DNA from: Flavicella marina
GTDB lineage: Bacteria > Bacteroidota > Bacteroidia > Flavobacteriales > Flavobacteriaceae
Assembly (NCBI RefSeq): GCF_009193215.1
Contig: NZ_VYVA01000001.1
Coordinates: 1-64,000 of the forward strand
Direction of reading: 5' to 3'
DNA length: 64,000 bases
Shown here: piece by piece, positions 1 through 64,000 of the stretch
Layout: each line of letters opens with the position of its first letter
Position numbering within the stretch: the stretch's first letter is position 1
Translations under genes and position numbers: made by a program
Notes under the pieces: generated by a model
What the model saw: the letters and a program-made list of their open reading frames with translations, nothing else
Told to the model about the DNA's origin: nothing
The model's database searches: none

Positions 1-7
1 CTGTCGC

Positions 8-160
8 TTAGCGGCTGCAAATCTAAAACCTTTTTTCAATATAAAAAAATAAAATTTTAATTATTTTTTTAAACCTCCAAATCTTAAATCTAACCAGCAT
101 TTTAAAGAACTCTCACCAACTAATCTATGACCTATGCCCCATTCGTTAGCGGCTGCAAAT
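8..160. repeat. Direct repeat of a promoter-proximal 15-mer
   Basis: TTAGCGGCTGCAAAT occurs exactly at 8-22 and again at 146-160. Both copies, read on the minus strand, carry the -7 TTTG followed by GCAGCCGCTAA. A near copy (TTAGCGGTTGCAAAT) lies upstream of tRNA-Asp at 4926-4940. The arrangement suggests tandem leftward promoters of the stable-RNA type. Confidence 0.5.
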
Positions 161-185
161 ATACAACCAACTTTCATTCCCACAA
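156..185 (-). promoter_or_regulatory. Bacteroidota-type promoter, leftward
   Basis: On the minus strand a TTG (183-185) lies 19 nt before TATATTTG (156-163), a full match to the Bacteroidota -33/-7 pattern. It is followed by GCAGCCGC, like the start regions of the two tRNA promoters in this window. The gene it drives is outside the window. Confidence 0.6.
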
Positions 186-353
186 GCCTTTTTGCAACCT
201 TTTTTTAATCTTTTTTTTGCCCTTTCCTTACACCCCTTGTTTTGAAGCGTTTACAACTAGAAAAAATCTTAGTAAAAAATTAAATACTCCTGTAAAAGCT
301 AAAACTTTATACAGGGATTTAATAACTTAATATAGTATCCTATGTAGAGGAAC

Positions 354-1763
354 TTAAAAATCAAAATAACTTTTAGTATTGTAATATGAGATATTCTCTA
401 TGAGCTTTCCGAAAAAGCCCATATCATTTGGAAGTTCCCCTTTTTCAATTTGACTACCAAATAAATCACACAAAACTCTTCTATAATATTCGTGACGAGT
501 AAATGATAAAAAACTCCTACTATCAGTCAACATACCAAGTGACCTACTTAAGAGTCCTAAACTAGATAAAGCTTTCAAGTTTTTTTCAATCCCATCTTTT
601 TGATCTAAAAACCACCAAGCAGCTCCCCATTGCATTTTACCTGGAGATCCTCCTGAAGCAAAATTACCCATCATCGTAGCAAATACTTCGTCATATGCAG
701 GATTTAAGTTGTATACAATAGTTTTAGCTAACTTTTCTTCGTAATCTAACTGATTCAAAAATTTAGATAATTGTTCAGCCATAGTATAATCCCCTATAGA
801 ATCACAACCAGCATCGGCACCAAATATTTCAGTTAATCTATTATTATTATTCCTAATGACACCTAAGTGGTATTGCTGTGCCCACCCTTTTTCGTGATAT
901 TTTTTTGCCAGAGTCAAAAGCATAAATGTTCTATACTTTGCTATTTCAATTTTAGATAATTTAATACCTAGCAAAAAACGAGAAAAAATTCCAGTTACCT
1001 CTTCTTCAGAAGCATCTTCAATTATCAATTCGCCAGAAACCCCATAATCAGATAATTTACAACCTACCGAATCGAAAAACTCTATTCTATTGGATATAGC
1101 TTTCAATAAACTTTTCAAACTTGTAATTTGAACTCCAGAGGCTTCTCCTAATTGTGATAAGTAGTTCTTAAAATTATCAGTATCAATAAAAAATAAATTA
1201 TCAGACCTAAATGTTGGTAATACTTTGGTGAAAAAATCACCATTGGCAATTTGGATATGATACTCTAGAGAATCCGTAGGATCATCCGTGGTACAGACTA
1301 ACTCTACTTTCATATCTTCTAATAACTGCGCAGGTGTCTTTTTTTCAAGAATCAGATTACATTTTGCATAAATAGCTTCCGCATTTGAAGGCTGAAGCAC
1401 TTCATCAATATCGAAATACCTTTTTAACTCTAGTTGATTCCAATGAAACAATGGGTTTCCTACAGTAAAAGGAACGGTCTCTGCCCATTTCTGAAATTTT
1501 TCTTGCTTTGGAACTTCACCCGTTACAAATTTTTCATCTATACCGTTGGCTCGCATTGCACGCCATTTGTAGTGATCTTCAGAAAGCCAAGCATCTGTAA
1601 TATTATTGACAGGTTTGTTTTCTGCAATTTTCTTCGCAGACAAATGATTGTGATAATCAATAATAGGCATCTTGGCAGCAAAATCAAAATACAATCTTTT
1701 TGCGGTTTCAGAATTCAAAAACAAATTCTCTACATCCATTTTTGTATTTTTTTCAAACTCCAT
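354..1763 (-). CDS. uxaC: Glucuronate isomerase (uronate isomerase)
   Basis: Isomerises D-glucuronate to D-fructuronate and D-galacturonate to D-tagaturonate in the cytoplasm. The 469-residue product matches the family along its whole length: PIIDYHNHL metal-binding segment near the N-terminus, then DHYKWRAMRANG, GNPLFHWNQLEL, CTTDDPTDSLE, QYHLGVIRNNN and a late GMLTDSRSFLSFTRHEYYRR block. I place the start at 1763, one base past the uxuA stop; an in-frame ATG at 1781 would overlap uxuA, and one at 1739 is also possible. It is the last gene of a leftward operon after an SDR gene and uxuA. The operon feeds uronates toward KDG, which is also the predicted end product of the operon at 56-64 kb. 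Confidence 0.95.
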   Translation of the reverse strand: MEFEKNTKMDVENLFLNSETAKRLYFDFAAKMPIIDYHNHLSAKKIAENKPVNNITDAWLSEDHYKWRAMRANGIDEKFVTGEVPKQEKFQKWAETVPFTVGNPLFHWNQLELKRYFDIDEVLQPSNAEAIYAKCNLILEKKTPAQLLEDMKVELVCTTDDPTDSLEYHIQIANGDFFTKVLPTFRSDNLFFIDTDNFKNYLSQLGEASGVQITSLKSLLKAISNRIEFFDSVGCKLSDYGVSGELIIEDASEEEVTGIFSRFLLGIKLSKIEIAKYRTFMLLTLAKKYHEKGWAQQYHLGVIRNNNNRLTEIFGADAGCDSIGDYTMAEQLSKFLNQLDYEEKLAKTIVYNLNPAYDEVFATMMGNFASGGSPGKMQWGAAWWFLDQKDGIEKNLKALSSLGLLSRSLGMLTDSRSFLSFTRHEYYRRVLCDLFGSQIEKGELPNDMGFFGKLIENISYYNTKSYFDF

Positions 1764-1764
1764 A

Positions 1765-2940
1765 CTACAAGCTTTTTGCAATCCCGAACTCTAAACCTCT
1801 CAATTCAGCCAAACCTCTTAATCTACCGATTCCTGAATAACCTGGATTTGTTCTCTTTGATAAGTCATCTAACATTTGATGCCCATGATCTGGTCTCATA
1901 GGAATCATTGCATCTTTTCTACCTTCAGATTTTCTTCTTTTTTCTTCAATGATTGCTTCTTTAATTACAGCATACATATCTACATCTCCTTCCAAGTGAT
2001 TTGCCTCATAAAAGTTACCAGCTTCATCTCTTTGTGTACTTCTTAAATGTAAAAAGTGTACTCTATCTGCGAACCTCTTGAAGATTTGAACTAGATCATT
2101 ATCTGCTCTTACTCCTAATGATCCTGTACAATAGGTAATTCCGTTAGAAACATCAGGAACTTGTTCAAATATATAGGCGTAGTCTTCTTCAGTACTCACG
2201 ACTCTAGGCAAGCCTAAAATTTGATATGGAGGGTCATCTGGATGAATACACATCAACACTTCATTTTGTGAAGCAACAGGTATGATTTCTTTTAAAAAAG
2301 CGACTAAGTTTTCTTTTAATTTTTGAGCATCAATATCTTTATAGGTATCTAAGATTGTTTGAAATTGCTCAATTGTATAACCTTCTTCTGCTCCAGGAAG
2401 TCCAGCTATAATATTTCTAATCAACTTTTCTTTATCAGCTTCAGACATAGCTTCAAAAACTTTTTTGGCAGCACTTATCTGTCGCTCAGTATAATCTTTT
2501 TCAGCATCTGGTCTTTTTAATAAAAACAATTCAAATGCATCAAATTCTGCAACATCAAAACGCAATGCTTTCGAACCATCTTCTACTTCGTACTCTAAGT
2601 CCGTTCTTGTCCAATCTAAAACTGGCATAAAGTTATAACACACGATATGAATGCCACAGCTCGCAAGGTTTTTTATACTTTCCTTGTACCTTTCTATATA
2701 CAATTCAAAATCACCTGAACGTGTTTTGATATTTTCATGTACAGGAATACTCTCAACAACAGACCAAGTAAGTCCAGCTGCTTCAATCACATTTTTTCTT
2801 TCTTGGATTGCTTCCTTTGTCCAAACTTCTCCATTAGGAATTTGGTGCAAAGCAGAAACTACTCCTTTAGCACCCGCTTGTTTTATATCCGATAACTGAA
2901 CCGGGTCATTCGGTCCGTACCATCTCCATGTTTGTTCCAT
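1765..2940 (-). CDS. uxuA: Mannonate dehydratase
   Basis: Dehydrates D-mannonate to 2-keto-3-deoxy-D-gluconate (KDG) in the cytoplasm. At 391 residues it has the usual UxuA length. It starts with the typical [14 protein letters not shown] and carries [27 protein letters not shown] and a C-terminal [12 protein letters not shown] metal and substrate block. It is the middle gene of the SDR-uxuA-uxaC operon, 10 nt after the SDR gene and 1 nt before uxaC, so all three are very likely co-transcribed. The preceding reductase and following isomerase complete the standard route from glucuronate to KDG. Confidence 0.96.
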
Positions 2941-2950
2941 CTATTTTCAT

Positions 2951-3763
2951 TTACACACCACTAAATGCACTAAATCCTCCATCAATAGGAATTACAACTC
3001 CCGTTATAAATTTAGAAGCATCTGTACATAAAAAATGGATTGCTCCATTCAATTCATCCGCACCTCCAAAACGTTTCATCGGTGTATTTTGAATAATTGT
3101 TTTCCCTCTATCAGTATATGTTCCGTCTGAATTTGTTAATAATGCCCTGTTCTGATTCCCAATAAAAAAACCAGGTGCGATTGCATTAACCCTCATTTTA
3201 TCACCATATTTTTGAGCTAATTCTACCGACAACCATTTTGTAAAATTATCTATTGCTGCTTTAGAAGCGGAATACCCCATTACTCGTGTGATCGCCCTTT
3301 CGGCAGCCATTGAGGATACATTAATAATTATTCCTTTGTTATTTTTTGCCATTGTTTTACCAAAAACCAAAGATGGAATGATACTACCAAACAAATTTAA
3401 ATCAATTACCTGTTTGAACTGTTCAATATCAACATCAAAAACTGATTGATCTGGAGCTACAGTCGCACCGGGTTTATTTCCACCTGCAGCATTTATTAGC
3501 ACATCAATTTTTCCATACTTAGAAATAATTTTTTTTGACACACTTAATAAACTAGCTTCATCAACAACGTTACACACATAACCTTTAACTTTTGAACTTA
3601 TCTTTTTTAAGTCATTAACAGCCTCAAGTAATGGTTCTTTTTTATAATGTAACAAAACTACAGTAGCCTGATTTTGCAAAAGATATTTTGTTATCCCTCC
3701 TCCCAAAACACCGCAGGCTCCGGTTATTAGTATTACTTTGCTGTTTAAATCAAATAAATTCAT
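2951..3763 (-). CDS. SDR oxidoreductase, probable fructuronate reductase (D-mannonate oxidoreductase)
   Basis: Classical short-chain dehydrogenase of 270 residues. The cofactor glycine motif TGACGVLGGG is at about 14-23, NAAGG at 91-95, a catalytic Ser at 150/151 and Tyr164/Lys168 in YSASK. I start at 3763 (MNLFDLNSKV) rather than the longer frame at 3814, because the first beta strand then follows at once, as in related enzymes. The family alone does not set the substrate. Its place directly before uxuA and uxaC points to NAD(P)H-dependent reduction of D-fructuronate to D-mannonate, the UxuB step done by an SDR instead of the long-chain UxuB family. The operon promoter should lie in 3764-3848. 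Confidence 0.8.
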   Translation of the reverse strand: MNLFDLNSKVILITGACGVLGGGITKYLLQNQATVVLLHYKKEPLLEAVNDLKKISSKVKGYVCNVVDEASLLSVSKKIISKYGKIDVLINAAGGNKPGATVAPDQSVFDVDIEQFKQVIDLNLFGSIIPSLVFGKTMAKNNKGIIINVSSMAAERAITRVMGYSASKAAIDNFTKWLSVELAQKYGDKMRVNAIAPGFFIGNQNRALLTNSDGTYTDRGKTIIQNTPMKRFGGADELNGAIHFLCTDASKFITGVVIPIDGGFSAFSGV

Positions 3764-3848
3764 TTTGAATACCCTGTTTTTTTGTGTGCCCACACGAATA
3801 TATACATATTGCACGATTTAAACAATAGTTATATTGTATTTTTTATCA

Positions 3849-4769
3849 TTAATTTTCTAACAACCATTCGAACATTTTTGCAAGCGCATGTTTTCTAACC
3901 AATTTTGGTGACAAAAACAAATCATGCACTCCATCTTCAATTTCAATTAATGTAACATCACTACCTAAATACGGTCCTCGTTCTTTCATATGCTTGATAT
4001 CTAAAACTGTATCCGAGCGTTTTACTAGTTCTGAATGTGATTTTGGAACAAATGATTGATTCGAATGCAATAAGAGAATCGGAACATGTATTGACGATTT
4101 TCTTAACCTGCGCTGTGCAGAAACTATAGCAAGAAACCATTTAAAATAAACTGGATAACCCTTGATTGGTTTTAACCTTAAATCAAAATCCCATTCACCA
4201 AAATAATTTTTATGCATACTTTCTGCATAAATAGGTGAAAGTCCTTTATTGCTTTTTCCGTATGGAATCAGCTTCGACAAAGGTTTTAAGCCGAAATACA
4301 TAAGATTTGTAAGCCACAAAGGTTGTGCAAATTCTAAAAACGGAGAATTCAGAAGTAATCCCTTCACTTTGTATCGCAAATCTCCGGAATTCATGTAGGA
4401 CAATGTAATTAACCCACCTGTAGAATGCCCTAATAAATAAATTTGTTCATTTGTTTCAAGAATAATTTGCAATGCTTCTGTTATTTCTTGAAAATATTCC
4501 TCTATGGCTTCACAATAATTTGGTTTATGATGCTCTTTTAAAGACCGACCATACCTTCTCAAATCCAAGGCATAAAAATCGAATTTGTGTTGATGAAACT
4601 CTTCGCACACATGAGGATGAAAAAAATAATCAATATACCCATGTATGTACAATACAGCCTTGCTCCTTTTTTTATTCTGCTTAGAAGATACGAGCGTGGC
4701 AAAAATCTCACCATCATCTTCGGTACCTAATGGAATTTTTGTTTCTAAAAAATCCTTTTCTAAATCCAC
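3849..4769 (-). CDS. Alpha/beta hydrolase, monoacylglycerol-lipase or lysophospholipase type
   Basis: 306-residue alpha/beta hydrolase without a clear signal peptide. The nucleophile elbow GHSTGG places Ser116, YIHGY near residue 41 looks like the oxyanion-hole strand, and DGVHDLFLS near the C-terminus supplies a probable catalytic His at about 282. YALDLRRYGRS is typical of the serine aminopeptidase S33/lysophospholipase branch. The substrate cannot be read from the sequence; short-chain or monoacyl esters are likely. It is transcribed leftward, 86 nt ahead of the uronate operon and separated from tRNA-Asp by a terminator, so it may be a single-gene unit. Confidence 0.8.
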   Translation of the reverse strand: MDLEKDFLETKIPLGTEDDGEIFATLVSSKQNKKRSKAVLYIHGYIDYFFHPHVCEEFHQHKFDFYALDLRRYGRSLKEHHKPNYCEAIEEYFQEITEALQIILETNEQIYLLGHSTGGLITLSYMNSGDLRYKVKGLLLNSPFLEFAQPLWLTNLMYFGLKPLSKLIPYGKSNKGLSPIYAESMHKNYFGEWDFDLRLKPIKGYPVYFKWFLAIVSAQRRLRKSSIHVPILLLHSNQSFVPKSHSELVKRSDTVLDIKHMKERGPYLGSDVTLIEIEDGVHDLFLSPKLVRKHALAKMFEWLLEN

Positions 4770-4811
4770 AATTGTTTATTTTGACATAAAAATATAGAAT
4801 TTTAAAAAGAA

Positions 4812-4843
4812 AAAAGCCTCAAAACAAATGTTTTGAGGCTTTT
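4812..4843. terminator. Intrinsic terminator after tRNA-Asp
   Basis: A 14-bp perfect stem (4812-4825 with 4830-4843, loop AAAT) has A-runs on the left arm and T-runs on the right, so it could work on both strands. It lies directly 3' of tRNA-Asp on the minus strand and just upstream of the alpha/beta hydrolase gene. Confidence 0.85.
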
Positions 4844-4844
4844 G

Positions 4845-4918
4845 CGGTCTGGACGGGACTCGAACCCGCGACCCCCTGCGTGACAGGCAGGTATTCTAAC
4901 CAGCTGAACTACCAGACC
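4845..4918 (-). tRNA. tRNA-Asp (GUC)
   Basis: On the minus strand the acceptor arms GGTCTGG and CCAGACC pair perfectly around a normal cloverleaf. The anticodon stem CCTGC/GCAGG closes the loop CTGTCAC, giving anticodon GTC. The T arm contains GGTTCGAGTCC and the discriminator is G, usual for Asp. The 3' CCA is not encoded. Its promoter is at 4936-4966 and a terminator follows one base later. Confidence 0.96.
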
Positions 4919-4935
4919 GTTGCTGTTAGCGGTTG

Positions 4936-4966
4936 CAAATCTACACTCTCTTTACGGATTTCACAA
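4936..4966 (-). promoter_or_regulatory. Promoter of tRNA-Asp
   Basis: Minus-strand TTG (4964-4966), a 20-nt spacer and TAGATTTG (4936-4943) fit the Bacteroidota consensus. The -7 box ends 17 nt before the first tRNA base and is followed by GCAACCGC, the same start-region motif found before tRNA-Arg. Confidence 0.75.
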
Positions 4967-5049
4967 ACTTTTTTAGTAAAAAAACACGCTACATTTTTAA
5001 AAACAAGACTCCTTATTTTTAGAACTCTTATTTACAGTCAATTACTATG

Positions 5050-6270
5050 CTAACTATTAAAGTTTTCTTCGACAATTTTTTTTATTTTCGAATTTAATGA
5101 TGTCATCGCGTTGTAACTCGTATGCTCAAGTATGATAATTACTAATTCTTGCTCTGGATATTGAATTAATCCTGTGCTAAAACCGTTCCATTTTCCATAG
5201 TGATAAATTTTATCATCTCCACGATTATCAATTCTAAACCCAAACCCATAAGGTATTTTTCTACCATATTTGGTTTGACCTTTTTCATACATCATTTTTA
5301 GAGAACGTTCAGAAACTAAGAGTCCATTGTTCAATCCGTATATCCATTTATACATATCTTCTACATTCCCATAGACATTTTTATCACCAACAATCGCATC
5401 GTTAACCGTACCCGGAATACTAATATGACGCCAGCCTCGATACAAGCGATACCCTTTGAGTTGATGCTGACGAATGGTATCTTTTTTGAAACTATAGATA
5501 TAAGAATTTTTCATACCTAATGGCTCAAATACATATTCCTGAACAAAATCGGCATATGGCAAACCGCTTACTTTTTCAACGATAGATGCTAAAACAAAAT
5601 ATCCGGTATTTGAATAATCAAAATTTCTACCTGCACTAAAGAAACGATTCGTATTCGTTTGTTCAAGAAGCGACATCATTTCTAAATTTGTAGGAGGTTC
5701 TTTTTCATCCCATTTATGTTCTGCAACCCAAAAATAATTAGGCAAACCAGCAGTGTGAGTTAACAAATGTTTTATCGTTACATCTTTGTAAGGGAAATCA
5801 GGAAAAAATTGCGTTACTGAATCTGTTAATTTTATTTTTCCTTCTTCATACAATAACATGATCGAAGTTGCTGTAAACTGTTTACTTACTGATGCCAATT
5901 GAAATGCTGATTTTTCATGCAGCAATTTTTTCTTTCTAAAATCAGCGTATCCTATTTGATTCTTATAAAGAACTTTATCTCCTTTAGCAACCAATACTGC
6001 CCCATGAAAATCATACCTCTTATGCACTCTCTTTAAAAGAGAATCCATTTTTTTCTGAACAAGCTTCGCATTTGCGCCTTGATGCATTTGAACAACTACT
6101 TCTCTACTTGTTTCTATTGGTAACACAGTATCCTTTTTCTGCTCAGGTAGCTCATTCTGGGTATAATGCGCTGTACGACCGAACACTACCATCAAGATAA
6201 CACCTACTCCGACAAGAATACTAAGAAGAATTATTTTTTTCAAGACAGCTAAAAATAAATTAGCCTGCAA
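5050..6270 (-). CDS. Membrane-anchored serine hydrolase of the class C beta-lactamase / penicillin-binding fold
   Basis: 406 residues. An N-terminal hydrophobic segment at about 11-30 should anchor the protein with its domain in the periplasm. The catalytic SxxK motif is Ser127-Val-Ser-Lys130 in LASVSKQFTA, the YxN-type motif is in DYSNTGYF near residue 215, and the third motif is the variant HYGKWNGF near the end instead of KTG. HLLTHTAGLPNY is also typical. The family includes D-aminopeptidases, esterases and cell-wall peptidases; nothing here shows antibiotic hydrolysis. It is divergent from uvrB. Confidence 0.85.
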   Translation of the reverse strand: MQANLFLAVLKKIILLSILVGVGVILMVVFGRTAHYTQNELPEQKKDTVLPIETSREVVVQMHQGANAKLVQKKMDSLLKRVHKRYDFHGAVLVAKGDKVLYKNQIGYADFRKKKLLHEKSAFQLASVSKQFTATSIMLLYEEGKIKLTDSVTQFFPDFPYKDVTIKHLLTHTAGLPNYFWVAEHKWDEKEPPTNLEMMSLLEQTNTNRFFSAGRNFDYSNTGYFVLASIVEKVSGLPYADFVQEYVFEPLGMKNSYIYSFKKDTIRQHQLKGYRLYRGWRHISIPGTVNDAIVGDKNVYGNVEDMYKWIYGLNNGLLVSERSLKMMYEKGQTKYGRKIPYGFGFRIDNRGDDKIYHYGKWNGFSTGLIQYPEQELVIIILEHTSYNAMTSLNSKIKKIVEENFNS

Positions 6271-6417
6271 AATAGTACTCTCTTGTGGTATTACAAAAAA
6301 AATGCTCCTTTTAACATTATTTTATTTGCAGATAAATTTAGAATATCGAAGCAAAACTTATTGCAGTATTCCAATAATTTTAACATGATTTCCGTTTGCT
6401 TCTGTTATTTTTGTATT

Positions 6418-8403
6418 ATGGATTTTACATTACAATCGGCATACAAACCTACAGGAGATCAACCGGAAGCAATACAACAATTGACTGAGGGTATATTAAA
6501 CGATGATAAATATTTAAATCTTTTAGGGGTAACTGGTTCTGGAAAGACATTTACTGTTGCCAATGTAATAAAAAACATCAACCGGCCAACTTTAGTGCTA
6601 GCACACAACAAAACACTAGCGGCACAACTTTATGCTGAGTTCAAAGAATTTTTCCCGAATAACGCAGTAGAATATTTTGTTTCGTATTACGACTACTATC
6701 AACCTGAAGCGTATATTCCTTCAAGTGGTGTATTTATTGAAAAAGATCTTTCAATAAACGAAGACATCGAACGTTTGCGAATCAGTACTTCGTCAGCATT
6801 GTTATCAGGACGAAGAGACGTACTCGTCATTGCCTCTGTATCGTGTTTATATGGTATCGGGAATCCTGTTGAATTCAAGAAAAATGTAATTACCATCGAA
6901 CAAGATCAAGTTCTAGCTAGAACAAAGTTCTTACACATGCTAGTTACAAGTCTTTATTCTAGAACAGAAACTGAAATAAAAAGTGGAAGTTTTAAAGTAA
7001 AGGGAGACACTATTACTATATATCCATCGTATGGAGAATACGCTTATCGTGTACATTTTTTTGGAGATGAAATTGAGGAAATTGAATCTTTTGATGTTGA
7101 AAACAACACAGTAATAGAAAAATTTGAGACCTTAAATATTTATCCCGCAAATTTATTTGTAACATCACCAGATATACTTCAAGATGCTATCCATCAGATT
7201 CAAGAGGACATGGTCAAACAAGTTTCCTATTTTGAAGAGATAGGAAAACCTTTAGAAGCGAAACGCCTAAAAGAAAGAACAGAGTTTGATTTAGAAATGA
7301 TTCGAGAACTGGGATATTGCAGTGGTATCGAAAATTATTCGAGATATTTAGATGGACGAGCTCCAGGTACACGGCCTTTCTGTTTATTAGATTATTTTCC
7401 AGAAGATTATCTGATGGTAATTGATGAAAGTCACGTTACAATACCACAAACTCATGCGATGTATGGCGGAGATAGATCTCGAAAAGAAAATTTGGTTGAA
7501 TTTGGTTTCCGATTACCTGCTGCGATGGACAACCGTCCGTTGAAATTCGAAGAGTTTGAAGAAATTCAAAACCAGGTTTTATACGTGAGTGCTACACCTG
7601 CCGACTATGAGCTTGAGAAAACAGAAGGTCATTTTGTGGAACAGGTAATTCGTCCTACAGGTTTGTTAGATCCGATAATTGAAGTTCGACCTAGTTTGAA
7701 TCAAATTGATGACTTAACAGAAGAAATTCAGCAACGAATAGAAGTTGACGAAAGGGTTTTGGTTACTACTTTAACAAAAAGAATGGCAGAAGAATTGGCG
7801 AAATTCTTAACGCGAATTCAAATAAGATGTAGGTACATTCATTCAGATGTTGATACGCTTGAACGTGTGCAGATACTGCAAGACTTGCGAAAAGGATTGT
7901 TTGATGTATTGATTGGGGTAAACCTATTAAGGGAGGGGTTAGATTTACCTGAAGTTTCTTTGGTAGCCATTGTTGATGCCGACAAAGAAGGTTTTTTACG
8001 TTCGCATCGTTCGCTTACCCAAACCATTGGTAGGGCTGCAAGAAATGTCAACGGAAAGGCGATTATGTATGCAGATAAAATCACAAAAAGCATGGAGCTT
8101 ACCATATCTGAAACCGCAAGAAGAAGAGAAAAACAAATTGCTTACAATACAAATAACAACATCACACCGAAACAAATTAGTAAAAAACTAGAAAGCGCAT
8201 TACTTCAAAATCAAGGGACCTCTTATTCTTCAATAGATGAAAATATAGCCGCAGAACAAGATTTAACTTATTTATCGAAAGGTGAAATAGAAAAACGCAT
8301 CCAGCAAAAAAGAAAGGAAATGGAGACTGCTGCGAAAAATCTCGATTTTTTAGTTGCTGCAAAGCTACGAGACGAAATTAAAGAGCTCAAGAGTAAATTA
8401 TAA
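6418..8403 (+). CDS. uvrB: Excinuclease ABC subunit B
   Basis: DNA-damage recognition helicase of nucleotide excision repair, acting with UvrA and UvrC. The 661-residue product starts at MDFTLQSAYKPTGDQPEAI, which matches UvrB N-termini; upstream in-frame codons back to 6283 add an unrelated stretch. Walker A GVTGSGKT is at 37-44, followed by the beta-hairpin block SYYDYYQPEAYIP. Later come DESH, SATPADYEL, the helicase block LREGLDLPEVSLVAI and QTIGRAARN. A C-terminal UVR motif (coiled region at about 620-660) binds UvrC. Monocistronic by layout: divergent from the serine hydrolase and followed by a hairpin that begins within the stop codon. Confidence 0.98.
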   Translation: MDFTLQSAYKPTGDQPEAIQQLTEGILNDDKYLNLLGVTGSGKTFTVANVIKNINRPTLVLAHNKTLAAQLYAEFKEFFPNNAVEYFVSYYDYYQPEAYIPSSGVFIEKDLSINEDIERLRISTSSALLSGRRDVLVIASVSCLYGIGNPVEFKKNVITIEQDQVLARTKFLHMLVTSLYSRTETEIKSGSFKVKGDTITIYPSYGEYAYRVHFFGDEIEEIESFDVENNTVIEKFETLNIYPANLFVTSPDILQDAIHQIQEDMVKQVSYFEEIGKPLEAKRLKERTEFDLEMIRELGYCSGIENYSRYLDGRAPGTRPFCLLDYFPEDYLMVIDESHVTIPQTHAMYGGDRSRKENLVEFGFRLPAAMDNRPLKFEEFEEIQNQVLYVSATPADYELEKTEGHFVEQVIRPTGLLDPIIEVRPSLNQIDDLTEEIQQRIEVDERVLVTTLTKRMAEELAKFLTRIQIRCRYIHSDVDTLERVQILQDLRKGLFDVLIGVNLLREGLDLPEVSLVAIVDADKEGFLRSHRSLTQTIGRAARNVNGKAIMYADKITKSMELTISETARRREKQIAYNTNNNITPKQISKKLESALLQNQGTSYSSIDENIAAEQDLTYLSKGEIEKRIQQKRKEMETAAKNLDFLVAAKLRDEIKELKSKL

Positions 8404-8438
8404 AACCGTACCCTGAGCTTGTCGAAGGGCACGGTTTT
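8402..8438 (+). terminator. uvrB terminator built around a widespread REP-like motif
   Basis: AAAACCGT (8402-8409) pairs with ACGGTTTT (8431-8438), enclosing a second CCCT/AGGG stem. The stem starts inside the uvrB stop codon. The core CCCTGAGCTTGTCGAAGGG at 8411-8429 is a sequence I recall from intergenic hairpins of many bacteria. An imperfect 15-bp copy of the right flank (AGGGCACnnTTTTAT) follows 20 bp later at 8446-8460. Confidence 0.65.
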
Positions 8439-8463
8439 ATAATTCAGGGCACAATTTTATATT

Positions 8464-10914
8464 TTACAAGAAACCACCTCCAGAGGCTTCGTTCTTGTCT
8501 CTTCTTTTTCTTTTACGTGCTTTATTTTTTCCTCCACCAAAATTATACATAAAACCTAAAAACACCGTTCTGCTCTCCCAGTTAAACTGCCCGTATTGTG
8601 GTATAGGTTTGTCTGAAGTAAACTTGAATTTCATTCCCTTAAAAATATCATTGAAATTTAAGGTAAGTGTTCCTTTTCCTTTCAAAATATTATAACTAGC
8701 TCCTGTATTTACCATCCACATTGGGTCAACATTGAATTGTATCGACTGCCCCCCACCTCTGTACATCGCGAACAATTGAAGTCTCAAATTTTTTGTGGCA
8801 GTGAAATTATTGTTGATCCTAAAATTAAACGCATTGTTTTGCACTTCAATCAATTCATTGTTCGCTACACCACTCTCTTTTTGTATATACAAATCCATAC
8901 TCGCATTCAATCGCCACCAATTTGCAAAAGCATGATTGCTCGAGAACTCAAAACCATAACGGTAGTTTGTATCTGCGTTGATATAAGAAAGTTCTAACTT
9001 ATCTTCATCGAATTCATCAATGTTCAAAATTCGAGTAATATTATCATTTACTTGACGCAAAAAAGTACCAGCTGTAAAAGAACCTTTTTCGTATTGTCTC
9101 GTATAATTTACTTCAAAAGAATTTGTGAACTGAGGTCGTAATTCAGGATTACCAATCGATGTAATCAAAGGAGTACTCCATTGTCGAATCGGATTTACCT
9201 GTTGAATTCCCGGTCGATCCACTCTTCTGCTATAACTAAACTGGTATTGATTTTTTTCGCTCGGTTTGTAAGTGAAAAATGCTGAAGGATATACCGTAAA
9301 AATTTGATCTGTATATTTTTCGTTTTCTTCTGATTGATTAAAATCACCTCTAACTTCATAATTTTCAACGCGAGCACCTAATTGTACAATTAATTTTTCG
9401 AACTGTCGATTGTAATTTACGTATGCAGAATAAATATCTCTATCGTAAGAAAACGAAGAATTTCCTATCGGTGCTGTTTCATACCAAGGGATCAACTGAC
9501 CATCATCAATGATGGTTTTAGGAATTCGATTGCCATTTTCATCGTATACAAAATTGTGTTGCGTTGTATTTAAACTATTACTGATTCTATCAAAACGCGC
9601 CTCTAAGCCCAACTCTAATTTTGCAGTTTTCGAGAGCGGTTTAGTATAGTCTAAATTATACAAATCTGTCCCTTTGTCGTTTACTACATAATCGTGATAA
9701 TTTCTGGTCATGTCATAGGGCTTTACACTTTCTTCAAAAAGTGCATCTTCTATCCTATCGTATGTAGATAAATTTGCTTCAATTTCTAATTTCTCACCTT
9801 CTTCATTAAAATCAATTGTATAATTAAAGTCATACGCTTTAGAATCACCCGTATTATCATTATAAGAAGGACTGTTTGATTCTATAGCTCCAGTAATTAA
9901 CGTCGTAGAAACCTGTGAATCATCTGATTTATTTTGTGTAGTATACACAGAAAAAGTGTGCTTATCATTGATATATACATCCGCCCCAACTTTTAGAATA
10001 TGATTGGCATATTTCGATTCAAAATTAAAATCTTGACGAATGCTATTGTCATTTCTTAAGACTATTCCATAATTAGAATTGTCTCCATTATTATAACCAT
10101 AATTTCCAAAAAAATTGACCCTCCCTTTTTTAAAGTTCATGTTGGTAGAATAATTATATCTAGGATTCACACCATAAGTCAAACCCGTGTTGATTGATCC
10201 ATTAAAACCAATATTTGCATTTTTATGAAGTATGATATTTATAATACCACTCATGCCTTCTGGATTGTATTTTGCTGAAGGGTTTGTTATCAACTCAATA
10301 CTTTTGATGGAAGTAGATGGTATTTGCTTCATTAATTGCGCTGCGGGTATATTCGTAGGTTTTCCATCTACTAATATCCGTACATTTTCATTTCCTCGAA
10401 GACTAATATTCCCAGACTGACTATCCACAGAAACCGATTGCACATTATTTAAAAGCACATCTGCAGTCGCACCAACTGAAGTCAAGTCTTTTCCAACATT
10501 AATTACTTTTCTATCTATCTTTTGTTCAACTGTTGATTTCTCTGCTACCACAACAACTTCCTCTAACTCAGCACTTGTTTCTTTTAAAAACAATTTTCCT
10601 AAATCATGTTTTCTGTTCTTTTTAGAAATCATCAATTTCTTAGATATTGATTCAAAACCTATAAAAGATACAACCAACAGATAAGCGCCATCAGGAATTT
10701 TCTTTAATTCAAACTGTCCTTGGTCATCTGTTATCGCTCCGGTAAATGATTTTCCACTTTCATCTTGCAACTCCACACTCACGTAAGGCAATGGCTGTTG
10801 TGTATTCTCATCAATTACCTGTCCGAACACCTCACCAGAAACAATCTCATTCGCAAAGCCATAGACCGAACTCAACACGATTGCTAATAGCACTATTTTA
10901 AAATTTTTCATCAT
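8464..10914 (-). CDS. TonB-dependent receptor-like outer-membrane beta-barrel protein
   Basis: About 816 residues. A signal peptide (MMKNFKIVLLAIVLSSVYGFANE) precedes a carboxypeptidase-regulatory-like domain at about 30-110 and a plug domain holding LLNNVQSVSVDSQSGNISLRG and IRILVDGKPTNIPA. A long beta-barrel ends in GFMYNFGGG plus a basic tail. This is the OMP_b-brl family of Bacteroidota, distinct from SusC in plug sequence and in lacking a SusD partner. It may move a metal chelate or small peptide; the substrate is unknown. The start could be 10914 or 10911. Its promoter at 10936-10965 is wrapped in inverted repeats, so it is probably switched by a repressor encoded elsewhere. Confidence 0.85.
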   Translation of the reverse strand: MMKNFKIVLLAIVLSSVYGFANEIVSGEVFGQVIDENTQQPLPYVSVELQDESGKSFTGAITDDQGQFELKKIPDGAYLLVVSFIGFESISKKLMISKKNRKHDLGKLFLKETSAELEEVVVVAEKSTVEQKIDRKVINVGKDLTSVGATADVLLNNVQSVSVDSQSGNISLRGNENVRILVDGKPTNIPAAQLMKQIPSTSIKSIELITNPSAKYNPEGMSGIINIILHKNANIGFNGSINTGLTYGVNPRYNYSTNMNFKKGRVNFFGNYGYNNGDNSNYGIVLRNDNSIRQDFNFESKYANHILKVGADVYINDKHTFSVYTTQNKSDDSQVSTTLITGAIESNSPSYNDNTGDSKAYDFNYTIDFNEEGEKLEIEANLSTYDRIEDALFEESVKPYDMTRNYHDYVVNDKGTDLYNLDYTKPLSKTAKLELGLEARFDRISNSLNTTQHNFVYDENGNRIPKTIIDDGQLIPWYETAPIGNSSFSYDRDIYSAYVNYNRQFEKLIVQLGARVENYEVRGDFNQSEENEKYTDQIFTVYPSAFFTYKPSEKNQYQFSYSRRVDRPGIQQVNPIRQWSTPLITSIGNPELRPQFTNSFEVNYTRQYEKGSFTAGTFLRQVNDNITRILNIDEFDEDKLELSYINADTNYRYGFEFSSNHAFANWWRLNASMDLYIQKESGVANNELIEVQNNAFNFRINNNFTATKNLRLQLFAMYRGGGQSIQFNVDPMWMVNTGASYNILKGKGTLTLNFNDIFKGMKFKFTSDKPIPQYGQFNWESRTVFLGFMYNFGGGKNKARKRKRRDKNEASGGGFL

Positions 10915-10935
10915 TCTGTAGTTAGTTTTACAGGA

Positions 10936-10979
10936 CAAATATATAAATTAAATAGTACTATGCAAAACAAAGTACTATT
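10936..10979 (-). promoter_or_regulatory. Promoter with AGTACT inverted-repeat operator
   Basis: Minus-strand TTG (10963-10965), 19-nt spacer and TATATTTG (10936-10943) form a full promoter for the outer-membrane barrel gene. The 9-bp inverted repeat AATAGTACT (10951-10959) and AGTACTATT (10971-10979) flanks the -33 box. Two AGTACT palindromes lie 17 bp apart, a layout suited to a dimeric repressor. Confidence 0.6.
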
Positions 10980-11072
10980 TATTGTTTTTTGCATCCCTAA
11001 AAATAAGGAGCAATAAATTCACTTATTAATGACGATTGTGCACAAAGCTATAATGATCTATTTTTACATGAA

Positions 11073-11143
11073 GTAAGAGTAATTAAATGGTTATTGTAAA
11101 AAACGGATGGAATAACGCCCCTTAATGTTCATCCGTTTTTTTA
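11073..11143 (+). ncRNA. Candidate orphan small RNA in the 360-nt gap before prfA
   Basis: The 10939-11298 gap has no gene on the plus strand but has a good plus-strand terminator: 11099-11109 (AAAAACGGATG) pairs with 11130-11140 and a T-run follows. A weak promoter, TTG at 11036-11038, 20 nt, TATTTTTA at 11059-11066, would give an RNA of about 70 nt. A 12-codon frame, MVIVKNGWNNAP, starts at 11087. A second plus-strand hairpin followed by T-rich DNA is at 11204-11243. The transcript is a guess from signals alone. Confidence 0.25.
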
Positions 11144-11248
11144 CTCTTAAATTTTGAACTACAAAAAGATTAGATATTTTAAATTAGTAGTCGGTTAATT
11201 ATTTCGGTTGGTAGCTTTTTCTAAAAGTTCCAACCGATTTTTAATAAA

Positions 11249-11277
11249 AAACCCCTTGAACAATGTTCAAGGGGTTT
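11249..11277 (-). terminator. prfA terminator
   Basis: A 13-bp perfect stem with an AAT loop (11249-11261 with 11265-11277) is followed on the minus strand by TTTTTATTA. It lies 22 nt past the prfA stop. Confidence 0.85.
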
Positions 11278-11298
11278 CGTTTTTTATATAAAAGATCT

Positions 11299-12375
11299 TT
11301 ATAAAGCTTCACCAAGCTCTTTCAATCTTTCTGTATTTTCAGCTAGTTTTAATTCATCAATAATCTTATGAATATCTCCATTAATTACATTCGATAAATC
11401 ATACAATGTCAATCCGATTCTGTGTTCTGTAACACGTCCTTGTGGATAGTTGTATGTTCTAATTTTTGCAGATCTATCTCCACTAGAAACCAACGAGTTT
11501 CTTTTTAAGGCATCGGCTGCGAGTTTTTTCTCTAACTCTTGCTCATACAAACGAGAACGCAATACTTTCATCGCCTTGTCTTTATTTTTATGCTGTGATT
11601 TTTGATCTTGACATTGTGCTACCAATCCTGTTGGAACGTGCGTCAAACGCACTGCAGAATAAGTGGTATTTACAGATTGACCACCAGGTCCAGAAGAACA
11701 AAAATAATCGATACGAATATCACTCATCTTCATATCAATATCAAATTCTTCAGCTTCTGGCAACACCATAACAGTAGCAGCAGAGGTATGAACACGACCT
11801 TGAGTTTCTGTTTGAGGAACTCTCTGTACACGATGCACACCAGATTCAAACTTCATATCACCATAAACATCTGCACCGGTAATACTAAAAATTATCTCTT
11901 TAAACCCACCTGAAGTCCCTTCGCTAATATCCTCTACTTCAACTTTCCAGTTTCTATCTGAACAGTATTTCGTATACATTCTATACAAATCACCAGCAAA
12001 AATACTCGCTTCGTCTCCACCTGTACCTGCACGTATTTCTACGATCACATTTTTAGCATCTTCAGGATCCTTCGGAATCAACATAAATTTAATTTCTTCC
12101 TCTAATTTTGGAATTTGAGCATTTGCCTCATCCAATTCCATTTTAGCCATTTCTACCATTTCTACATCAGAACCATCTGCAATGATTTCTTTTGCTTCTT
12201 CGATATTGTTCAATAGCTTTTCGTACTCATCAGCTTTTTCAACAATCTGACCTAAATCTTTATATTCTTTATTAAGCTTTACATAACGTTTTTGATCCAT
12301 GATAATATCAGGCTGAATAATCAAATCTGATACTTCATCATAACGTTGCTTAAATATTTTAATCTTATCTAACAT
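11299..12375 (-). CDS. prfA: Peptide chain release factor 1
   Basis: Releases finished peptides at UAA and UAG codons. The 358-residue protein has the coiled N-terminal domain, the catalytic GGQ at 231-233 within [12 protein letters not shown], and the stop-codon-reading PxT loop as Pro187-Gln-Thr189 in [15 protein letters not shown], which marks RF1 rather than RF2. The length is normal for RF1. A terminator follows at 11249-11277, and purM upstream has its own terminator, so it is probably a single transcription unit. Confidence 0.98.
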
Positions 12376-12438
12376 CTATACTTTCTTTTCTTGGATTGCA
12401 AATTTACATTTTTTATCTGGTTATTTTCAGATACCAAA

Positions 12439-12462
12439 AAGACCAGTGTATACACTGGTCTT
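12439..12462 (-). terminator. purM terminator
   Basis: AAGACCAGTG and CACTGGTCTT pair perfectly around TATA; the minus strand then reads into a short T-run. It lies 19 nt past the purM stop and separates it from prfA. Confidence 0.8.
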
Positions 12463-12481
12463 CCATTATTCTCTCTAATTA

Positions 12482-13660
12482 CTAATAAATAAATTCTCCG
12501 AACTCACTTTGAATTGTCAATTTATTAGACGCTGCGGCTTCTACTCTACCCACAATTTTTGCATCTACATTAAAACTTTTAGAAATTTCGATAATATCAT
12601 TTGCAATCTCTGCAGGCACATAAATTTCCATTCTATGTCCCATATTAAATACCTGATACATTTCTTTCCAATCGGTACCAGATTGCTCTTGAATTAATTT
12701 AAACAAAGGCGGAACATGGAACATATTGTCTTTGATGACATGCAAATCTTTAACGAAATGTAAAATTTTAGTTTGTGCTCCTCCACTACAATGCACCATT
12801 CCGTGAATTTGCTCTGGCGTAAATTTACTCAAGATTTCTTTTATGATAGGCGCATATGTTCTTGTCGGAGACAGCACCAATTGCCCTGCATCTATCGGAG
12901 AATCTTCAACTGAATCTGTCAATTTTACTTTTCCTGAATACACTAAATCTTCTGGAACCGCTGCATCAAAACTTTCAGGGTATTTTTTGGCCAAGTAATT
13001 GTCAAACACGTCATGTCGAGCAGATGTCAAACCATTACTTCCCATACCTCCATTATATGATTTTTCATAAGTTGCTTGTCCAAACGACTCTAAACCAACG
13101 ATAACATCACCTGGTTTGATATTTGCATTGTTCACAACATCCTTTCTTTTCATTCGTGCAGTTACCGTAGAATCAACGATAATTGTTCGAACCAAATCCC
13201 CAACATCAGCCGTTTCACCTCCTGTAGAATGAATCTCTACTCCAAACTCTTTCAACTCTTGCAATAATTCTTCGGTACCGTTGATAATCTGTGAAAGCAC
13301 TTCACCAGGAATCAAATTTTTGTTTCGACCAATCGTAGATGATAATAAAATATTATCTGTTGCTCCGACACATAGCAAATCATCAATATTCATGATTAAC
13401 GCATCTTGGGCAATACCTTTCCAAACAGAAATATCACCTGTTTCTTTCCAATACATATAGGCCAAAGACGACTTTGTACCAGCTCCATCAGCATGCATGA
13501 TTAAGCAATATTCTTCGTCACCTGTTAAGTGATCTGGTACTATTTTACAAAATGCTTGCGGAAACAATCCTTTATCAACATTTTTTATAGCATTATGAAC
13601 ATCTTCTTTTGAAGCCGACACACCACGTTGGCTGTACCTTTTACTCGTTTCTGAACTCAT
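12482..13660 (-). CDS. purM: Phosphoribosylformylglycinamidine cyclo-ligase (AIR synthetase)
   Basis: Closes the imidazole ring of AIR with ATP in de novo purine synthesis. I start at 13660 (MSSETSKRYSQRGVSASKEDV); the longer frame to 13750 adds an atypical stretch. The 392-residue product has the glycine-rich CLIMHADGAGTKSSLA, the ATP-binding HSTGGETADVGDLVRT, VGLESFGQATYEKSYNGGMGSNG and MVHCSGGAQTK. It is longer than the roughly 345-residue enterobacterial enzyme, which I recall as normal in Bacteroidota. It is divergent from glnA. Confidence 0.93.
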   Translation of the reverse strand: MSSETSKRYSQRGVSASKEDVHNAIKNVDKGLFPQAFCKIVPDHLTGDEEYCLIMHADGAGTKSSLAYMYWKETGDISVWKGIAQDALIMNIDDLLCVGATDNILLSSTIGRNKNLIPGEVLSQIINGTEELLQELKEFGVEIHSTGGETADVGDLVRTIIVDSTVTARMKRKDVVNNANIKPGDVIVGLESFGQATYEKSYNGGMGSNGLTSARHDVFDNYLAKKYPESFDAAVPEDLVYSGKVKLTDSVEDSPIDAGQLVLSPTRTYAPIIKEILSKFTPEQIHGMVHCSGGAQTKILHFVKDLHVIKDNMFHVPPLFKLIQEQSGTDWKEMYQVFNMGHRMEIYVPAEIANDIIEISKSFNVDAKIVGRVEAAASNKLTIQSEFGEFIY

Positions 13661-13867
13661 TGTGATTTCTTTGAATTTGAAAAACGCAAAGTTACTTATT
13701 TGTTGTGAATTTTTTATCAATTGAGATAACTTTATATATACGTATCTCATTTAATAATTTTCAATATTAAGAACCTGAAAATAAGATATTCGAAATAAAG
13801 TTCTCAGATTTCAAACATTCCATTAAAAATTATTATTTCTACGTATTTTTACGTACTTTTTTTATTC

Positions 13868-13893
13868 TTGTATAGATTTATGTATTATATTTG
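13868..13893 (+). promoter_or_regulatory. Promoter of glnA
   Basis: TATATTTG at 13886-13893 is a full -7 match, 48 nt before the glnA start. A TTG at 13868-13870 gives a short 15-nt spacer, so the -33 box is uncertain. Just upstream, TACGTA occurs twice (13840-13845 and 13850-13855) and again near 13738-13743, which could be an operator. Confidence 0.5.
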
Positions 13894-13941
13894 TCACTTC
13901 AAAAATTATCATAGAATCATATTAACAATACATATAGAATT

Positions 13942-14961
13942 ATGGCTAAAATTAAATTAGAGTACATTTGGTTGGATGGTTACAAGCCAACTCAAAACCT
14001 AAGAAGTAAAACAAAAGTTGAGGAGCATGAAAACTTCCAAGGAACTTTAGAAGAATTAGGAAACTGGTCATTTGACGGTTCATCTACAAAACAAGCTTCA
14101 GGTGGTGCATCTGACTGTATCTTAAAACCAGTTGCAATCTATCCAGATCCTGCACGTATCAACGGATACTTAGTAATGACTGAGGTATTGAACGCTGACG
14201 GAACTCCACATGAGTCTAACGGACGTGCAACTATCGAAGATGATGATAACGATTTCTGGTTCGGATTCGAGCAAGAGTACTTCATCATGGATACTGAAAC
14301 TGATTTACCATTAGGATTCCCAAGAGGTGGTTACCCAGCTCCACAAGGAATGTACTACTGTTCAGTTGGTGGAAAAAACACTCACGGACGTGATTTAGTT
14401 GAAGAGCATGCTGATTTATGTATCGAAGCTGGATTGAACTTCGAAGGAATCAACCAAGAGGTTGCTTCTGGACAATGGGAATTCCAATTATTCGCTAAAG
14501 GTGCTAAGAAAGCCGGAGACGAAATTTGGATTGCTAGATATTTACTAGATCGTTTGACTGAAGGTCGTGGAATGTACATCGAGTACCACCCAAAACCATT
14601 AGGAAAAGATTTAGACTGGAATGGTTCAGGAATGCACGCTAACTTCTCTAACTCTATCTTGAGAGAGTGTGGTTCAGCTGAGAAATACGCAGAAATCTGT
14701 GAAGCTTTCCGTCCAGTAGTTAAAGAACACATTGAAGTTTATGGTGCTGAAAACGATCAACGTTTAACAGGAGACCACGAAACACAATCTATCGATCAAT
14801 TCTCTTGGGGAGTATCTGACCGTGGAGCTTCAATCCGTATTCCAATTATCGCTGTAGAAAAAGGATACAAAGGATGGTTAGAAGACAGAAGACCTGCTTC
14901 AAACGGAGATCCTTACAAAATTGCTGCAAGAATTATCAAAACTGTTAAACCAGTTAAATAA
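13942..14961 (+). CDS. glnA: Glutamine synthetase, short eukaryote-like (type II) form
   Basis: Forms glutamine from glutamate, ammonium and ATP. At 339 residues it is a type II enzyme, shorter than type I (about 470) or type III (about 720). The beta-grasp N-terminal domain has LEYIWLDGY and WSFDGSSTKQA. The catalytic domain has FGFEQEYFIMD, GINQEVASGQWEFQ, NGSGMHANFSNS and a late RIPIIAV strand. The adenylylation loop of type I enzymes is absent. G+C in its coding region looks higher than in its neighbours and codon use is uniform, as in a highly expressed gene. It has its own promoter and terminator. Confidence 0.95.
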   Translation: MAKIKLEYIWLDGYKPTQNLRSKTKVEEHENFQGTLEELGNWSFDGSSTKQASGGASDCILKPVAIYPDPARINGYLVMTEVLNADGTPHESNGRATIEDDDNDFWFGFEQEYFIMDTETDLPLGFPRGGYPAPQGMYYCSVGGKNTHGRDLVEEHADLCIEAGLNFEGINQEVASGQWEFQLFAKGAKKAGDEIWIARYLLDRLTEGRGMYIEYHPKPLGKDLDWNGSGMHANFSNSILRECGSAEKYAEICEAFRPVVKEHIEVYGAENDQRLTGDHETQSIDQFSWGVSDRGASIRIPIIAVEKGYKGWLEDRRPASNGDPYKIAARIIKTVKPVK

Positions 14962-14983
14962 TTTATATAGTTATTATATATTT

Positions 14984-15015
14984 AAAAAGCGTTCAAGTTT
15001 TCTTGAACGCTTTTT
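14984..15015 (+). terminator. glnA terminator
   Basis: AAAAAGCGTTCAAG (14984-14997) pairs perfectly with CTTGAACGCTTTTT (15002-15015) around TTTT, followed by more T. The left A-run lets it also serve the leftward antiporter gene that ends at 15044. Confidence 0.9.
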
Positions 15016-15043
15016 TTATGTCTTTTTTAAATAAAATTATATT

Positions 15044-15979
15044 TTAACCGAGCATCATATAAATAAACAACACATAGATTGCAAGGAGCAATCCTCCTTC
15101 AAACTTTCCAAACACCCTTTTTCTATACATAAAGCTCAAAGGTAAAATCAAAAGCGACACTCCCAACATCCAATAAATATCATTTTCAATTAAGCCCAGG
15201 TCATGAATTTGAATTGGGTGCACTATCGCTGTTAGACCCAACACGGCAAGGATATTAAAAATATTTGAACCTAATAAATTACCAATACTGATTGCTTTCT
15301 CTTTTCTGAGTACTGCAATAATTGATGCCGATAACTCTGGGATACTCGTACCTACTGATACAACCGAAACACCAATAACTCGCTGACTAACTCCAAACTC
15401 TTCTGCCAAACCAACAGCTCCTTCAATTAACAACTCAGAGCCTCCCCATAAAGCAACACCACCAATTAGAAGATATAGCAATGCACTCCATAACGGTAAT
15501 TCTTCATCATCTTCAGGCATTTCATCTACCACAGCTACTTTTTGAAACTTCAGCAAGTACGCCAAAAACACAACGAGTAATGCAAATAATATCACTCCTT
15601 CATAGACTCCTAAACTTCCGTCAACCACTATAAACACATATAGTAACACGGAAGACAACATCATAATTGGCCAGTCTGTTTTAAAAAAACTAGTATTCAC
15701 TCGAATATCAGATAACAGCACCGTAATCCCAAGCACCAATCCAAGATTTGCAATATTAGAACCGATTACGTTTCCAACAGCCAAATCAGGATGCCCTTGC
15801 AATGCAGATTTTAAACTGACTATCAATTCAGGAGCAGAGGTAGCAAACGAAACCACAGTCATACCAATAACAATTTTTGGTATTTCCAATCGCAACGAAA
15901 ACCCCACAGCAGATTTCAATAACCAATTCCCTCCAACGATCAATAAAACAAGTCCTATTACAATAAAAAGTAAATTCAT
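15044..15979 (-). CDS. Calcium/sodium antiporter (YrbG-type CaCA family)
   Basis: Inner-membrane cation exchanger of 311 residues with about ten hydrophobic segments. The two inverted alpha repeats that form the ion site are clear: ATSAPELIVSL with GNVIGSNIANLGLVLGI in the N half, and GTSIPELSASI with GNLLGSNIFNILAVLGL in the C half. A short acidic loop (DEMPEDDEELP) joins the halves. By family it exchanges Na+ for Ca2+; transport direction and specificity are not visible. It converges on glnA and shares the terminator at 14984-15015. Confidence 0.92.
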   Translation of the reverse strand: MNLLFIVIGLVLLIVGGNWLLKSAVGFSLRLEIPKIVIGMTVVSFATSAPELIVSLKSALQGHPDLAVGNVIGSNIANLGLVLGITVLLSDIRVNTSFFKTDWPIMMLSSVLLYVFIVVDGSLGVYEGVILFALLVVFLAYLLKFQKVAVVDEMPEDDEELPLWSALLYLLIGGVALWGGSELLIEGAVGLAEEFGVSQRVIGVSVVSVGTSIPELSASIIAVLRKEKAISIGNLLGSNIFNILAVLGLTAIVHPIQIHDLGLIENDIYWMLGVSLLILPLSFMYRKRVFGKFEGGLLLAIYVLFIYMMLG

Positions 15980-16100
15980 TTGCGTCTATAATTTAACAGC
16001 AAAGATACCTAATCTAAACAGCTCTCTTTTTATTTTTCAAAATACTTTAACTTTTGGATACAAATTATTTCGTAAATTAGAATCAAGCAAAAAACACTTT

Positions 16101-16250
16101 ATGAAAAAACAATTGTTCCGTACAATTGCGAAAATTAACAAATTGATTTTTCCATCTTTTGGAAAAAAACAATTAGACATGAGCAAAGCCAAAAAATGGC
16201 AATTAGCTATCATTGGCTTTAGAGCCTATATTACTAAAAATGCATTATAA
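16101..16250 (+). CDS. Small conserved basic protein, 49 residues
   Basis: The frame begins MKKQLFRTIAKINKLIFPSF and ends RAYITKNAL. It is rich in Lys/Arg, with a central KKQLDMSKAKKWQLAIIGF. I recall very similar short proteins across Flavobacteriaceae, some annotated as 'SsrA-binding protein' although far too short to be SmpB. No function should be inferred from that name. It sits 10 nt upstream of the DUF2007 gene, so the two are probably co-transcribed. Confidence 0.65.
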   Translation: MKKQLFRTIAKINKLIFPSFGKKQLDMSKAKKWQLAIIGFRAYITKNAL

Positions 16251-16260
16251 AATAATTACT

Positions 16261-16494
16261 ATGACAAATAATTCGAATCATGTAAAATTACACACGGCAT
16301 CATTTATCGAAATTCAACGATTGCAATTGGATTTGAATGATGCAGAAATTCCATTTTTAACAAAAAATAACGATGAATCGGCTAGGCTAGCAGGTTTTGG
16401 TTCGTTCGGTGACCATGTTGAATTGTATGTTTATGAAAACGACATTAAGGAAGCGACAGAAATCTTAGAAAAACTTAAGACTGAATTAATTTAA
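16261..16494 (+). CDS. DUF2007-like small protein
   Basis: 77 residues starting at MTNNSNHVKLHTASFIEIQRLQ; the longer frame from 16213 overlaps the preceding small gene. The core (residues 7-77) has the pattern of DUF2007, called putative signal-transducing proteins: a beta strand, a helix with Q-x-x-L, then FGDHVELYVYENDIKEATEILE. The family resembles a ferredoxin-like or PII-like half domain. The function is unknown. Confidence 0.7.
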   Translation: MTNNSNHVKLHTASFIEIQRLQLDLNDAEIPFLTKNNDESARLAGFGSFGDHVELYVYENDIKEATEILEKLKTELI

Positions 16495-16513
16495 TTTTTT
16501 TCGTTTTTTTGTT

Positions 16514-16542
16514 TTGGATATCACAATAATCTTCTATATTTG
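16514..16542 (+). promoter_or_regulatory. Promoter of tRNA-Arg
   Basis: TTG (16514-16516), 18-nt spacer and TATATTTG (16535-16542) match the consensus. GCAACCGC follows directly, as at tRNA-Asp, and the tRNA begins 12 nt later. Confidence 0.75.
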
Positions 16543-16554
16543 CAACCGCAAAAA

Positions 16555-16628
16555 GGCCGCGTGGCGCAACTGAATAGCGCACTTGATTACGGCTCAAGAG
16601 GTTATAGGTTTGAATCCTATCGCGGTCA
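16555..16628 (+). tRNA. tRNA-Arg (ACG)
   Basis: Acceptor strands GGCCGCG and CGCGGTC pair with one G-U. The D stem is GCGC/GCGC. The anticodon stem CTTGA/TCAAG closes the loop TTACGGC, giving anticodon ACG, which is normally edited to ICG. The T stem is ATAGG/CCTAT and the discriminator is A. CCA is not encoded. Confidence 0.94.
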
Positions 16629-16634
16629 CAAAAC

Positions 16635-16670
16635 ACCCTTGTTAATCTTATGATTTTCAAGGGTTTTTTT
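16635..16670 (+). terminator. tRNA-Arg terminator
   Basis: ACCCTTG (16635-16641) pairs with CAAGGGT (16658-16664), followed by a run of seven T. It lies 6 nt past the tRNA. Confidence 0.8.
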
Positions 16671-16763
16671 ATTCCCTCATTTGAAGTTTATCGTAATTTT
16701 CAAAAATCCACTTCTTACCCATTTTTTCTACAAAGCAAAAAGCATTTTCCTCGGGTCTTTCAA

Positions 16764-18368
16764 CTAAAATACGCGCTTGGAACCCTCTGAAACAGGATGA
16801 ACTATCTTACCTGAGTATACAGGCTTGCATTTTTGAAATGTTAACACTTGAACCAAATTGACTACGGATCCCATTAAGGTTTTCACGACCTTCACTTCTT
16901 CAATTTTCACAGCATCGAAAGAACCATAAAATCGTTGACTTAACACTTCACAAGCATCTTCACTTAGGACCACTAATTTTCCATTTGGAATAGAATCATT
17001 TACTATATCAATATCTCCAAAAAAAGCCAATCTATTTGAATTGGTAGAAAACGCTACGTCATTTGTAGAGATAACTCCATCCGCCAAATTGACATCAAAT
17101 ATGATTTCTTGTATTTGAGTAGAATCCACATCTGTAAATTTTGTTCTAAGAAGCTTCGTAAAATCAGAGCCCTTTACAGCAATAGCACCAAAAGGCCCAA
17201 CAAAAGCATATGCACCAACATCTACCAAACTAAAATTTTGACTGCGTTTGTAATTTTCTAGCAACTCATCCAAATCCATTCCACTTAAAGAAATATTCCT
17301 TCCATAAGTTTGAACAGAAGCTCTAGAGTGCTGGATAAAACTATCGTACGTCTTTCCTTTAAAACTCCAATCAACTTTTATCGTTACGTCTCCTTTTGCA
17401 AATTGATCTGTCTCATATTTATTCAAAGTTTCACCGATATCTATCTTGTTCGTTTCTAAAAGTAACCCCAAAGATTTTATCGGCGTTCCAAAAACTGTGG
17501 TAAACTTACCTTTTGTAAGTTTTTCAGGGTCTTGAATAGATCGACCTTCAAATTCGGTCTCAATTTTATGAAAATCTTGAAACGAATATGTTCCATGGAA
17601 ATTATACTTCATAGTATCAAGATCTAAACTTGCTTTGGACACCTCGATCTTATCCCTACTCAAATCAACTAAAAAATCTGCATTCAAAAGAGTTTTACCA
17701 ATGGAAGGTATGTCGTATGTATTAAATAATGTTGGGTAAATATGTTGATGAGAATTCAACTTGACTTGCAACAAATGGTTTTCATAGGTGAGATTTGCTT
17801 TGACTTTTTCAAAATGTATTCTTTCTGAGTCTTTACTCCCTTTGGGCAAAATTGAAAATTCGAAGATTTTAACTTTTAACTCATCAACCGCCAACACAAA
17901 TGCGGTATTCACATCTCTATTAGGCACATTACTGTTGTTGTTTACAGAAAAGACGCGTTCAATATTCCATTCGGTAGTGTTTTCTACTAAATGTAATTTA
18001 ACTTTTTCTGCAGTTGCTCTTTCAATGATTAGTTGTGCTTCATTGACTAGTTGTTTGATATTGATATCTAAACTCAATTCATCAACTGTCATCACAGCTT
18101 TATTCACATGATTTTTATTCTCGAAAAACGAAACATTTTTTAACTGTACCGCTGCTTTTGGGAAATAAGTAAAAGGATCGAAAGTAAGTTTTTCTACTAC
18201 AATATCTCCGTTGAAATTTTCATTCAAAACGAGCAACAATTCTTCTTTAATCCAGTCTTTTTTAAATTCTATCAAAAACCAACCAAATAATAAAAACAAA
18301 AAAAGTGACACCAAAGGCACAACCAATAACAGTTTGAAAAACCTATATGAATTGTTTACTGATTTCAC
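16764..18368 (-). CDS. AsmA-like membrane-anchored protein
   Basis: 534 residues. One N-terminal membrane segment at about 12-32 is followed by a long periplasmic, beta-rich part. The N-terminal region has the AsmA pattern: FKKDWIKEELLLVLNENFNGDIVVEKLTFDPFTYFPKAAVQLKNV. The C-terminal part resembles the AsmA-like C domain (VDVGAYAFVGPFGAIAVKGSDF). Bacteroidota homologs I know are often larger (about 800 residues or more), so this is a short member. The family is linked to outer-membrane assembly or lipid transport. It lies between the housekeeping genes and the PUL. Confidence 0.7.
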   Translation of the reverse strand: MKSVNNSYRFFKLLLVVPLVSLFLFLLFGWFLIEFKKDWIKEELLLVLNENFNGDIVVEKLTFDPFTYFPKAAVQLKNVSFFENKNHVNKAVMTVDELSLDINIKQLVNEAQLIIERATAEKVKLHLVENTTEWNIERVFSVNNNSNVPNRDVNTAFVLAVDELKVKIFEFSILPKGSKDSERIHFEKVKANLTYENHLLQVKLNSHQHIYPTLFNTYDIPSIGKTLLNADFLVDLSRDKIEVSKASLDLDTMKYNFHGTYSFQDFHKIETEFEGRSIQDPEKLTKGKFTTVFGTPIKSLGLLLETNKIDIGETLNKYETDQFAKGDVTIKVDWSFKGKTYDSFIQHSRASVQTYGRNISLSGMDLDELLENYKRSQNFSLVDVGAYAFVGPFGAIAVKGSDFTKLLRTKFTDVDSTQIQEIIFDVNLADGVISTNDVAFSTNSNRLAFFGDIDIVNDSIPNGKLVVLSEDACEVLSQRFYGSFDAVKIEEVKVVKTLMGSVVNLVQVLTFQKCKPVYSGKIVHPVSEGSKRVF

Positions 18369-18462
18369 TTATTTAATCATTTTTGATTGTTACACACAAT
18401 AAAAACAAATATGCTTCATTTTTACGAGAACCAAAATTAATAACTGAATTTCTTTAAAATTA

Positions 18463-18490
18463 AAATCCTCTAATAAATATTAGAGGATTT
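18463..18490 (-). terminator. Terminator at the left end of PUL module A
   Basis: A 12-bp perfect stem (18463-18474 with 18479-18490, loop AAAT) lies 10 nt past the stop of the first sulfatase. On the minus strand it ends in a short T-run. It marks the left limit of the PUL. Confidence 0.8.
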
Positions 18491-18500
18491 ATAACAAACA

Positions 18501-20357
18501 TTAAAGTTTTGGTATTATTTTCTTAGGAATATCAATCTTTTTGTCATCTGCTCCTATAGCAAAGTCAGACCGATTGTAATCGTTTTTCTCTTTCCAATTA
18601 GACTCTATTCGGCCATCACCTAAAACAATATTTCCTAACTTTTTTCGAAACCAGTCAGCCAACTTTTTATATTTTTTATCATCGGCGACATTATTTCGCT
18701 CAGCAGGATCTATTCGTAAATCATACAAAGCCATTTCAACAGCGTCACGATCTGCTGTAAGACCCCATTTAACATCTTCGTTTGGTCTTACTTTCGTACC
18801 TGCTTTTTGATTGCTCTTTCTGTTTCTCATTGAAAAAGAAAACTCCTCTGTACGAATATAAGCTCTTGGTCCGATAACATGATTAAACTCTCCTAATACA
18901 TAATCCCTTTTCAACCCATCATCATTCAACACTTCTGCAAGATCATACCCATCTAAATAATCAAATTCTTCATTATTTACATCAACCCCACCAGCAGATA
19001 AAATTGTTGGCATTATATCTACATATTCGGTAAATTCTTTATGCACCTTGCCCGCAGGAAATTTTTCTTTATCTGAAGCAACTATGATTGCAGAGGTATG
19101 ATTTGATAGTTCCCAAGGAGAAAACTTTGCTTCTATGCCTTGTTCACCCAACTGCCATCCATGATCACCACATACATAAAAAATCATATATTCTTGATTG
19201 TGTTTCTTACTATATGCCTTAAATTCTTTTACAGCTTTCCCAATCAAATAATCACCATAAGCACAAAAGGCATAATAATCACGAATAGCTTGCTGTTTTT
19301 CATCTGGCTTCAAACCATCAATTTTCATTTTACTGTATAGCTTTTTTAGCTGAGGTGGTAATTTCGAAAGTTCCTTTTTGTCAAACTCTGGCACCTTGTA
19401 TGTTTTCCCCTTGAAAAGATCTCTAAATTCTTTTGGAGGCATTACAGGCGTGTGAGGAACATGGTAACTCAAACTTGTGAATATAGGTTTTGAAGGATCT
19501 ACACCCGTCATTTGTTTCCCAAGAGGAGATTCATAGGTTTTATTTTCATTTCGCAAATAATCAAAAAACTCTCGGTTGATATTTCCATCCAACGTTTTAT
19601 CAGCTGGCATAGAGTTTACACCTCCAATAATCATATCTGAACTAGATCTAGTATAGGCATATAAAAGATCTAACTCTTTTTCTACTTCTCTCTTTACTTT
19701 TTTCTCTTCTTTAGAAATATCCGGATTTCTAGTGTATGATTTATGAGTTCCATCAGGATAATAAAAATTCACTCTCGAATCTATTTTCTGAGATTTTCCA
19801 TTTACCTTACCCCAAACTACACTGTTATCCCAATCCGTTGTTTTACTGCAACGACGCAATTGATTGGCATCTATCGATTGTTGGTACAGCCCTGCATCAC
19901 CACCTATTGAATTCGGACGCCAATTAAAAATATAAAAGCCAGTCTTTCCGAAAATAGAGGATTGATATCCGTTCTCTACCATTACCTGTGGCAAAGTTTT
20001 ATTGAAAAAATCTGCTTGATGATGAGTTTTTTCAAATCCATATATACCTGCATGATGTGGATACTTACCCGTAATGATACTTCCACGAGAGGGTGCACAA
20101 GCAGGAGAATTGCAATAGAAATTTGTAAACACAACTCCTTCTTCTGCTAACGCATCTAAATTCGGAGAAGTCACAAACCCAAGAGGGCTATCATTTTTTC
20201 CGGAAACAATTTTATTATAATACGCATTAGAATCCATTCGTTGATCGTCTGTCATGATCCAAAGTATATTTGGCTTTTGTTTCTTTTGAGCAAATCCAAT
20301 CGATGAAAATAACACTAACGAATAACAAACCAAACTTATACTACCTTTATATCTCAT
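18501..20357 (-). CDS. Exported S1-family sulfatase (larger form)
   Basis: 618 residues with a signal peptide (cleavage near GFAQ, residue 24). Formylglycine motif CAPSR places the modified Cys at 87, in PACAPSRGSIITGKYPHHAG. Metal-site residues are in IMTDDQR (about 34-40) and CGDHGWQLGEQG. The protein needs a formylglycine-generating enzyme encoded elsewhere. It is longer than the other three sulfatases. The sulfate ester is not determinable; in this context galactan or fucose-type sulfates are likely. Last gene of a sulfatase/GH29 set (22031, 20387, 18501) with gaps of about 30 nt. Confidence 0.93.
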   Translation of the reverse strand: MRYKGSISLVCYSLVLFSSIGFAQKKQKPNILWIMTDDQRMDSNAYYNKIVSGKNDSPLGFVTSPNLDALAEEGVVFTNFYCNSPACAPSRGSIITGKYPHHAGIYGFEKTHHQADFFNKTLPQVMVENGYQSSIFGKTGFYIFNWRPNSIGGDAGLYQQSIDANQLRRCSKTTDWDNSVVWGKVNGKSQKIDSRVNFYYPDGTHKSYTRNPDISKEEKKVKREVEKELDLLYAYTRSSSDMIIGGVNSMPADKTLDGNINREFFDYLRNENKTYESPLGKQMTGVDPSKPIFTSLSYHVPHTPVMPPKEFRDLFKGKTYKVPEFDKKELSKLPPQLKKLYSKMKIDGLKPDEKQQAIRDYYAFCAYGDYLIGKAVKEFKAYSKKHNQEYMIFYVCGDHGWQLGEQGIEAKFSPWELSNHTSAIIVASDKEKFPAGKVHKEFTEYVDIMPTILSAGGVDVNNEEFDYLDGYDLAEVLNDDGLKRDYVLGEFNHVIGPRAYIRTEEFSFSMRNRKSNQKAGTKVRPNEDVKWGLTADRDAVEMALYDLRIDPAERNNVADDKKYKKLADWFRKKLGNIVLGDGRIESNWKEKNDYNRSDFAIGADDKKIDIPKKIIPKL

Positions 20358-20386
20358 ACCATTATTATTATTTCTTTTTAATATTA

Positions 20387-21997
20387 CTACTGAAGCTTCT
20401 TTAGATGTTGCTCATTTAGTGGTCCATGTTGTTCCTTTTCGAATGTATTAAATTTTGGTAACACCTCTTCTAACAAATCTTTATCTTTCTTAAGAACTGA
20501 AACTTCTTTCTTCCAGTCTTTTATCTCTGGAAAACTAATTAAATCTGACGGTGTTTCTCTAACATCATACCATTTATTCCTTCCGTCTTTCAGAATATTT
20601 TTTGTACGAATAATCTGCAAATTATCTTTATAACCGTAAATCCAATCTCTATGTTCTTTTTGTTCTGTTGTTAAAAACTTCCAAAAAGACTTACCGTTAA
20701 TTTCATAGTCTTTTGGTATCTCTACACCAATTATCTCAGCTATTGTAGGAAGTACATCTGCAAGATTCAATAATACATCTTGTTCTCCTTTTTTCTTAAA
20801 GTCCATACCAGGAGCATACACAATAAATGGCACATGCGTACCTTTTTGCACATTCGGACTATTCTTACCATAACCACTGGTACCATTATCGGCACACCAA
20901 ATGACAATCGTATTCTTTTCGATATCTAATTCTTTCAGTTTTTCAAGATACAACCACATTTGATAATCTAAATAGTTGATATGATTGTAAATACCAGGTT
21001 TGGTAATCGTACCATTTCCATCAAAATCTCCTTTAGTTCCAGTAATTTTTGGCTGAGTACGTTGATAACCACCATCCGTCCATTCAACGATCGGTGTTGC
21101 AGGCCACTTGTTGTGTGATTTTGGGTGTAAAAAATCAAAAGCATCATGTCCAAGATGTGAAGTATGATAAACGAAAAAAGGCTTATTACTTTTCGTCTTT
21201 CTTTCAATAAAGTCGAATATGAAATCTAACTCAACATCAGGTCCATAGGTATTCAAACCATAGTTCTTCTTCGACTGTTTAGTATTCGGCCACCACTCAA
21301 AAGACTTTTTCGCAGTCGGATGATTCATCAACATAACAAATGGCTGCCAATACCAACTAGACTGATCATAGGACTTTGTAAGTTCACCAGTATTTTTATT
21401 ATACTGTTTTTTTATTCCATTTTTCTTTGACGTGACAATTCTAAAATCAGAATAAGGATTTTCCGAAAGCAAGCTAGTTTCTCCAGGAGTAAAAACACCT
21501 TCATCGAAACCAAAATTCTCTAAACCTTTAGTTCTCATTTGAGTTTTCCCTGACCAAAAAGTGGCATATCCGCCATCTTTAGCTATATGCCCTATGGTTT
21601 TTGGCGAACTAGCATACAAAGGATATGAAGTCAATTTCCCTTCAGGATTTGTATATTTACCTATGGTTTTATTACCCCACCATTTATGTAAATGTGCATA
21701 CCTACCCGTCATTATCATGGCACGGCTTGGCGAGCAAACCACGGCTGCCCACGCAGTTTTAATATATACACCCTCCGAAGCCAATCTATTTAGCACAGGT
21801 GTTTTAGCTCTAAACTCCAAATTTTGAGTATTCCCACCTTTAGGAGCGCTCCAGGTATCTGAATTATAAATTGGAAGTTCTCGAGCACTAATATCATCAG
21901 CTAATACCAAAATAATATTTGGCTTTTTTTGCCCCTGACCAAAAAAGAAAATCAACGATACACAAACCTGTAATATCCATTTTACCATACCTTTCAT
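20387..21997 (-). CDS. Exported S1-family sulfatase
   Basis: 536 residues with a signal peptide ending near GQGQ (residue 22). The motif CSPSR in VVCSPSRAMIMTGRYAH gives the formylglycine Cys88. Metal ligands include LADD near 32-35 and WCADNGTSGYG. SxKTQMRTKG and HTSHLGHDAFDF hold further conserved active-site positions. It lies between GH29 and the larger sulfatase, 29 nt before the latter, so the three very likely share a transcript. The C-terminal third differs from the other sulfatases, suggesting a different subfamily and sulfate position. Confidence 0.93.
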   Translation of the reverse strand: MKGMVKWILQVCVSLIFFFGQGQKKPNIILVLADDISARELPIYNSDTWSAPKGGNTQNLEFRAKTPVLNRLASEGVYIKTAWAAVVCSPSRAMIMTGRYAHLHKWWGNKTIGKYTNPEGKLTSYPLYASSPKTIGHIAKDGGYATFWSGKTQMRTKGLENFGFDEGVFTPGETSLLSENPYSDFRIVTSKKNGIKKQYNKNTGELTKSYDQSSWYWQPFVMLMNHPTAKKSFEWWPNTKQSKKNYGLNTYGPDVELDFIFDFIERKTKSNKPFFVYHTSHLGHDAFDFLHPKSHNKWPATPIVEWTDGGYQRTQPKITGTKGDFDGNGTITKPGIYNHINYLDYQMWLYLEKLKELDIEKNTIVIWCADNGTSGYGKNSPNVQKGTHVPFIVYAPGMDFKKKGEQDVLLNLADVLPTIAEIIGVEIPKDYEINGKSFWKFLTTEQKEHRDWIYGYKDNLQIIRTKNILKDGRNKWYDVRETPSDLISFPEIKDWKKEVSVLKKDKDLLEEVLPKFNTFEKEQHGPLNEQHLKKLQ

Positions 21998-22030
21998 AGA
22001 ACCTTTTTTACAATGAAGCTTGTTTTAAAT

Positions 22031-23593
22031 TTAATCTACATGTGCATCAACCGCTCCACCGATAGAAGTCTCTTTGTATCCTTCCATTTCAATTTTAAAA
22101 GCATGCGCATATTTGGTAGGATAAGATTTCGGAGCTTTGATCACCAAACCTCTAGAATCTCTAATCCATTGAATCTCTTCTGAACTACCCAATAGCATCA
22201 CTTTTTCTATTTTAGAATTCAACACACCTATATCAGTAGAAAGCGTCTTTATCACAATCTCATCTTTCGGAGTATCTAATATAGTGGCAAAAAATTCTTT
22301 GTCAGATTTTTTAGTAAATCTAATATCTGTATTCGTATAAATAATTTTGTGTTTTTCAACCTTATGACCACCTTCTGGCAAACGAGTTGGACCTTCACCA
22401 AAAACAATCCATGGTCTTGTTCCGTATATAGCTTCTCCGTTTACTTCTAACCAAGCACCCATATCTGCCAATAAATCCTTCATTTCTTGTGGAATTGAAG
22501 CATCTGGGTTTGGAGGTACATTCAATAACATCAATCCATTTTTAGATACAATATCAACCAAAATATCCACCAACTCATTTGATGTTGTAAACTTTGCATT
22601 TGGTCTATAAAACCAGGCTCCTGGAGAAGTATCTGTCAACCATACTTGTTTCTTTGGTTGGTTCGGACGTCCTCTTTCAAAATCTTTGATTGCAGTTTCC
22701 TCTGGGAATGTAGTTTCTTTATAACAAACAACTACTTCTTTTCCCCATTTCAATCCTTGGTTATAATAATAAGCCAAAAACTTTTGACGCATTTCTTCAT
22801 CTAAGTTCTCTAACCACCAATCGAACCACAGTAAATCTGGCTGATATACATCAATAAATTCTTTTAATTTATCCCACCAAGCTTTGTTAAAATCCTTGTC
22901 AGGAGTTTCTGAATCGAGTTCATGAGGATTCGTGTACAAATCATAGTCCTCCGGATCAATTCCACCATGTTTGTGAGAACCTGCAAAATATTGCCATGTA
23001 AAAGCATGGTGAAACGAACCCATAAATTTCATACCACGAGCTTCAATTTCTTTTTTCAATTCAGCAGAAGGATCATAGCCTCCATAATTCATAGAATTCC
23101 AACGTGTAGATTTAGCATCCCACATGGCGAAATTATCATGATGCATTGCTACAGGTCCTGCAAATTTTGCTCCTGAACTTTCGAACAAGTCCGCCCATTC
23201 CTTTGCATCAAATGCAGAAGGGTCAAATTCTTCTATAATTTGTTTGTAACCATGTTCAGCAACAGGTCCATACTTTTTTACATGGTGTTTATAATTACTA
23301 GAAGGCTTCCCATTTTTAGTAGGTACAATTTTACCATCTACATACATTTTCATTCCATGCCAACCAGCATACCATTTGGTAGGATCAGCACCTACAAAAG
23401 CAGAAGAAACAGGACCATAATGTGTATAGATACCAAATTTCGCATCTTGAAACCAGTCTGGTGCTTGATTTACCGTAGCCAATGATTCCCAATTCGCTTT
23501 AAATTTTTTCTTTTTCTGTGCTTGTGAATTATTTTGAAAGCCTAAGACAGCTAAAAAAAGTAAAACGAGTAAATAGCTTTTATTATTTTTCAT
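22031..23593 (-). CDS. GH29 glycosidase with altered active-site motifs; candidate alpha-L-galactosidase
   Basis: 520 residues with a signal peptide (cleavage near SQAQ, residue 26) and the GH29 barrel. The probable nucleophile is Asp258 in LLWFDWW, and HHD at 151-153 matches the substrate-binding His pair. Other GH29 hallmarks are changed compared with the paralog at 33145: HWG is HYG (58-60), SEWY is TKWY (72-75) and DHHDGF is MHHDNF (150-155). A C-terminal beta domain follows at about 400-500. GH29 usually removes alpha-L-fucose. Because L-galactose is fucose with a C6 hydroxyl, and porphyran carries L-galactose-6-sulfate, an alpha-L-galactosidase role after desulfation is plausible. Co-transcribed with two sulfatases. 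Confidence 0.85.
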   Translation of the reverse strand: MKNNKSYLLVLLFLAVLGFQNNSQAQKKKKFKANWESLATVNQAPDWFQDAKFGIYTHYGPVSSAFVGADPTKWYAGWHGMKMYVDGKIVPTKNGKPSSNYKHHVKKYGPVAEHGYKQIIEEFDPSAFDAKEWADLFESSGAKFAGPVAMHHDNFAMWDAKSTRWNSMNYGGYDPSAELKKEIEARGMKFMGSFHHAFTWQYFAGSHKHGGIDPEDYDLYTNPHELDSETPDKDFNKAWWDKLKEFIDVYQPDLLWFDWWLENLDEEMRQKFLAYYYNQGLKWGKEVVVCYKETTFPEETAIKDFERGRPNQPKKQVWLTDTSPGAWFYRPNAKFTTSNELVDILVDIVSKNGLMLLNVPPNPDASIPQEMKDLLADMGAWLEVNGEAIYGTRPWIVFGEGPTRLPEGGHKVEKHKIIYTNTDIRFTKKSDKEFFATILDTPKDEIVIKTLSTDIGVLNSKIEKVMLLGSSEEIQWIRDSRGLVIKAPKSYPTKYAHAFKIEMEGYKETSIGGAVDAHVD

Positions 23594-23802
23594 TTTAAAT
23601 AAATTATTTGTGTTTTTAAAAAAACTGATATAAAATACCTGTTATATAAACATATTCTCCATTGACAAAATTACAACAGCCTTAAAAAATCTACTTGTAC
23701 AAATGGATAAGATGATAGAACTAATGGCTTTTTCTTCAATTTCAATACTCGACAAAAGCACTGCAATTAACAAAAAAACAGCTATTTATACATTAAACAT
23801 AA

Positions 23803-23830
23803 AAAAAGGCGGTCAATAGACCGCCTTTTT
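23803..23830 (-). terminator. Terminator after the middle sulfatase
   Basis: A 12-bp GC-rich stem (23803-23814 with 23819-23830) around AATA has an A-run on the left, giving T on the minus strand. It separates the sulfatase at 23852 from the GH29-sulfatase-sulfatase unit, which must have its own promoter in 23594-23802. Confidence 0.9.
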
Positions 23831-23851
23831 CTTATTTATTTAAAAAAACCT

Positions 23852-25522
23852 TTAATCATTCCAATGCGCATCAATTATCGTTTGAATGTGGGGATATTTC
23901 TCACCATCCTCTTCATTCAATTCTTTACGTTTTTCTATCAACTGCAATTTTAGATCTGCAATTATTTGTTTGTACGAAGGATCGGTATACGCATTATTCA
24001 TTTCTTTAGGATCTTTAGTTAAATCATAAAATTCCCATGCTGAAGGCGTATGTAAGGTAAATCGATTTCCCCAGCTTTTTTTATTCCAATCTGCATTAGG
24101 TTTATCAGTATCTACCCAATACTTTCCGTAATAAAAAATCAACTTATAATTTTTAGTTCTAATTCCGAAATGAGCTGGATTCGCATGGGCATGTGCCATA
24201 TGCATCCAATATCTATAATATGTAGATTGCTGCCAACCTTTAGGTTCTTCGCCTGTTTCAAGAATATATTTAAAACTATGCCCTTGCATCTGTTTTGGAG
24301 CTTTACCACCTGCCATCTCAATTAGTGTTGGTGCAAAATCTGTATTATTAATAATCGCATCTGTTCTAGTACCTGCTTTTATTTTTCTAGGATAACGAAC
24401 AAAAAATGGCATTCTCATAGACTCCTCATACATCCATCGTTTGTCAATATAATCATGCTCACCCAACATAAAACCTTGATCACCTGTATAAACAATAATT
24501 GTGTTTTCATATAGGTCATTTTCTTTTAAAAACGCGATCAATCGAGCAACATTATCATCAACTCCTTTTACACAACGCAAATAACGTTTTAAATACTCTT
24601 GGTATGTGGCATGGGTATAAGCATCCCCCTCTAATTCATCTGCTTGATGATAATCAAAATCTGGATTATTCCTTTTTATGTAGGTATCACTCCAAATTTT
24701 CATTCCCATGTGTCGAATTGCATTTCTCTTAGAAACTGAAGAACCTACGATAGATAACAGTACACCATCTTTACCTCTGGTAGCAACAGAGCCGTTATTT
24801 CCATTATCATATAGACTTGCTGGCTCAGGAATCTCTACATCAGCTAGATAATCTTTATACCTAGGTGCAAATTCAAAATCATCATGAGGCGCTTTGAATT
24901 GATGAAACAAAATAAATGGTTTTGAGTGATCTCTTTTATTTTTTAACCAATCAATAGAAATATCAGTTACAATATCAGAACTATGTCCTTTATACATTTT
25001 ACCTTCATACGCTGGATCTTTAGCCTCAGTAAAATTCATACCTGACTCAGTCAAATAAGGATCGAAATAAGAACCTTGTTGACCGTGTTTCGTAAAAACA
25101 TTATAGTAATCAAAATTTGGTTCTTCTTTCAAGTGCCATTTACCAACCATAGCTGTTTGATAGCCTAACTTTTTCATTTCAATTGGCAAATATTGACGTT
25201 CTTTTGGTAAAGAACCTTCTAAATCTAATACCCCGTTTGCCTGACTATTTTGTCCAGACAAAATTGCAGCTCGACTAGGAGTGCAAATAGAGTTATTTAC
25301 AAAACAATTTTCAAAAATCATTCCTTCATTTGCAATCTTATCCAAAGTTGGAGTTGGGTTCAATTTTGCCAATCGACTGTTATAAATACCAAATGCCTGA
25401 GTAGTGTGGTCATCAGACATGATATAAATAATATTAGGTTTTTGTTTTTTCTCTTTTTTCAATGTAGAACAAGAAAACAGGCATAACAATGCACTTATAA
25501 AAATAGGTATTCTAGAAATCAT
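23852..25522 (-). CDS. Lipoprotein S1-family sulfatase
   Basis: 556 residues. Unlike the other three it has a lipobox (LCLFSC, Cys18), so it is probably anchored to the outer membrane. The formylglycine motif is CTPSR (Cys80) in NNSICTPSRAAILSGQ. Metal and sulfate-site motifs include MSDDHTTQAFG, GKWHLKEEP, HQFKAPHDDFEF and TGDQGFMLGEHDYIDKRWMYEE. The last matches sulfatases annotated against N-sulfoglucosamine or uronate esters, but the true substrate should be read from subfamily placement. It is flanked by terminators on both sides and forms its own unit. Confidence 0.93.
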   Translation of the reverse strand: MISRIPIFISALLCLFSCSTLKKEKKQKPNIIYIMSDDHTTQAFGIYNSRLAKLNPTPTLDKIANEGMIFENCFVNNSICTPSRAAILSGQNSQANGVLDLEGSLPKERQYLPIEMKKLGYQTAMVGKWHLKEEPNFDYYNVFTKHGQQGSYFDPYLTESGMNFTEAKDPAYEGKMYKGHSSDIVTDISIDWLKNKRDHSKPFILFHQFKAPHDDFEFAPRYKDYLADVEIPEPASLYDNGNNGSVATRGKDGVLLSIVGSSVSKRNAIRHMGMKIWSDTYIKRNNPDFDYHQADELEGDAYTHATYQEYLKRYLRCVKGVDDNVARLIAFLKENDLYENTIIVYTGDQGFMLGEHDYIDKRWMYEESMRMPFFVRYPRKIKAGTRTDAIINNTDFAPTLIEMAGGKAPKQMQGHSFKYILETGEEPKGWQQSTYYRYWMHMAHAHANPAHFGIRTKNYKLIFYYGKYWVDTDKPNADWNKKSWGNRFTLHTPSAWEFYDLTKDPKEMNNAYTDPSYKQIIADLKLQLIEKRKELNEEDGEKYPHIQTIIDAHWND

Positions 25523-25615
25523 TTTATAGTTTTAAATTGATGATGTAAAAATGGGAATTAATTAAAAAAACAAACAAAACATATGTCTTAAAAAAGAGAA
25601 TAGATAACCACTCTC

Positions 25616-25632
25616 GTCTAGATTATATAGAC
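25616..25632. promoter_or_regulatory. GTCTA-N7-TAGAC inverted repeat
   Basis: GTCTA (25616-25620) and TAGAC (25628-25632) form an inverted repeat 94 bp upstream of the lipoprotein sulfatase start. Related pairs occur at 55924-55937 and 55950-55964, and single pentamers crowd other PUL intergenic regions. It may bind a PUL regulator. Confidence 0.4.
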
Positions 25633-25640
25633 AATTTAAG

Positions 25641-25677
25641 AAAAAAGGCCTGTAAACAACGTTTACAGACCTTTTTT
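25641..25677 (-). terminator. Terminator of the first SusC-SusD-lipoprotein operon
   Basis: AAAAAAGG-C-CTGTAAAC pairs with GTTTACAG-A-CCTTTTTT around AAC, with one internal mismatch. It lies 22 nt past the lipoprotein stop and yields a T-run on the minus strand. Confidence 0.85.
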
Positions 25678-25699
25678 ACTATTCACTAAACTTTATAAA

Positions 25700-27664
25700 T
25701 TATGGTCGTGCATTCTTTTCCTTGATTTGCCAATCGTCATACCTTACATCACTCACACCAGCAGGTATTGATTGCATCGCTAAGGCTGCATTGGTATCTG
25801 AAGCAGGAGTAAACTCTATCTCTACATCCGTCCAAACATCTCTTGCAACTGCCCCCCATTGATCATTATAGGTTACACCACCAACGATAAACTTACCAAA
25901 TGCAGTATCAGTCGTTGATGCGATATATCTTTTCGCTGTAATCAAATAAACAGTTCCTCCAACTAATGGAATTGTCTTTCCTCCACTTGCAGTGATTTTA
26001 GATTTACCACCTCCTGGAGCCTCGAATCTCACAACATGATCACCTTTTGGTGCTGTAGGTAATGCTTCAAAAGTAACTGTTCCGCCACCACTTGTTCCAC
26101 CAGTAGTCCATTGACTTGCATCTTCAAAACTCCCTAGTCCTTCTAGCAAATCATCTTCATTCATGATAACTGTTTGTGCTGTAAAATCACTAATTCTACC
26201 ACCTCCTATCGACTTGATATCTCCAGGCCCAGTATAAGCAACTGATATTACATCGGCTCTGTAGACTCCATCAGTTAAAACAACATCCAACATCATTTCG
26301 TTAGAAGCATTCACACTCACAGAAGCAATCGCCGCCGATGATCCATTTACTTGTACATCAAAACCTACAGTTGCATCTGCCGATGAAGCTATCGTCGCAG
26401 GATCTAACGCTTGATCAAAAGTAATTGAAAATCTATCACTCATGAATGCAGGCTCAACAACATCTCCAACAATATTTACCGGAGTTGGTTCATACACAAC
26501 TATTGCCGCATCTGTAAATATTTGCAATTCTCTTCCATCCAATGTAAAAATCTCTCCCTGACCATCATAAGAAACTGTAACGGACTTACTTGCATCATCT
26601 GGTGTTAAGGCTGTTTCTAATGAAAGATCTAAGATTGACTTATTAGTCTCGTTGATACTAATACTCGCAATTGGAGAATCAACTCCATCAATCTTCACAG
26701 AGAAAAATGGAGTGATACTATCTTCTAATTCAGCAAATTTCCCACTAAACGGAATCATAATTACATCCGCATCCGTTTCTTCTATTACTCCGTTTTGTAC
26801 AAACGGTGTTGTAAGTGGACTTACTTTAAACACAACCGACATATTCAATGTTTCTTCGCTTCCTTCAATTTCCGGAGTTCTAGATCTACGAGAAATTAAT
26901 TCTCCTCTAAAATTACCAACGCCTTTATTAAAAGCAATTTCTTGAACTTCATTAGTCCCTGATGCCATTATTTTTTCATCTTCAGGATTCTCTTCAATTG
27001 TTAAAAATCTCCAAGTTCTTCCATCAGGTCTAGCATTGTTGACACTTGCTGTGATATCTGTGAATTCTAATTTATCATCAAAATTCAAATAAATAGTATC
27101 CATAGCTTCATGATCGATCAAATCACCCAATTCATCTCGCACCTCAAATGTTGGCTCTACATTGGCAAAAACATCTATCAATACAGTTTGTTCGTATACC
27201 CACTTATCTCCTACCTTAATCGTTTTTATAGTATCGTTCATTGCCAAACCGTCCACAAAAAGAACTTGAACAAACTCAGTATATTCAGGAAACTCATTGT
27301 ACAAAATAACTTCTGTATCTGAATTCCCTTCTGTAAACAATACATGTATGGATTTATCTGTAGTAACTGTTTCTCCTCTATTGATGATTAGATCATCAAA
27401 ATTTGTCAAATTTTGATCTATGGGTCCTTGCAAGAAAAATGCCGATTCTGGAATTCTCCATTCATGCTTTGTAGCACCAGAAGACAAATCTAAAAATGAC
27501 AAATACTGCGAATCAACCGCTACACCTCCTGTCGCACCCGCTCCAAAAGAACTCGTATACGAGGCATCTACAAACGGATACTCTACAGCATACTCATCAT
27601 CTTGACAACTCGCTACTACTAATATTAGTAGTAAAAATTTAAGTATATTTTTTATTTCTTTCAT
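25700..27664 (-). CDS. Surface glycan-binding lipoprotein (SusE/F-position), module A
   Basis: 654 residues with lipobox LVVASC (Cys20). After an N-terminal beta domain there are two related Ig-like repeats at about 290-390 and 400-510. Both contain SxSxNxxNxxxLDxxL and end SYDGQG or AYTGPGD, a pattern seen in SwmB-like domains. The C-terminal 150 residues (FEDASQWTTGG to YDDWQIKEKN) look like a CBM4/9-type jelly roll. Third gene of the SusC-SusD operon, 25 nt after SusD, so it probably captures the same glycan at the cell surface. The polysaccharide is not readable from the sequence. Confidence 0.75.
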   Translation of the reverse strand: MKEIKNILKFLLLILVVASCQDDEYAVEYPFVDASYTSSFGAGATGGVAVDSQYLSFLDLSSGATKHEWRIPESAFFLQGPIDQNLTNFDDLIINRGETVTTDKSIHVLFTEGNSDTEVILYNEFPEYTEFVQVLFVDGLAMNDTIKTIKVGDKWVYEQTVLIDVFANVEPTFEVRDELGDLIDHEAMDTIYLNFDDKLEFTDITASVNNARPDGRTWRFLTIEENPEDEKIMASGTNEVQEIAFNKGVGNFRGELISRRSRTPEIEGSEETLNMSVVFKVSPLTTPFVQNGVIEETDADVIMIPFSGKFAELEDSITPFFSVKIDGVDSPIASISINETNKSILDLSLETALTPDDASKSVTVSYDGQGEIFTLDGRELQIFTDAAIVVYEPTPVNIVGDVVEPAFMSDRFSITFDQALDPATIASSADATVGFDVQVNGSSAAIASVSVNASNEMMLDVVLTDGVYRADVISVAYTGPGDIKSIGGGRISDFTAQTVIMNEDDLLEGLGSFEDASQWTTGGTSGGGTVTFEALPTAPKGDHVVRFEAPGGGKSKITASGGKTIPLVGGTVYLITAKRYIASTTDTAFGKFIVGGVTYNDQWGAVARDVWTDVEIEFTPASDTNAALAMQSIPAGVSDVRYDDWQIKEKNARP

Positions 27665-27689
27665 CTTAATGTTTTTTTGTGACGTTCTA

Positions 27690-29630
27690 TTATTTATCCC
27701 AATTCAAATTCGCTTCAACCTCTGCTTGTGGTAGCGGAAAATATGAATGCTCTGATGCAATAAACTTATCTGCACCTACAACACAATCTTGTTTATTTGG
27801 ATGTGCTGGCTCTGCTTGTCTTTTATGAAATCCTTTTAAACCAGCTATATAAACTCCATTTTCATCTCTCAAATAATAAGGTTCTTCATCAGGATTTTGA
27901 CCTGGTGCCCCGGTTAAAGCAGGTAACATAAAGTTTTTCCAACGGTCTTTATGTACACCATTTAAGTTTTTAGGATATGTCCATGAGTCATAAACAATTC
28001 CAGCCAACTTTTGCAACTGCTGCTTGTAAACTCCCCATCTTCTTAAATGATATGATCGATTTCCTTCCAAAGCTAATTCAAGAGGTCTTTCAACAAATCT
28101 TAAATGCTCCATTAAATTGGTTGTATTTACTTCTTCTACAACATTTCCTGATCCTAAATGAATATCATCCATGTAGGTCGTTGTCAAATTGTTAAATTCA
28201 GCTCCTGGATCTGTCGCTTTCCCTAGCAAAATTAAATGAGAACGTTTTCTTACTCTATTGATATATCTAAGTGCTTCAGAAAGATTTCCTTCTTCCAACA
28301 TACACTCTGAGTACATCAAATAAACATCTGCCAATCTCATGATAGGTAGATTGATACCCGATTTATTTTGATTTTCAGCATCTGAAGGCTCTCCTAATCC
28401 ACCACCTATTGTATTCCAGTGGGTAAACTTCTTAAACAAAGCAGGGTAAGTTCTTTCCATTGTCGGTGCATTTTGACCATCTGGTCCCAATTCTGCAGGT
28501 GTAACTCCATAATGTAAATGCTCCATATCATCAACATGGGCCATTGAATTCCCCATTCTATGACTGTACTTATAAGGTCTATCCTCTGTTCCAATTACTT
28601 CACCAGCTGCATCATAAATTGGCGCATCTATTCTAATATTTGCAGGATCGCTAGGATCTGGTTTTTCATTTCGGTATTGAAGATTCAACCAAGTACTAGG
28701 CTGAATTTGTCCTCCACCAATAAAATGGGTAATATCTTGACTCAAAGCCTGCTCACCCGTCAACAACAAATCAATATTCGTTGTGTAGTTAATCTCAAAA
28801 ATCGATTCTGAATTGAACTCTGAAATACCTGTAAAACAATCCGCCAAATCTGGCATCAACGAATAACTATAATTGTCGATTACATTTTTCAAATAAATTT
28901 TAGCATTTGAAAAATCATTGTCCAAAATATAACTTTTACCAAGTAAAGCCTCACAAAATCCGGCAGTTACTCTACCTAAACTTCCTTCGTTGATATCTTG
29001 CCAGGCCTGATAATCTTTTGGCAAATGTGCCAAACCAAAACGCAAATCTTCTCTGTAAAAATCTTTTACTACCTGAGAAGACTGAGGTGATTGTTGTAAA
29101 TCTGCAAACGTTTCTGGAATAAAATCCAACAACATTACATTTCCATTATTATAGGATGCATTTAACACATAATAAAAGTATCCTCTCAAAGCTCTTGCCT
29201 GCGCAACAATCAACAAAGCTGTTACTTTTTGATCTGCAGTTAAACCTTCTTTTATTTCTTCATAATTACCAATTACCTGGTTCGCTCTAAAAACACCCAA
29301 GTACAATGCATTCCATTTATTACTCAAATCCTTATTGGTAAGGTTGAAAGTCTGAGCATACATTGGATTTAACACTCCATTTCTCCTAAAATTTAAATCA
29401 ACACCAATATCTGTTCGTAAAGGTTCAAATTTGATACCTAATATATTTGTGTTTGACAATGCGCTATACACAGAATTCAATCCTGAGTTTAAATCATTGT
29501 TGTTTTTCCAAAAGCTCTCATTGGTCAATGAGTTCGGATTTACTTGCTCTAAAAAATCATCACTACAGCTACTTAGTCCAAATACTAATAGCACTGGTAG
29601 TGTTAATTTTAGAATGAAATTACTTTTCAT
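27690..29630 (-). CDS. SusD-like outer-membrane starch-binding-type lipoprotein, module A
   Basis: Substrate-binding lid over the SusC channel. 646 residues from the start at 29630; the frame opens at 29678 but MKSNFILKL gives a proper lipoprotein signal with lipobox GLSSC. The N-terminal SusD-like domain (LEQVNPNSLTNESFWKN) and the RagB/SusD C-terminal region (LPIMRLADVYLMYSECMLEEGN, RYINRVRKRS, ERPLELALEGNRSYHLRRWG, YFPLPQAEVEANLNW) are intact. It pairs with the SusC upstream (58 nt). Confidence 0.95.
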   Translation of the reverse strand: MKSNFILKLTLPVLLVFGLSSCSDDFLEQVNPNSLTNESFWKNNNDLNSGLNSVYSALSNTNILGIKFEPLRTDIGVDLNFRRNGVLNPMYAQTFNLTNKDLSNKWNALYLGVFRANQVIGNYEEIKEGLTADQKVTALLIVAQARALRGYFYYVLNASYNNGNVMLLDFIPETFADLQQSPQSSQVVKDFYREDLRFGLAHLPKDYQAWQDINEGSLGRVTAGFCEALLGKSYILDNDFSNAKIYLKNVIDNYSYSLMPDLADCFTGISEFNSESIFEINYTTNIDLLLTGEQALSQDITHFIGGGQIQPSTWLNLQYRNEKPDPSDPANIRIDAPIYDAAGEVIGTEDRPYKYSHRMGNSMAHVDDMEHLHYGVTPAELGPDGQNAPTMERTYPALFKKFTHWNTIGGGLGEPSDAENQNKSGINLPIMRLADVYLMYSECMLEEGNLSEALRYINRVRKRSHLILLGKATDPGAEFNNLTTTYMDDIHLGSGNVVEEVNTTNLMEHLRFVERPLELALEGNRSYHLRRWGVYKQQLQKLAGIVYDSWTYPKNLNGVHKDRWKNFMLPALTGAPGQNPDEEPYYLRDENGVYIAGLKGFHKRQAEPAHPNKQDCVVGADKFIASEHSYFPLPQAEVEANLNWDK

Positions 29631-29688
29631 ATTACCTGTAAATATTTTATTATTCGAATATTTCGTTTTCATCTTCATCGCTTTTTAA

Positions 29689-32600
29689 TTAAAATTGTAA
29701 TTGAAGACCTGCTTTGTACTGTGCTGATACAGGATATGTTCCTCTATCAATACCTCTAGTACTTAAACCGTTATTACCTACCTCAGGATCAAATCCACTG
29801 TAGTTTGTAAATGTCAAAGGATTTTGAGCCTGGATATAAATTCTAAATTTGCTCAATCCCATCTTCTCTAAAACGTTCTTTTTAAATGAATATCCAAGAG
29901 CAACATTTCTAAGTCTTACATACGAACCATCTTCTAAGAAATATTCTGACCCATCTCTGTAGTTAGGGTTATTTCTATCAAAATCGTTGTAAGGAATCTG
30001 AGTTGATGTATTATAAATTGTATGTGCGTAATACAAATCTTTATGTGTACCAGACTGGTATGCATAAGCCTTACTTCCATTCATCACCTCAGCACCGAAT
30101 GAACCAAACCATTGCATAGAAAAATCAAAATTCTTAAAGTTAGCACCAAAGTTTAATCCCATTTCAAAATCTGGAGTACCACTACCTTTATAAATTTTAT
30201 CATTTTGATCGATCTCACCATCACCATTTTGATCAACATATTTCAAGTCTCCAACTCTAGCAGTTGGCACTACTGTTCCATAAGAACCTTCAGAACCGTC
30301 TAAATCGGCTTCTGTAACCAATCCGTCTGTTTCTCTAAGGAAAAATGCTCCAGCTTCGTACCCTTCTGTTAACACAGTAACAATCTCTTTAGGCCCTCTA
30401 CTTGAAATATATCCATTGTCTAAATACACAATTGGGTTATTTGGACTCATTTTAGTAATTCTATTCTGGTTTCTAGTATAAGTAACTCCTACATTCCATT
30501 TGAAACCTGACTTTCCTTTGTTTCTAAATTTTACTCCATATTCAACTCCAGAATTCTCCATATCTCCAACATTTAATGTCGTACTTCTGTTTTGTCCTGA
30601 TACCCCAGTTGAAGGTGGATTTACAACTGGAAATAAAAGATCATTCTTTTTACTTTTATAAATATCTGTTGAAATCGTCAATCTGTTTCTAAAGAACCCC
30701 ATGTCATAACCAATATTTGATTCGATTGAAGTTTCCCATCCTACTTGAGCATTTGCATATTTTTCTTGTGCTATACCACGTGCAGAAACAGGACTAGAAG
30801 AACCTAACGCCGAATCAGCACTTCCGAACACATAATTCAAACCAGGATTTACAACAGCCTGATTGCTATATGCTTGGAAACGATCGTTACCCGTGGTACC
30901 GTAACTCGCTCTAATTTTAAATGCATTCATAACATCTTTAACCGGGTTCCAGAAAAATTCATCAGAAACATTCCAACCTGCAGAAACTGAAGGGAACCAT
31001 CCCCATCTATTTTCTTTTGCAAATTGAGAAGATCCATCTCGTCTAATACTAGCACTTAATAAGTATTTACCTTTATAGTTGTATTGTAACCTTGCCAAGG
31101 TTCCTATCAAAGTTCTAGAGTAGTCAAATCCAGATGAAATATCATACATCAAATTATATCCATCAAGTACAGTAATATCTGTAAAGATGTTTTCTCTTTT
31201 TTCAACTGAATATCTTTCATTAGTTGATTTTTCAGCTGCATATACAAACAATGCGTTAATTTTATGGTTTCCGAACTTCTTATTATAATTAACCATTCCT
31301 TCAAAAGTTAATTTTGAATAGGTTGTACTAATTGTTCTATTTGAAGAAATATCCCAAGGATTCGGTGGTATTAAATCACCATTCGTATCATAAATATCAA
31401 ATTTAGGAATGATTCTTACCTGCTTGGTATCTGAGAATGTAGCACCACTTCTAACCGTAAACTTCAAAGCTTTTGAAGCTTTGTATTCAATCTGCATGTT
31501 ACCAGCATGACTATTACCATCTCTATTTTCTTTGGTCTTTAAATTTCTCGTAATACCATTGATGTTTCTTGCCAAATTTTGATCTTCATCTGGATCAATT
31601 ACACCTTGAGCCTCAGTTGCATCTAAATCAATAGGTTGTTGGTATGGTCTGTATTCGAAAATTTTCGTCATTAAGTTGTTATTAGGACTTACTCTTTCAT
31701 CTCTTTTAAAAGTCAACCCTGTTATAACTTTCCACTTATCTTTAGTGAAAACAGTATTTGATCTAACATTGAATCGTTTGTAATCTGAATTAATTAACAC
31801 CCCTTCTTGTTGAAAGTAATTCGCATTAAAGCTATAAGTCAACCCTTCTTTCCCACCTGAAACATTAACAGAGTGATTTTGAATAGGCGCCAAATCATTT
31901 AAAATTACTTGACTAATATCCGTATTGTTCGTTAGCCATGATGCATTTGTATGAATTCTAGAATCGACATTCCCTTGAACCTTGTTCGTAGAAAGTGACT
32001 TGAACAATTGTTCGTGATACACAATTTCTTCTTTTGACATCAATGGCACAGAAGAATTAATTTTTTGAATACCGTATTCGCTATTCACACGGATATTCAT
32101 CATTCCTACTTTACCTTGTTTTGTAGTGATTAAAATTACTCCATTCGCTCCACGTGTACCATAAATAGAAGCCGATGCTGCATCTTTCAACACATCAATC
32201 GACTCAATCTCACTAATACTTAATTGAGGATCACTATCAAAAGGAATACCATCAACAACATATAAAGGTTGATTTTGACCATCTAACACAGAACTAAAAC
32301 CTCGAATCAAAATATTAGATTCAGAACCTGGCTCTCCAGAACTAGCGGTAACACTTACCCCTGCTATTTGCCCTTGCAATGCAGCTCCTATATCAGAAGT
32401 TGTTGTCTTTTCAAGTTCAGCTGCCTTGACTTTCACAACAGCTCCAGTAACTTCTTTCTTCTTTTGTTGACCATACCCAACAACCACAACCTCTTCTAAA
32501 GTATTGCTCTCTGCCTCTAAAACAACTTTTATGTTTTTTCGACCATTAACAGGAACCTGTATTGTTGAATAGCCCATGAAACTAAAAATCAAAACTGAAT

Positions 32601-32820
32601 TGTTATCTGCTTCTATTTCAAAGTTTCCGTCAAAATCTGTTATTGACCCTTTGTTTTGTCCTTTTACAAGGACACTCGCACCGGGCAATACATCTCCATC
32701 ACCCGAAACATTTCCCTTTACGGTAATTTTCTGTGCCTGTGCAAATCCAACACCCAAACACATAAGTAATGTGACGATAAATGTCTTGGATTTAACAATA
32801 GCAAATAATTTGAATTTCAT
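29689..32820 (-). CDS. SusC-like TonB-dependent oligosaccharide transporter, module A
   Basis: 1043 residues. Signal peptide to about 29, a carboxypeptidase-regulatory-like domain at about 32-110 (GNVSGDGDVLPGASVLVKG), then the TonB-box-like VVVGYGQQKKKEVTGAVV and a plug domain with the SusC signature LYVVDGIPFDSDPQLS. The rest is a 22-strand barrel ending PVSAQYKAGLQLQF. It imports oligosaccharides with the SusD encoded next. About 25 nt upstream of its ATG the minus strand has GATATTTG, one base off the -7 consensus start. It is divergent from the GH29-GH3-ThuA genes. Confidence 0.97.
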   Translation of the reverse strand: MKFKLFAIVKSKTFIVTLLMCLGVGFAQAQKITVKGNVSGDGDVLPGASVLVKGQNKGSITDFDGNFEIEADNNSVLIFSFMGYSTIQVPVNGRKNIKVVLEAESNTLEEVVVVGYGQQKKKEVTGAVVKVKAAELEKTTTSDIGAALQGQIAGVSVTASSGEPGSESNILIRGFSSVLDGQNQPLYVVDGIPFDSDPQLSISEIESIDVLKDAASASIYGTRGANGVILITTKQGKVGMMNIRVNSEYGIQKINSSVPLMSKEEIVYHEQLFKSLSTNKVQGNVDSRIHTNASWLTNNTDISQVILNDLAPIQNHSVNVSGGKEGLTYSFNANYFQQEGVLINSDYKRFNVRSNTVFTKDKWKVITGLTFKRDERVSPNNNLMTKIFEYRPYQQPIDLDATEAQGVIDPDEDQNLARNINGITRNLKTKENRDGNSHAGNMQIEYKASKALKFTVRSGATFSDTKQVRIIPKFDIYDTNGDLIPPNPWDISSNRTISTTYSKLTFEGMVNYNKKFGNHKINALFVYAAEKSTNERYSVEKRENIFTDITVLDGYNLMYDISSGFDYSRTLIGTLARLQYNYKGKYLLSASIRRDGSSQFAKENRWGWFPSVSAGWNVSDEFFWNPVKDVMNAFKIRASYGTTGNDRFQAYSNQAVVNPGLNYVFGSADSALGSSSPVSARGIAQEKYANAQVGWETSIESNIGYDMGFFRNRLTISTDIYKSKKNDLLFPVVNPPSTGVSGQNRSTTLNVGDMENSGVEYGVKFRNKGKSGFKWNVGVTYTRNQNRITKMSPNNPIVYLDNGYISSRGPKEIVTVLTEGYEAGAFFLRETDGLVTEADLDGSEGSYGTVVPTARVGDLKYVDQNGDGEIDQNDKIYKGSGTPDFEMGLNFGANFKNFDFSMQWFGSFGAEVMNGSKAYAYQSGTHKDLYYAHTIYNTSTQIPYNDFDRNNPNYRDGSEYFLEDGSYVRLRNVALGYSFKKNVLEKMGLSKFRIYIQAQNPLTFTNYSGFDPEVGNNGLSTRGIDRGTYPVSAQYKAGLQLQF

Positions 32821-33144
32821 AAGTATAAATTAGGTTTAAATTAGTCTAACAAATATCTAAAACTCATATCTGTTCGGTTAACAGATATGTCTAGTTAGCT
32901 AATACATATGTTTAAACTTTAATAAAGTGTAAATTATACATTTAAAAATAAAACACCTTGTTTTTTTTAAACAATATTTAATTATAAAACACCAGTATAC
33001 AAAGGAGCTATACACCGACTATGTATCGCGACTGAATCAAAAAAAAACCAACGAAATCATTTCCTCTATAATAAAAACCATATGTAGTGATGATAAAAAA
33101 TGCTCTGAATTATTTTAGCGGTATAAAAATTAACACCTACAATA
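32821..33144. promoter_or_regulatory. Divergent promoter region of module A
   Basis: 324 nt between SusC and GH29 with no gene. A perfect inverted repeat, ATATCTGTT (32866-32874), 5 nt, AACAGATAT (32880-32888), lies 46 nt upstream of susC. GTCTA pentamers are at 32844 and 32889. ACAGATAT recurs at 52387-52394 before the GH2 gene, also close to a GTCTAG. Such an arrangement suits control of both operons by one regulator. Confidence 0.5.
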
Positions 33145-34686
33145 ATGAAAGTTGTCAAAAACCGTATTTTAACATTCCTAAGTAGCTGCTTGCTCTTACT
33201 AGCATGTGACAAACCACATGAAAAATCAACATCAAAAGATTCGTCTTTATATGAGGCAAACTGGGAATCAATAAAAACAAACTACAAAGACCCAGAGTGG
33301 TTTAACAAAACCAAATTTGGGATTTTTATTCATTGGGGAGCATATACGGTTCCTGCATATGGGTCTGAATGGTACCCTAGACAGATGTACATGGACACTG
33401 CAGTTTTTACTGCACAACTTGACTTAAAGAAAGAAGGTCCTTCAAATGAATACCTACATCACAAAAAACATTGGGGTGACCAAAAAAACTTTGGATATAA
33501 AGATTTGATACCTTTATTTAAAGGAGAAAATTTTAACGCAGAAGAATGGATTGATTTATTCAAAAAATCAGGTGCTAAATATGTAATTCCTGTTGCAGAT
33601 CACCATGATGGATTTGCCATGTATAAATCAAACACTACAAGATGGAATGCTTATGATATGGGACCGAAGAGAGATGTGCTTGGTGAACTTTTTGAAGCAG
33701 GAAGAAAAAAAGGAATGATCATGGGTGCGTCATCTCACTTTGCATTTAACTGGTCATTTTACAATAAGAAGGACCATTTTGATACAACAGATCCTGAATT
33801 CGCTGATTTATATTCGTCAAAAGGAAAAAACCTTAGAGAACCTGTTTCTCAAAAATTTAAAGACAGATGGTGGGCAAGAACTAAAGATGTAATTGACAAC
33901 TACAAACCAGACATCTTTTGGCTAGACTTTTATGTCGACATTCCTGACTTTTCTGATGTACGCCCTAAATTGGCAGCTTATTATTACAACAAAGGAATTG
34001 AATGGGACAAAGAAGTTGTATTGCAAGACAAAAACTTTTCACATGAAGCTTTCCCAGAGGGTACCGTTGTTTATGATTTAGAACGAGGAAAACTTCCTGG
34101 AATTAGAAAACTACCTTGGCAAACTGACACTTCTATTGGAAAGAACTCTTGGAGTTATGTAACTAATTGGAAGTCAAAAACGACAAACCAACTCGTTGAT
34201 GATCTTGTAGACATCGTAAGTAAGAATGGTTGTTTGTTATTGAATGTAGGTCCAAAATCAGATGGTACAATACCTGCCGACCAACGAAAGATACTTTTAG
34301 AAATTGGAGATTGGCTTGCTATAAATGGAGAGGCTATTTACGATACACAATATTGGAAAACATTTGGAGAAGGACCTACAGAAGTCAAAAAAGGACATCA
34401 TTCTGAAGGAAAGAACGAAAATTTCTCTTCAAAAGACATAAGGTTTACCAAAAAAGGAAACACACTCTATGCCATAATTTTAGCATGGCCAACTGATAGT
34501 AAAATAAACATTCAATCGTTAGCAACGAACTCAGAATATGCGAAAGACATGGCTATTAAAAAAGTTTGTATTTTGGGAAGTAAAAATAAAACCAACTGGA
34601 AGCAAACTGAAAATGCTTTAGAAATAATTGCCCCTAAAGACAAACCTTGTGACTTTGCTCAAACTGTAAAAATCGTTTTAGAATAA
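33145..34686 (+). CDS. GH29 alpha-L-fucosidase-type lipoprotein
   Basis: 513 residues with lipobox LLLAC (Cys21). The canonical GH29 motifs are intact: HWG (63-65), SEWY (74-77), DHHDGF (152-157) and probable nucleophile Asp261 in FWLDFY. A C-terminal beta-sandwich follows at about 395-513. It should release alpha-L-fucose or the related alpha-L-galactose from the non-reducing end, at the outer membrane or in the periplasm. First gene of a rightward operon with GH3 and ThuA-DUF1080, 31 nt before GH3. It resembles the GH29 at 22031 in layout but differs at substrate-contact motifs. Confidence 0.88.
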   Translation: MKVVKNRILTFLSSCLLLLACDKPHEKSTSKDSSLYEANWESIKTNYKDPEWFNKTKFGIFIHWGAYTVPAYGSEWYPRQMYMDTAVFTAQLDLKKEGPSNEYLHHKKHWGDQKNFGYKDLIPLFKGENFNAEEWIDLFKKSGAKYVIPVADHHDGFAMYKSNTTRWNAYDMGPKRDVLGELFEAGRKKGMIMGASSHFAFNWSFYNKKDHFDTTDPEFADLYSSKGKNLREPVSQKFKDRWWARTKDVIDNYKPDIFWLDFYVDIPDFSDVRPKLAAYYYNKGIEWDKEVVLQDKNFSHEAFPEGTVVYDLERGKLPGIRKLPWQTDTSIGKNSWSYVTNWKSKTTNQLVDDLVDIVSKNGCLLLNVGPKSDGTIPADQRKILLEIGDWLAINGEAIYDTQYWKTFGEGPTEVKKGHHSEGKNENFSSKDIRFTKKGNTLYAIILAWPTDSKINIQSLATNSEYAKDMAIKKVCILGSKNKTNWKQTENALEIIAPKDKPCDFAQTVKIVLE

Positions 34687-34717
34687 CTTTTTCTGTCAAC
34701 CCTTCGAACACCAACCT

Positions 34718-36922
34718 ATGAAATTTATAAAAACAAATCCTACCAACCTATTTTTATTTTTAATTACGCTGAGTTTTTTCAGCTGTAAAAATGACACAGA
34801 CTCAGATAAAATAAAATCAGAATTTGAATTCGCTTGGGAAAACCCAACGCTTGAAATCAAACAAAGAGTTTCTTTATTGATAGATGAAATGACTCTGGAA
34901 GAAAAGTGTTCGCAACTGTTAGATATCTGTCCTCCAATCGAAAGGTTAGGGATCCCAGAATACAATTGGTGGAACGAAGCTTTGCACGGAGTTGCTAGAA
35001 ATGGTCGAGCTACCGTATTCCCACAAGCCATCGGTTTTGGAGCTACCTTCGATGAAGATTTGGTTTTAAAAGTTGGTAATGCTATTTCTGATGAAGCGAG
35101 AGCAAAATACAACGAAGCAATAAAAATAAATAACAGAAGTAGATACGCTGGACTAACGTTTTGGTCACCAAACGTAAATATTTTTAGAGACCCTAGATGG
35201 GGTCGTGGACAAGAAACCTATGGAGAAGATCCATATTTAACAAGTAGAATCGGTGTTTCATTCGTAAAAGGCTTACAAGGCAACAACCCTAAATACATCA
35301 AGGCGGCGGCTTGTGCCAAACATTATGCTGTACATAGTGGTCCGGAAGAATTTAGACATGAATTTGACGCGATTGTAAACAAAAAAGATTTGTTCGAAAC
35401 TTATTTACCGGCATTTAAAGCGCTGGTACAAGAAGCGAATGTAGAGGGGGTTATGGGAGCATATAACAGAACTCTTGGTGAACCTTGTTGTGGTAGTCCT
35501 TATCTATTACAAGAAATCCTTCGTGACAAGTGGGGATTTGACGGATACATTGTATCTGATTGTGGTGCCGTAAGCGATTTTCATAGATTTCATAAAGTCA
35601 CAAAAACACCCGAAGAATCTGCAGCACTCGCTTTAAAAAGTGGAACCACGATCAATTGCGGAAATGTTTATTCTGTATTAAAAAGAGCATTAAATCAAAA
35701 ATTAATCACGCAAGAACTCATTGACGAAAGACTTAAAGAAAGCCTGTTAACGCGTTTCAAATTAGGTTTGTTTGACCCTATTGGAACCAATCCATACGAT
35801 GCCATTAATCCAGATGTGATAGATTCTGAAAAACACAGAAAACTTGCGAGAGAAGTCGCTCAAAAATCGATTGTCCTATTAAAAAACGACAATAATGTTT
35901 TACCTCTTAAAAAAGACATTCGAACAGCTTATGTGGTTGGCCCGAATGCCTCTAATGAAGAAGTTCTATTAGGAAACTACTATGGATTGACAAGCAGTAC
36001 GCAAACTATTTTAGATGGAATCGTAAGCAAAGTGAGTCCTGGTACAAGTATCAATTACAAATCTGGTGTATTGCCCTTTAGAAAAAATGTAAACCCTATT
36101 GACTGGACAACAGGTGAAGCAGGACAATCAGATGTCTGTATCGCTGTTATGGGAATTTCAGCATTGTTAGAAGGTGAAGAAGGAGAAGCAATAGCTTCAA
36201 GCGACAAGGGAGATCGTACAAGTATCAAGCTACCTCAAAATCAAATCGATTTTGTAAAAAAACTAAAGAAAAACTCAAAAAACCCAGTTGTTTTGGTTTT
36301 AACAGGCGGAAGTCCTATTGCTATTCCTGAATTACACGATTTGGTTGACGCGGTGCTCTTTGTATGGTACCCTGGAGAAGAAGGAGGAAATGCTGTGGCC
36401 GATGTTTTATTCGGAGATGTTGCCCCTTCTGGAAAACTTCCTATTACTTTCCCTAAATCAGTTGATCAATTGCCTCCTTACGTTGATTATAACATGAAAG
36501 GTAGAACCTATAAATACATGGAAAAAGAGCCTTTATATCCTTTTGGTTTTGGGTTGTCTTATTCTAAAATCACATACAATAACATTGAAATAGATTCTAA
36601 CTTATTGGTTACAGTAGAGATTAGCAACAATGGAGATATAGCAACAGAAGAAGTATGTCAATTATACATTAGTTCTCCTTTAGCTGGCACCTCAGATGCT
36701 CTATTCGACCTGAAAGCATTTGACAGAATAACGCTTTCTCCTAAAGAAACAAAAAAAGTTACTTTCCAATTAAACAAAAACACTTTCAAACAAATCAATA
36801 AAGAGGGAGTTCCTACATTAAGAAAAGGAGAATACACGATTTATGCAGGAGGTGCACTACCTTCAAAAAGGAGCCTAGACTTAGGTGCTAGTACGCCTGC
36901 TACTACAAAACTACAATTTTAG
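34718..36922 (+). CDS. GH3 glycoside hydrolase lipoprotein
   Basis: 734 residues with lipobox LSFFSC (Cys23). The N-terminal barrel has MTLEEKCSQLLD, EYNWWNEALHGVARNG, FWSPNVNIFRDPRWGRGQE, a KHYAVHSGPE block and the nucleophile Asp281 in GYIVSDCGAV. The C-terminal half carries IVLLKNDNNVLPLK and YPGEEGGNAVADVLFGD, then a short FN3-like tail. The sequence style is that of the beta-xylosidase/beta-glucosidase branch of GH3. In an agar/porphyran system its role is unclear; a beta-linked side chain, or a second polysaccharide for module A, are options. Seven nt separate it from the next gene. Confidence 0.92.
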   Translation: MKFIKTNPTNLFLFLITLSFFSCKNDTDSDKIKSEFEFAWENPTLEIKQRVSLLIDEMTLEEKCSQLLDICPPIERLGIPEYNWWNEALHGVARNGRATVFPQAIGFGATFDEDLVLKVGNAISDEARAKYNEAIKINNRSRYAGLTFWSPNVNIFRDPRWGRGQETYGEDPYLTSRIGVSFVKGLQGNNPKYIKAAACAKHYAVHSGPEEFRHEFDAIVNKKDLFETYLPAFKALVQEANVEGVMGAYNRTLGEPCCGSPYLLQEILRDKWGFDGYIVSDCGAVSDFHRFHKVTKTPEESAALALKSGTTINCGNVYSVLKRALNQKLITQELIDERLKESLLTRFKLGLFDPIGTNPYDAINPDVIDSEKHRKLAREVAQKSIVLLKNDNNVLPLKKDIRTAYVVGPNASNEEVLLGNYYGLTSSTQTILDGIVSKVSPGTSINYKSGVLPFRKNVNPIDWTTGEAGQSDVCIAVMGISALLEGEEGEAIASSDKGDRTSIKLPQNQIDFVKKLKKNSKNPVVLVLTGGSPIAIPELHDLVDAVLFVWYPGEEGGNAVADVLFGDVAPSGKLPITFPKSVDQLPPYVDYNMKGRTYKYMEKEPLYPFGFGLSYSKITYNNIEIDSNLLVTVEISNNGDIATEEVCQLYISSPLAGTSDALFDLKAFDRITLSPKETKKVTFQLNKNTFKQINKEGVPTLRKGEYTIYAGGALPSKRSLDLGASTPATTKLQF

Positions 36923-36929
36923 CAAGCCT

Positions 36930-38501
36930 ATGTTTTTACGACCAATACTATCTTGTTTACTCTTATTGATTTTATTAAGTTGCAAAACAAAGCAACCATC
37001 AACAAATGTAACACATAATAAAAAACCACAGTTATTAGTTTTTTCTAAAACAAATAGTTTTAGACATACTTCTATACCAGATGGAATCGCAGCTTTCAAA
37101 CAATTGGGTCTCGAGAATAATTGGGATATTAAATTCTCTGAAGATTCTTTGATATTCAACCAAAAAGAACTTTCAAAAACACAACTAGTTGTATTTCTAA
37201 ATACCACAGGTGACATATTAGGAAATATACAAGAAACAGCTTTCGAAACTTACATCAACAATGGTGGTGCTTTTTTAGGAATTCATGCTGCAACTGACAC
37301 TGAACACGATTGGGATTTTTACAAACATATGATCTGTGCACAATTTAAATCGCACCCAAAACAACAAACAGCAACCCTAGAAAAACAATCTTCTTGTAAG
37401 CATCCTGCTACTGCTCATTTAAATACATCTTTTCAGAAGTATGACGAATGGTATAACTTTAAAGAACCTGTAGCAAAACAAGCAGTTGTGCTTTTAGAAC
37501 TTGATGAACAAAGCTACTCGGGAAAAAGAATGCACACACAGCATCCAATTGCCTGGTATCAGCACTACGAAGGTGGGAGAATTTTATACACCGGAATGGG
37601 GCACACGTCTGCTGCATATTCTGATCTAGATTTTCTTACTTTTTTAAAAGAAGGGATACATTGGTGCTTAGGAAATAAAGAAGTAACTATTCCAGAACAA
37701 GGACAAAGTTTATTAGACAAGGAATTATCTCTTTGGGATGTTTGGATGGGTGGAGTCCATAGTTCCGTTGACATAGATTTCGAAACATCAGACAATGTAA
37801 AAACGGGCAAACCTTTAGGCCTCAATAACGATCCGAAAAATGTTTTTGAAATAATTGAACAAGATGGTAGTCCGGTACTACATATTACAGGAGAGATTTT
37901 CGGAGGTTTGACAAGTAAAAATGAATACCAAAATTATCATTTCGAAACTGAGTTTAAATGGGGAGATAAAAAATGGGAACCTCGACTAAAAAGCAAACGA
38001 GATAGCGGCATACTATACCATGCTAAAGGCAAACATGGTACCTTTTGGAATGTTTGGATGTCTAGTTTAGAGTTTCAAGTTCAGGAAGGAGACTGTGGAG
38101 ATTTTATTGCTTTAGGCGATGTATATGGCGATGTACCTGCTACGAGAAAAACTAGAGACAATGGAAGTGTCTATTTTACATACGACCCTTTAGGAGAAAA
38201 CATCCCTTTAAAGTGGGGAAAAGGTTTTGAGTCAGGTCAAGCTAGCAAATCTACCCTGTATGAAAAAGCACATGGTGAATGGAATACATTGGAGATTTAC
38301 ACAATCAACAATGAAAGTATACATTTGGTAAATGGTCATGTTGTAAACAGAGTAAAAAATGCTCGTTATGATATTGCAAACAAAACCATACCTATTTCAA
38401 AAGGAAAAATTCAAATCCAATCGGAAGCTGCAGAAATATTCTATAAAAACATGCGCATCACTCCTATTCAAAAATTTCCATCTAAATATAAAAACCAGTA
38501 A
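36930..38501 (+). CDS. ThuA-like domain fused to DUF1080 domain, lipoprotein
   Basis: 523 residues starting at MFLRPILSCLLLLILLSC, a lipoprotein signal with Cys18; the frame opens at 36885 but would overlap GH3. Residues about 34-245 form a ThuA-like, glutamine-amidotransferase-fold domain (FSKTNSFRHTSIPDGI, LGIHAATDTEHDW, HPIAWYQHYEGGRILYTGMGHT). Residues about 265-523 are DUF1080, a concanavalin-like fold that some databases name 3-keto-disaccharide hydrolase. Families with either domain are linked to 3-keto-sugar chemistry, but neither is enough to assign a reaction. It is tail-to-tail with the next gene, with one base between the stops. Confidence 0.75.
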   Translation: MFLRPILSCLLLLILLSCKTKQPSTNVTHNKKPQLLVFSKTNSFRHTSIPDGIAAFKQLGLENNWDIKFSEDSLIFNQKELSKTQLVVFLNTTGDILGNIQETAFETYINNGGAFLGIHAATDTEHDWDFYKHMICAQFKSHPKQQTATLEKQSSCKHPATAHLNTSFQKYDEWYNFKEPVAKQAVVLLELDEQSYSGKRMHTQHPIAWYQHYEGGRILYTGMGHTSAAYSDLDFLTFLKEGIHWCLGNKEVTIPEQGQSLLDKELSLWDVWMGGVHSSVDIDFETSDNVKTGKPLGLNNDPKNVFEIIEQDGSPVLHITGEIFGGLTSKNEYQNYHFETEFKWGDKKWEPRLKSKRDSGILYHAKGKHGTFWNVWMSSLEFQVQEGDCGDFIALGDVYGDVPATRKTRDNGSVYFTYDPLGENIPLKWGKGFESGQASKSTLYEKAHGEWNTLEIYTINNESIHLVNGHVVNRVKNARYDIANKTIPISKGKIQIQSEAAEIFYKNMRITPIQKFPSKYKNQ

Positions 38502-38502
38502 A

Positions 38503-40110
38503 CTAAAAAGAATTGATATATTCAGTAAGATTGTCGGTTCTTTCTAATCCGATTTTCTTTCGTAATCTATAACGAGAAGTATGAATACTTTCGACTGAAA
38601 TTCCTAACAACGGTGCCATTTCTTTACTTGAGAAATTCAAACGAATCAATGCACATATTTTTAAATCTGCCGATTTTAGATTTGGGTGCTTTGCCTTTAA
38701 GTTTTCATAAAAACTTTGATTTATTGAAGTAAACCTAGCCTCAAATTCCTTCCAGTTACTTGTTGAATTTCCTTGAATGGTTTTTACCATTCTGCTTATC
38801 GTTTTCACATCAACCGAATCTTTCTGCTGTGACAATTTATTATTTAAGTTCGTCAAAAATTCTTCTTTTTCTATCAAACGTAAAGCCGAACTGGTGAGTT
38901 CTTTGTTTTTCATTTCTAAAATTTCTTCTTGACGTTTGATCTCAGCATCTTGACGCTCTTTGATCATTTGTTTTTCTGCACGGTGTTTTTGACGAAGGTT
39001 TCGAATAAAGAAAAAACTAAATATTGCCAACAATACAATAATCGCAATCAAAAACATATATTTCAAATACCAAATGTATTCTTCCTGCTCTAAAAATTTC
39101 AAACGCTGTTCGTTTTCTTGATCTTCTAATTTTTCTTTTGTAAGCCTATAATTATCCTTGATGTCAAATAATGGTAAATTCTTTTCGCTTTTAATTCCGA
39201 ATACCTGATCATTCAAAGATTTTTCCTTTAACAGATACTCATAAGCTTTCTCATAAGAATTCGTAGAGGCATATAGTTCCTGAAGCGCTTTGTATGCCTT
39301 TATTCTATAATTCGAATGGCTAGAATATTTTTCTGATGTTTCAAGTGATTTCAAATAGAAAGCTTCTGCTTTTTTTGAGTTTTTAACAATTTTATGAATA
39401 TCTCCCATCATGTAATAAATCAACACCAAATAAGAACCATCATTTTCATAAAAATATTCTTCAGCATCCTTCAATCGATCTAATCCTTCAGAAATATCAC
39501 CTCTCATAGCTAACAAATAACCTGCTTCAGCTTCTAAATAATAATTCTTAGATTTCAACATGATATTATTCTTAGCCGCCATACTACTGTCTAGGTATTT
39601 TTGAGCCATTTCATATTCTCCTCTCACTCTGTAAAAACTAGTCAATGCAAAATAGTCACTCAACATATATACTTCAGTCAGAATAACTCTCTTTCTAAAC
39701 ATGCTTTTATTTAATGACAAGGATTTATTCAAGTACTTAATAGCCTCATCATCTCTTTCATAAAAACTATACAACCAACCAAGTCCTTTATAGATTCTTC
39801 CTACTCGCGTAGTTTCTTTTCCATCTTCTAACAAAAGTCCTCTCCAGAAGTTATCATAGGCCTGACTGTAATCTACATGATGGGAATGAATATCAGCAAC
39901 CTCAATTAATCCCTCTACTGCACGGGCGGTATCTTTGACTTTCAAACTGAGCTCTATCGACTGATTATACAAATCAATAGACTTCTTTGAATCTATAAAA
40001 GTTAGTTTACGCGCTTTCAAAAACAAAGAGTCTTGCTTGCTAATATTTTGTGATTGTCCTAGCGTCGAACTAAATAAAAAAACGATAAATAATCTAGTAT
40101 AAAATTTCAT
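38503..40110 (-). CDS. Membrane-spanning TPR regulator with C-terminal LuxR-type HTH
   Basis: 535 residues. A signal or N-terminal anchor comes first, then about 300 residues of TPR helices (YSQAYDNFWRGL, GRIYKGLGWLYSFY, KAEAFYLKSLETS). A transmembrane helix lies near 350-370 (YMFLIAIIVLLAIFSFFFI), followed by a coiled coil and a C-terminal HTH: LKICALIRLNFSSKEMAPLL, then GISVESIHTSRYRLRKKIGL. This architecture is common in Bacteroidota. I infer that the periplasmic TPR part senses a ligand or partner and the HTH controls PUL genes. It lies between the two modules and is divergent from the 139-residue secreted protein. Confidence 0.8.
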   Translation of the reverse strand: MKFYTRLFIVFLFSSTLGQSQNISKQDSLFLKARKLTFIDSKKSIDLYNQSIELSLKVKDTARAVEGLIEVADIHSHHVDYSQAYDNFWRGLLLEDGKETTRVGRIYKGLGWLYSFYERDDEAIKYLNKSLSLNKSMFRKRVILTEVYMLSDYFALTSFYRVRGEYEMAQKYLDSSMAAKNNIMLKSKNYYLEAEAGYLLAMRGDISEGLDRLKDAEEYFYENDGSYLVLIYYMMGDIHKIVKNSKKAEAFYLKSLETSEKYSSHSNYRIKAYKALQELYASTNSYEKAYEYLLKEKSLNDQVFGIKSEKNLPLFDIKDNYRLTKEKLEDQENEQRLKFLEQEEYIWYLKYMFLIAIIVLLAIFSFFFIRNLRQKHRAEKQMIKERQDAEIKRQEEILEMKNKELTSSALRLIEKEEFLTNLNNKLSQQKDSVDVKTISRMVKTIQGNSTSNWKEFEARFTSINQSFYENLKAKHPNLKSADLKICALIRLNFSSKEMAPLLGISVESIHTSRYRLRKKIGLERTDNLTEYINSF

Positions 40111-40469
40111 ATGATGGTTGGTTCAGAGGTAATATAGACCAAATTGTAATTCTAATAAAACATGGTTTGAGTTTTACTATAGAAACGATGTCTATTTTCA
40201 AAGTAAAAAAATATAAATATTTCATCAATAAAAAAAATGTAAAAAAAACAAAACATCATAAAATTATTTACCCTCTTATAAACAAAGCGTCTAGAGAATT
40301 CATGTTGATATTTTGTCTATATAAATAGCTCAAAAAACAGAATTCAAAAATTCGTGTCAAGGATTTGTCTACTCGTAATTTTTCGTAAAAAACAGCATAA
40401 CTAGTATCTTTAAATTAAAACAAAATTGACTGGTAAAAAGTCAAATTTCAGAACACTACACTAAAAAAA
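40111..40469. promoter_or_regulatory. Divergent control region with clustered GTCTA pentamers
   Basis: 359 nt between the TPR-HTH regulator and the 139-residue secreted protein. GTCTA or its complement occurs at 40135, 40190, 40289, 40315 and 40368; the last three start 26 and 53 bp apart, and two are in TTTTGTCTA or TTTGTCTA. By base composition I would expect fewer than one. This could be the regulator's own control site. Confidence 0.4.
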
Positions 40470-40889
40470 ATGAATAAGAAAAATATCACAATACCGCTTA
40501 TCGCAATAGGATTATCATTACATGCCTATTCTCAAAAAATTTCTTGGAAAAACAAGATTGAAGAGTTCCACATAGATGAGACTGTTGAGTTAGATCTGCA
40601 GTATGACACGCGGCCTTTAAGCTTCTTTTATATTGATGCGAAATTACTAGAAATAGACAAAGAGGGAAATGTGATCAATACCTATGACAACTCTAAACCT
40701 ATTTTAAAACTAAATAAAGACTTATATTCTGGTAGCATTAATTTTCAGTACCAAATAAAAGCAAATACACCTATAAAACAAAAACTACCTGAAGGGCATT
40801 TTTATAAGTTAACTACTTTTATGATTTTGAACAATGACAGTGAGTTTGAATACAAAAGTGATGATGCTGTTGTGAAAATTCTATATTAA
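40470..40889 (+). CDS. Small secreted protein, homologous to the one at 48294; unknown function
   Basis: 139 residues with a signal peptide (cleavage near AYSQ, residue 22). The mature part aligns with the 218-residue protein at 48294: SWKNKIEEFHIDETVELDLQYD matches TWNNKDTNVSPGEVIGLNITYD, and GSINFQYQI...LPEGHFYKLTTF matches GTIDVNFTV...LTAGNFYLLRIY. Unlike that protein it lacks a C-terminal sorting domain, so it may stay periplasmic. The pattern is beta-sandwich-like. I know no named family for it. It is divergent from the PUL regulator and may serve in sensing or glycan binding. Confidence 0.7.
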   Translation: MNKKNITIPLIAIGLSLHAYSQKISWKNKIEEFHIDETVELDLQYDTRPLSFFYIDAKLLEIDKEGNVINTYDNSKPILKLNKDLYSGSINFQYQIKANTPIKQKLPEGHFYKLTTFMILNNDSEFEYKSDDAVVKILY

Positions 40890-41274
40890 TCTGATATCAC
40901 ATAAAACCTAACTACTCACGAATCAATACTATTTGAGCAAATGTAATTATAAAAAACTGCTATTCCCGTATAGTATTTCTACATTATTCTGACTCCCTCT
41001 GATCTTCATCACGATAGATATACAGCTTTATATCTTCTCTTTCTGATTAACGACATTTAATAATTGTACTATGTTATAAATCAATACTACTATAATTATT
41101 GGTTAGCCGCTATAAATGATAGTACCTTTTTTACACGTACGTAATCTATTTATTTCTATATACTAGACACATTCTATCTCATTTTTCATAGGTATTCTAC
41201 CTATAATAATAGAAGCATATGCATAAGGTCTGATTAAACTATCTCTAAACTACAATATCTCATTAACATAAAAA
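40890..41274. other. Gene-free AT-rich stretch
   Basis: I see no gene, clear repeat or promoter of good quality here. It separates the 139-residue protein from the tandem terminators of the second SusCD operon. Confidence 0.5.
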
Positions 41275-41346
41275 GTCTGAGCAATAAAAACCGCTCAGAC
41301 CACAATAAAAAACTGCCTGATTTTGTATTACTACAAAACCAGACAG
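41275..41346 (-). terminator. Two tandem terminators of the second SusCD operon
   Basis: Reading leftward, the first hairpin (41346 to 41313) has about 15 paired bases including two G-U pairs and is followed by TTTTTT. The second (41300 to 41275, GTCTGAGC/GCTCAGAC) is followed by TTTTTATG. Both lie within 95 nt of the lipoprotein stop. Confidence 0.85.
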
Positions 41347-41367
41347 CCTAACCAAAAACCAACTTTT

Positions 41368-42936
41368 CTATGGTCTTAAAGGTGCTTTGGACACACTTAT
41401 ATTATCCATATAAAATTTGAATTCATTCGGATTTCCAGCATTAGCCCCTCTTATCATAAATGATATTGATGCAGCGTTATCAAAGGTTGCATTTGTAGCG
41501 CTATACACCCATTCACCTGTTTGGAACTCAGGAGTGAATAAAGGATTAGACACAACTCCCCAATCAGTACCAGGATTCCAATAGAAACGCACATCTGGTT
41601 GAGTCGCCAATGCAGGTATAGATGCTTCATCCACATAAATCCACACTCCTATCTCGTAATTTACATTTGCTTCTACATCAAAACGTAAGAAATCTGAATT
41701 ATCATCATTTTTATTTCCCATAATCATACCTCCATCAGCATCTATAGTGATATGGCCACTTGTTGAGCCATCTTGAGCTTGAGCATTAGATAAATTAAAA
41801 GTATATTTATCCCATGGTGCACCCCACCATAGATATAACCAATTATCATTCGTTCCATTTTCAAAACTATAATCGAAATCAGAATCAATTAAAATATTTT
41901 CTTTCTCATATACCAAAGCTCTATCCACAATACTTTCAACTTTTACAAAATCTGTAGATTGTAACTCTCCTTGTATATATGAAATGGTTACATTGTCATT
42001 GCTATACACACTTTCAGATGCAAGATTTAACAAAATGATATTTGCCTCATCCGGGTTTATAACAGCAGATTCTATTGTCGGATTGATAGTATTACCACCG
42101 TTTTGAATAACCACATTAAAATCATCTTTGTTTAAAGTATTCACATCAATCTCACGACTAAACTCTAAAGCAACTCCATTTTCTTGTTGGTATACTTTAT
42201 CCAACAACACAGGTTCCGTAGAAGGAATAATCGACAAGAAGTCTTTTACATAAATCGTATCTCCACCGAACGGACGTTCTCTTCTTGCGATAAATTGCAC
42301 ATCATACACTCCTAATTTTTTGTATTTCACATCCACCTCTGTATTCTCTTCAAAAACAGCTGGATCTCCTCCTTCAAATTGCCAATTAAAAATTTGAGGC
42401 TCACCTTCCATTTGGTATGAATAGCGAATGGTACTACCAGCAGATACTTCATTTTTGATGTCATCTGCAACTGTCAACTCTCTTACTATATTACCATCAG
42501 CGTCTAATACATTTGCAACAATGTTTCCTGAAACAAAAGGTAAAACTTTTACTACAATTGTAGTATCTAACACACTCCCTTTCAACACCGTTCCATCATA
42601 TGCATCTTTATAAAACTCTTGGTGTAACTTAACGTTATGCTCACCAACTACTTTAAACTGAGTTTTAACTTTTGACAAAGTAGAAACTGTATCATTTGGA
42701 GTGTCTAAAATATCTGCAACTCCATTTGGAAAAGTCCATTTTCTACTTACAACACCCGCTGACACGTCACCGAAAGATAATATTCCGTTTACATTTACCG
42801 TATTTTCAAAATCCATTTGCGAAGTCACAATCACTCTATGACTTGGCACTGTTAAATTTACATCTTCTTCATCTTTACACGCAGTAAAAACTACTGCAAA
42901 AGCAAGAAATAAACTATATATATATTTATAATTCAT
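41368..42936 (-). CDS. Surface glycan-binding lipoprotein with PKD-like and CBM-like domains, module B
   Basis: 522 residues with lipobox VVFTAC (Cys20). Two PKD-like stretches are visible (SAGVVSRKWTFPNG near 60-130, and SAGSTIRYSYQ...FNWQFEGGDPAVFEENTEVDVKYKKLGVYDVQF near 165-220). A SwmB-like Ig segment follows at about 245-340. The last 165 residues (LIDSDFDYSFENGTNDNWLYLWWG to YMDNISVSK) look like a CBM4/9 jelly roll. It occupies the SusE/F position, 10 nt after SusD, and probably binds the module B polysaccharide. Its end resembles the module A lipoprotein only in domain type. Confidence 0.75.
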   Translation of the reverse strand: MNYKYIYSLFLAFAVVFTACKDEEDVNLTVPSHRVIVTSQMDFENTVNVNGILSFGDVSAGVVSRKWTFPNGVADILDTPNDTVSTLSKVKTQFKVVGEHNVKLHQEFYKDAYDGTVLKGSVLDTTIVVKVLPFVSGNIVANVLDADGNIVRELTVADDIKNEVSAGSTIRYSYQMEGEPQIFNWQFEGGDPAVFEENTEVDVKYKKLGVYDVQFIARRERPFGGDTIYVKDFLSIIPSTEPVLLDKVYQQENGVALEFSREIDVNTLNKDDFNVVIQNGGNTINPTIESAVINPDEANIILLNLASESVYSNDNVTISYIQGELQSTDFVKVESIVDRALVYEKENILIDSDFDYSFENGTNDNWLYLWWGAPWDKYTFNLSNAQAQDGSTSGHITIDADGGMIMGNKNDDNSDFLRFDVEANVNYEIGVWIYVDEASIPALATQPDVRFYWNPGTDWGVVSNPLFTPEFQTGEWVYSATNATFDNAASISFMIRGANAGNPNEFKFYMDNISVSKAPLRP

Positions 42937-42946
42937 AATTTAAGTT

Positions 42947-44644
42947 TTATAGTTCTTCGTTAGTTTGAACTTCACCAGTAGGAATTGGGAAGTAATTATG
43001 TTGAGCTGGATCATAATTCTGCTCACTTAAAAAGAAATCTGGTCTGATTCTTTCTGCAATATACAACGGAGGTGTATCAAAAATTGTAGCCTTATTTGCT
43101 TCTCTCCATACTTCATCAGCTCTAAGTTCTGAATACACTTCAGCCACAATTCCCCAACGTACTAAATCTTTCCATCTATGTCCTTCGAAACACAACTCCA
43201 GTGGTCTTTCAACCCTTTGAATATGTTTTAATACCGTTGCTGCACTTGCAGAAACCAAAGGTTGTGAGCCATGTACTTGAATACTTACGTGTAATTGAGG
43301 GAATTGACCTGAATTTTCATCCATATATTGTTGTAATGTTTTGACCCCTGCACGAGCTCTTATCATATCTATGTATGTAATTGCAGTTGCAAAATCTCCA
43401 GAATCATTAAGAACCGCCTCTGCATACATCAATAGAACATCTGCATAACGAATATGTCTAAAGTTGATTCCAGAACGACTATTTCCATCTTCTGCCTCTA
43501 AATGATACCAATTCGTATGCTTTTTCAAGTAAGCACTCTGTCCGAATCCCCATCCTTTTGCTTCATCAGAATCACGACCATAATACTCATCTTCAAAATT
43601 TGAAGGAGCAATCGAAGCAGTCATTCTTCGAGAATGAATATTACCATCATTAATTGGGTTTGTAGGATCAACTTCATCATACACAAACATTTCATGTAAA
43701 TAGTAAGAGGTTAAGACCGTATTATACCCTCCATAGTTCAACTGTCCAAGCCCACGTGCTAAAGCAGAAGCTTCTGCACCTGTTTCATTCGGGTTGTCAT
43801 CAACAATAGACCCATTAACTCCAGGGTTCAACTCACTATTAAAAGTAACTTCTAAAATTGATTCTGAATTGTACTCATTTGTATGTGTAAAATTATCTGA
43901 AACATCTGCGACAAGACTATATATATTAGAATCTATAACAGCTTTGAATTGTGCTGCGGCATTGCTCCATTCTTCATTATACAAATAAACTTTCCCCAAC
44001 AAACTCTGAGCAGTTCCTTTTGTTACGCGCCCTTTTCCTTCTGACCAAGACAATGGCAAGTTTTGCGCTGCAAACTCTAAATCTGGTTTGATTACCTGAT
44101 TTGTAACTTCTTCCAAACTAGATAATGGTTTACTAAAATCTTCAGCAGATTTAGCAACTTCTGTATGTATTACAGCTTGTCCATATGAATGTACTAATTG
44201 AAAATAATAAAATGCTCTCAAACACTTAGCTTGGGCTTCTATTTGAGCTTTTGTTACAACATTGATATCTGCAGATTGGATATTTTCAATAACCTGATTC
44301 GCTCTAAAAATCCCAATATACAATTCATTCCATCTGTCAACTACATAATAAGTATTGTCATTATATGTTAAGTTTCTAAATGCAGCCGGTCTATACCAAG
44401 ATTCGGTACCTCCCAAATCACCTAATACCATTTCATGCTGTACCAACGCTCCACTTACACTTTCAAATTGTAGCGCTCCATAAACCGTTGTTAACGCGCT
44501 ATTGAATTGTCCTTCTGTTTCCCAAAAAGTATCTGTTGTAATTGCATTCGGGTTCACTTGTGTTAAAAAATCACCTTCATCACAACCACTTAATGCTAAG
44601 ACACTTAAAGAAAGTACTATATATTTTTTTATAATTTTCATCAT
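42947..44644 (-). CDS. SusD-like lipoprotein, module B
   Basis: 565 residues from ATG 44644 (MMKIIKKYIVLSLSVLALSGC); an earlier TTG at 44659 is a poorer start. Lipobox ALSGC. SusD-like N-terminal part: FLTQVNPNAITTDTFWETEGQFNSALTTVYGAL. C-terminal RagB/SusD part: RHIRYADVLLMYAEAVLNDSGD, YIDMIRARAGV, VERPLELCFEGHRWKDLVRWG and YFPIPTGEVQTNEEL. It is about 80 residues shorter than the module A SusD. It lies 18 nt after susC. Confidence 0.95.
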   Translation of the reverse strand: MMKIIKKYIVLSLSVLALSGCDEGDFLTQVNPNAITTDTFWETEGQFNSALTTVYGALQFESVSGALVQHEMVLGDLGGTESWYRPAAFRNLTYNDNTYYVVDRWNELYIGIFRANQVIENIQSADINVVTKAQIEAQAKCLRAFYYFQLVHSYGQAVIHTEVAKSAEDFSKPLSSLEEVTNQVIKPDLEFAAQNLPLSWSEGKGRVTKGTAQSLLGKVYLYNEEWSNAAAQFKAVIDSNIYSLVADVSDNFTHTNEYNSESILEVTFNSELNPGVNGSIVDDNPNETGAEASALARGLGQLNYGGYNTVLTSYYLHEMFVYDEVDPTNPINDGNIHSRRMTASIAPSNFEDEYYGRDSDEAKGWGFGQSAYLKKHTNWYHLEAEDGNSRSGINFRHIRYADVLLMYAEAVLNDSGDFATAITYIDMIRARAGVKTLQQYMDENSGQFPQLHVSIQVHGSQPLVSASAATVLKHIQRVERPLELCFEGHRWKDLVRWGIVAEVYSELRADEVWREANKATIFDTPPLYIAERIRPDFFLSEQNYDPAQHNYFPIPTGEVQTNEEL

Positions 44645-44662
44645 CTTTAAATTTTTCAAGAA

Positions 44663-47600
44663 TTAAAATCCTAATTGAACACCAAGCATGAATCTTCTTG
44701 ATACAGGATAATTTCCTCTATCAACTCCTCTAGTAAAGATTCCATCTCCTCCAACTTCAGGATCATATCCTTTGTAATTTGTAACTGTCAATGGATTTAA
44801 AGAGGTCACATAAACTCTTAATTTATCGATCCCTGCTCTTTCTTTCATTTTAGGTACAGTGTACCCAATTGTCGCATTTCTTAATCTGAAATATGTACCA
44901 TCTTCTAAGAACAAATCTGATCGAGCTCTTACGTTATTATGGTACGCATTTTGTCTCGCTGTAGCAATATCTGAATCAGCATTCTGAGGAGACCACATAT
45001 GATAAATGTCTGTGTGACGTGCATTTGCATATGCAAACATTTTCGCTCCATTATAGATTTTCGCACCATGTGAGTAATAAGATTGTACGGTTAAGTCAAA
45101 TCCTTTGTATGCCAAATTAAAAGTCAAACCTGCTTCAAATTTTGCTTGTCCTGATCCAGAATACACGCGATCATTATCATCAATTTGATTGTTTCCATCT
45201 ATATCTTTGTACATCATATCTCCTAACTGAGCACTTCCGTCAATTGCTTTATATGCATCAAGCTGTTCTTGAGTTTTGATAATACCATCATGTTGCACCA
45301 AGAAAAAAGCTCCAGCTTCATACCCTTCTGCCAAGAAAGTTGTATAATCTACATTAGTCCCCATGGATGTAACCGGTCTACCATTACCATACCCTCTAGA
45401 AACTCCATCAAGGTTTGTAACCTCATTTTTGTTTTGAGTAAAAGTTCCGATGATTCCATATTTCAAACCATAACTCGTTTCGTCGTTGTAGTTAACAGCC
45501 AATTCGATTCCTTTATTATACATATTACCAGCATTCACTGTAACTACATCATATACCCCACTTGCTCTCGGATGGTAAGTCCCTGTAGATGGTGAAATAC
45601 GTTTTTCCAACAACATATCTTCTTTGTCATTATAGTAGTAATCAGCAGTAATATTTAATTTGTTATTAAACAATCCTAAATCAACTCCAATATTCCTAGA
45701 GATTGTGGTTTCCCATTTCAAGTTACTATCAACATATCTACGTTGAACAGTACCATATTCAATTTCTTCAGAAGCACCAAACGGATAATTTATTCCTGCT
45801 TCAATAATAGGTGTTGTTGAATACGGTTTGACCGTTTGGTTACCAACACCTGCATAACTTGCTCTTAACTTCAAACTGTTGACTACATTAGATTTGAAAA
45901 ATTCTTCGTTATGAATATTCCATCCTGCAGAAACTCCAGGAAATGTCCCATAGCGGTTTTCTTCTGAGAAATTTGAAGAACCATCTCTTCTAATACTTGC
46001 AGAGAATAAATATTTACCATCGTAGTTATACAATACTCTAAAAAGTTTCCCCGATAAAGTTGTGGTTCTATCCAGACTGTTCGGTTTGATACCTTCACTA
46101 GATGAAGTAAATGTTCTCAAATCATTACTCGTTGTTTCACTAAAAATTGCACCAACTCCAAGTTCTCTATATTTATATTCTTCATAAGATATCACACCTA
46201 AGAATTGCAAATTGTTTTTACCAAAACTTGTCTTATAATTGAAAATATTCTCAATAGTCTGTCTATTCGACCAAATATAATCTTCTTCTAATTTTGCGTT
46301 CAACCTTGATGCACCTGCATTTAACTCTCCATCATTGCTATATGCTAAATATTGAGGCTGATAGAAGGTTCTTCTATTCTCCCAAGAGTTCGATCCTAAA
46401 TTGATTTTATAGGTAAATCCTTTAAACAATTCGTATTCAGCATTAAATGCAAAATTCAAAGATTTAGAAACTCGTTTATCAGAATTACCTAGTTGACTAG
46501 ACAAATAACTGTATTGAATTTCATTATCTGGCGGCAAAACAACTCCATTATCTCCATTGGACTCTAATGAATTCAAAGGAGCTCTCCAGGGTCTTTGAAC
46601 AATTGCCTGTTCGTATAAGGCCCATGGTTCTTGTGTTCTATTTTCTGTCGTAAACCCAACAGTAGTAAACACCTTTAATTTTCCTTTTTTAAATTCTCCT
46701 GTCAACCTATTTGCCAACCTATCAAATCCTGAATTTATAAGCACTCCTTCTTGTTTGAAATAGTTTGTGTTTAAATTTAAAGTTAGGTTTTTTGTACCCC
46801 CTGAAATCTGTAAATTATAATTACTAATCTCAGCATTATTATTTTGTACATCTCCAACAAAATCTGTATCATAATCCAAAGCATTTGGAGTAATTATGAA
46901 TGTTGTCGGAGTTCTACCCAATGCTGCCAAAGTAACATCTTCAATATACATCTGTTGATCTGTATTCATCAAAGGAGTACCTGAAGTAATATTTTGTATA
47001 CCCGTATAAGTATTGAAGTTAATTTTCATTTTTCCTTCTTCACCTCGTTTGGTAGTAATCAAGATAACCCCATTAGAACCTCTTGTCCCATAAATTGCAG
47101 AAGAAGCACCATCCTTTAAAATATCAATTGATTGAATCTGATCAGGAGAAATATTTGGATTCCCTTCATAAGGAACTCCATCTACTACATATAATGGGCC
47201 TAATCCATCTGCATTCAACGATCCTAATCCACGGATCTGAACATTTGCAGCATCACCCGGACGTCCACTTGTTTGTTGTACATTCACACCAGCAACCTGT
47301 CCTTGCAATGCAACACCTATATCTGCTACAGGGGCAACATCAATTACATCAGAAGAAATTTTCACCACAGCACCTGTTACTTCTTTTTTCTTCTGAGTAC
47401 CATACCCAATAACAACAACTTCTTCCAAAGCAGAAACTTCTGGCGTTAAAATTACCTCGTAGCTAGCTGAGTTCGATACGACAAGTTCACTTGTTTTATA
47501 ACCAACATAGGTATATACAATAATATCATCTGGACTAGCACTTATTTCGTACACCCCATCAAAGTCGGTTACAGTACCATTACTCGTACCTTTAATAAGT

Positions 47601-47746
47601 ACACTTACACCAGGAAGAGGACCATCAGCATCTGAGACCTTTCCTTTAATTGCGCTTTTTTGTGCTTGGATAAACCCAACATTCAATAGCAACAAGGCTA
47701 TGAGAAAATGTTTTTGCTTCCAATTTGCACGTAAATTGAATTTCAT
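44663..47746 (-). CDS. SusC-like TonB-dependent transporter, module B
   Basis: 1027 residues from MKFNLRANWKQ at 47746; the frame opens at 47773 with a short atypical extension. Signal peptide to about 29, carboxypeptidase-regulatory-like domain (GKVSDADGPLPGVSVLIKG), then VVIGYGTQKKKEVTGAVVK and a plug with LYVVDGVPYEGNPNIS. The barrel ends YPVSRRFMLGVQLGF. The KKKEVTGAVVK segment is identical in both SusC proteins, suggesting they are paralogs. On the minus strand CATATTTG (47773-47780) lies 26 nt upstream of the ATG and is the likely -7 region. Confidence 0.96.
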   Translation of the reverse strand: MKFNLRANWKQKHFLIALLLLNVGFIQAQKSAIKGKVSDADGPLPGVSVLIKGTSNGTVTDFDGVYEISASPDDIIVYTYVGYKTSELVVSNSASYEVILTPEVSALEEVVVIGYGTQKKKEVTGAVVKISSDVIDVAPVADIGVALQGQVAGVNVQQTSGRPGDAANVQIRGLGSLNADGLGPLYVVDGVPYEGNPNISPDQIQSIDILKDGASSAIYGTRGSNGVILITTKRGEEGKMKINFNTYTGIQNITSGTPLMNTDQQMYIEDVTLAALGRTPTTFIITPNALDYDTDFVGDVQNNNAEISNYNLQISGGTKNLTLNLNTNYFKQEGVLINSGFDRLANRLTGEFKKGKLKVFTTVGFTTENRTQEPWALYEQAIVQRPWRAPLNSLESNGDNGVVLPPDNEIQYSYLSSQLGNSDKRVSKSLNFAFNAEYELFKGFTYKINLGSNSWENRRTFYQPQYLAYSNDGELNAGASRLNAKLEEDYIWSNRQTIENIFNYKTSFGKNNLQFLGVISYEEYKYRELGVGAIFSETTSNDLRTFTSSSEGIKPNSLDRTTTLSGKLFRVLYNYDGKYLFSASIRRDGSSNFSEENRYGTFPGVSAGWNIHNEEFFKSNVVNSLKLRASYAGVGNQTVKPYSTTPIIEAGINYPFGASEEIEYGTVQRRYVDSNLKWETTISRNIGVDLGLFNNKLNITADYYYNDKEDMLLEKRISPSTGTYHPRASGVYDVVTVNAGNMYNKGIELAVNYNDETSYGLKYGIIGTFTQNKNEVTNLDGVSRGYGNGRPVTSMGTNVDYTTFLAEGYEAGAFFLVQHDGIIKTQEQLDAYKAIDGSAQLGDMMYKDIDGNNQIDDNDRVYSGSGQAKFEAGLTFNLAYKGFDLTVQSYYSHGAKIYNGAKMFAYANARHTDIYHMWSPQNADSDIATARQNAYHNNVRARSDLFLEDGTYFRLRNATIGYTVPKMKERAGIDKLRVYVTSLNPLTVTNYKGYDPEVGGDGIFTRGVDRGNYPVSRRFMLGVQLGF

Positions 47747-48293
47747 ATTTTTTCGATTAAAGTTTAGTTCCACAAATATGATTATTATCGAAAGTCGATT
47801 TTCAGAACTTTACTAGACTTAAACCCTACGATATGGTTTTAATAGGTCAAAATCAATATGTTGTTCATAGACAAAAACTATACTCAAAAGTCAAGAACAC
47901 AAAATAAAACACTGAAAAACAACTAGTTGAGTTTTTTTTATTTAAAAAAAATATAGATGTTAAATAAAAAATTACTCAAAATGGCTATCAACTTATAAAA
48001 TCACCTAAGAAATAGCCTCCTCTAATTTATATGGTTTATTCAAATTTTCATATAAAATTGAAAGCTATTTTTGATTTCACCTCGACACAAAACAGCATGT
48101 TTTTAGAAAATATTATTAAAAACCCCTTGTAATTACTAGTAATACACAATCCAATGTCTAGTTTAATTCGATATAAAAAACAGCGATTTGCAACAAATCT
48201 TTAATTGATGTAAAGTTTTAATCAAGTGAAGAATCTCAAAAACAAAAAACACTCTAAATACATTTGAAGAACTAAACTTTTAAATATATTATC
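47747..48293. promoter_or_regulatory. Divergent promoter region of module B
   Basis: About 550 nt with no gene. Minus-strand CATATTTG (47773-47780) should serve susC. Plus-strand TACATTTG (48259-48266), a full -7 match, lies 27 nt before the 218-residue protein. TAGAC is at 47814 and 47878 (as TAGACAAAAA) and GTCTAG at 48156. The length leaves room for activators. Confidence 0.5.
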
Positions 48294-48950
48294 ATGAAAA
48301 AAATTACATTATTCAGTTTATTACTAGTAAGCACATTTTCTTTTGCGCAAACCGTTACTTGGAACAATAAAGACACCAACGTTAGCCCAGGTGAAGTAAT
48401 CGGATTGAACATCACCTATGATGCTGGTTCTGGAAACACGATCAACTATATGCACATAGTTCTAACTGAAATGACTGCTGGATGGGGGAATGTTCAAAAC
48501 TACAATGCAACTCAAGTTTTTGCAAATTTAGGTGACCCTAAAAATGATTCTGGTACAATTGATGTAAATTTCACAGTTGACCCAACTGCGCCAGAAACAA
48601 CTGCACTGACAGCAGGAAACTTCTATTTATTAAGAATCTATATCGAAGTTACTAAACCTGACACATCGAAAGGATATGCAAATGGTAATACAGTAGTAAC
48701 TCTTGAAAACGCAACAGCATCGATTAATAACATTGATGGTTCATCACCTATTAGTATCTACCCAAACCCAGTAAGCGACATTTTATACATTGATTCTGAT
48801 GTAACTATTGACACTTATAACGTGTACTCTGTTTCTGGTCAATCAGTAAAATCTCAAAAAGCTACAGGAAGTATCGATGTTTCAGATTTACAAAATGGTT
48901 TATATATTTTAAACACTGGAAACAGATCAACAAAATTCATCAAACAATAA
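48294..48950 (+). CDS. Small secreted protein with T9SS sorting domain; unknown function
   Basis: 218 residues: signal peptide (cleavage near SFAQ, residue 19), a novel domain at about 20-145, and a type A T9SS sorting domain at about 153-218 (ISIYPNPVSDILYIDS to GLYILNTGNRSTKFIKQ). It should therefore be secreted or fixed on the cell surface. The novel domain is homologous to the 139-residue protein at 40470 and looks all-beta. It has no visible catalytic motif. As the first gene divergent from susC in module B, it may be a glycan-binding accessory protein. A strong hairpin follows. Confidence 0.75.
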   Translation: MKKITLFSLLLVSTFSFAQTVTWNNKDTNVSPGEVIGLNITYDAGSGNTINYMHIVLTEMTAGWGNVQNYNATQVFANLGDPKNDSGTIDVNFTVDPTAPETTALTAGNFYLLRIYIEVTKPDTSKGYANGNTVVTLENATASINNIDGSSPISIYPNPVSDILYIDSDVTIDTYNVYSVSGQSVKSQKATGSIDVSDLQNGLYILNTGNRSTKFIKQ

Positions 48951-48963
48951 CTATTTAATACTT

Positions 48964-48990
48964 ACACCAACAAATAATATTTGTTGGTGT
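48964..48990 (+). terminator. 12-bp hairpin between the secreted protein and the GH86 gene set
   Basis: ACACCAACAAAT (48964-48975) and ATTTGTTGGTGT (48979-48990) pair perfectly around AAT, followed by TTCTTTC. It starts 13 nt past the preceding stop and ends 11 nt before the next ATG. The T-run is weak, so it may cause only partial termination or stabilise the upstream mRNA. Confidence 0.6.
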
Positions 48991-49001
48991 TTCTTTCAAA
49001 A

Positions 49002-49673
49002 ATGAAAAAACTAGCTCTAATCATATTACTAATAATCGGTTTTTCTTGTGCAAAGGAAGAATCAAATTTAAACAGTCCTCCTGTGTCACCGACAAAGGTA
49101 AGTCCTGTAAACAATTTGTCTTGTACAGAATTGACATTGGATTTAACATGGAACACAACATCAGACCCTGATGGTAACGCGCTCTCCTATATTGTTGAAC
49201 TAAGTAATGATGCTGGTTTTACAGAAAAATTATTGAGTGAAACTACAAATAACACAAACTACAGGATAAATCTAGAAAAAGACAATACATATTACTGGAG
49301 AGTGTTAGCAAAAGATATTCACGGTGCAACAAGTACAGACGAAGACATCTGGTCTTTTAATACTGAAAACACTCAAATTAGCAACCATTTACCATACCAA
49401 CCATCAAATCCGGTTCCCGCTAACAATAGCTCTATCAACACTGGTGCAGTAAAAATGGAATGGACTTGTACAGATATTGATAACGACCCCTTACTCTTTG
49501 ATATATATCTAGGAGAAACAAACAACAACTTAACCCTTATTAGTGAAAATAACGAGAACTTTTTTTACAATACAACCCTTTCCAGTGGTAAAACTTATTA
49601 TTGGAGAGTAGATGCCAAAGATAACTCTGGAGGTATTACAGAAGGTGTTGTTTGGGAGATACAGGTTCAATAA
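49002..49673 (+). CDS. Lipoprotein with two fibronectin-III-like domains
   Basis: 223 residues from MKKLALIILLIIGFSC (lipobox Cys16). Two tandem domains repeat the same plan: SPVNNLSCTELTLDLTWNTT...DPDGNALSYIVELS...NTYYWRVLAKDIHGATS (about 33-120) and NPVPANNSSINTGAVKMEWTCTDIDNDPLLFDIYLGE...KTYYWRVDAKDNSGGIT (about 130-220). The YYWRV(L/D)AKD signature is typical of cell-surface FN3-like modules. It has no enzyme motif. It lies 15 nt before GH86 and may help position the enzyme or bind glycan. Confidence 0.75.
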   Translation: MKKLALIILLIIGFSCAKEESNLNSPPVSPTKVSPVNNLSCTELTLDLTWNTTSDPDGNALSYIVELSNDAGFTEKLLSETTNNTNYRINLEKDNTYYWRVLAKDIHGATSTDEDIWSFNTENTQISNHLPYQPSNPVPANNSSINTGAVKMEWTCTDIDNDPLLFDIYLGETNNNLTLISENNENFFYNTTLSSGKTYYWRVDAKDNSGGITEGVVWEIQVQ

Positions 49674-49688
49674 GTTAAACTTTAAGAA

Positions 49689-52310
49689 ATGAAAAAATTA
49701 TTCTATTTATATATAGTACTTTGTACCACTGCCCTATCTGCACAGGTAGACGTTGATATTAACTTTAACGTAAAGCATACCGTTGGTAATATTGATACTT
49801 TTGATCGAAGCAAATTTATTACCATCCATGCTAATCAAACTGAAACAGAATGGGATGGCGATAATTTCACAAATGACCTAAGAAACGATTTCCTAAATGG
49901 GCTAGATGTGTACCTTGGAAGAGATACCGGAGGAATTACATGGAACTTAAACAATATGGAAGAAGATCCAACAAGAGCGGGATATGCTGACCCAGCTAAG
50001 ATAACGACTAAAGGTACGAACAGCAGAAACAGTTTCGCTTCAAAAACAAATCTTCACCCCTATGAAAATAGAAAAAACCACGTAGTAGGTGCACAACTTC
50101 ATCCTTTTTGGACAGGAGAGAGTCAACGTGAAACTAAATTAGGATGGAAACTAGCTAACCCAACTGCTGTTGGAGAATACATGGGTAGGTATTTCAATGC
50201 TTTCCATGGTGGAAATGGTCAAAAGCAACCAGAATGGGTTGAAGTAATAAATGAACCTGCATACGAAGCTTTAGGTGGTAAAACAGATTATACAAATTCT
50301 TTACAAGAAATTGCAGAATTTCATGTTGAAGTAGCAGATGCCATTCGTGAACAAAATTCAAATTTAAAAATTGGTGGTTACACCGTTGCTTTTCCTGATT
50401 TTGAAACAGGAAATTTCCAAAGATGGACAAACAGAGATAAGTTATTTATTGATGTTGCAGGTGAGAAAATGGATTTCTGGGCCTGGCATTTATATGATTT
50501 CCCAGCATTTGGAGGTAAAGTTGATCTTCGTTCAGGTAGCAATCTAGAAGCGACTTTTGACATGAATGATCAATACAGCATGATGACATTAGGCACAAAA
50601 AAACCTTATGTAATTTCAGAATACGGAGCGCAAACACATGATTACAATAATGAAGGATGGAGTGCTTATCGTGATTGGTTATTCTTAAAAGCTCAAAATT
50701 CTATGATGTTATCATTTATGGAAAGACCCGATGACATCGCTATCGCTATACCTTTTACAATCGTGAAGGCTGAATGGGGATTCAATCATGATAAAAATAT
50801 TCCATATGGAGCTAGATTGATGCGAAAAACCAACGAACCTTCAAGCTATACGGGACAATGGATTTACACTGACCGTGTAAAGTTCTACCAACTTTGGAAA
50901 GACGTTAAAGGTACTAGAATTGATACAAAAGCTACTGATTTAGATATTCAAGTAGATGCCTATGTTGACGACAATAAAGCCTACTTAATTCTAAATAATT
51001 TGGAGTTTGAAGCAAAAGATATAGCATTACACTTGTTCGACGAAAACAATACTTCAATTACATCTGTTAAAATACAGCATTTAACACTAGACAATCAAAC
51101 ACCTGTGATTCAAGAATCAACACAAACGTCAGCTCCCGCCAATGTAGTTTTAGGTGCCGAGTCAACCATGATTATTGAATATACTTTTAACAACAATATT
51201 GTAATTGACGAAAGCAACAGTGAAAAAAAATATTTTGCAACCAGTTATTTAAAACCAATTTCAGCAAATACAGCGATTGATTTTGAAATAAACGGAATTA
51301 CAAAAAATACATATGGAGAAGCTGTTTTAAGAGTTGGTGTTGGTAGAGATCATGGTCAAAATCTGCATCCAACAATTTTTGTTAACAATACAGAAATCGA
51401 AGTACCTACAGATTACCGAGGATACAACCAAGCAGACAAAGCAAGATTTTTCGGTGTATTAGAAATACCTGTACCCTATGCTTTATTGGAAGAAAACAAC
51501 ACCGTGCAAATTTCGTTTCCAGATACAGGAGGTCATGTAAGTTCAGTTACAATGCAAGTATTTAATTTTTCTGCAAATATTAGAGAACGAAATCCAAATG
51601 ACTTCAATGCGGATAATTACCAAATAAAAACATTGGGTATTAGCTGTGTAGAAGAAAACAATGGAGTAATCGAAATAAACACCCAAAGTCCTAATAATTA
51701 TTCTGCAGAAATTAAGGGTACTACCTATGAAAGCACAAAAAGCTTTTCTCAAAGCATACTTTTTGAAGACCTTGCTGCTGACACTTATAGTATTAAAATT
51801 ACAATACCTGAACATCCAGACTATGAAGCGAATTTTAAAGTAACTATTGACGAGCCACAACTGTTAAAAGTGGCAACAAAACTGAATAACAAAAAAAATC
51901 AGATTACCTTAGACCTATCAGGTTCTGAAGAATATCAAATATCAATCAACAATCAAATAACAACAACTTCAGAATCAAAAATATCTTTTGAACTTACTGA
52001 AAATATCAACCAGATTGAGGTGAAAACAGATAAAGAATGCCAAGGAAACTTTAGTGAACTAGTCACGATTCAAAATCTATTTCGCATCTACCCTATTCCT
52101 GCAAAAGAAAGCATTTCTCTAGCATCTCCAACATCGTTTTCTGGAGCAACTGCATATATTTACAATAGCAACGGAAAATTAAACATCACTCACAAAGTTC
52201 AGAAAACTGAAGAACAAATTGACATTCATACATTGTCACCAGGGGTATATTTTATAAAAATATACAAATCAAATCAAGAATTAGGGTACAGCAAATTTAT
52301 CGTGATATAA
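49689..52310 (+). CDS. GH86 beta-agarase / beta-porphyranase with T9SS sorting domain
   Basis: Endo-acting enzyme on agar-type galactans. 873 residues: signal peptide (cleavage near ALSAQ, residue 19), GH86 barrel at about 20-420, beta-sandwich domains at about 420-610, a further beta region, and a C-terminal T9SS sorting domain (FRIYPIPAKESISL to GYSKFIVI). The probable acid/base is Glu189 in VEVINEPAYEA and the nucleophile Glu311 in YVISEYGAQTHDY. GDxNF, AQLHPFW and FWAWHLYDFPAFGG also fit GH86. The family holds both agarases and porphyranases, and subsite residues for sulfate cannot be judged here. This is the best substrate marker in the window. Confidence 0.88.
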   Translation: MKKLFYLYIVLCTTALSAQVDVDINFNVKHTVGNIDTFDRSKFITIHANQTETEWDGDNFTNDLRNDFLNGLDVYLGRDTGGITWNLNNMEEDPTRAGYADPAKITTKGTNSRNSFASKTNLHPYENRKNHVVGAQLHPFWTGESQRETKLGWKLANPTAVGEYMGRYFNAFHGGNGQKQPEWVEVINEPAYEALGGKTDYTNSLQEIAEFHVEVADAIREQNSNLKIGGYTVAFPDFETGNFQRWTNRDKLFIDVAGEKMDFWAWHLYDFPAFGGKVDLRSGSNLEATFDMNDQYSMMTLGTKKPYVISEYGAQTHDYNNEGWSAYRDWLFLKAQNSMMLSFMERPDDIAIAIPFTIVKAEWGFNHDKNIPYGARLMRKTNEPSSYTGQWIYTDRVKFYQLWKDVKGTRIDTKATDLDIQVDAYVDDNKAYLILNNLEFEAKDIALHLFDENNTSITSVKIQHLTLDNQTPVIQESTQTSAPANVVLGAESTMIIEYTFNNNIVIDESNSEKKYFATSYLKPISANTAIDFEINGITKNTYGEAVLRVGVGRDHGQNLHPTIFVNNTEIEVPTDYRGYNQADKARFFGVLEIPVPYALLEENNTVQISFPDTGGHVSSVTMQVFNFSANIRERNPNDFNADNYQIKTLGISCVEENNGVIEINTQSPNNYSAEIKGTTYESTKSFSQSILFEDLAADTYSIKITIPEHPDYEANFKVTIDEPQLLKVATKLNNKKNQITLDLSGSEEYQISINNQITTTSESKISFELTENINQIEVKTDKECQGNFSELVTIQNLFRIYPIPAKESISLASPTSFSGATAYIYNSNGKLNITHKVQKTEEQIDIHTLSPGVYFIKIYKSNQELGYSKFIVI

Positions 52311-52476
52311 CCTAAGTAACGCGAAAATCAAATAGTTTCTAGTAATCTGACAGTCTTTGTTCAGATTTTGTCTAGTATATAATCCTACAGATATCATCAA
52401 TAATGTAGAATTTAGCTATTACCAAATCAAACCATATTTGCTTGCAAAAATTGCCTAAGAACTAAACTTTAAACTC
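52311..52476 (+). promoter_or_regulatory. Promoter region of the GH2 gene
   Basis: CATATTTG at 52433-52440, identical to the octamer before the module B susC, lies 37 nt before the GH2 start. TTTTGTCTAG at 52366-52375 is exactly repeated in reverse at 55959-55968, and ACAGATAT (52387-52394) repeats the half-site before the module A susC. GH2 thus seems to have its own promoter. Confidence 0.45.
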
Positions 52477-55017
52477 ATGAAAAAATTATTATGCATCATA
52501 GCGTCTGCAATTATGATGTTTGGCTGTTCGACTAAAAAAGAAGCATCAAACCATAGAGAACAAGATTTCAATTTTGATTGGAGTTTCCATCTTTCGCAAA
52601 CTAAGTTGAATTTAAATGATTTAAACAACAAAACATTCAAAAATGTGCAGTTGCCACATGATTGGGTGGTTGAGGCTGAATTTGATAAATCCCTCGGTGA
52701 CGATGCAATGGGTACCGGATATCTACCTTCAAAAGGATATGGGTACTATCAAAAAAAGTTCAACCTAGAGTATGATCAAAACAAAAAGACCTTTGTTCTT
52801 TTCGATGGAGTATATAACAATGCTGAAGTATATATCAACGGACATAGACTAGGTTTTCACCCATATGGATACTCTCCTTTCTTCTATGATATTTCAGATT
52901 ATCTAAACGAAAACGGTAAAAACAATCATCTGATTGTTTCAATTGACCATAGTAGATTTGCAGATAGTAGATGGTACACTGGTGCTGGTATATACAGAAA
53001 TGTATCACTAATTACAACCGACAAACTTCACATACCTATTTGGGGAACATTCATTACAACACCAAAAGTATCTAAAGAGTTGGCAACGATCTCTGTTGAA
53101 ACGAAAATTCATAATGATTACGATACTTCTAAATCAATTCAATTAGCAACCATTATCTATGATGCAAACGACGAACAAATTGGCTCATCAAAAAAGGATA
53201 TCGTTGTAAACAATGGAGAATCTAGAACCTCAAAATCGGAAATCAATATAAACAATCCTGCTCTATGGTCAACAGACACTCCTCACTTGTATACTGCAGT
53301 GACTGTTATTAAAAGTAACGAGAAGGTAATTGACAAAAGTACTTCTACATTTGGAATACGATCGATAAAATTTGATACGAACACAGGTTTTTATTTGAAC
53401 GATAAAAACATGAAGATTAAGGGGGTTTGCATTCATCATGATGGAGGAATGGTAGGTGCTGCAGTTCCTAAAGGAGTTTTGAAAAGAAGATTGAAAATTT
53501 TGAAAGATGGTGGTGTAAACGCTTTAAGGATATCTCACAACCCCGCATCAAATGAGTTACTCGACCTTGCGGATGAAATGGGATTTTTAGTTCAAGATGA
53601 GTTCTTCGATGAATGGGATAATCCCAAAGACAAACGTTACAATCAAAACGAATCAAAAAGCACAGATTACATAACTAGAGGTAATGCAGAACATTTTCAA
53701 GAGTGGGCAAAAAAAGATCTTCAATCAGTTGTCTTAAGCCACAGAAACCACCCTTCTATTTTTCAATGGAGTATTGGTAATGAAATTGAATGGACCTACC
53801 CGAGAAATGAAGAAGCAACTGGGTTTTTCAATAATATGAACTGGAATGGAAATTATTTTTGGTCAGAACCACCTCATACAACAGCACAAATCAAAAGCAA
53901 ATTAGAAACACTTCCTAAAGGTAAATACGACATCGGTAAAACAGCTCAAAAACTATCTAAATGGACCAAAGAACTAGATACAACAAGGCCTGTAACAGCA
54001 AATTGTATTTTACCTTCTGCAAGTCATTTGTCTGGTTTTGCAGACGCTTTAGATATTGTAGGTTATAGTTACAGAAGAGTTCTTTATGATTATGGCCATA
54101 AAAACTATCCAGAAAAGCCAATCATGGGTACAGAAAACCTAGCTCAATACCATGAGTGGAAAGCGGTATTAGAAAGACCTCACATCGCAGGTATCTTCTT
54201 ATGGACCGGGTTTGATTACATGGGAGAAATACGCGAACCTTGGCCAGTTAGAGTACAACCATCTGGTCTTTTGAATACAGCAGGTTTCAAAAAAGGCTCT
54301 TACCACATGATGAAATCTTTATGGACAGAAGAACCACATATATTTATTGCTACTCAAAACATAGAAAAATCATTAAATAAAATTGATGCAGAGGGAGCTA
54401 TTGTTGCCAAAAACCCAAACAAATGGAAAAAAGCTTTATGGCAATGGCATGATATTAACGAACACTGGAATTACAAAACAAATGAATTAATTGCAGTAGA
54501 AATCTATAGCAACTGTGATGCCATCGAACTTTTTTTAAACGAAAAGTCATTAGGTAAAAAAGAACTCATTGACTTTGAAGACCATATATATAAATGGGGC
54601 GTTCCTTTTCAAAACGGTACCTTGAAAGCAATTGGATACAAAAACGGCAAACAAACAAGTACACAGTTGATTACTGCAAGAAAATCAACTCATATTGAAT
54701 TGAATATTGATAAGAGCACTATCAATGCAAACAATTATGATGTTGCTCATATAGTTTTGCTGTTGACAGACACTTCTGGAAATCCTGTAAAGACAGATGA
54801 TCGTGAAATTCATTTTGAAATTGACGGAGCAGTAAAATTACTCGGTGTTGATAATGGATGGAAAAAAAGCATCCAAAAATTTCAATCGAATACGAATACG
54901 ACACACCAAGGTAGAACACTGCTTATCGTTCAAGCTAAAGATATTCCTGATGAGATCACAATTACGGCTTCAGGAGAAGGATTGAACTCTGAAAAAATTC
55001 ATTTAAAAACGAAATAG
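52477..55017 (+). CDS. GH2 beta-galactosidase lipoprotein
   Basis: 846 residues with lipobox MMFGC (Cys17). Domains: sugar-binding jelly roll (about 30-185), Ig-like domain (190-295), barrel (about 300-600), then a C-terminal DUF4982-like and Ig-like region. The acid/base is Glu436 in FQWSIGNEIEWT and the nucleophile Glu553 in KPIMGTENLAQYHEW. It should remove beta-D-galactose from the non-reducing end of agar or porphyran oligosaccharides, in the periplasm. Members of this GH2 branch occur with GH86 in porphyran loci. The next gene, the IclR regulator, has its own promoter. Confidence 0.9.
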   Translation: MKKLLCIIASAIMMFGCSTKKEASNHREQDFNFDWSFHLSQTKLNLNDLNNKTFKNVQLPHDWVVEAEFDKSLGDDAMGTGYLPSKGYGYYQKKFNLEYDQNKKTFVLFDGVYNNAEVYINGHRLGFHPYGYSPFFYDISDYLNENGKNNHLIVSIDHSRFADSRWYTGAGIYRNVSLITTDKLHIPIWGTFITTPKVSKELATISVETKIHNDYDTSKSIQLATIIYDANDEQIGSSKKDIVVNNGESRTSKSEININNPALWSTDTPHLYTAVTVIKSNEKVIDKSTSTFGIRSIKFDTNTGFYLNDKNMKIKGVCIHHDGGMVGAAVPKGVLKRRLKILKDGGVNALRISHNPASNELLDLADEMGFLVQDEFFDEWDNPKDKRYNQNESKSTDYITRGNAEHFQEWAKKDLQSVVLSHRNHPSIFQWSIGNEIEWTYPRNEEATGFFNNMNWNGNYFWSEPPHTTAQIKSKLETLPKGKYDIGKTAQKLSKWTKELDTTRPVTANCILPSASHLSGFADALDIVGYSYRRVLYDYGHKNYPEKPIMGTENLAQYHEWKAVLERPHIAGIFLWTGFDYMGEIREPWPVRVQPSGLLNTAGFKKGSYHMMKSLWTEEPHIFIATQNIEKSLNKIDAEGAIVAKNPNKWKKALWQWHDINEHWNYKTNELIAVEIYSNCDAIELFLNEKSLGKKELIDFEDHIYKWGVPFQNGTLKAIGYKNGKQTSTQLITARKSTHIELNIDKSTINANNYDVAHIVLLLTDTSGNPVKTDDREIHFEIDGAVKLLGVDNGWKKSIQKFQSNTNTTHQGRTLLIVQAKDIPDEITITASGEGLNSEKIHLKTK

Positions 55018-55057
55018 GTAATTCCATTCTTTCATACCTAGATAATAATAGTATTTT

Positions 55058-55065
55058 TACCTTTG
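55058..55065 (+). promoter_or_regulatory. -7 element of the iclR-type gene
   Basis: TACCTTTG is a full -7 match, 27 nt before the ATG. No TTG is found at the right distance, so the -33 box is missing or weak. Confidence 0.45.
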
Positions 55066-55092
55066 TAATAAATATTCGACGAAAATATACGC

Positions 55093-55878
55093 ATGGAAAA
55101 ATCTGAATCAAAATCAACCTATAATGTTCCAAACCTCGAAAGAGGTTTGCTAATTATCGAGTTATTAGCAGAACACACACAAGGGTTGACTCTTTCAGAA
55201 ATCATTGAAAAGTTAAACATCTCAAAAACGAGTGCTTTTAGAATTACAAGTACACTTATTTTTAAGAATTACCTTCAGAAAAACGAATCCACAAAGAAAA
55301 TTACACTTTCCAGAAAAATACTGACGCTAGGTATTTCTTCAATAAACGAACAAAGTATTGTTGAAATGTCTATCGATGTGATGCGTGCATTGCGTGACGA
55401 TCTAAAGGAATCAGTGATGTTAGGCGTGTTATTGGGTACCAAGGGAACCATTCTAGAACAAGTATCCTCTTCATATCCCGTAAAATTATTTGTAGAACAA
55501 GGAACACAATTTAACTTACACAGCTCAGTTGGTGGTAAAAGCATTTTAGCAAATCTTCCCGAAGATGAAACCAACAACATTCTAAAAGGAAAAACTTTAG
55601 CAAAATACACCGACAATACAATTACTTCTATTAAAGAATTCAAAGAGCATTTAAAAAAAGTAAAACAAATTGGCTACGCAATAGATAACGGTGAAGACAT
55701 TCAAGGTATCCATTGTATTGGTGCACCGATTTTCAACGAACAAGGAACCCCTGTTGCTGCTATCTGGATTACAGCTCCGCATGGTAGATTACCACACAGT
55801 GAATTTGACATTAAAGGGAAAACTATAGCAAACTACGCTATGCAAATCTCCACAAAGTTAGGGTATTTAGGAAAATAA
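55093..55878 (+). CDS. IclR-family transcriptional regulator
   Basis: 261 residues. Winged HTH at about 12-75 (LERGLLIIELLAEHTQGLTL, LNISKTSAFRITSTL) and an IclR effector-binding domain at about 85-255 with SSVGGKSILANLP, GYAIDNGEDIQGIHCIGAPIF and VAAIWITAP. IclR proteins usually repress or activate adjacent sugar-acid operons and respond to a small metabolite. Here the target is probably the operon starting at 56088, whose promoter has stacked palindromes. The effector could be an AHG- or galactonate-derived acid such as KDG or a 2-keto-3-deoxy-galactonate. No hybrid two-component regulator was seen. Confidence 0.92.
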   Translation: MEKSESKSTYNVPNLERGLLIIELLAEHTQGLTLSEIIEKLNISKTSAFRITSTLIFKNYLQKNESTKKITLSRKILTLGISSINEQSIVEMSIDVMRALRDDLKESVMLGVLLGTKGTILEQVSSSYPVKLFVEQGTQFNLHSSVGGKSILANLPEDETNNILKGKTLAKYTDNTITSIKEFKEHLKKVKQIGYAIDNGEDIQGIHCIGAPIFNEQGTPVAAIWITAPHGRLPHSEFDIKGKTIANYAMQISTKLGYLGK

Positions 55879-55923
55879 TTTTTCACTCCCTTTCATTGCT
55901 CCTCATCAACAAGTGATAAAAAA

Positions 55924-55964
55924 GTCTATATCTAGACACCACGAAACACGTCTAAAAACTAGAC
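55924..55964. promoter_or_regulatory. Pair of GTCTA/TAGAC inverted repeats
   Basis: GTCTA-N4-TAGAC at 55924-55937 and GTCTA-N5-TAGAC at 55950-55964, 26 bp apart. The second is followed by AAAA, making the same decamer as before GH2 (52366). They lie between the IclR gene and the promoter of the sugar-acid operon. Confidence 0.5.
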
Positions 55965-56005
55965 AAAAATTAAACATACCAATGTTTCATATATAAATTC
56001 AGTTT

Positions 56006-56078
56006 CTTATTCGAATAAGCCAGTTACATTTTATATATTTGTTTCATATTAGAAACTAGTTTTTTATTTGAAACAAAT
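56006..56078 (+). promoter_or_regulatory. Promoter with stacked palindromic operators
   Basis: TATATTTG (56034-56041) is a full -7 match, 46 nt before the ATG. It overlaps a 10-bp inverted repeat, ATTTGTTTCA (56037-56046) and TGAAACAAAT (56069-56078). Inside are GTTTC-N6-GAAAC (56041-56056) and GTTTT-N6-GAAAC (56059-56074), 18 bp apart. A perfect 14-bp palindrome CTTATTCGAATAAG lies upstream at 56006-56019. Likely operators of the IclR-type protein. Confidence 0.6.
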
Positions 56079-56087
56079 TATACAGAA

Positions 56088-57104
56088 ATGATTGCAACAG
56101 AATACAAAGGAAACAAAACCTTTTCAGTAGTAGAAAAAAAGGTTGAAACTCCAAAACAAGGAGAAGTTAGAATCAAGGTAGCATATTCAGGAGTTTGTGG
56201 TACAGATGTACACATTTACCATGGAATGATGGATGGTCGTGTTGATATGCCTCAGACAATTGGACACGAAATGTCAGGAACTATTGATGCTGTTGGAGAA
56301 GGTGTATCTGATTATACTATTGGAGACAAAGTGGTAGTTCGTCCGTTAGATGATACCAAAGCAAAACCCTCAGACAAAGGATTCAATCATATATGTGAAG
56401 AGTTAAACTTTATTGGAATCGACAGTCCAGGGTCAATGCAACAGTATTGGAATGTACCAGCTTTCACACTACACAAATTAAAAGAAAATACAGATCTAAA
56501 ATTAGCAGCTCTGATTGAACCATTATCAGTTGCAACTCATGACGTTCGTTTGAGTGGTTTGGTGGCTGGAGAAACTGCTTTTGTATTAGGTGGTGGACCT
56601 ATTGGACTTCTAGTAGCCATGGTTGCTAAAGAAGTAGGTGCTCAGGTAATTATCTCAGAAGTAAACCCAACTCGTATCGCAAAAGCTAAAGAATTAGGTT
56701 TTGACGCAGTGAGTCCTTTAGAAGTTGATTTAGTTGAATATGTTCACGGAAAAACCGATGGTCGTAAAGCCGATGTGGTTTTTGAAGTTGCAGGTGTTCA
56801 ACCCGCTTTGGATGTTATGACTGAAGTAGCAGGAATTAGAGGACGCATCGTAATGGTTGCCATTCACGGGGTGAAAAAAGAAATCGATTTGTTTAAATTT
56901 TTCTGGAAAGAATTAAAGTTAATTGGAGCTCGTGTGTATGAAAGAGAAGATTACGAAAAATCGATCGCATTAATCACAGCAAATGAGTTGCCATTTGAAG
57001 AAATGATTACTGATGTTCAGCCTTTATCAAACATCCAACAAGTTTTTGAAAATATAGATAAAAACCCTGATGGTTTAAAGGTACTAATGGATTGTCAACT
57101 ATAA
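56088..57104 (+). CDS. Zinc-type medium-chain alcohol dehydrogenase lacking the structural-zinc cysteines
   Basis: 338 residues. Catalytic-zinc ligands are visible: Cys37 (GVCGTDVH), His60 and Glu61 (IGHEMSG), Glu144 (ALIEPLSVA). The NAD(P) glycine motif is VLGGGPIG near 167-173. The lobe that normally binds a structural zinc with four Cys reads DDTKAKPSDKGFNHIC and keeps only Cys103. Closest family types are L-threonine, L-galactonate and 2-keto-3-deoxy-sugar-acid dehydrogenases. In this operon I infer oxidation of 2-keto-3-deoxy-L-galactonate at C5; L-galactonate to D-tagaturonate is an alternative. First gene of the operon, 30 nt before the SDR. Confidence 0.8.
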   Translation: MIATEYKGNKTFSVVEKKVETPKQGEVRIKVAYSGVCGTDVHIYHGMMDGRVDMPQTIGHEMSGTIDAVGEGVSDYTIGDKVVVRPLDDTKAKPSDKGFNHICEELNFIGIDSPGSMQQYWNVPAFTLHKLKENTDLKLAALIEPLSVATHDVRLSGLVAGETAFVLGGGPIGLLVAMVAKEVGAQVIISEVNPTRIAKAKELGFDAVSPLEVDLVEYVHGKTDGRKADVVFEVAGVQPALDVMTEVAGIRGRIVMVAIHGVKKEIDLFKFFWKELKLIGARVYEREDYEKSIALITANELPFEEMITDVQPLSNIQQVFENIDKNPDGLKVLMDCQL

Positions 57105-57134
57105 CAAAGAAGTAAAACTTTATAAAAATAAACA

Positions 57135-57905
57135 ATGAGTATATTAAATAAATTCAATTTAGAAGGAAAAACAGCTTTAGTAACAGGTTGTAAACGTGGA
57201 ATCGGAAAAGCTATGGCTATTGGTTTGGCTGAAGCTGGAGCAAATATCATTGGAGTATCTGCTTCATTGGAACTAGAAGGAAGTCAAGTAGAAAAAGATG
57301 TAAAAACTTTAGGAAAAAACTTCCAAGCATACCAATGTGACTTTTCTGATAGAAAATCTTTGTACAAATTTATCGCTGAAGTGAAGGCTGATCATCCACA
57401 AATTGACATTTTGGTAAACAATGCAGGTACAATTTTAAGAGCGCCTGCAGCAGAACATCCAGATGAAATGTGGGACAAAGTAATTGAGGTAAACCAAAAT
57501 GCTCAATTTATTTTGACTAGAGAAATTGGAAAAGAAATGGTAGCTCGTGGTGAAGGTAAAATTATTTTCACGGCCTCATTATTGACATTCCAAGGAGGAA
57601 TTACAGTACCCGGGTACGCTGCTTCAAAAGGAGCTATTGGTCAAATGACGATGGCTTTTGCCAACGAGTGGGCAGGTAAAGGTGTAAATGTAAATGCAAT
57701 CGCACCAGGTTATATTTCTACAGACAACACAGAAGCTTTAAGAAATGACCCTGTGAGATCTGAGTCTATTTTATCAAGAATTCCAGCAGGAAGATGGGGA
57801 AATGCTGAAGATTTCGCAGGACCAACCGTTTTCTTAGCATCAGAAGCTGCAGCATATATGAATGGAACTACCATGCTAGTAGATGGTGGATGGATGGGGA
57901 GATAA
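57135..57905 (+). CDS. KduD-like short-chain dehydrogenase
   Basis: 256 residues. Cofactor motif TGCKRGIG (17-24), NNAG (95-98), Ser148, and Tyr161/Lys165 in YAASK. The end, [27 protein letters not shown] then [11 protein letters not shown], is very like KduD, 2-dehydro-3-deoxy-D-gluconate 5-dehydrogenase. Running in reverse, KduD reduces a 2,5-diketo-3-deoxy acid to KDG. Together with the preceding ADH it would invert C5: L-galactonate-type KDGal to the diketo acid and then to KDG, as described for bacterial AHG breakdown. The sulfatase follows after 14 nt. Confidence 0.85.
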
Positions 57906-57919
57906 TTCAAAAATATTCA

Positions 57920-59347
57920 ATGAGACTATTTTTAATCAAGATAAACACAATCATACAATCGCTTTGCTTACTAGCGGTTGTATGTGGTGTTTGTCACCAA
58001 ATTTCCGCGCAACAAAAACCGAATATCATATTCATACTTTCGGATGATGCAGGATATGCTGATTTTGGTTTTCAAGGAAGTAAAGATTTTAAAACTCCTA
58101 ACCTAGATGCATTAGCAAAAAGCGGAGTTAGGTTTACACAAGCGTATGTATCTGCGGCGGTATGTGGACCTTCTAGAGCTGGAATATTAACCGGACGATA
58201 CCAACAAAAATTTGGATTTGAAGAAAACAATGTCCCTGGATACATGAGTCATTCTGGACTCACAGGAGATGAAATGGGATTGCCAACAGATGAAATTACT
58301 GTCGCAGATTATCTTAAAGAATTAGGCTATACTACAGCTATTTTCGGAAAATGGCATATGGGTAATGCGGATCGATACCATCCAACAAAAAGAGGTTTTG
58401 ACTCCTTTTATGGTTTTAGAGGTGGTGCAAGAAGTTACTATGAGGTTGACAAAGACAGTCCAAGATTTGAAGCTGACAAGCAACTTGAAACTGGCTTTGC
58501 CAATTATCAAGAAAGTGAACTTTATTTAACGGATGCTTTAGCTAACGAAACTTCTGTATTTATTGAAAAAAATAAAAACAACCCATTTTTTGTTTACCTC
58601 TCCTTTAATGCTGTTCACACGCCAATGGAGGCACGAAAAGAAGATTTAAAAAAAGTTCCGAAACACCTGACTGTAAAAAGAAGAACCCTTGCCGCTATGA
58701 CAATTGGATTAGATAGAGCTTGTGGTGTTGTTTTGGATAAAATTAAAAAATTAGGACTGGGAAAAAACACACTAATAGTTTTTGCTAATGACAATGGGGG
58801 ACCTACGGACTCCAATAAATCTTGTAACGACCCATTAAGCGGAACCAAAGCGAATCATCTTGAGGGAGGTATAAGAATTCCATTTCTAATGTCGTGGAAA
58901 GGCAAACTTGAAAAAAAACAAGTCTATACAAAACCTATAAGCACCTTAGATCTTTTACCAACATTTGTATCAATTGCAGGTGGAACAATTGAAGACAAAC
59001 CACATCTAGATGGAGTTAACCTTATCCCCTATTTAGAGGAAAATAATTCAAAGACACCTCATGAAACTTTGTATTGGAAAAAAGAATCTAGAGCAGCGAT
59101 AAGACACAATGAATATAAACTGATTAGATTCCCTGATCGTCCCGCTGAATTATACAACATTGAACAAGACATTTCAGAAATAAATGATTTGGCTTCTGAA
59201 AACCCAGAAAAGGTTAAAGAATTATATAAAAAATTATTTGAATGGGAATTGACTTTGGAAAGACCTCTTTGGCAATTAAAGAGACTTTACGAGGGAAAAG
59301 CCGCCATTCGAATGGACAACAATAGAAAAGAAAAATTAAAAAAATAA
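57920..59347 (+). CDS. Exported S1-family sulfatase inside the sugar-acid operon
   Basis: 475 residues starting at [21 protein letters not shown], a signal peptide cleaved near ISAQ (residue 31); the frame opens at 57890 but overlaps the SDR. Formylglycine motif CGPSR at Cys82 in [18 protein letters not shown]. Metal-site residues are in [12 protein letters not shown] and [12 protein letters not shown], and GKWHMG is the conserved Lys-His block. It is the shortest of the four sulfatases. It sits between cytoplasmic enzymes with 14- and 9-nt gaps although it acts outside the cytoplasm. A galactose-6-sulfate or L-galactose-6-sulfate ester is a reasonable guess. Confidence 0.93.
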
Positions 59348-59356
59348 TATACTATT

Positions 59357-60811
59357 ATGGCAGAAATTAAAGATTACCAATTATTTATAAATGGTGAATG
59401 GAGAACATCTACTTCAGGTGAAACAATTGATATTGTAAGTCCATCAACCGAAGAAGTAGTAGCACGTGTGCAAAATGGAACAGCAGAAGAAGCTATCGAA
59501 GCTTTAGAAGCTGCCGATAAAGCACAAAAAGAATGGAAAAAACTACCTGCTAGAGAAAGAGCAGATTTACTGTACAAATTAGCTGACGAAATTGATGCTA
59601 ATAACGAATCTCTTGCACAACTTTTAGTAAAAGAACAAGGAAAGTTATTGAAAGTAGCGCGTTTCGAAGTCCAAGTAACAGCTTCTTTTATCAGATATGC
59701 ATGTGAAGGCGCAAGAAGAATTGAAGGAGATATCATTCCTTCGGATAATCCTAATGAGCAAATTTGGATCCAAAAAGTACCAAGAGGTGTTGTAGTTGCA
59801 ATTACTGCTTGGAATTTCCCACTTGCCTTAGCTGGTAGAAAATTAGGGCCCGCGTTGGTAGCTGGTAACACTATTGTTATCAAACCAACATCTGAAACTC
59901 CTCTAGCAACATTGGAATTGGGAGATTTGGCTAATAAAGTAGGTATTCCTGCAGGAGTAATCAACATCTTAACTGGTCCAGGACGTGCAATGGGTAACGC
60001 GCTTGTTGAAAGCCCATTATGTAAAATGGTAACAATGACTGGATCTACTCCAGTAGGTCAGCAAATTGCAAGAAATGCCGCTGACAACCTTACACATGTT
60101 CAATTAGAACTTGGAGGAAAAGCTCCTTTTATAGTTTTTGAAGATGCTGATATTGACGCAGCAGTAGAATCTGCACTGCATTCTAGATTTGACAACTGTG
60201 GACAAGTTTGTACTTGTAACGAAAGAATGTATGTTCATGAGAATATTTATGATACTTTCATGGAGAAATTCTTAGCAAAAGTTGCAGAAATAAAAGTTGG
60301 TGATCCGATGCTAGAAGAAACAGACATGGGACCAAAAGTGAATGGAAATGAATTAAAGCACATGGAGCACTTAGTAGAAGTAAGTGTTAAAGAAGGTGCT
60401 ACTATTGCTGCGGGAGGAAAACGACCAGAAGGTGCTGAATTCGAAAAAGGATTTTGGTTTGAACCTACTGTTTTAACCGGAGTTACTCAAGATATGACTA
60501 TTGTACATGAAGAATCTTTCGGACCTATACTACCTGTTTTAAAATTTAATTCTTTTGAACAAGTGATTGAATTCGCAAACGATTGTGAATACGGTTTAGC
60601 TGCCATGGTATTCACGAACGATATGAATACAATTATGAAATGTAATGATGAGCTTGAATATGGGGAAATCTATGTAAATAGAGGTCATGGTGAGCAGCAT
60701 CAAGGTTTCCATAATGGTTATAAACTTTCAGGATCTGGAGGTGAAGATGGTAAATATGGTTTTGAACAATATTTAGAGAAAAAGACATTTTACATCAGAC
60801 ACAAAGCTTAA
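59357..60811 (+). CDS. Aldehyde dehydrogenase, candidate 3,6-anhydro-L-galactose dehydrogenase
   Basis: 484 residues, full-length NAD(P)-dependent aldehyde dehydrogenase. The catalytic Cys is 285 in GQVCTCNERMYV, the general base Glu251 in QLELGGKAP, and Asn153 in AWNFPLA. The sequence around the Cys resembles E. coli AldA (lactaldehyde/glycolaldehyde dehydrogenase), the branch to which known AHG dehydrogenases are related. Placed 24 nt before an enolase-superfamily enzyme, it fits oxidation of AHG to 3,6-anhydrogalactonate. L-lactaldehyde, as in fucose breakdown, is an alternative substrate, but no fucose isomerase or aldolase is present. Confidence 0.85.
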   Translation: MAEIKDYQLFINGEWRTSTSGETIDIVSPSTEEVVARVQNGTAEEAIEALEAADKAQKEWKKLPARERADLLYKLADEIDANNESLAQLLVKEQGKLLKVARFEVQVTASFIRYACEGARRIEGDIIPSDNPNEQIWIQKVPRGVVVAITAWNFPLALAGRKLGPALVAGNTIVIKPTSETPLATLELGDLANKVGIPAGVINILTGPGRAMGNALVESPLCKMVTMTGSTPVGQQIARNAADNLTHVQLELGGKAPFIVFEDADIDAAVESALHSRFDNCGQVCTCNERMYVHENIYDTFMEKFLAKVAEIKVGDPMLEETDMGPKVNGNELKHMEHLVEVSVKEGATIAAGGKRPEGAEFEKGFWFEPTVLTGVTQDMTIVHEESFGPILPVLKFNSFEQVIEFANDCEYGLAAMVFTNDMNTIMKCNDELEYGEIYVNRGHGEQHQGFHNGYKLSGSGGEDGKYGFEQYLEKKTFYIRHKA

Positions 60812-60835
60812 TCCTATTCTTAAAAAAATATTATT

Positions 60836-61930
60836 ATGAGTACAAAAATATCAAAGGTAGACGTAAAACTATTTACCGTTCCATTACCTGAAGTAATGGC
60901 TGATGCAAAACATGGTGATCACTATCATTTTGAATTGATCACTACTACAATTACTTTGGAAGATGGTAGCGAAGGAACTGGATATACCTATACAGGTGGA
61001 AAAGGAGGTTTTGCAATAAAAGCCATGATTGAGCATGATTTCTCAAAGGTTTTAATCGGAAAAGATGGTGCTGACATTGATGGTTTATATGATTTCATGG
61101 AATGGCATGTTCACTATGTAGGACGTGGAGGTATCGCTTCTTTTGCGATTTCTACTATTGACATCGCCTTATGGGATATCAAATGTAAAAAAGCAGGTCA
61201 ACCTCTATGGAAAATGGCAGGCGGAGCTGGAAATACTTGTAAAGCATATTGTGGAGGAATTGACTTGATGTTCCCTATTGAAAAGCTTTTGAAAAACATG
61301 GAAGGGTATTTAGCCAAAGGGTTCAATGCTGTAAAAATCAAAATAGGTAGAGAAAACCTACAAGAAGATTTAGACAGAATCAAAGCGGTAAGAGAATATA
61401 TTGGGCCAGATTTTACTTTCATGGTGGATGCCAACTACTCTATGACAGTAGAAAAAGCCATCAAGGCGATTGAAGGATTCAAACAATATAACATTACCTG
61501 GTTTGAAGAGCCAATCATTCCTGATAACTACAAAGGTTTTGGAGAAATTGTTGATGCCACAGGATTCCCTTTAGCCATGGGAGAAAACCTACATACGATT
61601 CACGAATTTGAATATGCTTTTGATCAAGCAAAACTTTCATTTGCTCAACCAGACGCTTCCAATTGTGGAGGAATTACAGGATGGTTAGCAGCCGCTAGAT
61701 TGGCAGACAAGCACGGAATTCCAGCCTGTTCACATGGTATGCAAGAACTTCATGTAAGTTTGGTTTCCGCACAACCAAATTCAGGTTGGCTAGAAGTACA
61801 TAGTTTTCCTATTGACGAATACACAACCAGACCATTAGTTGTAGAAAACTATAGAGCTGTAGCACCAGACTATCCGGGTGTAGGAGTTATTTTTGATTGG
61901 GAGAAACTAGCTCCTTTCGAAGAAAAATAA
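60836..61930 (+). CDS. Enolase-superfamily enzyme, candidate 3,6-anhydro-L-galactonate cycloisomerase
   Basis: 364 residues with the mandelate racemase-type capping domain and barrel. Catalytic residues visible: Lys167/Lys169 (KxK in NAVKIKIG), metal ligands Asp198, Glu224 and Glu250 (MVDANY, FEEP, MGEN), and His300 in CSHGMQE. This set supports proton abstraction next to a carboxylate with a second general acid/base. Enzymes of this type open the anhydro ring of 3,6-anhydro-L-galactonate to 2-keto-3-deoxy-L-galactonate. A galactonate- or fuconate-type dehydratase is the main alternative. The aldehyde dehydrogenase before it provides the expected substrate. Confidence 0.82.
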
Positions 61931-61953
61931 ATTACTAAACTTAAACCTATACA

Positions 61954-62985
61954 ATGAGTATACAAATTGTAAAATTTGGAGAATACGAAGGAAAAACCAT
62001 AAACCAATACATTCTTTCGAACTCCAATGGTATTGAAGTAAGCATCATGAACTATGGAGCTACCATCACTTCTTTAAAAGTACCAAATTCTAATGGTAAT
62101 ATAGAAAACATCGCTTGTGGGTTCGATACACTAGAAGGGTATTTCGACAAAACCTACCTAGAGAACTCTCCATATTTTGGAGGAACAATTGGGAGGTACT
62201 GTTCTCAGATAAAGGATGCAACATTCACACTAAACAACAGGAATTACACCTTAGCTAAAAATTGTGGTGACAACAATCTTCATGGAGGTAACCAGGGCTT
62301 TGATAAAAGAGTTTGGCAAGCCAAAGAAATCAAAAATGGCGTTGAAATGACTTTGTTGAGTAAAGATTTAGAAGAAGGTTTTCCTGGAAATGTTTATGTG
62401 AAGGTTTCTTTTACTCTGTCAGATTCTAATGAACTAAAGATTGGCTATAGCGCTACCACAGATCAAGACACACCTCTTTCCTTAACAAACCATACCTATT
62501 TTAATTTGGATGCGTTTTCTTCAAACATAGAGAACCACAAAATCACTATTCATAGCCATTTAAAACAGGTAATGGATCAATCAGGTGCTGGAACAGGAGA
62601 AATTACAGATGTAGTAAACAAAGTAGACGATCTTACCAATGGTAAGATCATAAATGAAGCTCACATTGCTATGGGTGACGGCTTTGAACATTTTTACATT
62701 TTCGAAGATGATTTCAAATTGAAAGAATTAGCAAATATTCAATCAGATAAATCAGGACGTAAATTGACCGTATTTAGCAATGAACCTTGTATGCTGTTCT
62801 ATACTGGAAAATATACTTCAGATGAAATCAAAAGAGAAAATGGTGAACAGTACGGTAAATACAGAGGATTTTGTTTCGAGACACATCGTTATCAAAACGG
62901 ACCCAACCTTGAGAACTCTCCAAAATCAATTACAAAAGCCGGAGAAGAATTCAGTAGCACCACCGTATTTAAATTTGATTGGTAA
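61954..62985 (+). CDS. galM: Aldose 1-epimerase (galactose mutarotase)
   Basis: Interconverts alpha and beta anomers of aldohexoses. 343 residues with the galactose-mutarotase fold. Catalytic His110 (NLHGG) and His180 (SLTNHTYFNL) are present, and the C-terminal GFCFETHRYQNGPN holds the general-base Glu. I see no signal peptide, so it is cytoplasmic. It would handle beta-D-galactose released by GH2 before the Leloir pathway, or an anomer of an L-sugar. 23 nt after the enolase-type gene and 30 nt before the transporter. Confidence 0.92.
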   Translation: MSIQIVKFGEYEGKTINQYILSNSNGIEVSIMNYGATITSLKVPNSNGNIENIACGFDTLEGYFDKTYLENSPYFGGTIGRYCSQIKDATFTLNNRNYTLAKNCGDNNLHGGNQGFDKRVWQAKEIKNGVEMTLLSKDLEEGFPGNVYVKVSFTLSDSNELKIGYSATTDQDTPLSLTNHTYFNLDAFSSNIENHKITIHSHLKQVMDQSGAGTGEITDVVNKVDDLTNGKIINEAHIAMGDGFEHFYIFEDDFKLKELANIQSDKSGRKLTVFSNEPCMLFYTGKYTSDEIKRENGEQYGKYRGFCFETHRYQNGPNLENSPKSITKAGEEFSSTTVFKFDW

Positions 62986-63015
62986 ACACATTAACTAAAC
63001 TAAAAAAACAATTTT

Positions 63016-64000
63016 ATGATAACAGGTATTTTATTTGCAGTATTGGCTGGACTTCTATTGGGGCTTTATGCGCTACCAGAAAAATTCACTAAAGATTACG
63101 AGTTTGAAAACACATGGAGTATGTTTTTCGCTATCAACACTTTTGTTGTACCGAACATCGCTGCATTCTTATTAATTGACGGTTTCTCAGACATCCTAAG
63201 TACAATTCCAACAAATGTACTAATAGGTATGATTGTATCAAGTCTTGCATGGGGAATTGGAGTAATGATGTGGGGAAAAGCCATCAATCATATCGGACTC
63301 TCTTTAGGTTTTTCCATTTTTATAGGTACCATTATACTCGTGGGCTCATTGATCCCATTCTTTATTGGAGGAATTCCTAACACAAATATCTTCTTGACAA
63401 TTCTAGGTGGTTTGTTTGTTGTACTTATTGGAGTAATGGCCAATGGAAGAGCTGGAATCCTTCGTCAAAAAGATGAAGAAAAAGAAAAAAACGAAGAATC
63501 AAAAAGTGGATCAATTCTAACAGGTATAGCAATCGCTATAGTAGGAGGATTACTTGCAACAGGTTTTAGTTTTGCCAATTCTTATGGAGCCGAGATAATC
63601 GATCAAGCTTCTCAAGCACAAGGGAATGCACCATGGAAAAGTGCAATCGCAGTAATGTACGTTATATATATGGCTGGTGGAGTTGCCATCGCAATTTATT
63701 TCGTACAACAACTAACAACAAAAAAACTATGGAGTAAATTCAAAACACCTCATCTTGGCAAAAACGTTTTGTTAACAAGTATTATGGGGATTTTTAACTT
63801 TGCTGCATCTGTAGTTTTTGCATATGCCGCCTTTAAGCTAGGGAAAGAACTTGGTGGAAGTGTTGGGTATGCAATTTTTAACACAGCTTGTGTTGTAACT
63901 GCAATTGTTAGTGGACTGATTACAAAAGAATGGGTAAAAGCATCAACAAAAGCTAAAAACTCTCTATATTTAGGTCTCTCATGCATGGTAATCGGTATCA
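63016..64000 (+). CDS. RhaT-like sugar:proton symporter, truncated by the window edge
   Basis: 328 codons are present with no stop. The protein starts MITGILFAVLAGLLLGLYALPEKF and has ten hydrophobic segments with a Lys/Glu-rich loop near residue 155-165. It resembles L-rhamnose:H+ symporter RhaT (about 344 residues) throughout, ending in a region like the RhaT C-terminal helix, so only some 10-20 residues should be missing. RhaT-type proteins move deoxy- or L-sugars. In this operon AHG or L-galactose entering the cytoplasm is the likely cargo (inference). It is an inner-membrane protein and probably not the last gene of the operon. Confidence 0.85.
   Translation, partial: MITGILFAVLAGLLLGLYALPEKFTKDYEFENTWSMFFAINTFVVPNIAAFLLIDGFSDILSTIPTNVLIGMIVSSLAWGIGVMMWGKAINHIGLSLGFSIFIGTIILVGSLIPFFIGGIPNTNIFLTILGGLFVVLIGVMANGRAGILRQKDEEKEKNEESKSGSILTGIAIAIVGGLLATGFSFANSYGAEIIDQASQAQGNAPWKSAIAVMYVIYMAGGVAIAIYFVQQLTTKKLWSKFKTPHLGKNVLLTSIMGIFNFAASVVFAYAAFKLGKELGGSVGYAIFNTACVVTAIVSGLITKEWVKASTKAKNSLYLGLSCMVIGI

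Follow-up and report, generated by a model that had tools for sequence, protein, structure and literature searches.

Two small exported proteins in an agar gene cluster of Flavicella marina are probable stand-alone members of an agarose-binding module family

The agar gene cluster and its two small exported proteins

We analyzed a 64-kb window (64,000 nucleotides) from one end of a contig of Flavicella marina. The part that concerns us contains these features:

38503..40110, minus strand: TPR regulator (Pfam TPR repeats), divergent from CBMa
40470..40889, plus strand: CBMa, 139 amino acids, with a signal peptide at about 1-21 and an 8WAC-type domain at about 22-138; no T9SS tail and no lipobox
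41368..42936, minus strand: lipoprotein with a PKD domain (PF00801), a probable surface glycan binder by its cysteine followed by acidic residues (by reading); downstream of susD
42947..44659, minus strand: SusD-like protein, from sub-cut-off matches to the NanU and SusD models of NCBIfam and its position after susC
44663..47773, minus strand: SusC-like TonB-dependent transporter (TIGR04056, 769.7 bits), divergent from CBMb
48294..48950, plus strand: CBMb, 218 amino acids, with a signal peptide at about 1-18, an 8WAC-type domain at about 19-140, and a T9SS type A sorting tail at 155-218
48999..49673, plus strand: lipoprotein with two Ig-like stretches (PF25788, 2.5e-8), between CBMb and the GH86 gene
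49689..52310, plus strand: GH86 beta-agarase without the module (8h97, "Beta-agarase", 1058 bits; PF18206, PF18040, PF18962)
52477..55017, plus strand: GH2 enzyme (5t9a, E 4.6e-297)
56088..61930, plus strand: two dehydrogenases, a sulfatase, and the dehydrogenase and cycloisomerase of 3,6-anhydro-L-galactose (AHG) (5xd7, E 1e-188; 6j75, E 1.3e-223; PF00884)

The AHG enzyme set at 56088..61930 marks the cluster as agar-directed. According to PMC10163077, the agar PUL of Aquimarina ERC-38 holds the same four-enzyme set, and its GH2 is also nearest to 5T9A. By our reading, the window also encodes several sulfatases, one of which Pfam identifies as well, and a second susCD set. The regulator has a LuxR-like HTH at its C-terminus (read from the sequence) and matches NCBIfam model NF053779 weakly, at 33 bits (the cut-off is 940). 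No Rfam family was found in 38000-52500 at gathering thresholds.

We also noticed, after the fact, a motif (TTTCAGAACNNTAC) that is common to 40446 and 47800. The CBMa region of a second genome of the genus (G754) lacks it. Allowing one mismatch, it has three matches in the window where 0.6 are expected, but 3 of 100 shuffles do as well, so we did not use it.

CBMa and CBMb are homologous

A previous sequence-only reading of this DNA proposed that the proteins encoded at 40470 and 48294 are homologous, and BLASTP confirms this (24% identity over 127 residues, E 2e-8). Within their own genome, each protein finds the other (E 1.4e-4 and E 7.4e-5), and the mature domains align with a score of 73, while 5,000 shuffles averaged 26.5 and never exceeded 58. 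The shared motifs that were listed, such as the WxNK start, are present in both sequences, and the two genes are placed as described, with CBMa divergent from the regulator gene (38503-40110) and CBMb divergent from susC.

As was also claimed, only one of the proteins has a T9SS tail: residues 155-218 of CBMb match the type A sorting domain (PF18962, 1.2e-11; TIGR04183, 1.5e-10), and no C-terminal Por_Secre_tail match was found for CBMa in Pfam or NCBIfam. The signal peptide of CBMa and its lack of a lipobox were read from the sequence. Neither translation contains any cysteine, so neither has the lipobox cysteine of a SusE/SusF-type surface lipoprotein. No catalytic domain was found in either protein with Pfam or NCBIfam.

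A structure in the PDB identifies the domain

Neither Pfam nor NCBIfam has a model for the domain, which agrees with the earlier statement that no family is known, and such proteins are likely to be annotated as hypothetical. The PDB does contain a clear homolog: 8WAC, entitled "Crystal structure of a novel agarose-binding carbohydrate binding module of an agarase" (released 2024-09-11). In phmmer, 8wac matches residues 18-139 of CBMb (E 2.9e-30) and residues 21-128 of CBMa (E 1.1e-13); identity across the domain is about 48-51% for CBMb and 27-31% for CBMa.

The fold, which had been described as unknown, can also be recognized, as 8wac is the top-ranked Foldseek match of both models (E 8.9e-9 for CBMa and E 1.5e-8 for CBMb). 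The CBMa model, a beta-sandwich from a shallow two-row alignment (pLDDT 69.6), aligns to 8wac with TM scores of 0.62/0.71. The CBMb model is poor (pLDDT 54.1, also from a shallow two-row alignment) and gives 0.35/0.55, a tentative fold match if taken by itself. CBMb also has a sub-cut-off match to Arrestin_C (E 0.0084), and Foldseek gave arrestin-like matches; we read both as general likeness among beta-sandwiches.

The 8wac letters in the HMMER alignment (117 of a 127-residue chain) are residues 18-134 of a GH86 protein from genome G383 (L038:7405-9927). In 8WAC, the module comes from the N-terminus of a GH86 enzyme, while CBMa and CBMb have the module as a separate protein, without and with a T9SS tail, respectively. 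We conclude that CBMa and CBMb are almost certainly stand-alone members of the 8WAC-type family of agarose-binding modules. The glycan binding that had been suggested for them is well supported by this homology and by relatives in which the module is fused to GH86 or GH16-type enzymes. A classical CBM shares its polypeptide with an adjoining catalytic module. No catalytic domain was found in CBMa or CBMb, unlike in their relatives, so we describe them as freestanding modules that would act as a CBM does. An appendix table in PMC11122601 lists CBM101 as an agarose-binding beta-sandwich; the ligand agrees with 8WAC and the fold class agrees with the domain of CBMa and CBMb. We infer that 8WAC is a member of CBM101.

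The module is rare in our samples, and relatives carry it fused to GH86

In our sample of the family, the module is found in 10 of 397 genomes (E 1e-4). In the samples of the order (1/395, E 1e-8), the class (1/295, E 1e-6), and the phylum (1/296, E 1e-6), only F. marina itself was found. In these samples, which reach up to the phylum, the module is rare and is seen just within the family. Four of the seven genomes from the genus of G383 match the module, three of them weakly. CBMb has no match among plasmids and CBMa has none among phages. Searching the genome contigs with CBMb also gave three loci that matched through the T9SS tail part only, and we discarded these. Trees of the module domains mostly had little resolution.

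Genes for GH86 are present in 9 of the 10 genomes with the module, as compared to 11 of the 387 others. Among 11 GH86 proteins that we compared, seven have the module fused to them: at the N-terminus in six (from G383, G061, G084 (twice), G246, and G134) and at the C-terminus in G754. The module is dispensable, given that the other four GH86 proteins lack it and that G002, G334, and G019 are outside the set of genomes with a module match.

One genome with the module, G326, has no GH86 match at E 1e-20. Three of its proteins have the module C-terminal to a catalytic part, which Pfam identifies as GH16 in two of them; the third is linked to these two through a relative of 402 amino acids. G326 also encodes a standalone protein (L041:9607-10305) with the same organization as CBMb, namely a signal peptide, the module, and a T9SS tail (35% identity over the full length). 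A GH16-like enzyme and AHG genes are encoded nearby. The sequence-only reading would be contradicted by homologs that have no link to PULs, and two standalone ones do lie outside any PUL that we saw: a good one in G169 and a weak one in G383 (L111).

CBMb: a fused module in a sister genome

In G754, susC is divergent from a single gene encoding GH86, the module, and a T9SS tail (L108:4992-7478), which is followed by GH2. In the window, susC is divergent from CBMb, which is followed by the Ig-like lipoprotein, GH86, and GH2. So the G754 enzyme and CBMb occupy the same place, but what is one gene in G754 is separate genes in the window, with the lipoprotein between them and another C-terminus on the GH86. 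Residues 21-217 of CBMb are colinear with residues 638-827 of the G754 enzyme (39% identity, E 3e-39). The separation of module and enzyme goes back to domain shuffling at this single locus, in either direction. The C-terminal region of the window's GH86 (633-873, T9SS tail aside) is shared only with G002 and G334 among the 11 GH86 proteins, and homologs of the Ig-like lipoprotein adjoin GH86 in G002, G334, and G169.

The tail of CBMb is close to the tails of module-bearing proteins. In match lists that we read by hand, these rank first of 45 in G383, first of 50 in G084 (whose second gene ranks third), second of 50 in G246, second of 21 in G061, and third of 37 in G134; in G326, a module-bearing protein ranks first among the best 100 listed. 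This closeness is not exclusive, as an unrelated tail from the same genome (C7:823256, E 9.6e-13) beats all of the foreign tails except that of G383. The tail of the standalone protein from G169 is absent from the matches listed.

We think that CBMb is probably exported to the cell surface or the medium and binds agar there. It would likely serve the untethered GH86 in trans as the fused module serves its enzyme in cis, and its role would then be to hold enzyme, cell, or loosened agar together. With CBMa, which would bind agar fragments in the periplasm, this is our best explanation for the two proteins, and we give the whole of it a probability of roughly 0.7.

Alternatively, CBMb could work as an adhesin on the surface and fasten the cell to the alga, independently of the enzyme. 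A T9SS tail on a protein with no detectable catalytic domain would suit an adhesin, and this role is compatible with our best explanation. But CBMb is encoded within an agarase gene cluster and its relatives carry the module on enzymes, so we consider this unlikely.

Another possibility is that CBMa and CBMb bind another red-algal galactan, such as porphyran or carrageenan, instead of agarose. The sulfatases and the second susCD set in the window point this way, and the lysine-rich CBMa (see below) would suit a sulfated ligand. However, 8WAC is described as agarose-binding, and the GH86 of the window is much closer to beta-agarase (1058 bits) than to the porphyranase 4aw7 (245 bits). This makes another ligand quite improbable.

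CBMa: a diverged module, probably in another compartment

CBMa has a syntenic ortholog in G754, with 59% identity, identical length, and the same two neighbors. We compared seven gene pairs from the two genomes by the NG86 method, and five gave a ratio. For CBMa, dN is 0.32 and dS is 2.3, so its dN/dS of ~0.14 is rough, as dS is saturated. This is the second highest of the five (SGBP 0.167, GH86 0.067, SusC 0.055, AHG dehydrogenase 0.014).

The two CBMa domains contain 15 lysines and arginines each, compared to 1-6 in 13 other module domains. Lysine and arginine make up 12.8% of CBMa, 10.7-16.2% of ten proteins that we took to be periplasmic or membrane-bound, and 5.0-10.5% of nine that we took to be surface-exposed; we sorted them by rules of thumb, and the two groups lie close together (10.5 against 10.7%). 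Six cytoplasmic proteins from the window have 9.0-11.7%. The composition of CBMa fits the periplasm. Nine of the 13 other domains have an Ala-Asn pair near the domain end; CBMa lacks it and so may not bind agarose.

Judging from its sequence, CBMa is a strongly diverged, lysine-rich, untailed paralog of CBMb. Most likely, at about even odds, it stays in the periplasm and there binds neoagaro-oligosaccharides that have been imported, or some charged relative of these, to retain them or hand them on. The module has apparently moved to another compartment and been kept under selection there.

Might CBMa be a periplasmic co-sensor that picks up agar oligosaccharides and offers them to the regulator's TPR domain, on the periplasmic side, so that the PUL is switched on? 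CBMa is conserved, its composition is suitable, and it is beside and divergent from the TPR regulator in both genomes where it is found; besides its TPR repeats, the regulator appears from its sequence to have a signal peptide and a single membrane segment. On the other hand, homologs of the regulator are divergent from CBM-GH86 genes in G383, G061, G084, and G246, so CBMa is in the usual place for the module. Also, G002, from the same genus, has the regulator and no module gene that we could find. We therefore doubt this explanation. The fuller scenario, in which a CBM left its agarase, lost its export tail, and became a periplasmic binder of agar oligosaccharides in partnership with the TPR membrane regulator, seems more doubtful still; if true, the domain that targets an enzyme has been drawn into the sensing of that enzyme's product.

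Least likely, CBMa is a decaying or nearly neutral leftover of a CBM-GH86 gene that was once divergent from the regulator and lost its core and tail: CBMa has the place and orientation of CBM-GH86 in four relatives, no tail, and a long branch, but there is no GH86 remnant 3' of it (tblastn of 40880-41380, best E 1.4), its G754 ortholog is of identical length, and its dN/dS is low, though with dS saturated. Using tblastn, we found no convincing GH86 remnants in the two divergent promoter regions either.

Implications

These results suggest what two orphan proteins in an agar PUL are likely to do, and an alignment of the module domains could seed a profile model. In F. marina, an agarose-binding module appears to be used as a separate protein, and a sister genome has the fused form at the same locus. 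Comparing the two forms would allow a direct test of what is gained or lost by tethering the module to the agarase.

Two proteins share a putative agarose-binding module

The sequence-only reading proposed that two small secreted proteins are homologous to each other and belong to no known family. We call them CBMa and CBMb:

40470-40889, CBMa (P0001), 139 amino acids
48294-48950, CBMb (P0002), 218 amino acids

Their homology is clear: 127 residues align at 24% identity (E = 2e-8), and the mature domains score 73, as compared to a maximum of 58 across 5,000 shuffles. Also as proposed, CBMb ends with a type A sorting domain of the type IX secretion system (T9SS tail) and CBMa does not (according to Pfam and NCBIfam), and CBMa is divergent from the gene for a TPR regulator (38503-40110) while CBMb is divergent from susC. 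The bases TTTCAGAACNNTAC occur identically at 40446-40459 and 47800-47813, near the starts of CBMa and susC; we spotted this after the fact, and these bases are absent from the CBMa region of G754, another genome from the genus.

The claim that the family is not known is correct for Pfam and NCBIfam, neither of which includes a model of this domain, but not for PDB. Chain 8wac_A, which is named "Agarase", is matched by both CBMb (E = 2.9e-30) and CBMa (E = 1.1e-13). The title of this entry is "Crystal structure of a novel agarose-binding carbohydrate binding module of an agarase", and this type of module has been present in PDB since 2024. For AlphaFold2 models built on the two sequences alone (pLDDT of 54.1 for CBMb and 69.6 for CBMa), Foldseek ranks 8wac at the top in both cases (E = 1.5e-8 and 8.9e-9, respectively). 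Residues 18-134 of a GH86 protein from G383 (840 amino acids) are the same, without any change, as the 117 letters of 8wac (of 127) that HMMER showed. A table in a review describes CBM101 as an agarose-binding beta-sandwich (PMC11122601). We infer that 8WAC is CBM101.

The locus is directed at agar

The window contains a polysaccharide utilization locus (PUL) for agar. Among solved structures, its GH86 enzyme is nearest to the beta-agarase 8h97 (1058 bits); the porphyranase 4aw7 is much further away (245 bits). Other genes match enzymes for 3,6-anhydro-L-galactose (AHG) or fit the enzyme set of the Aquimarina ERC-38 agar PUL:

56088 and 57135, two dehydrogenases that fit the Aquimarina ERC-38 enzyme set
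59357, match to AHG dehydrogenase (structure 6j75)
60836, match to AHG cycloisomerase (structure 5xd7)

The naming of 6j75 and the Aquimarina enzyme set are from PMC10163077.

Distribution of the module

Across 397 genomes sampled from the family, 10 had a match to the module at a threshold of E = 1e-4; the order-, class-, and phylum-level samples contained no module genome besides our own. GH86 (threshold E = 1e-20) was found in 9 of the 10 module genomes and in 11 of the 387 others. In five of the other module genomes (G383, G061, G084 with two genes, G246, and G134), the module lies at the N-terminus of GH86; with these five removed, GH86 is still found in 4/5 module genomes versus 11/387 others. 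Seven of the 11 GH86 proteins that we compared carry the module, and those of G002, G334, G180, and G019 do not. Matches in G177 and G180 were weak only. (The GH86 gene of G180, L087:4089-6718, is in two adjoining ORFs.)

G169 and G326 encode stand-alone modules whose C-terminal region is similar to the tail of CBMb; for G326, Pfam confirms a T9SS tail. In three more proteins from G326, the module follows a catalytic part (GH16 by Pfam in two of them) toward the C-terminus, in one to three copies. In these GH16-type proteins (L044:357-2978, L043:3678-5480, and L045:4702-6237), a T9SS tail follows the module copies.

Proteins of ~1190 amino acids with about four weak tandem copies (L046:7805-11362 from G383, L110:3232-6807 from G754, and G758:C1:390416-391828) are a distant branch of the module family on another kind of protein; the one from G383 also contains a beta-helix. 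G383 has a weak stand-alone relative as well (L111:9317-10048, 243 amino acids, E = 2.8e-9), which is similar to CBMb along its length. It is flanked by rho and glutamate synthase genes and lies outside any PUL.

A reshuffled locus

Two of the six genomes from the genus contain the module: our own and G754. The CBMa ortholog in G754 (L109:1740-2159; 139 amino acids, 59% identity) is flanked, as in the window, by a PKD lipoprotein and the TPR regulator. Where the window has CBMb, G754 has a single gene for GH86, the module, and a T9SS tail (L108:4992-7478), likewise divergent from susC; the GH2, IclR, and AHG genes that come next are shared with the window. Residues 21-217 of CBMb align colinearly with residues 638-827 of this enzyme (39% identity, E = 3e-39). 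In the window's GH86, the position of the module is instead occupied by residues 633-873 (51585-52310), which have no Pfam match before the T9SS tail. Among the 11 GH86 proteins, only those of G002 (E = 3e-52) and G334 (E = 2e-48) match this region beyond the tail. The one-gene arrangement in G754 and the other C-terminus in the window indicate that the locus was reshuffled, in one direction or the other; here, the module is a separate protein.

The general idea of stand-alone carbohydrate-binding modules is not new. In the literature that we searched, we found no description of separate forms of the 8WAC-type module in agar PULs, which is weak evidence since subscription journals were thinly covered.

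Between CBMb and GH86 lies a lipoprotein with two Ig-like stretches (48999-49673). Its homologs adjoin GH86 in G002 (L084:13060-13734), G334 (L085:3543-4253), and G169 (L090:8076-8786), with 24-43% identity. It is possibly a surface partner of GH86.

CBMb aligns with the stand-alone protein of G326 from the signal peptide to the end (35% identity). In a tree, the module of CBMb was nearest to that of G383 (moderate support, 87/93), and this grouping was lost once more rows were added. We also compared the tail of CBMb to nine genomes and ranked the module-bearing proteins. The best foreign match was the tail of the module-GH86 protein from G383 (rank 1 of 45). The ranks were 1/50 in G084 (with the second gene at 3), 2/50 in G246, 2/21 in G061, 3/37 in G134, and 1 of at least 100 in G326; the tail from G169 was not among the matches listed. 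An unrelated tail from the same genome as CBMb (C7:823256, E = 9.6e-13) was closer than any foreign module-protein tail except G383's. Roughly combining the ranks gives p = 5e-5, or 2e-4 with G169 counted last. The module and the tail probably travelled together.

CBMa and the proposed roles

CBMa appears to be kept by selection. Relative to its ortholog in G754, dN is 0.32 and dS is 2.3 (saturated), for a ratio of 0.14; the ratios for four other gene pairs were 0.014-0.167. No GH86 debris was found after CBMa.

Its composition and its lack of both a tail and a lipobox make it most likely that CBMa is soluble in the periplasm. Each of the two CBMa domains has 15 Lys or Arg residues, versus 1-6 in 13 other module domains (the comparison covers one of the three L044 copies and none of the domains from L046-L048). 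We sorted the window's proteins by general rules, under which a T9SS tail, the SusC or SusD type, or a Cys with acidic residues after it is taken to mean an outside location. In this sorting, Lys and Arg make up 5.0-10.5% of nine proteins taken as surface-exposed or secreted, 10.7-16.2% of ten taken as periplasmic or membrane-bound, and 9.0-11.7% of six cytoplasmic proteins; CBMa has 12.8%. CBMa also lacks an Ala-Asn pair that is found near the domain end in 9 of the 13 other modules, so its ligand may differ from theirs.

A sensing role of CBMa is possible but unlikely: homologs of the TPR regulator also adjoin fused CBM-GH86 genes in other genomes, and G002 has a homologous regulator even though no module gene was found there. 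Judging location from sequence and composition, binding from homology, and benefit by inference, we propose that CBMa would bind agar fragments in the periplasm, and that CBMb would be exported by the T9SS and bind agar outside the cell, where it would act in trans to the GH86, which has no such module.
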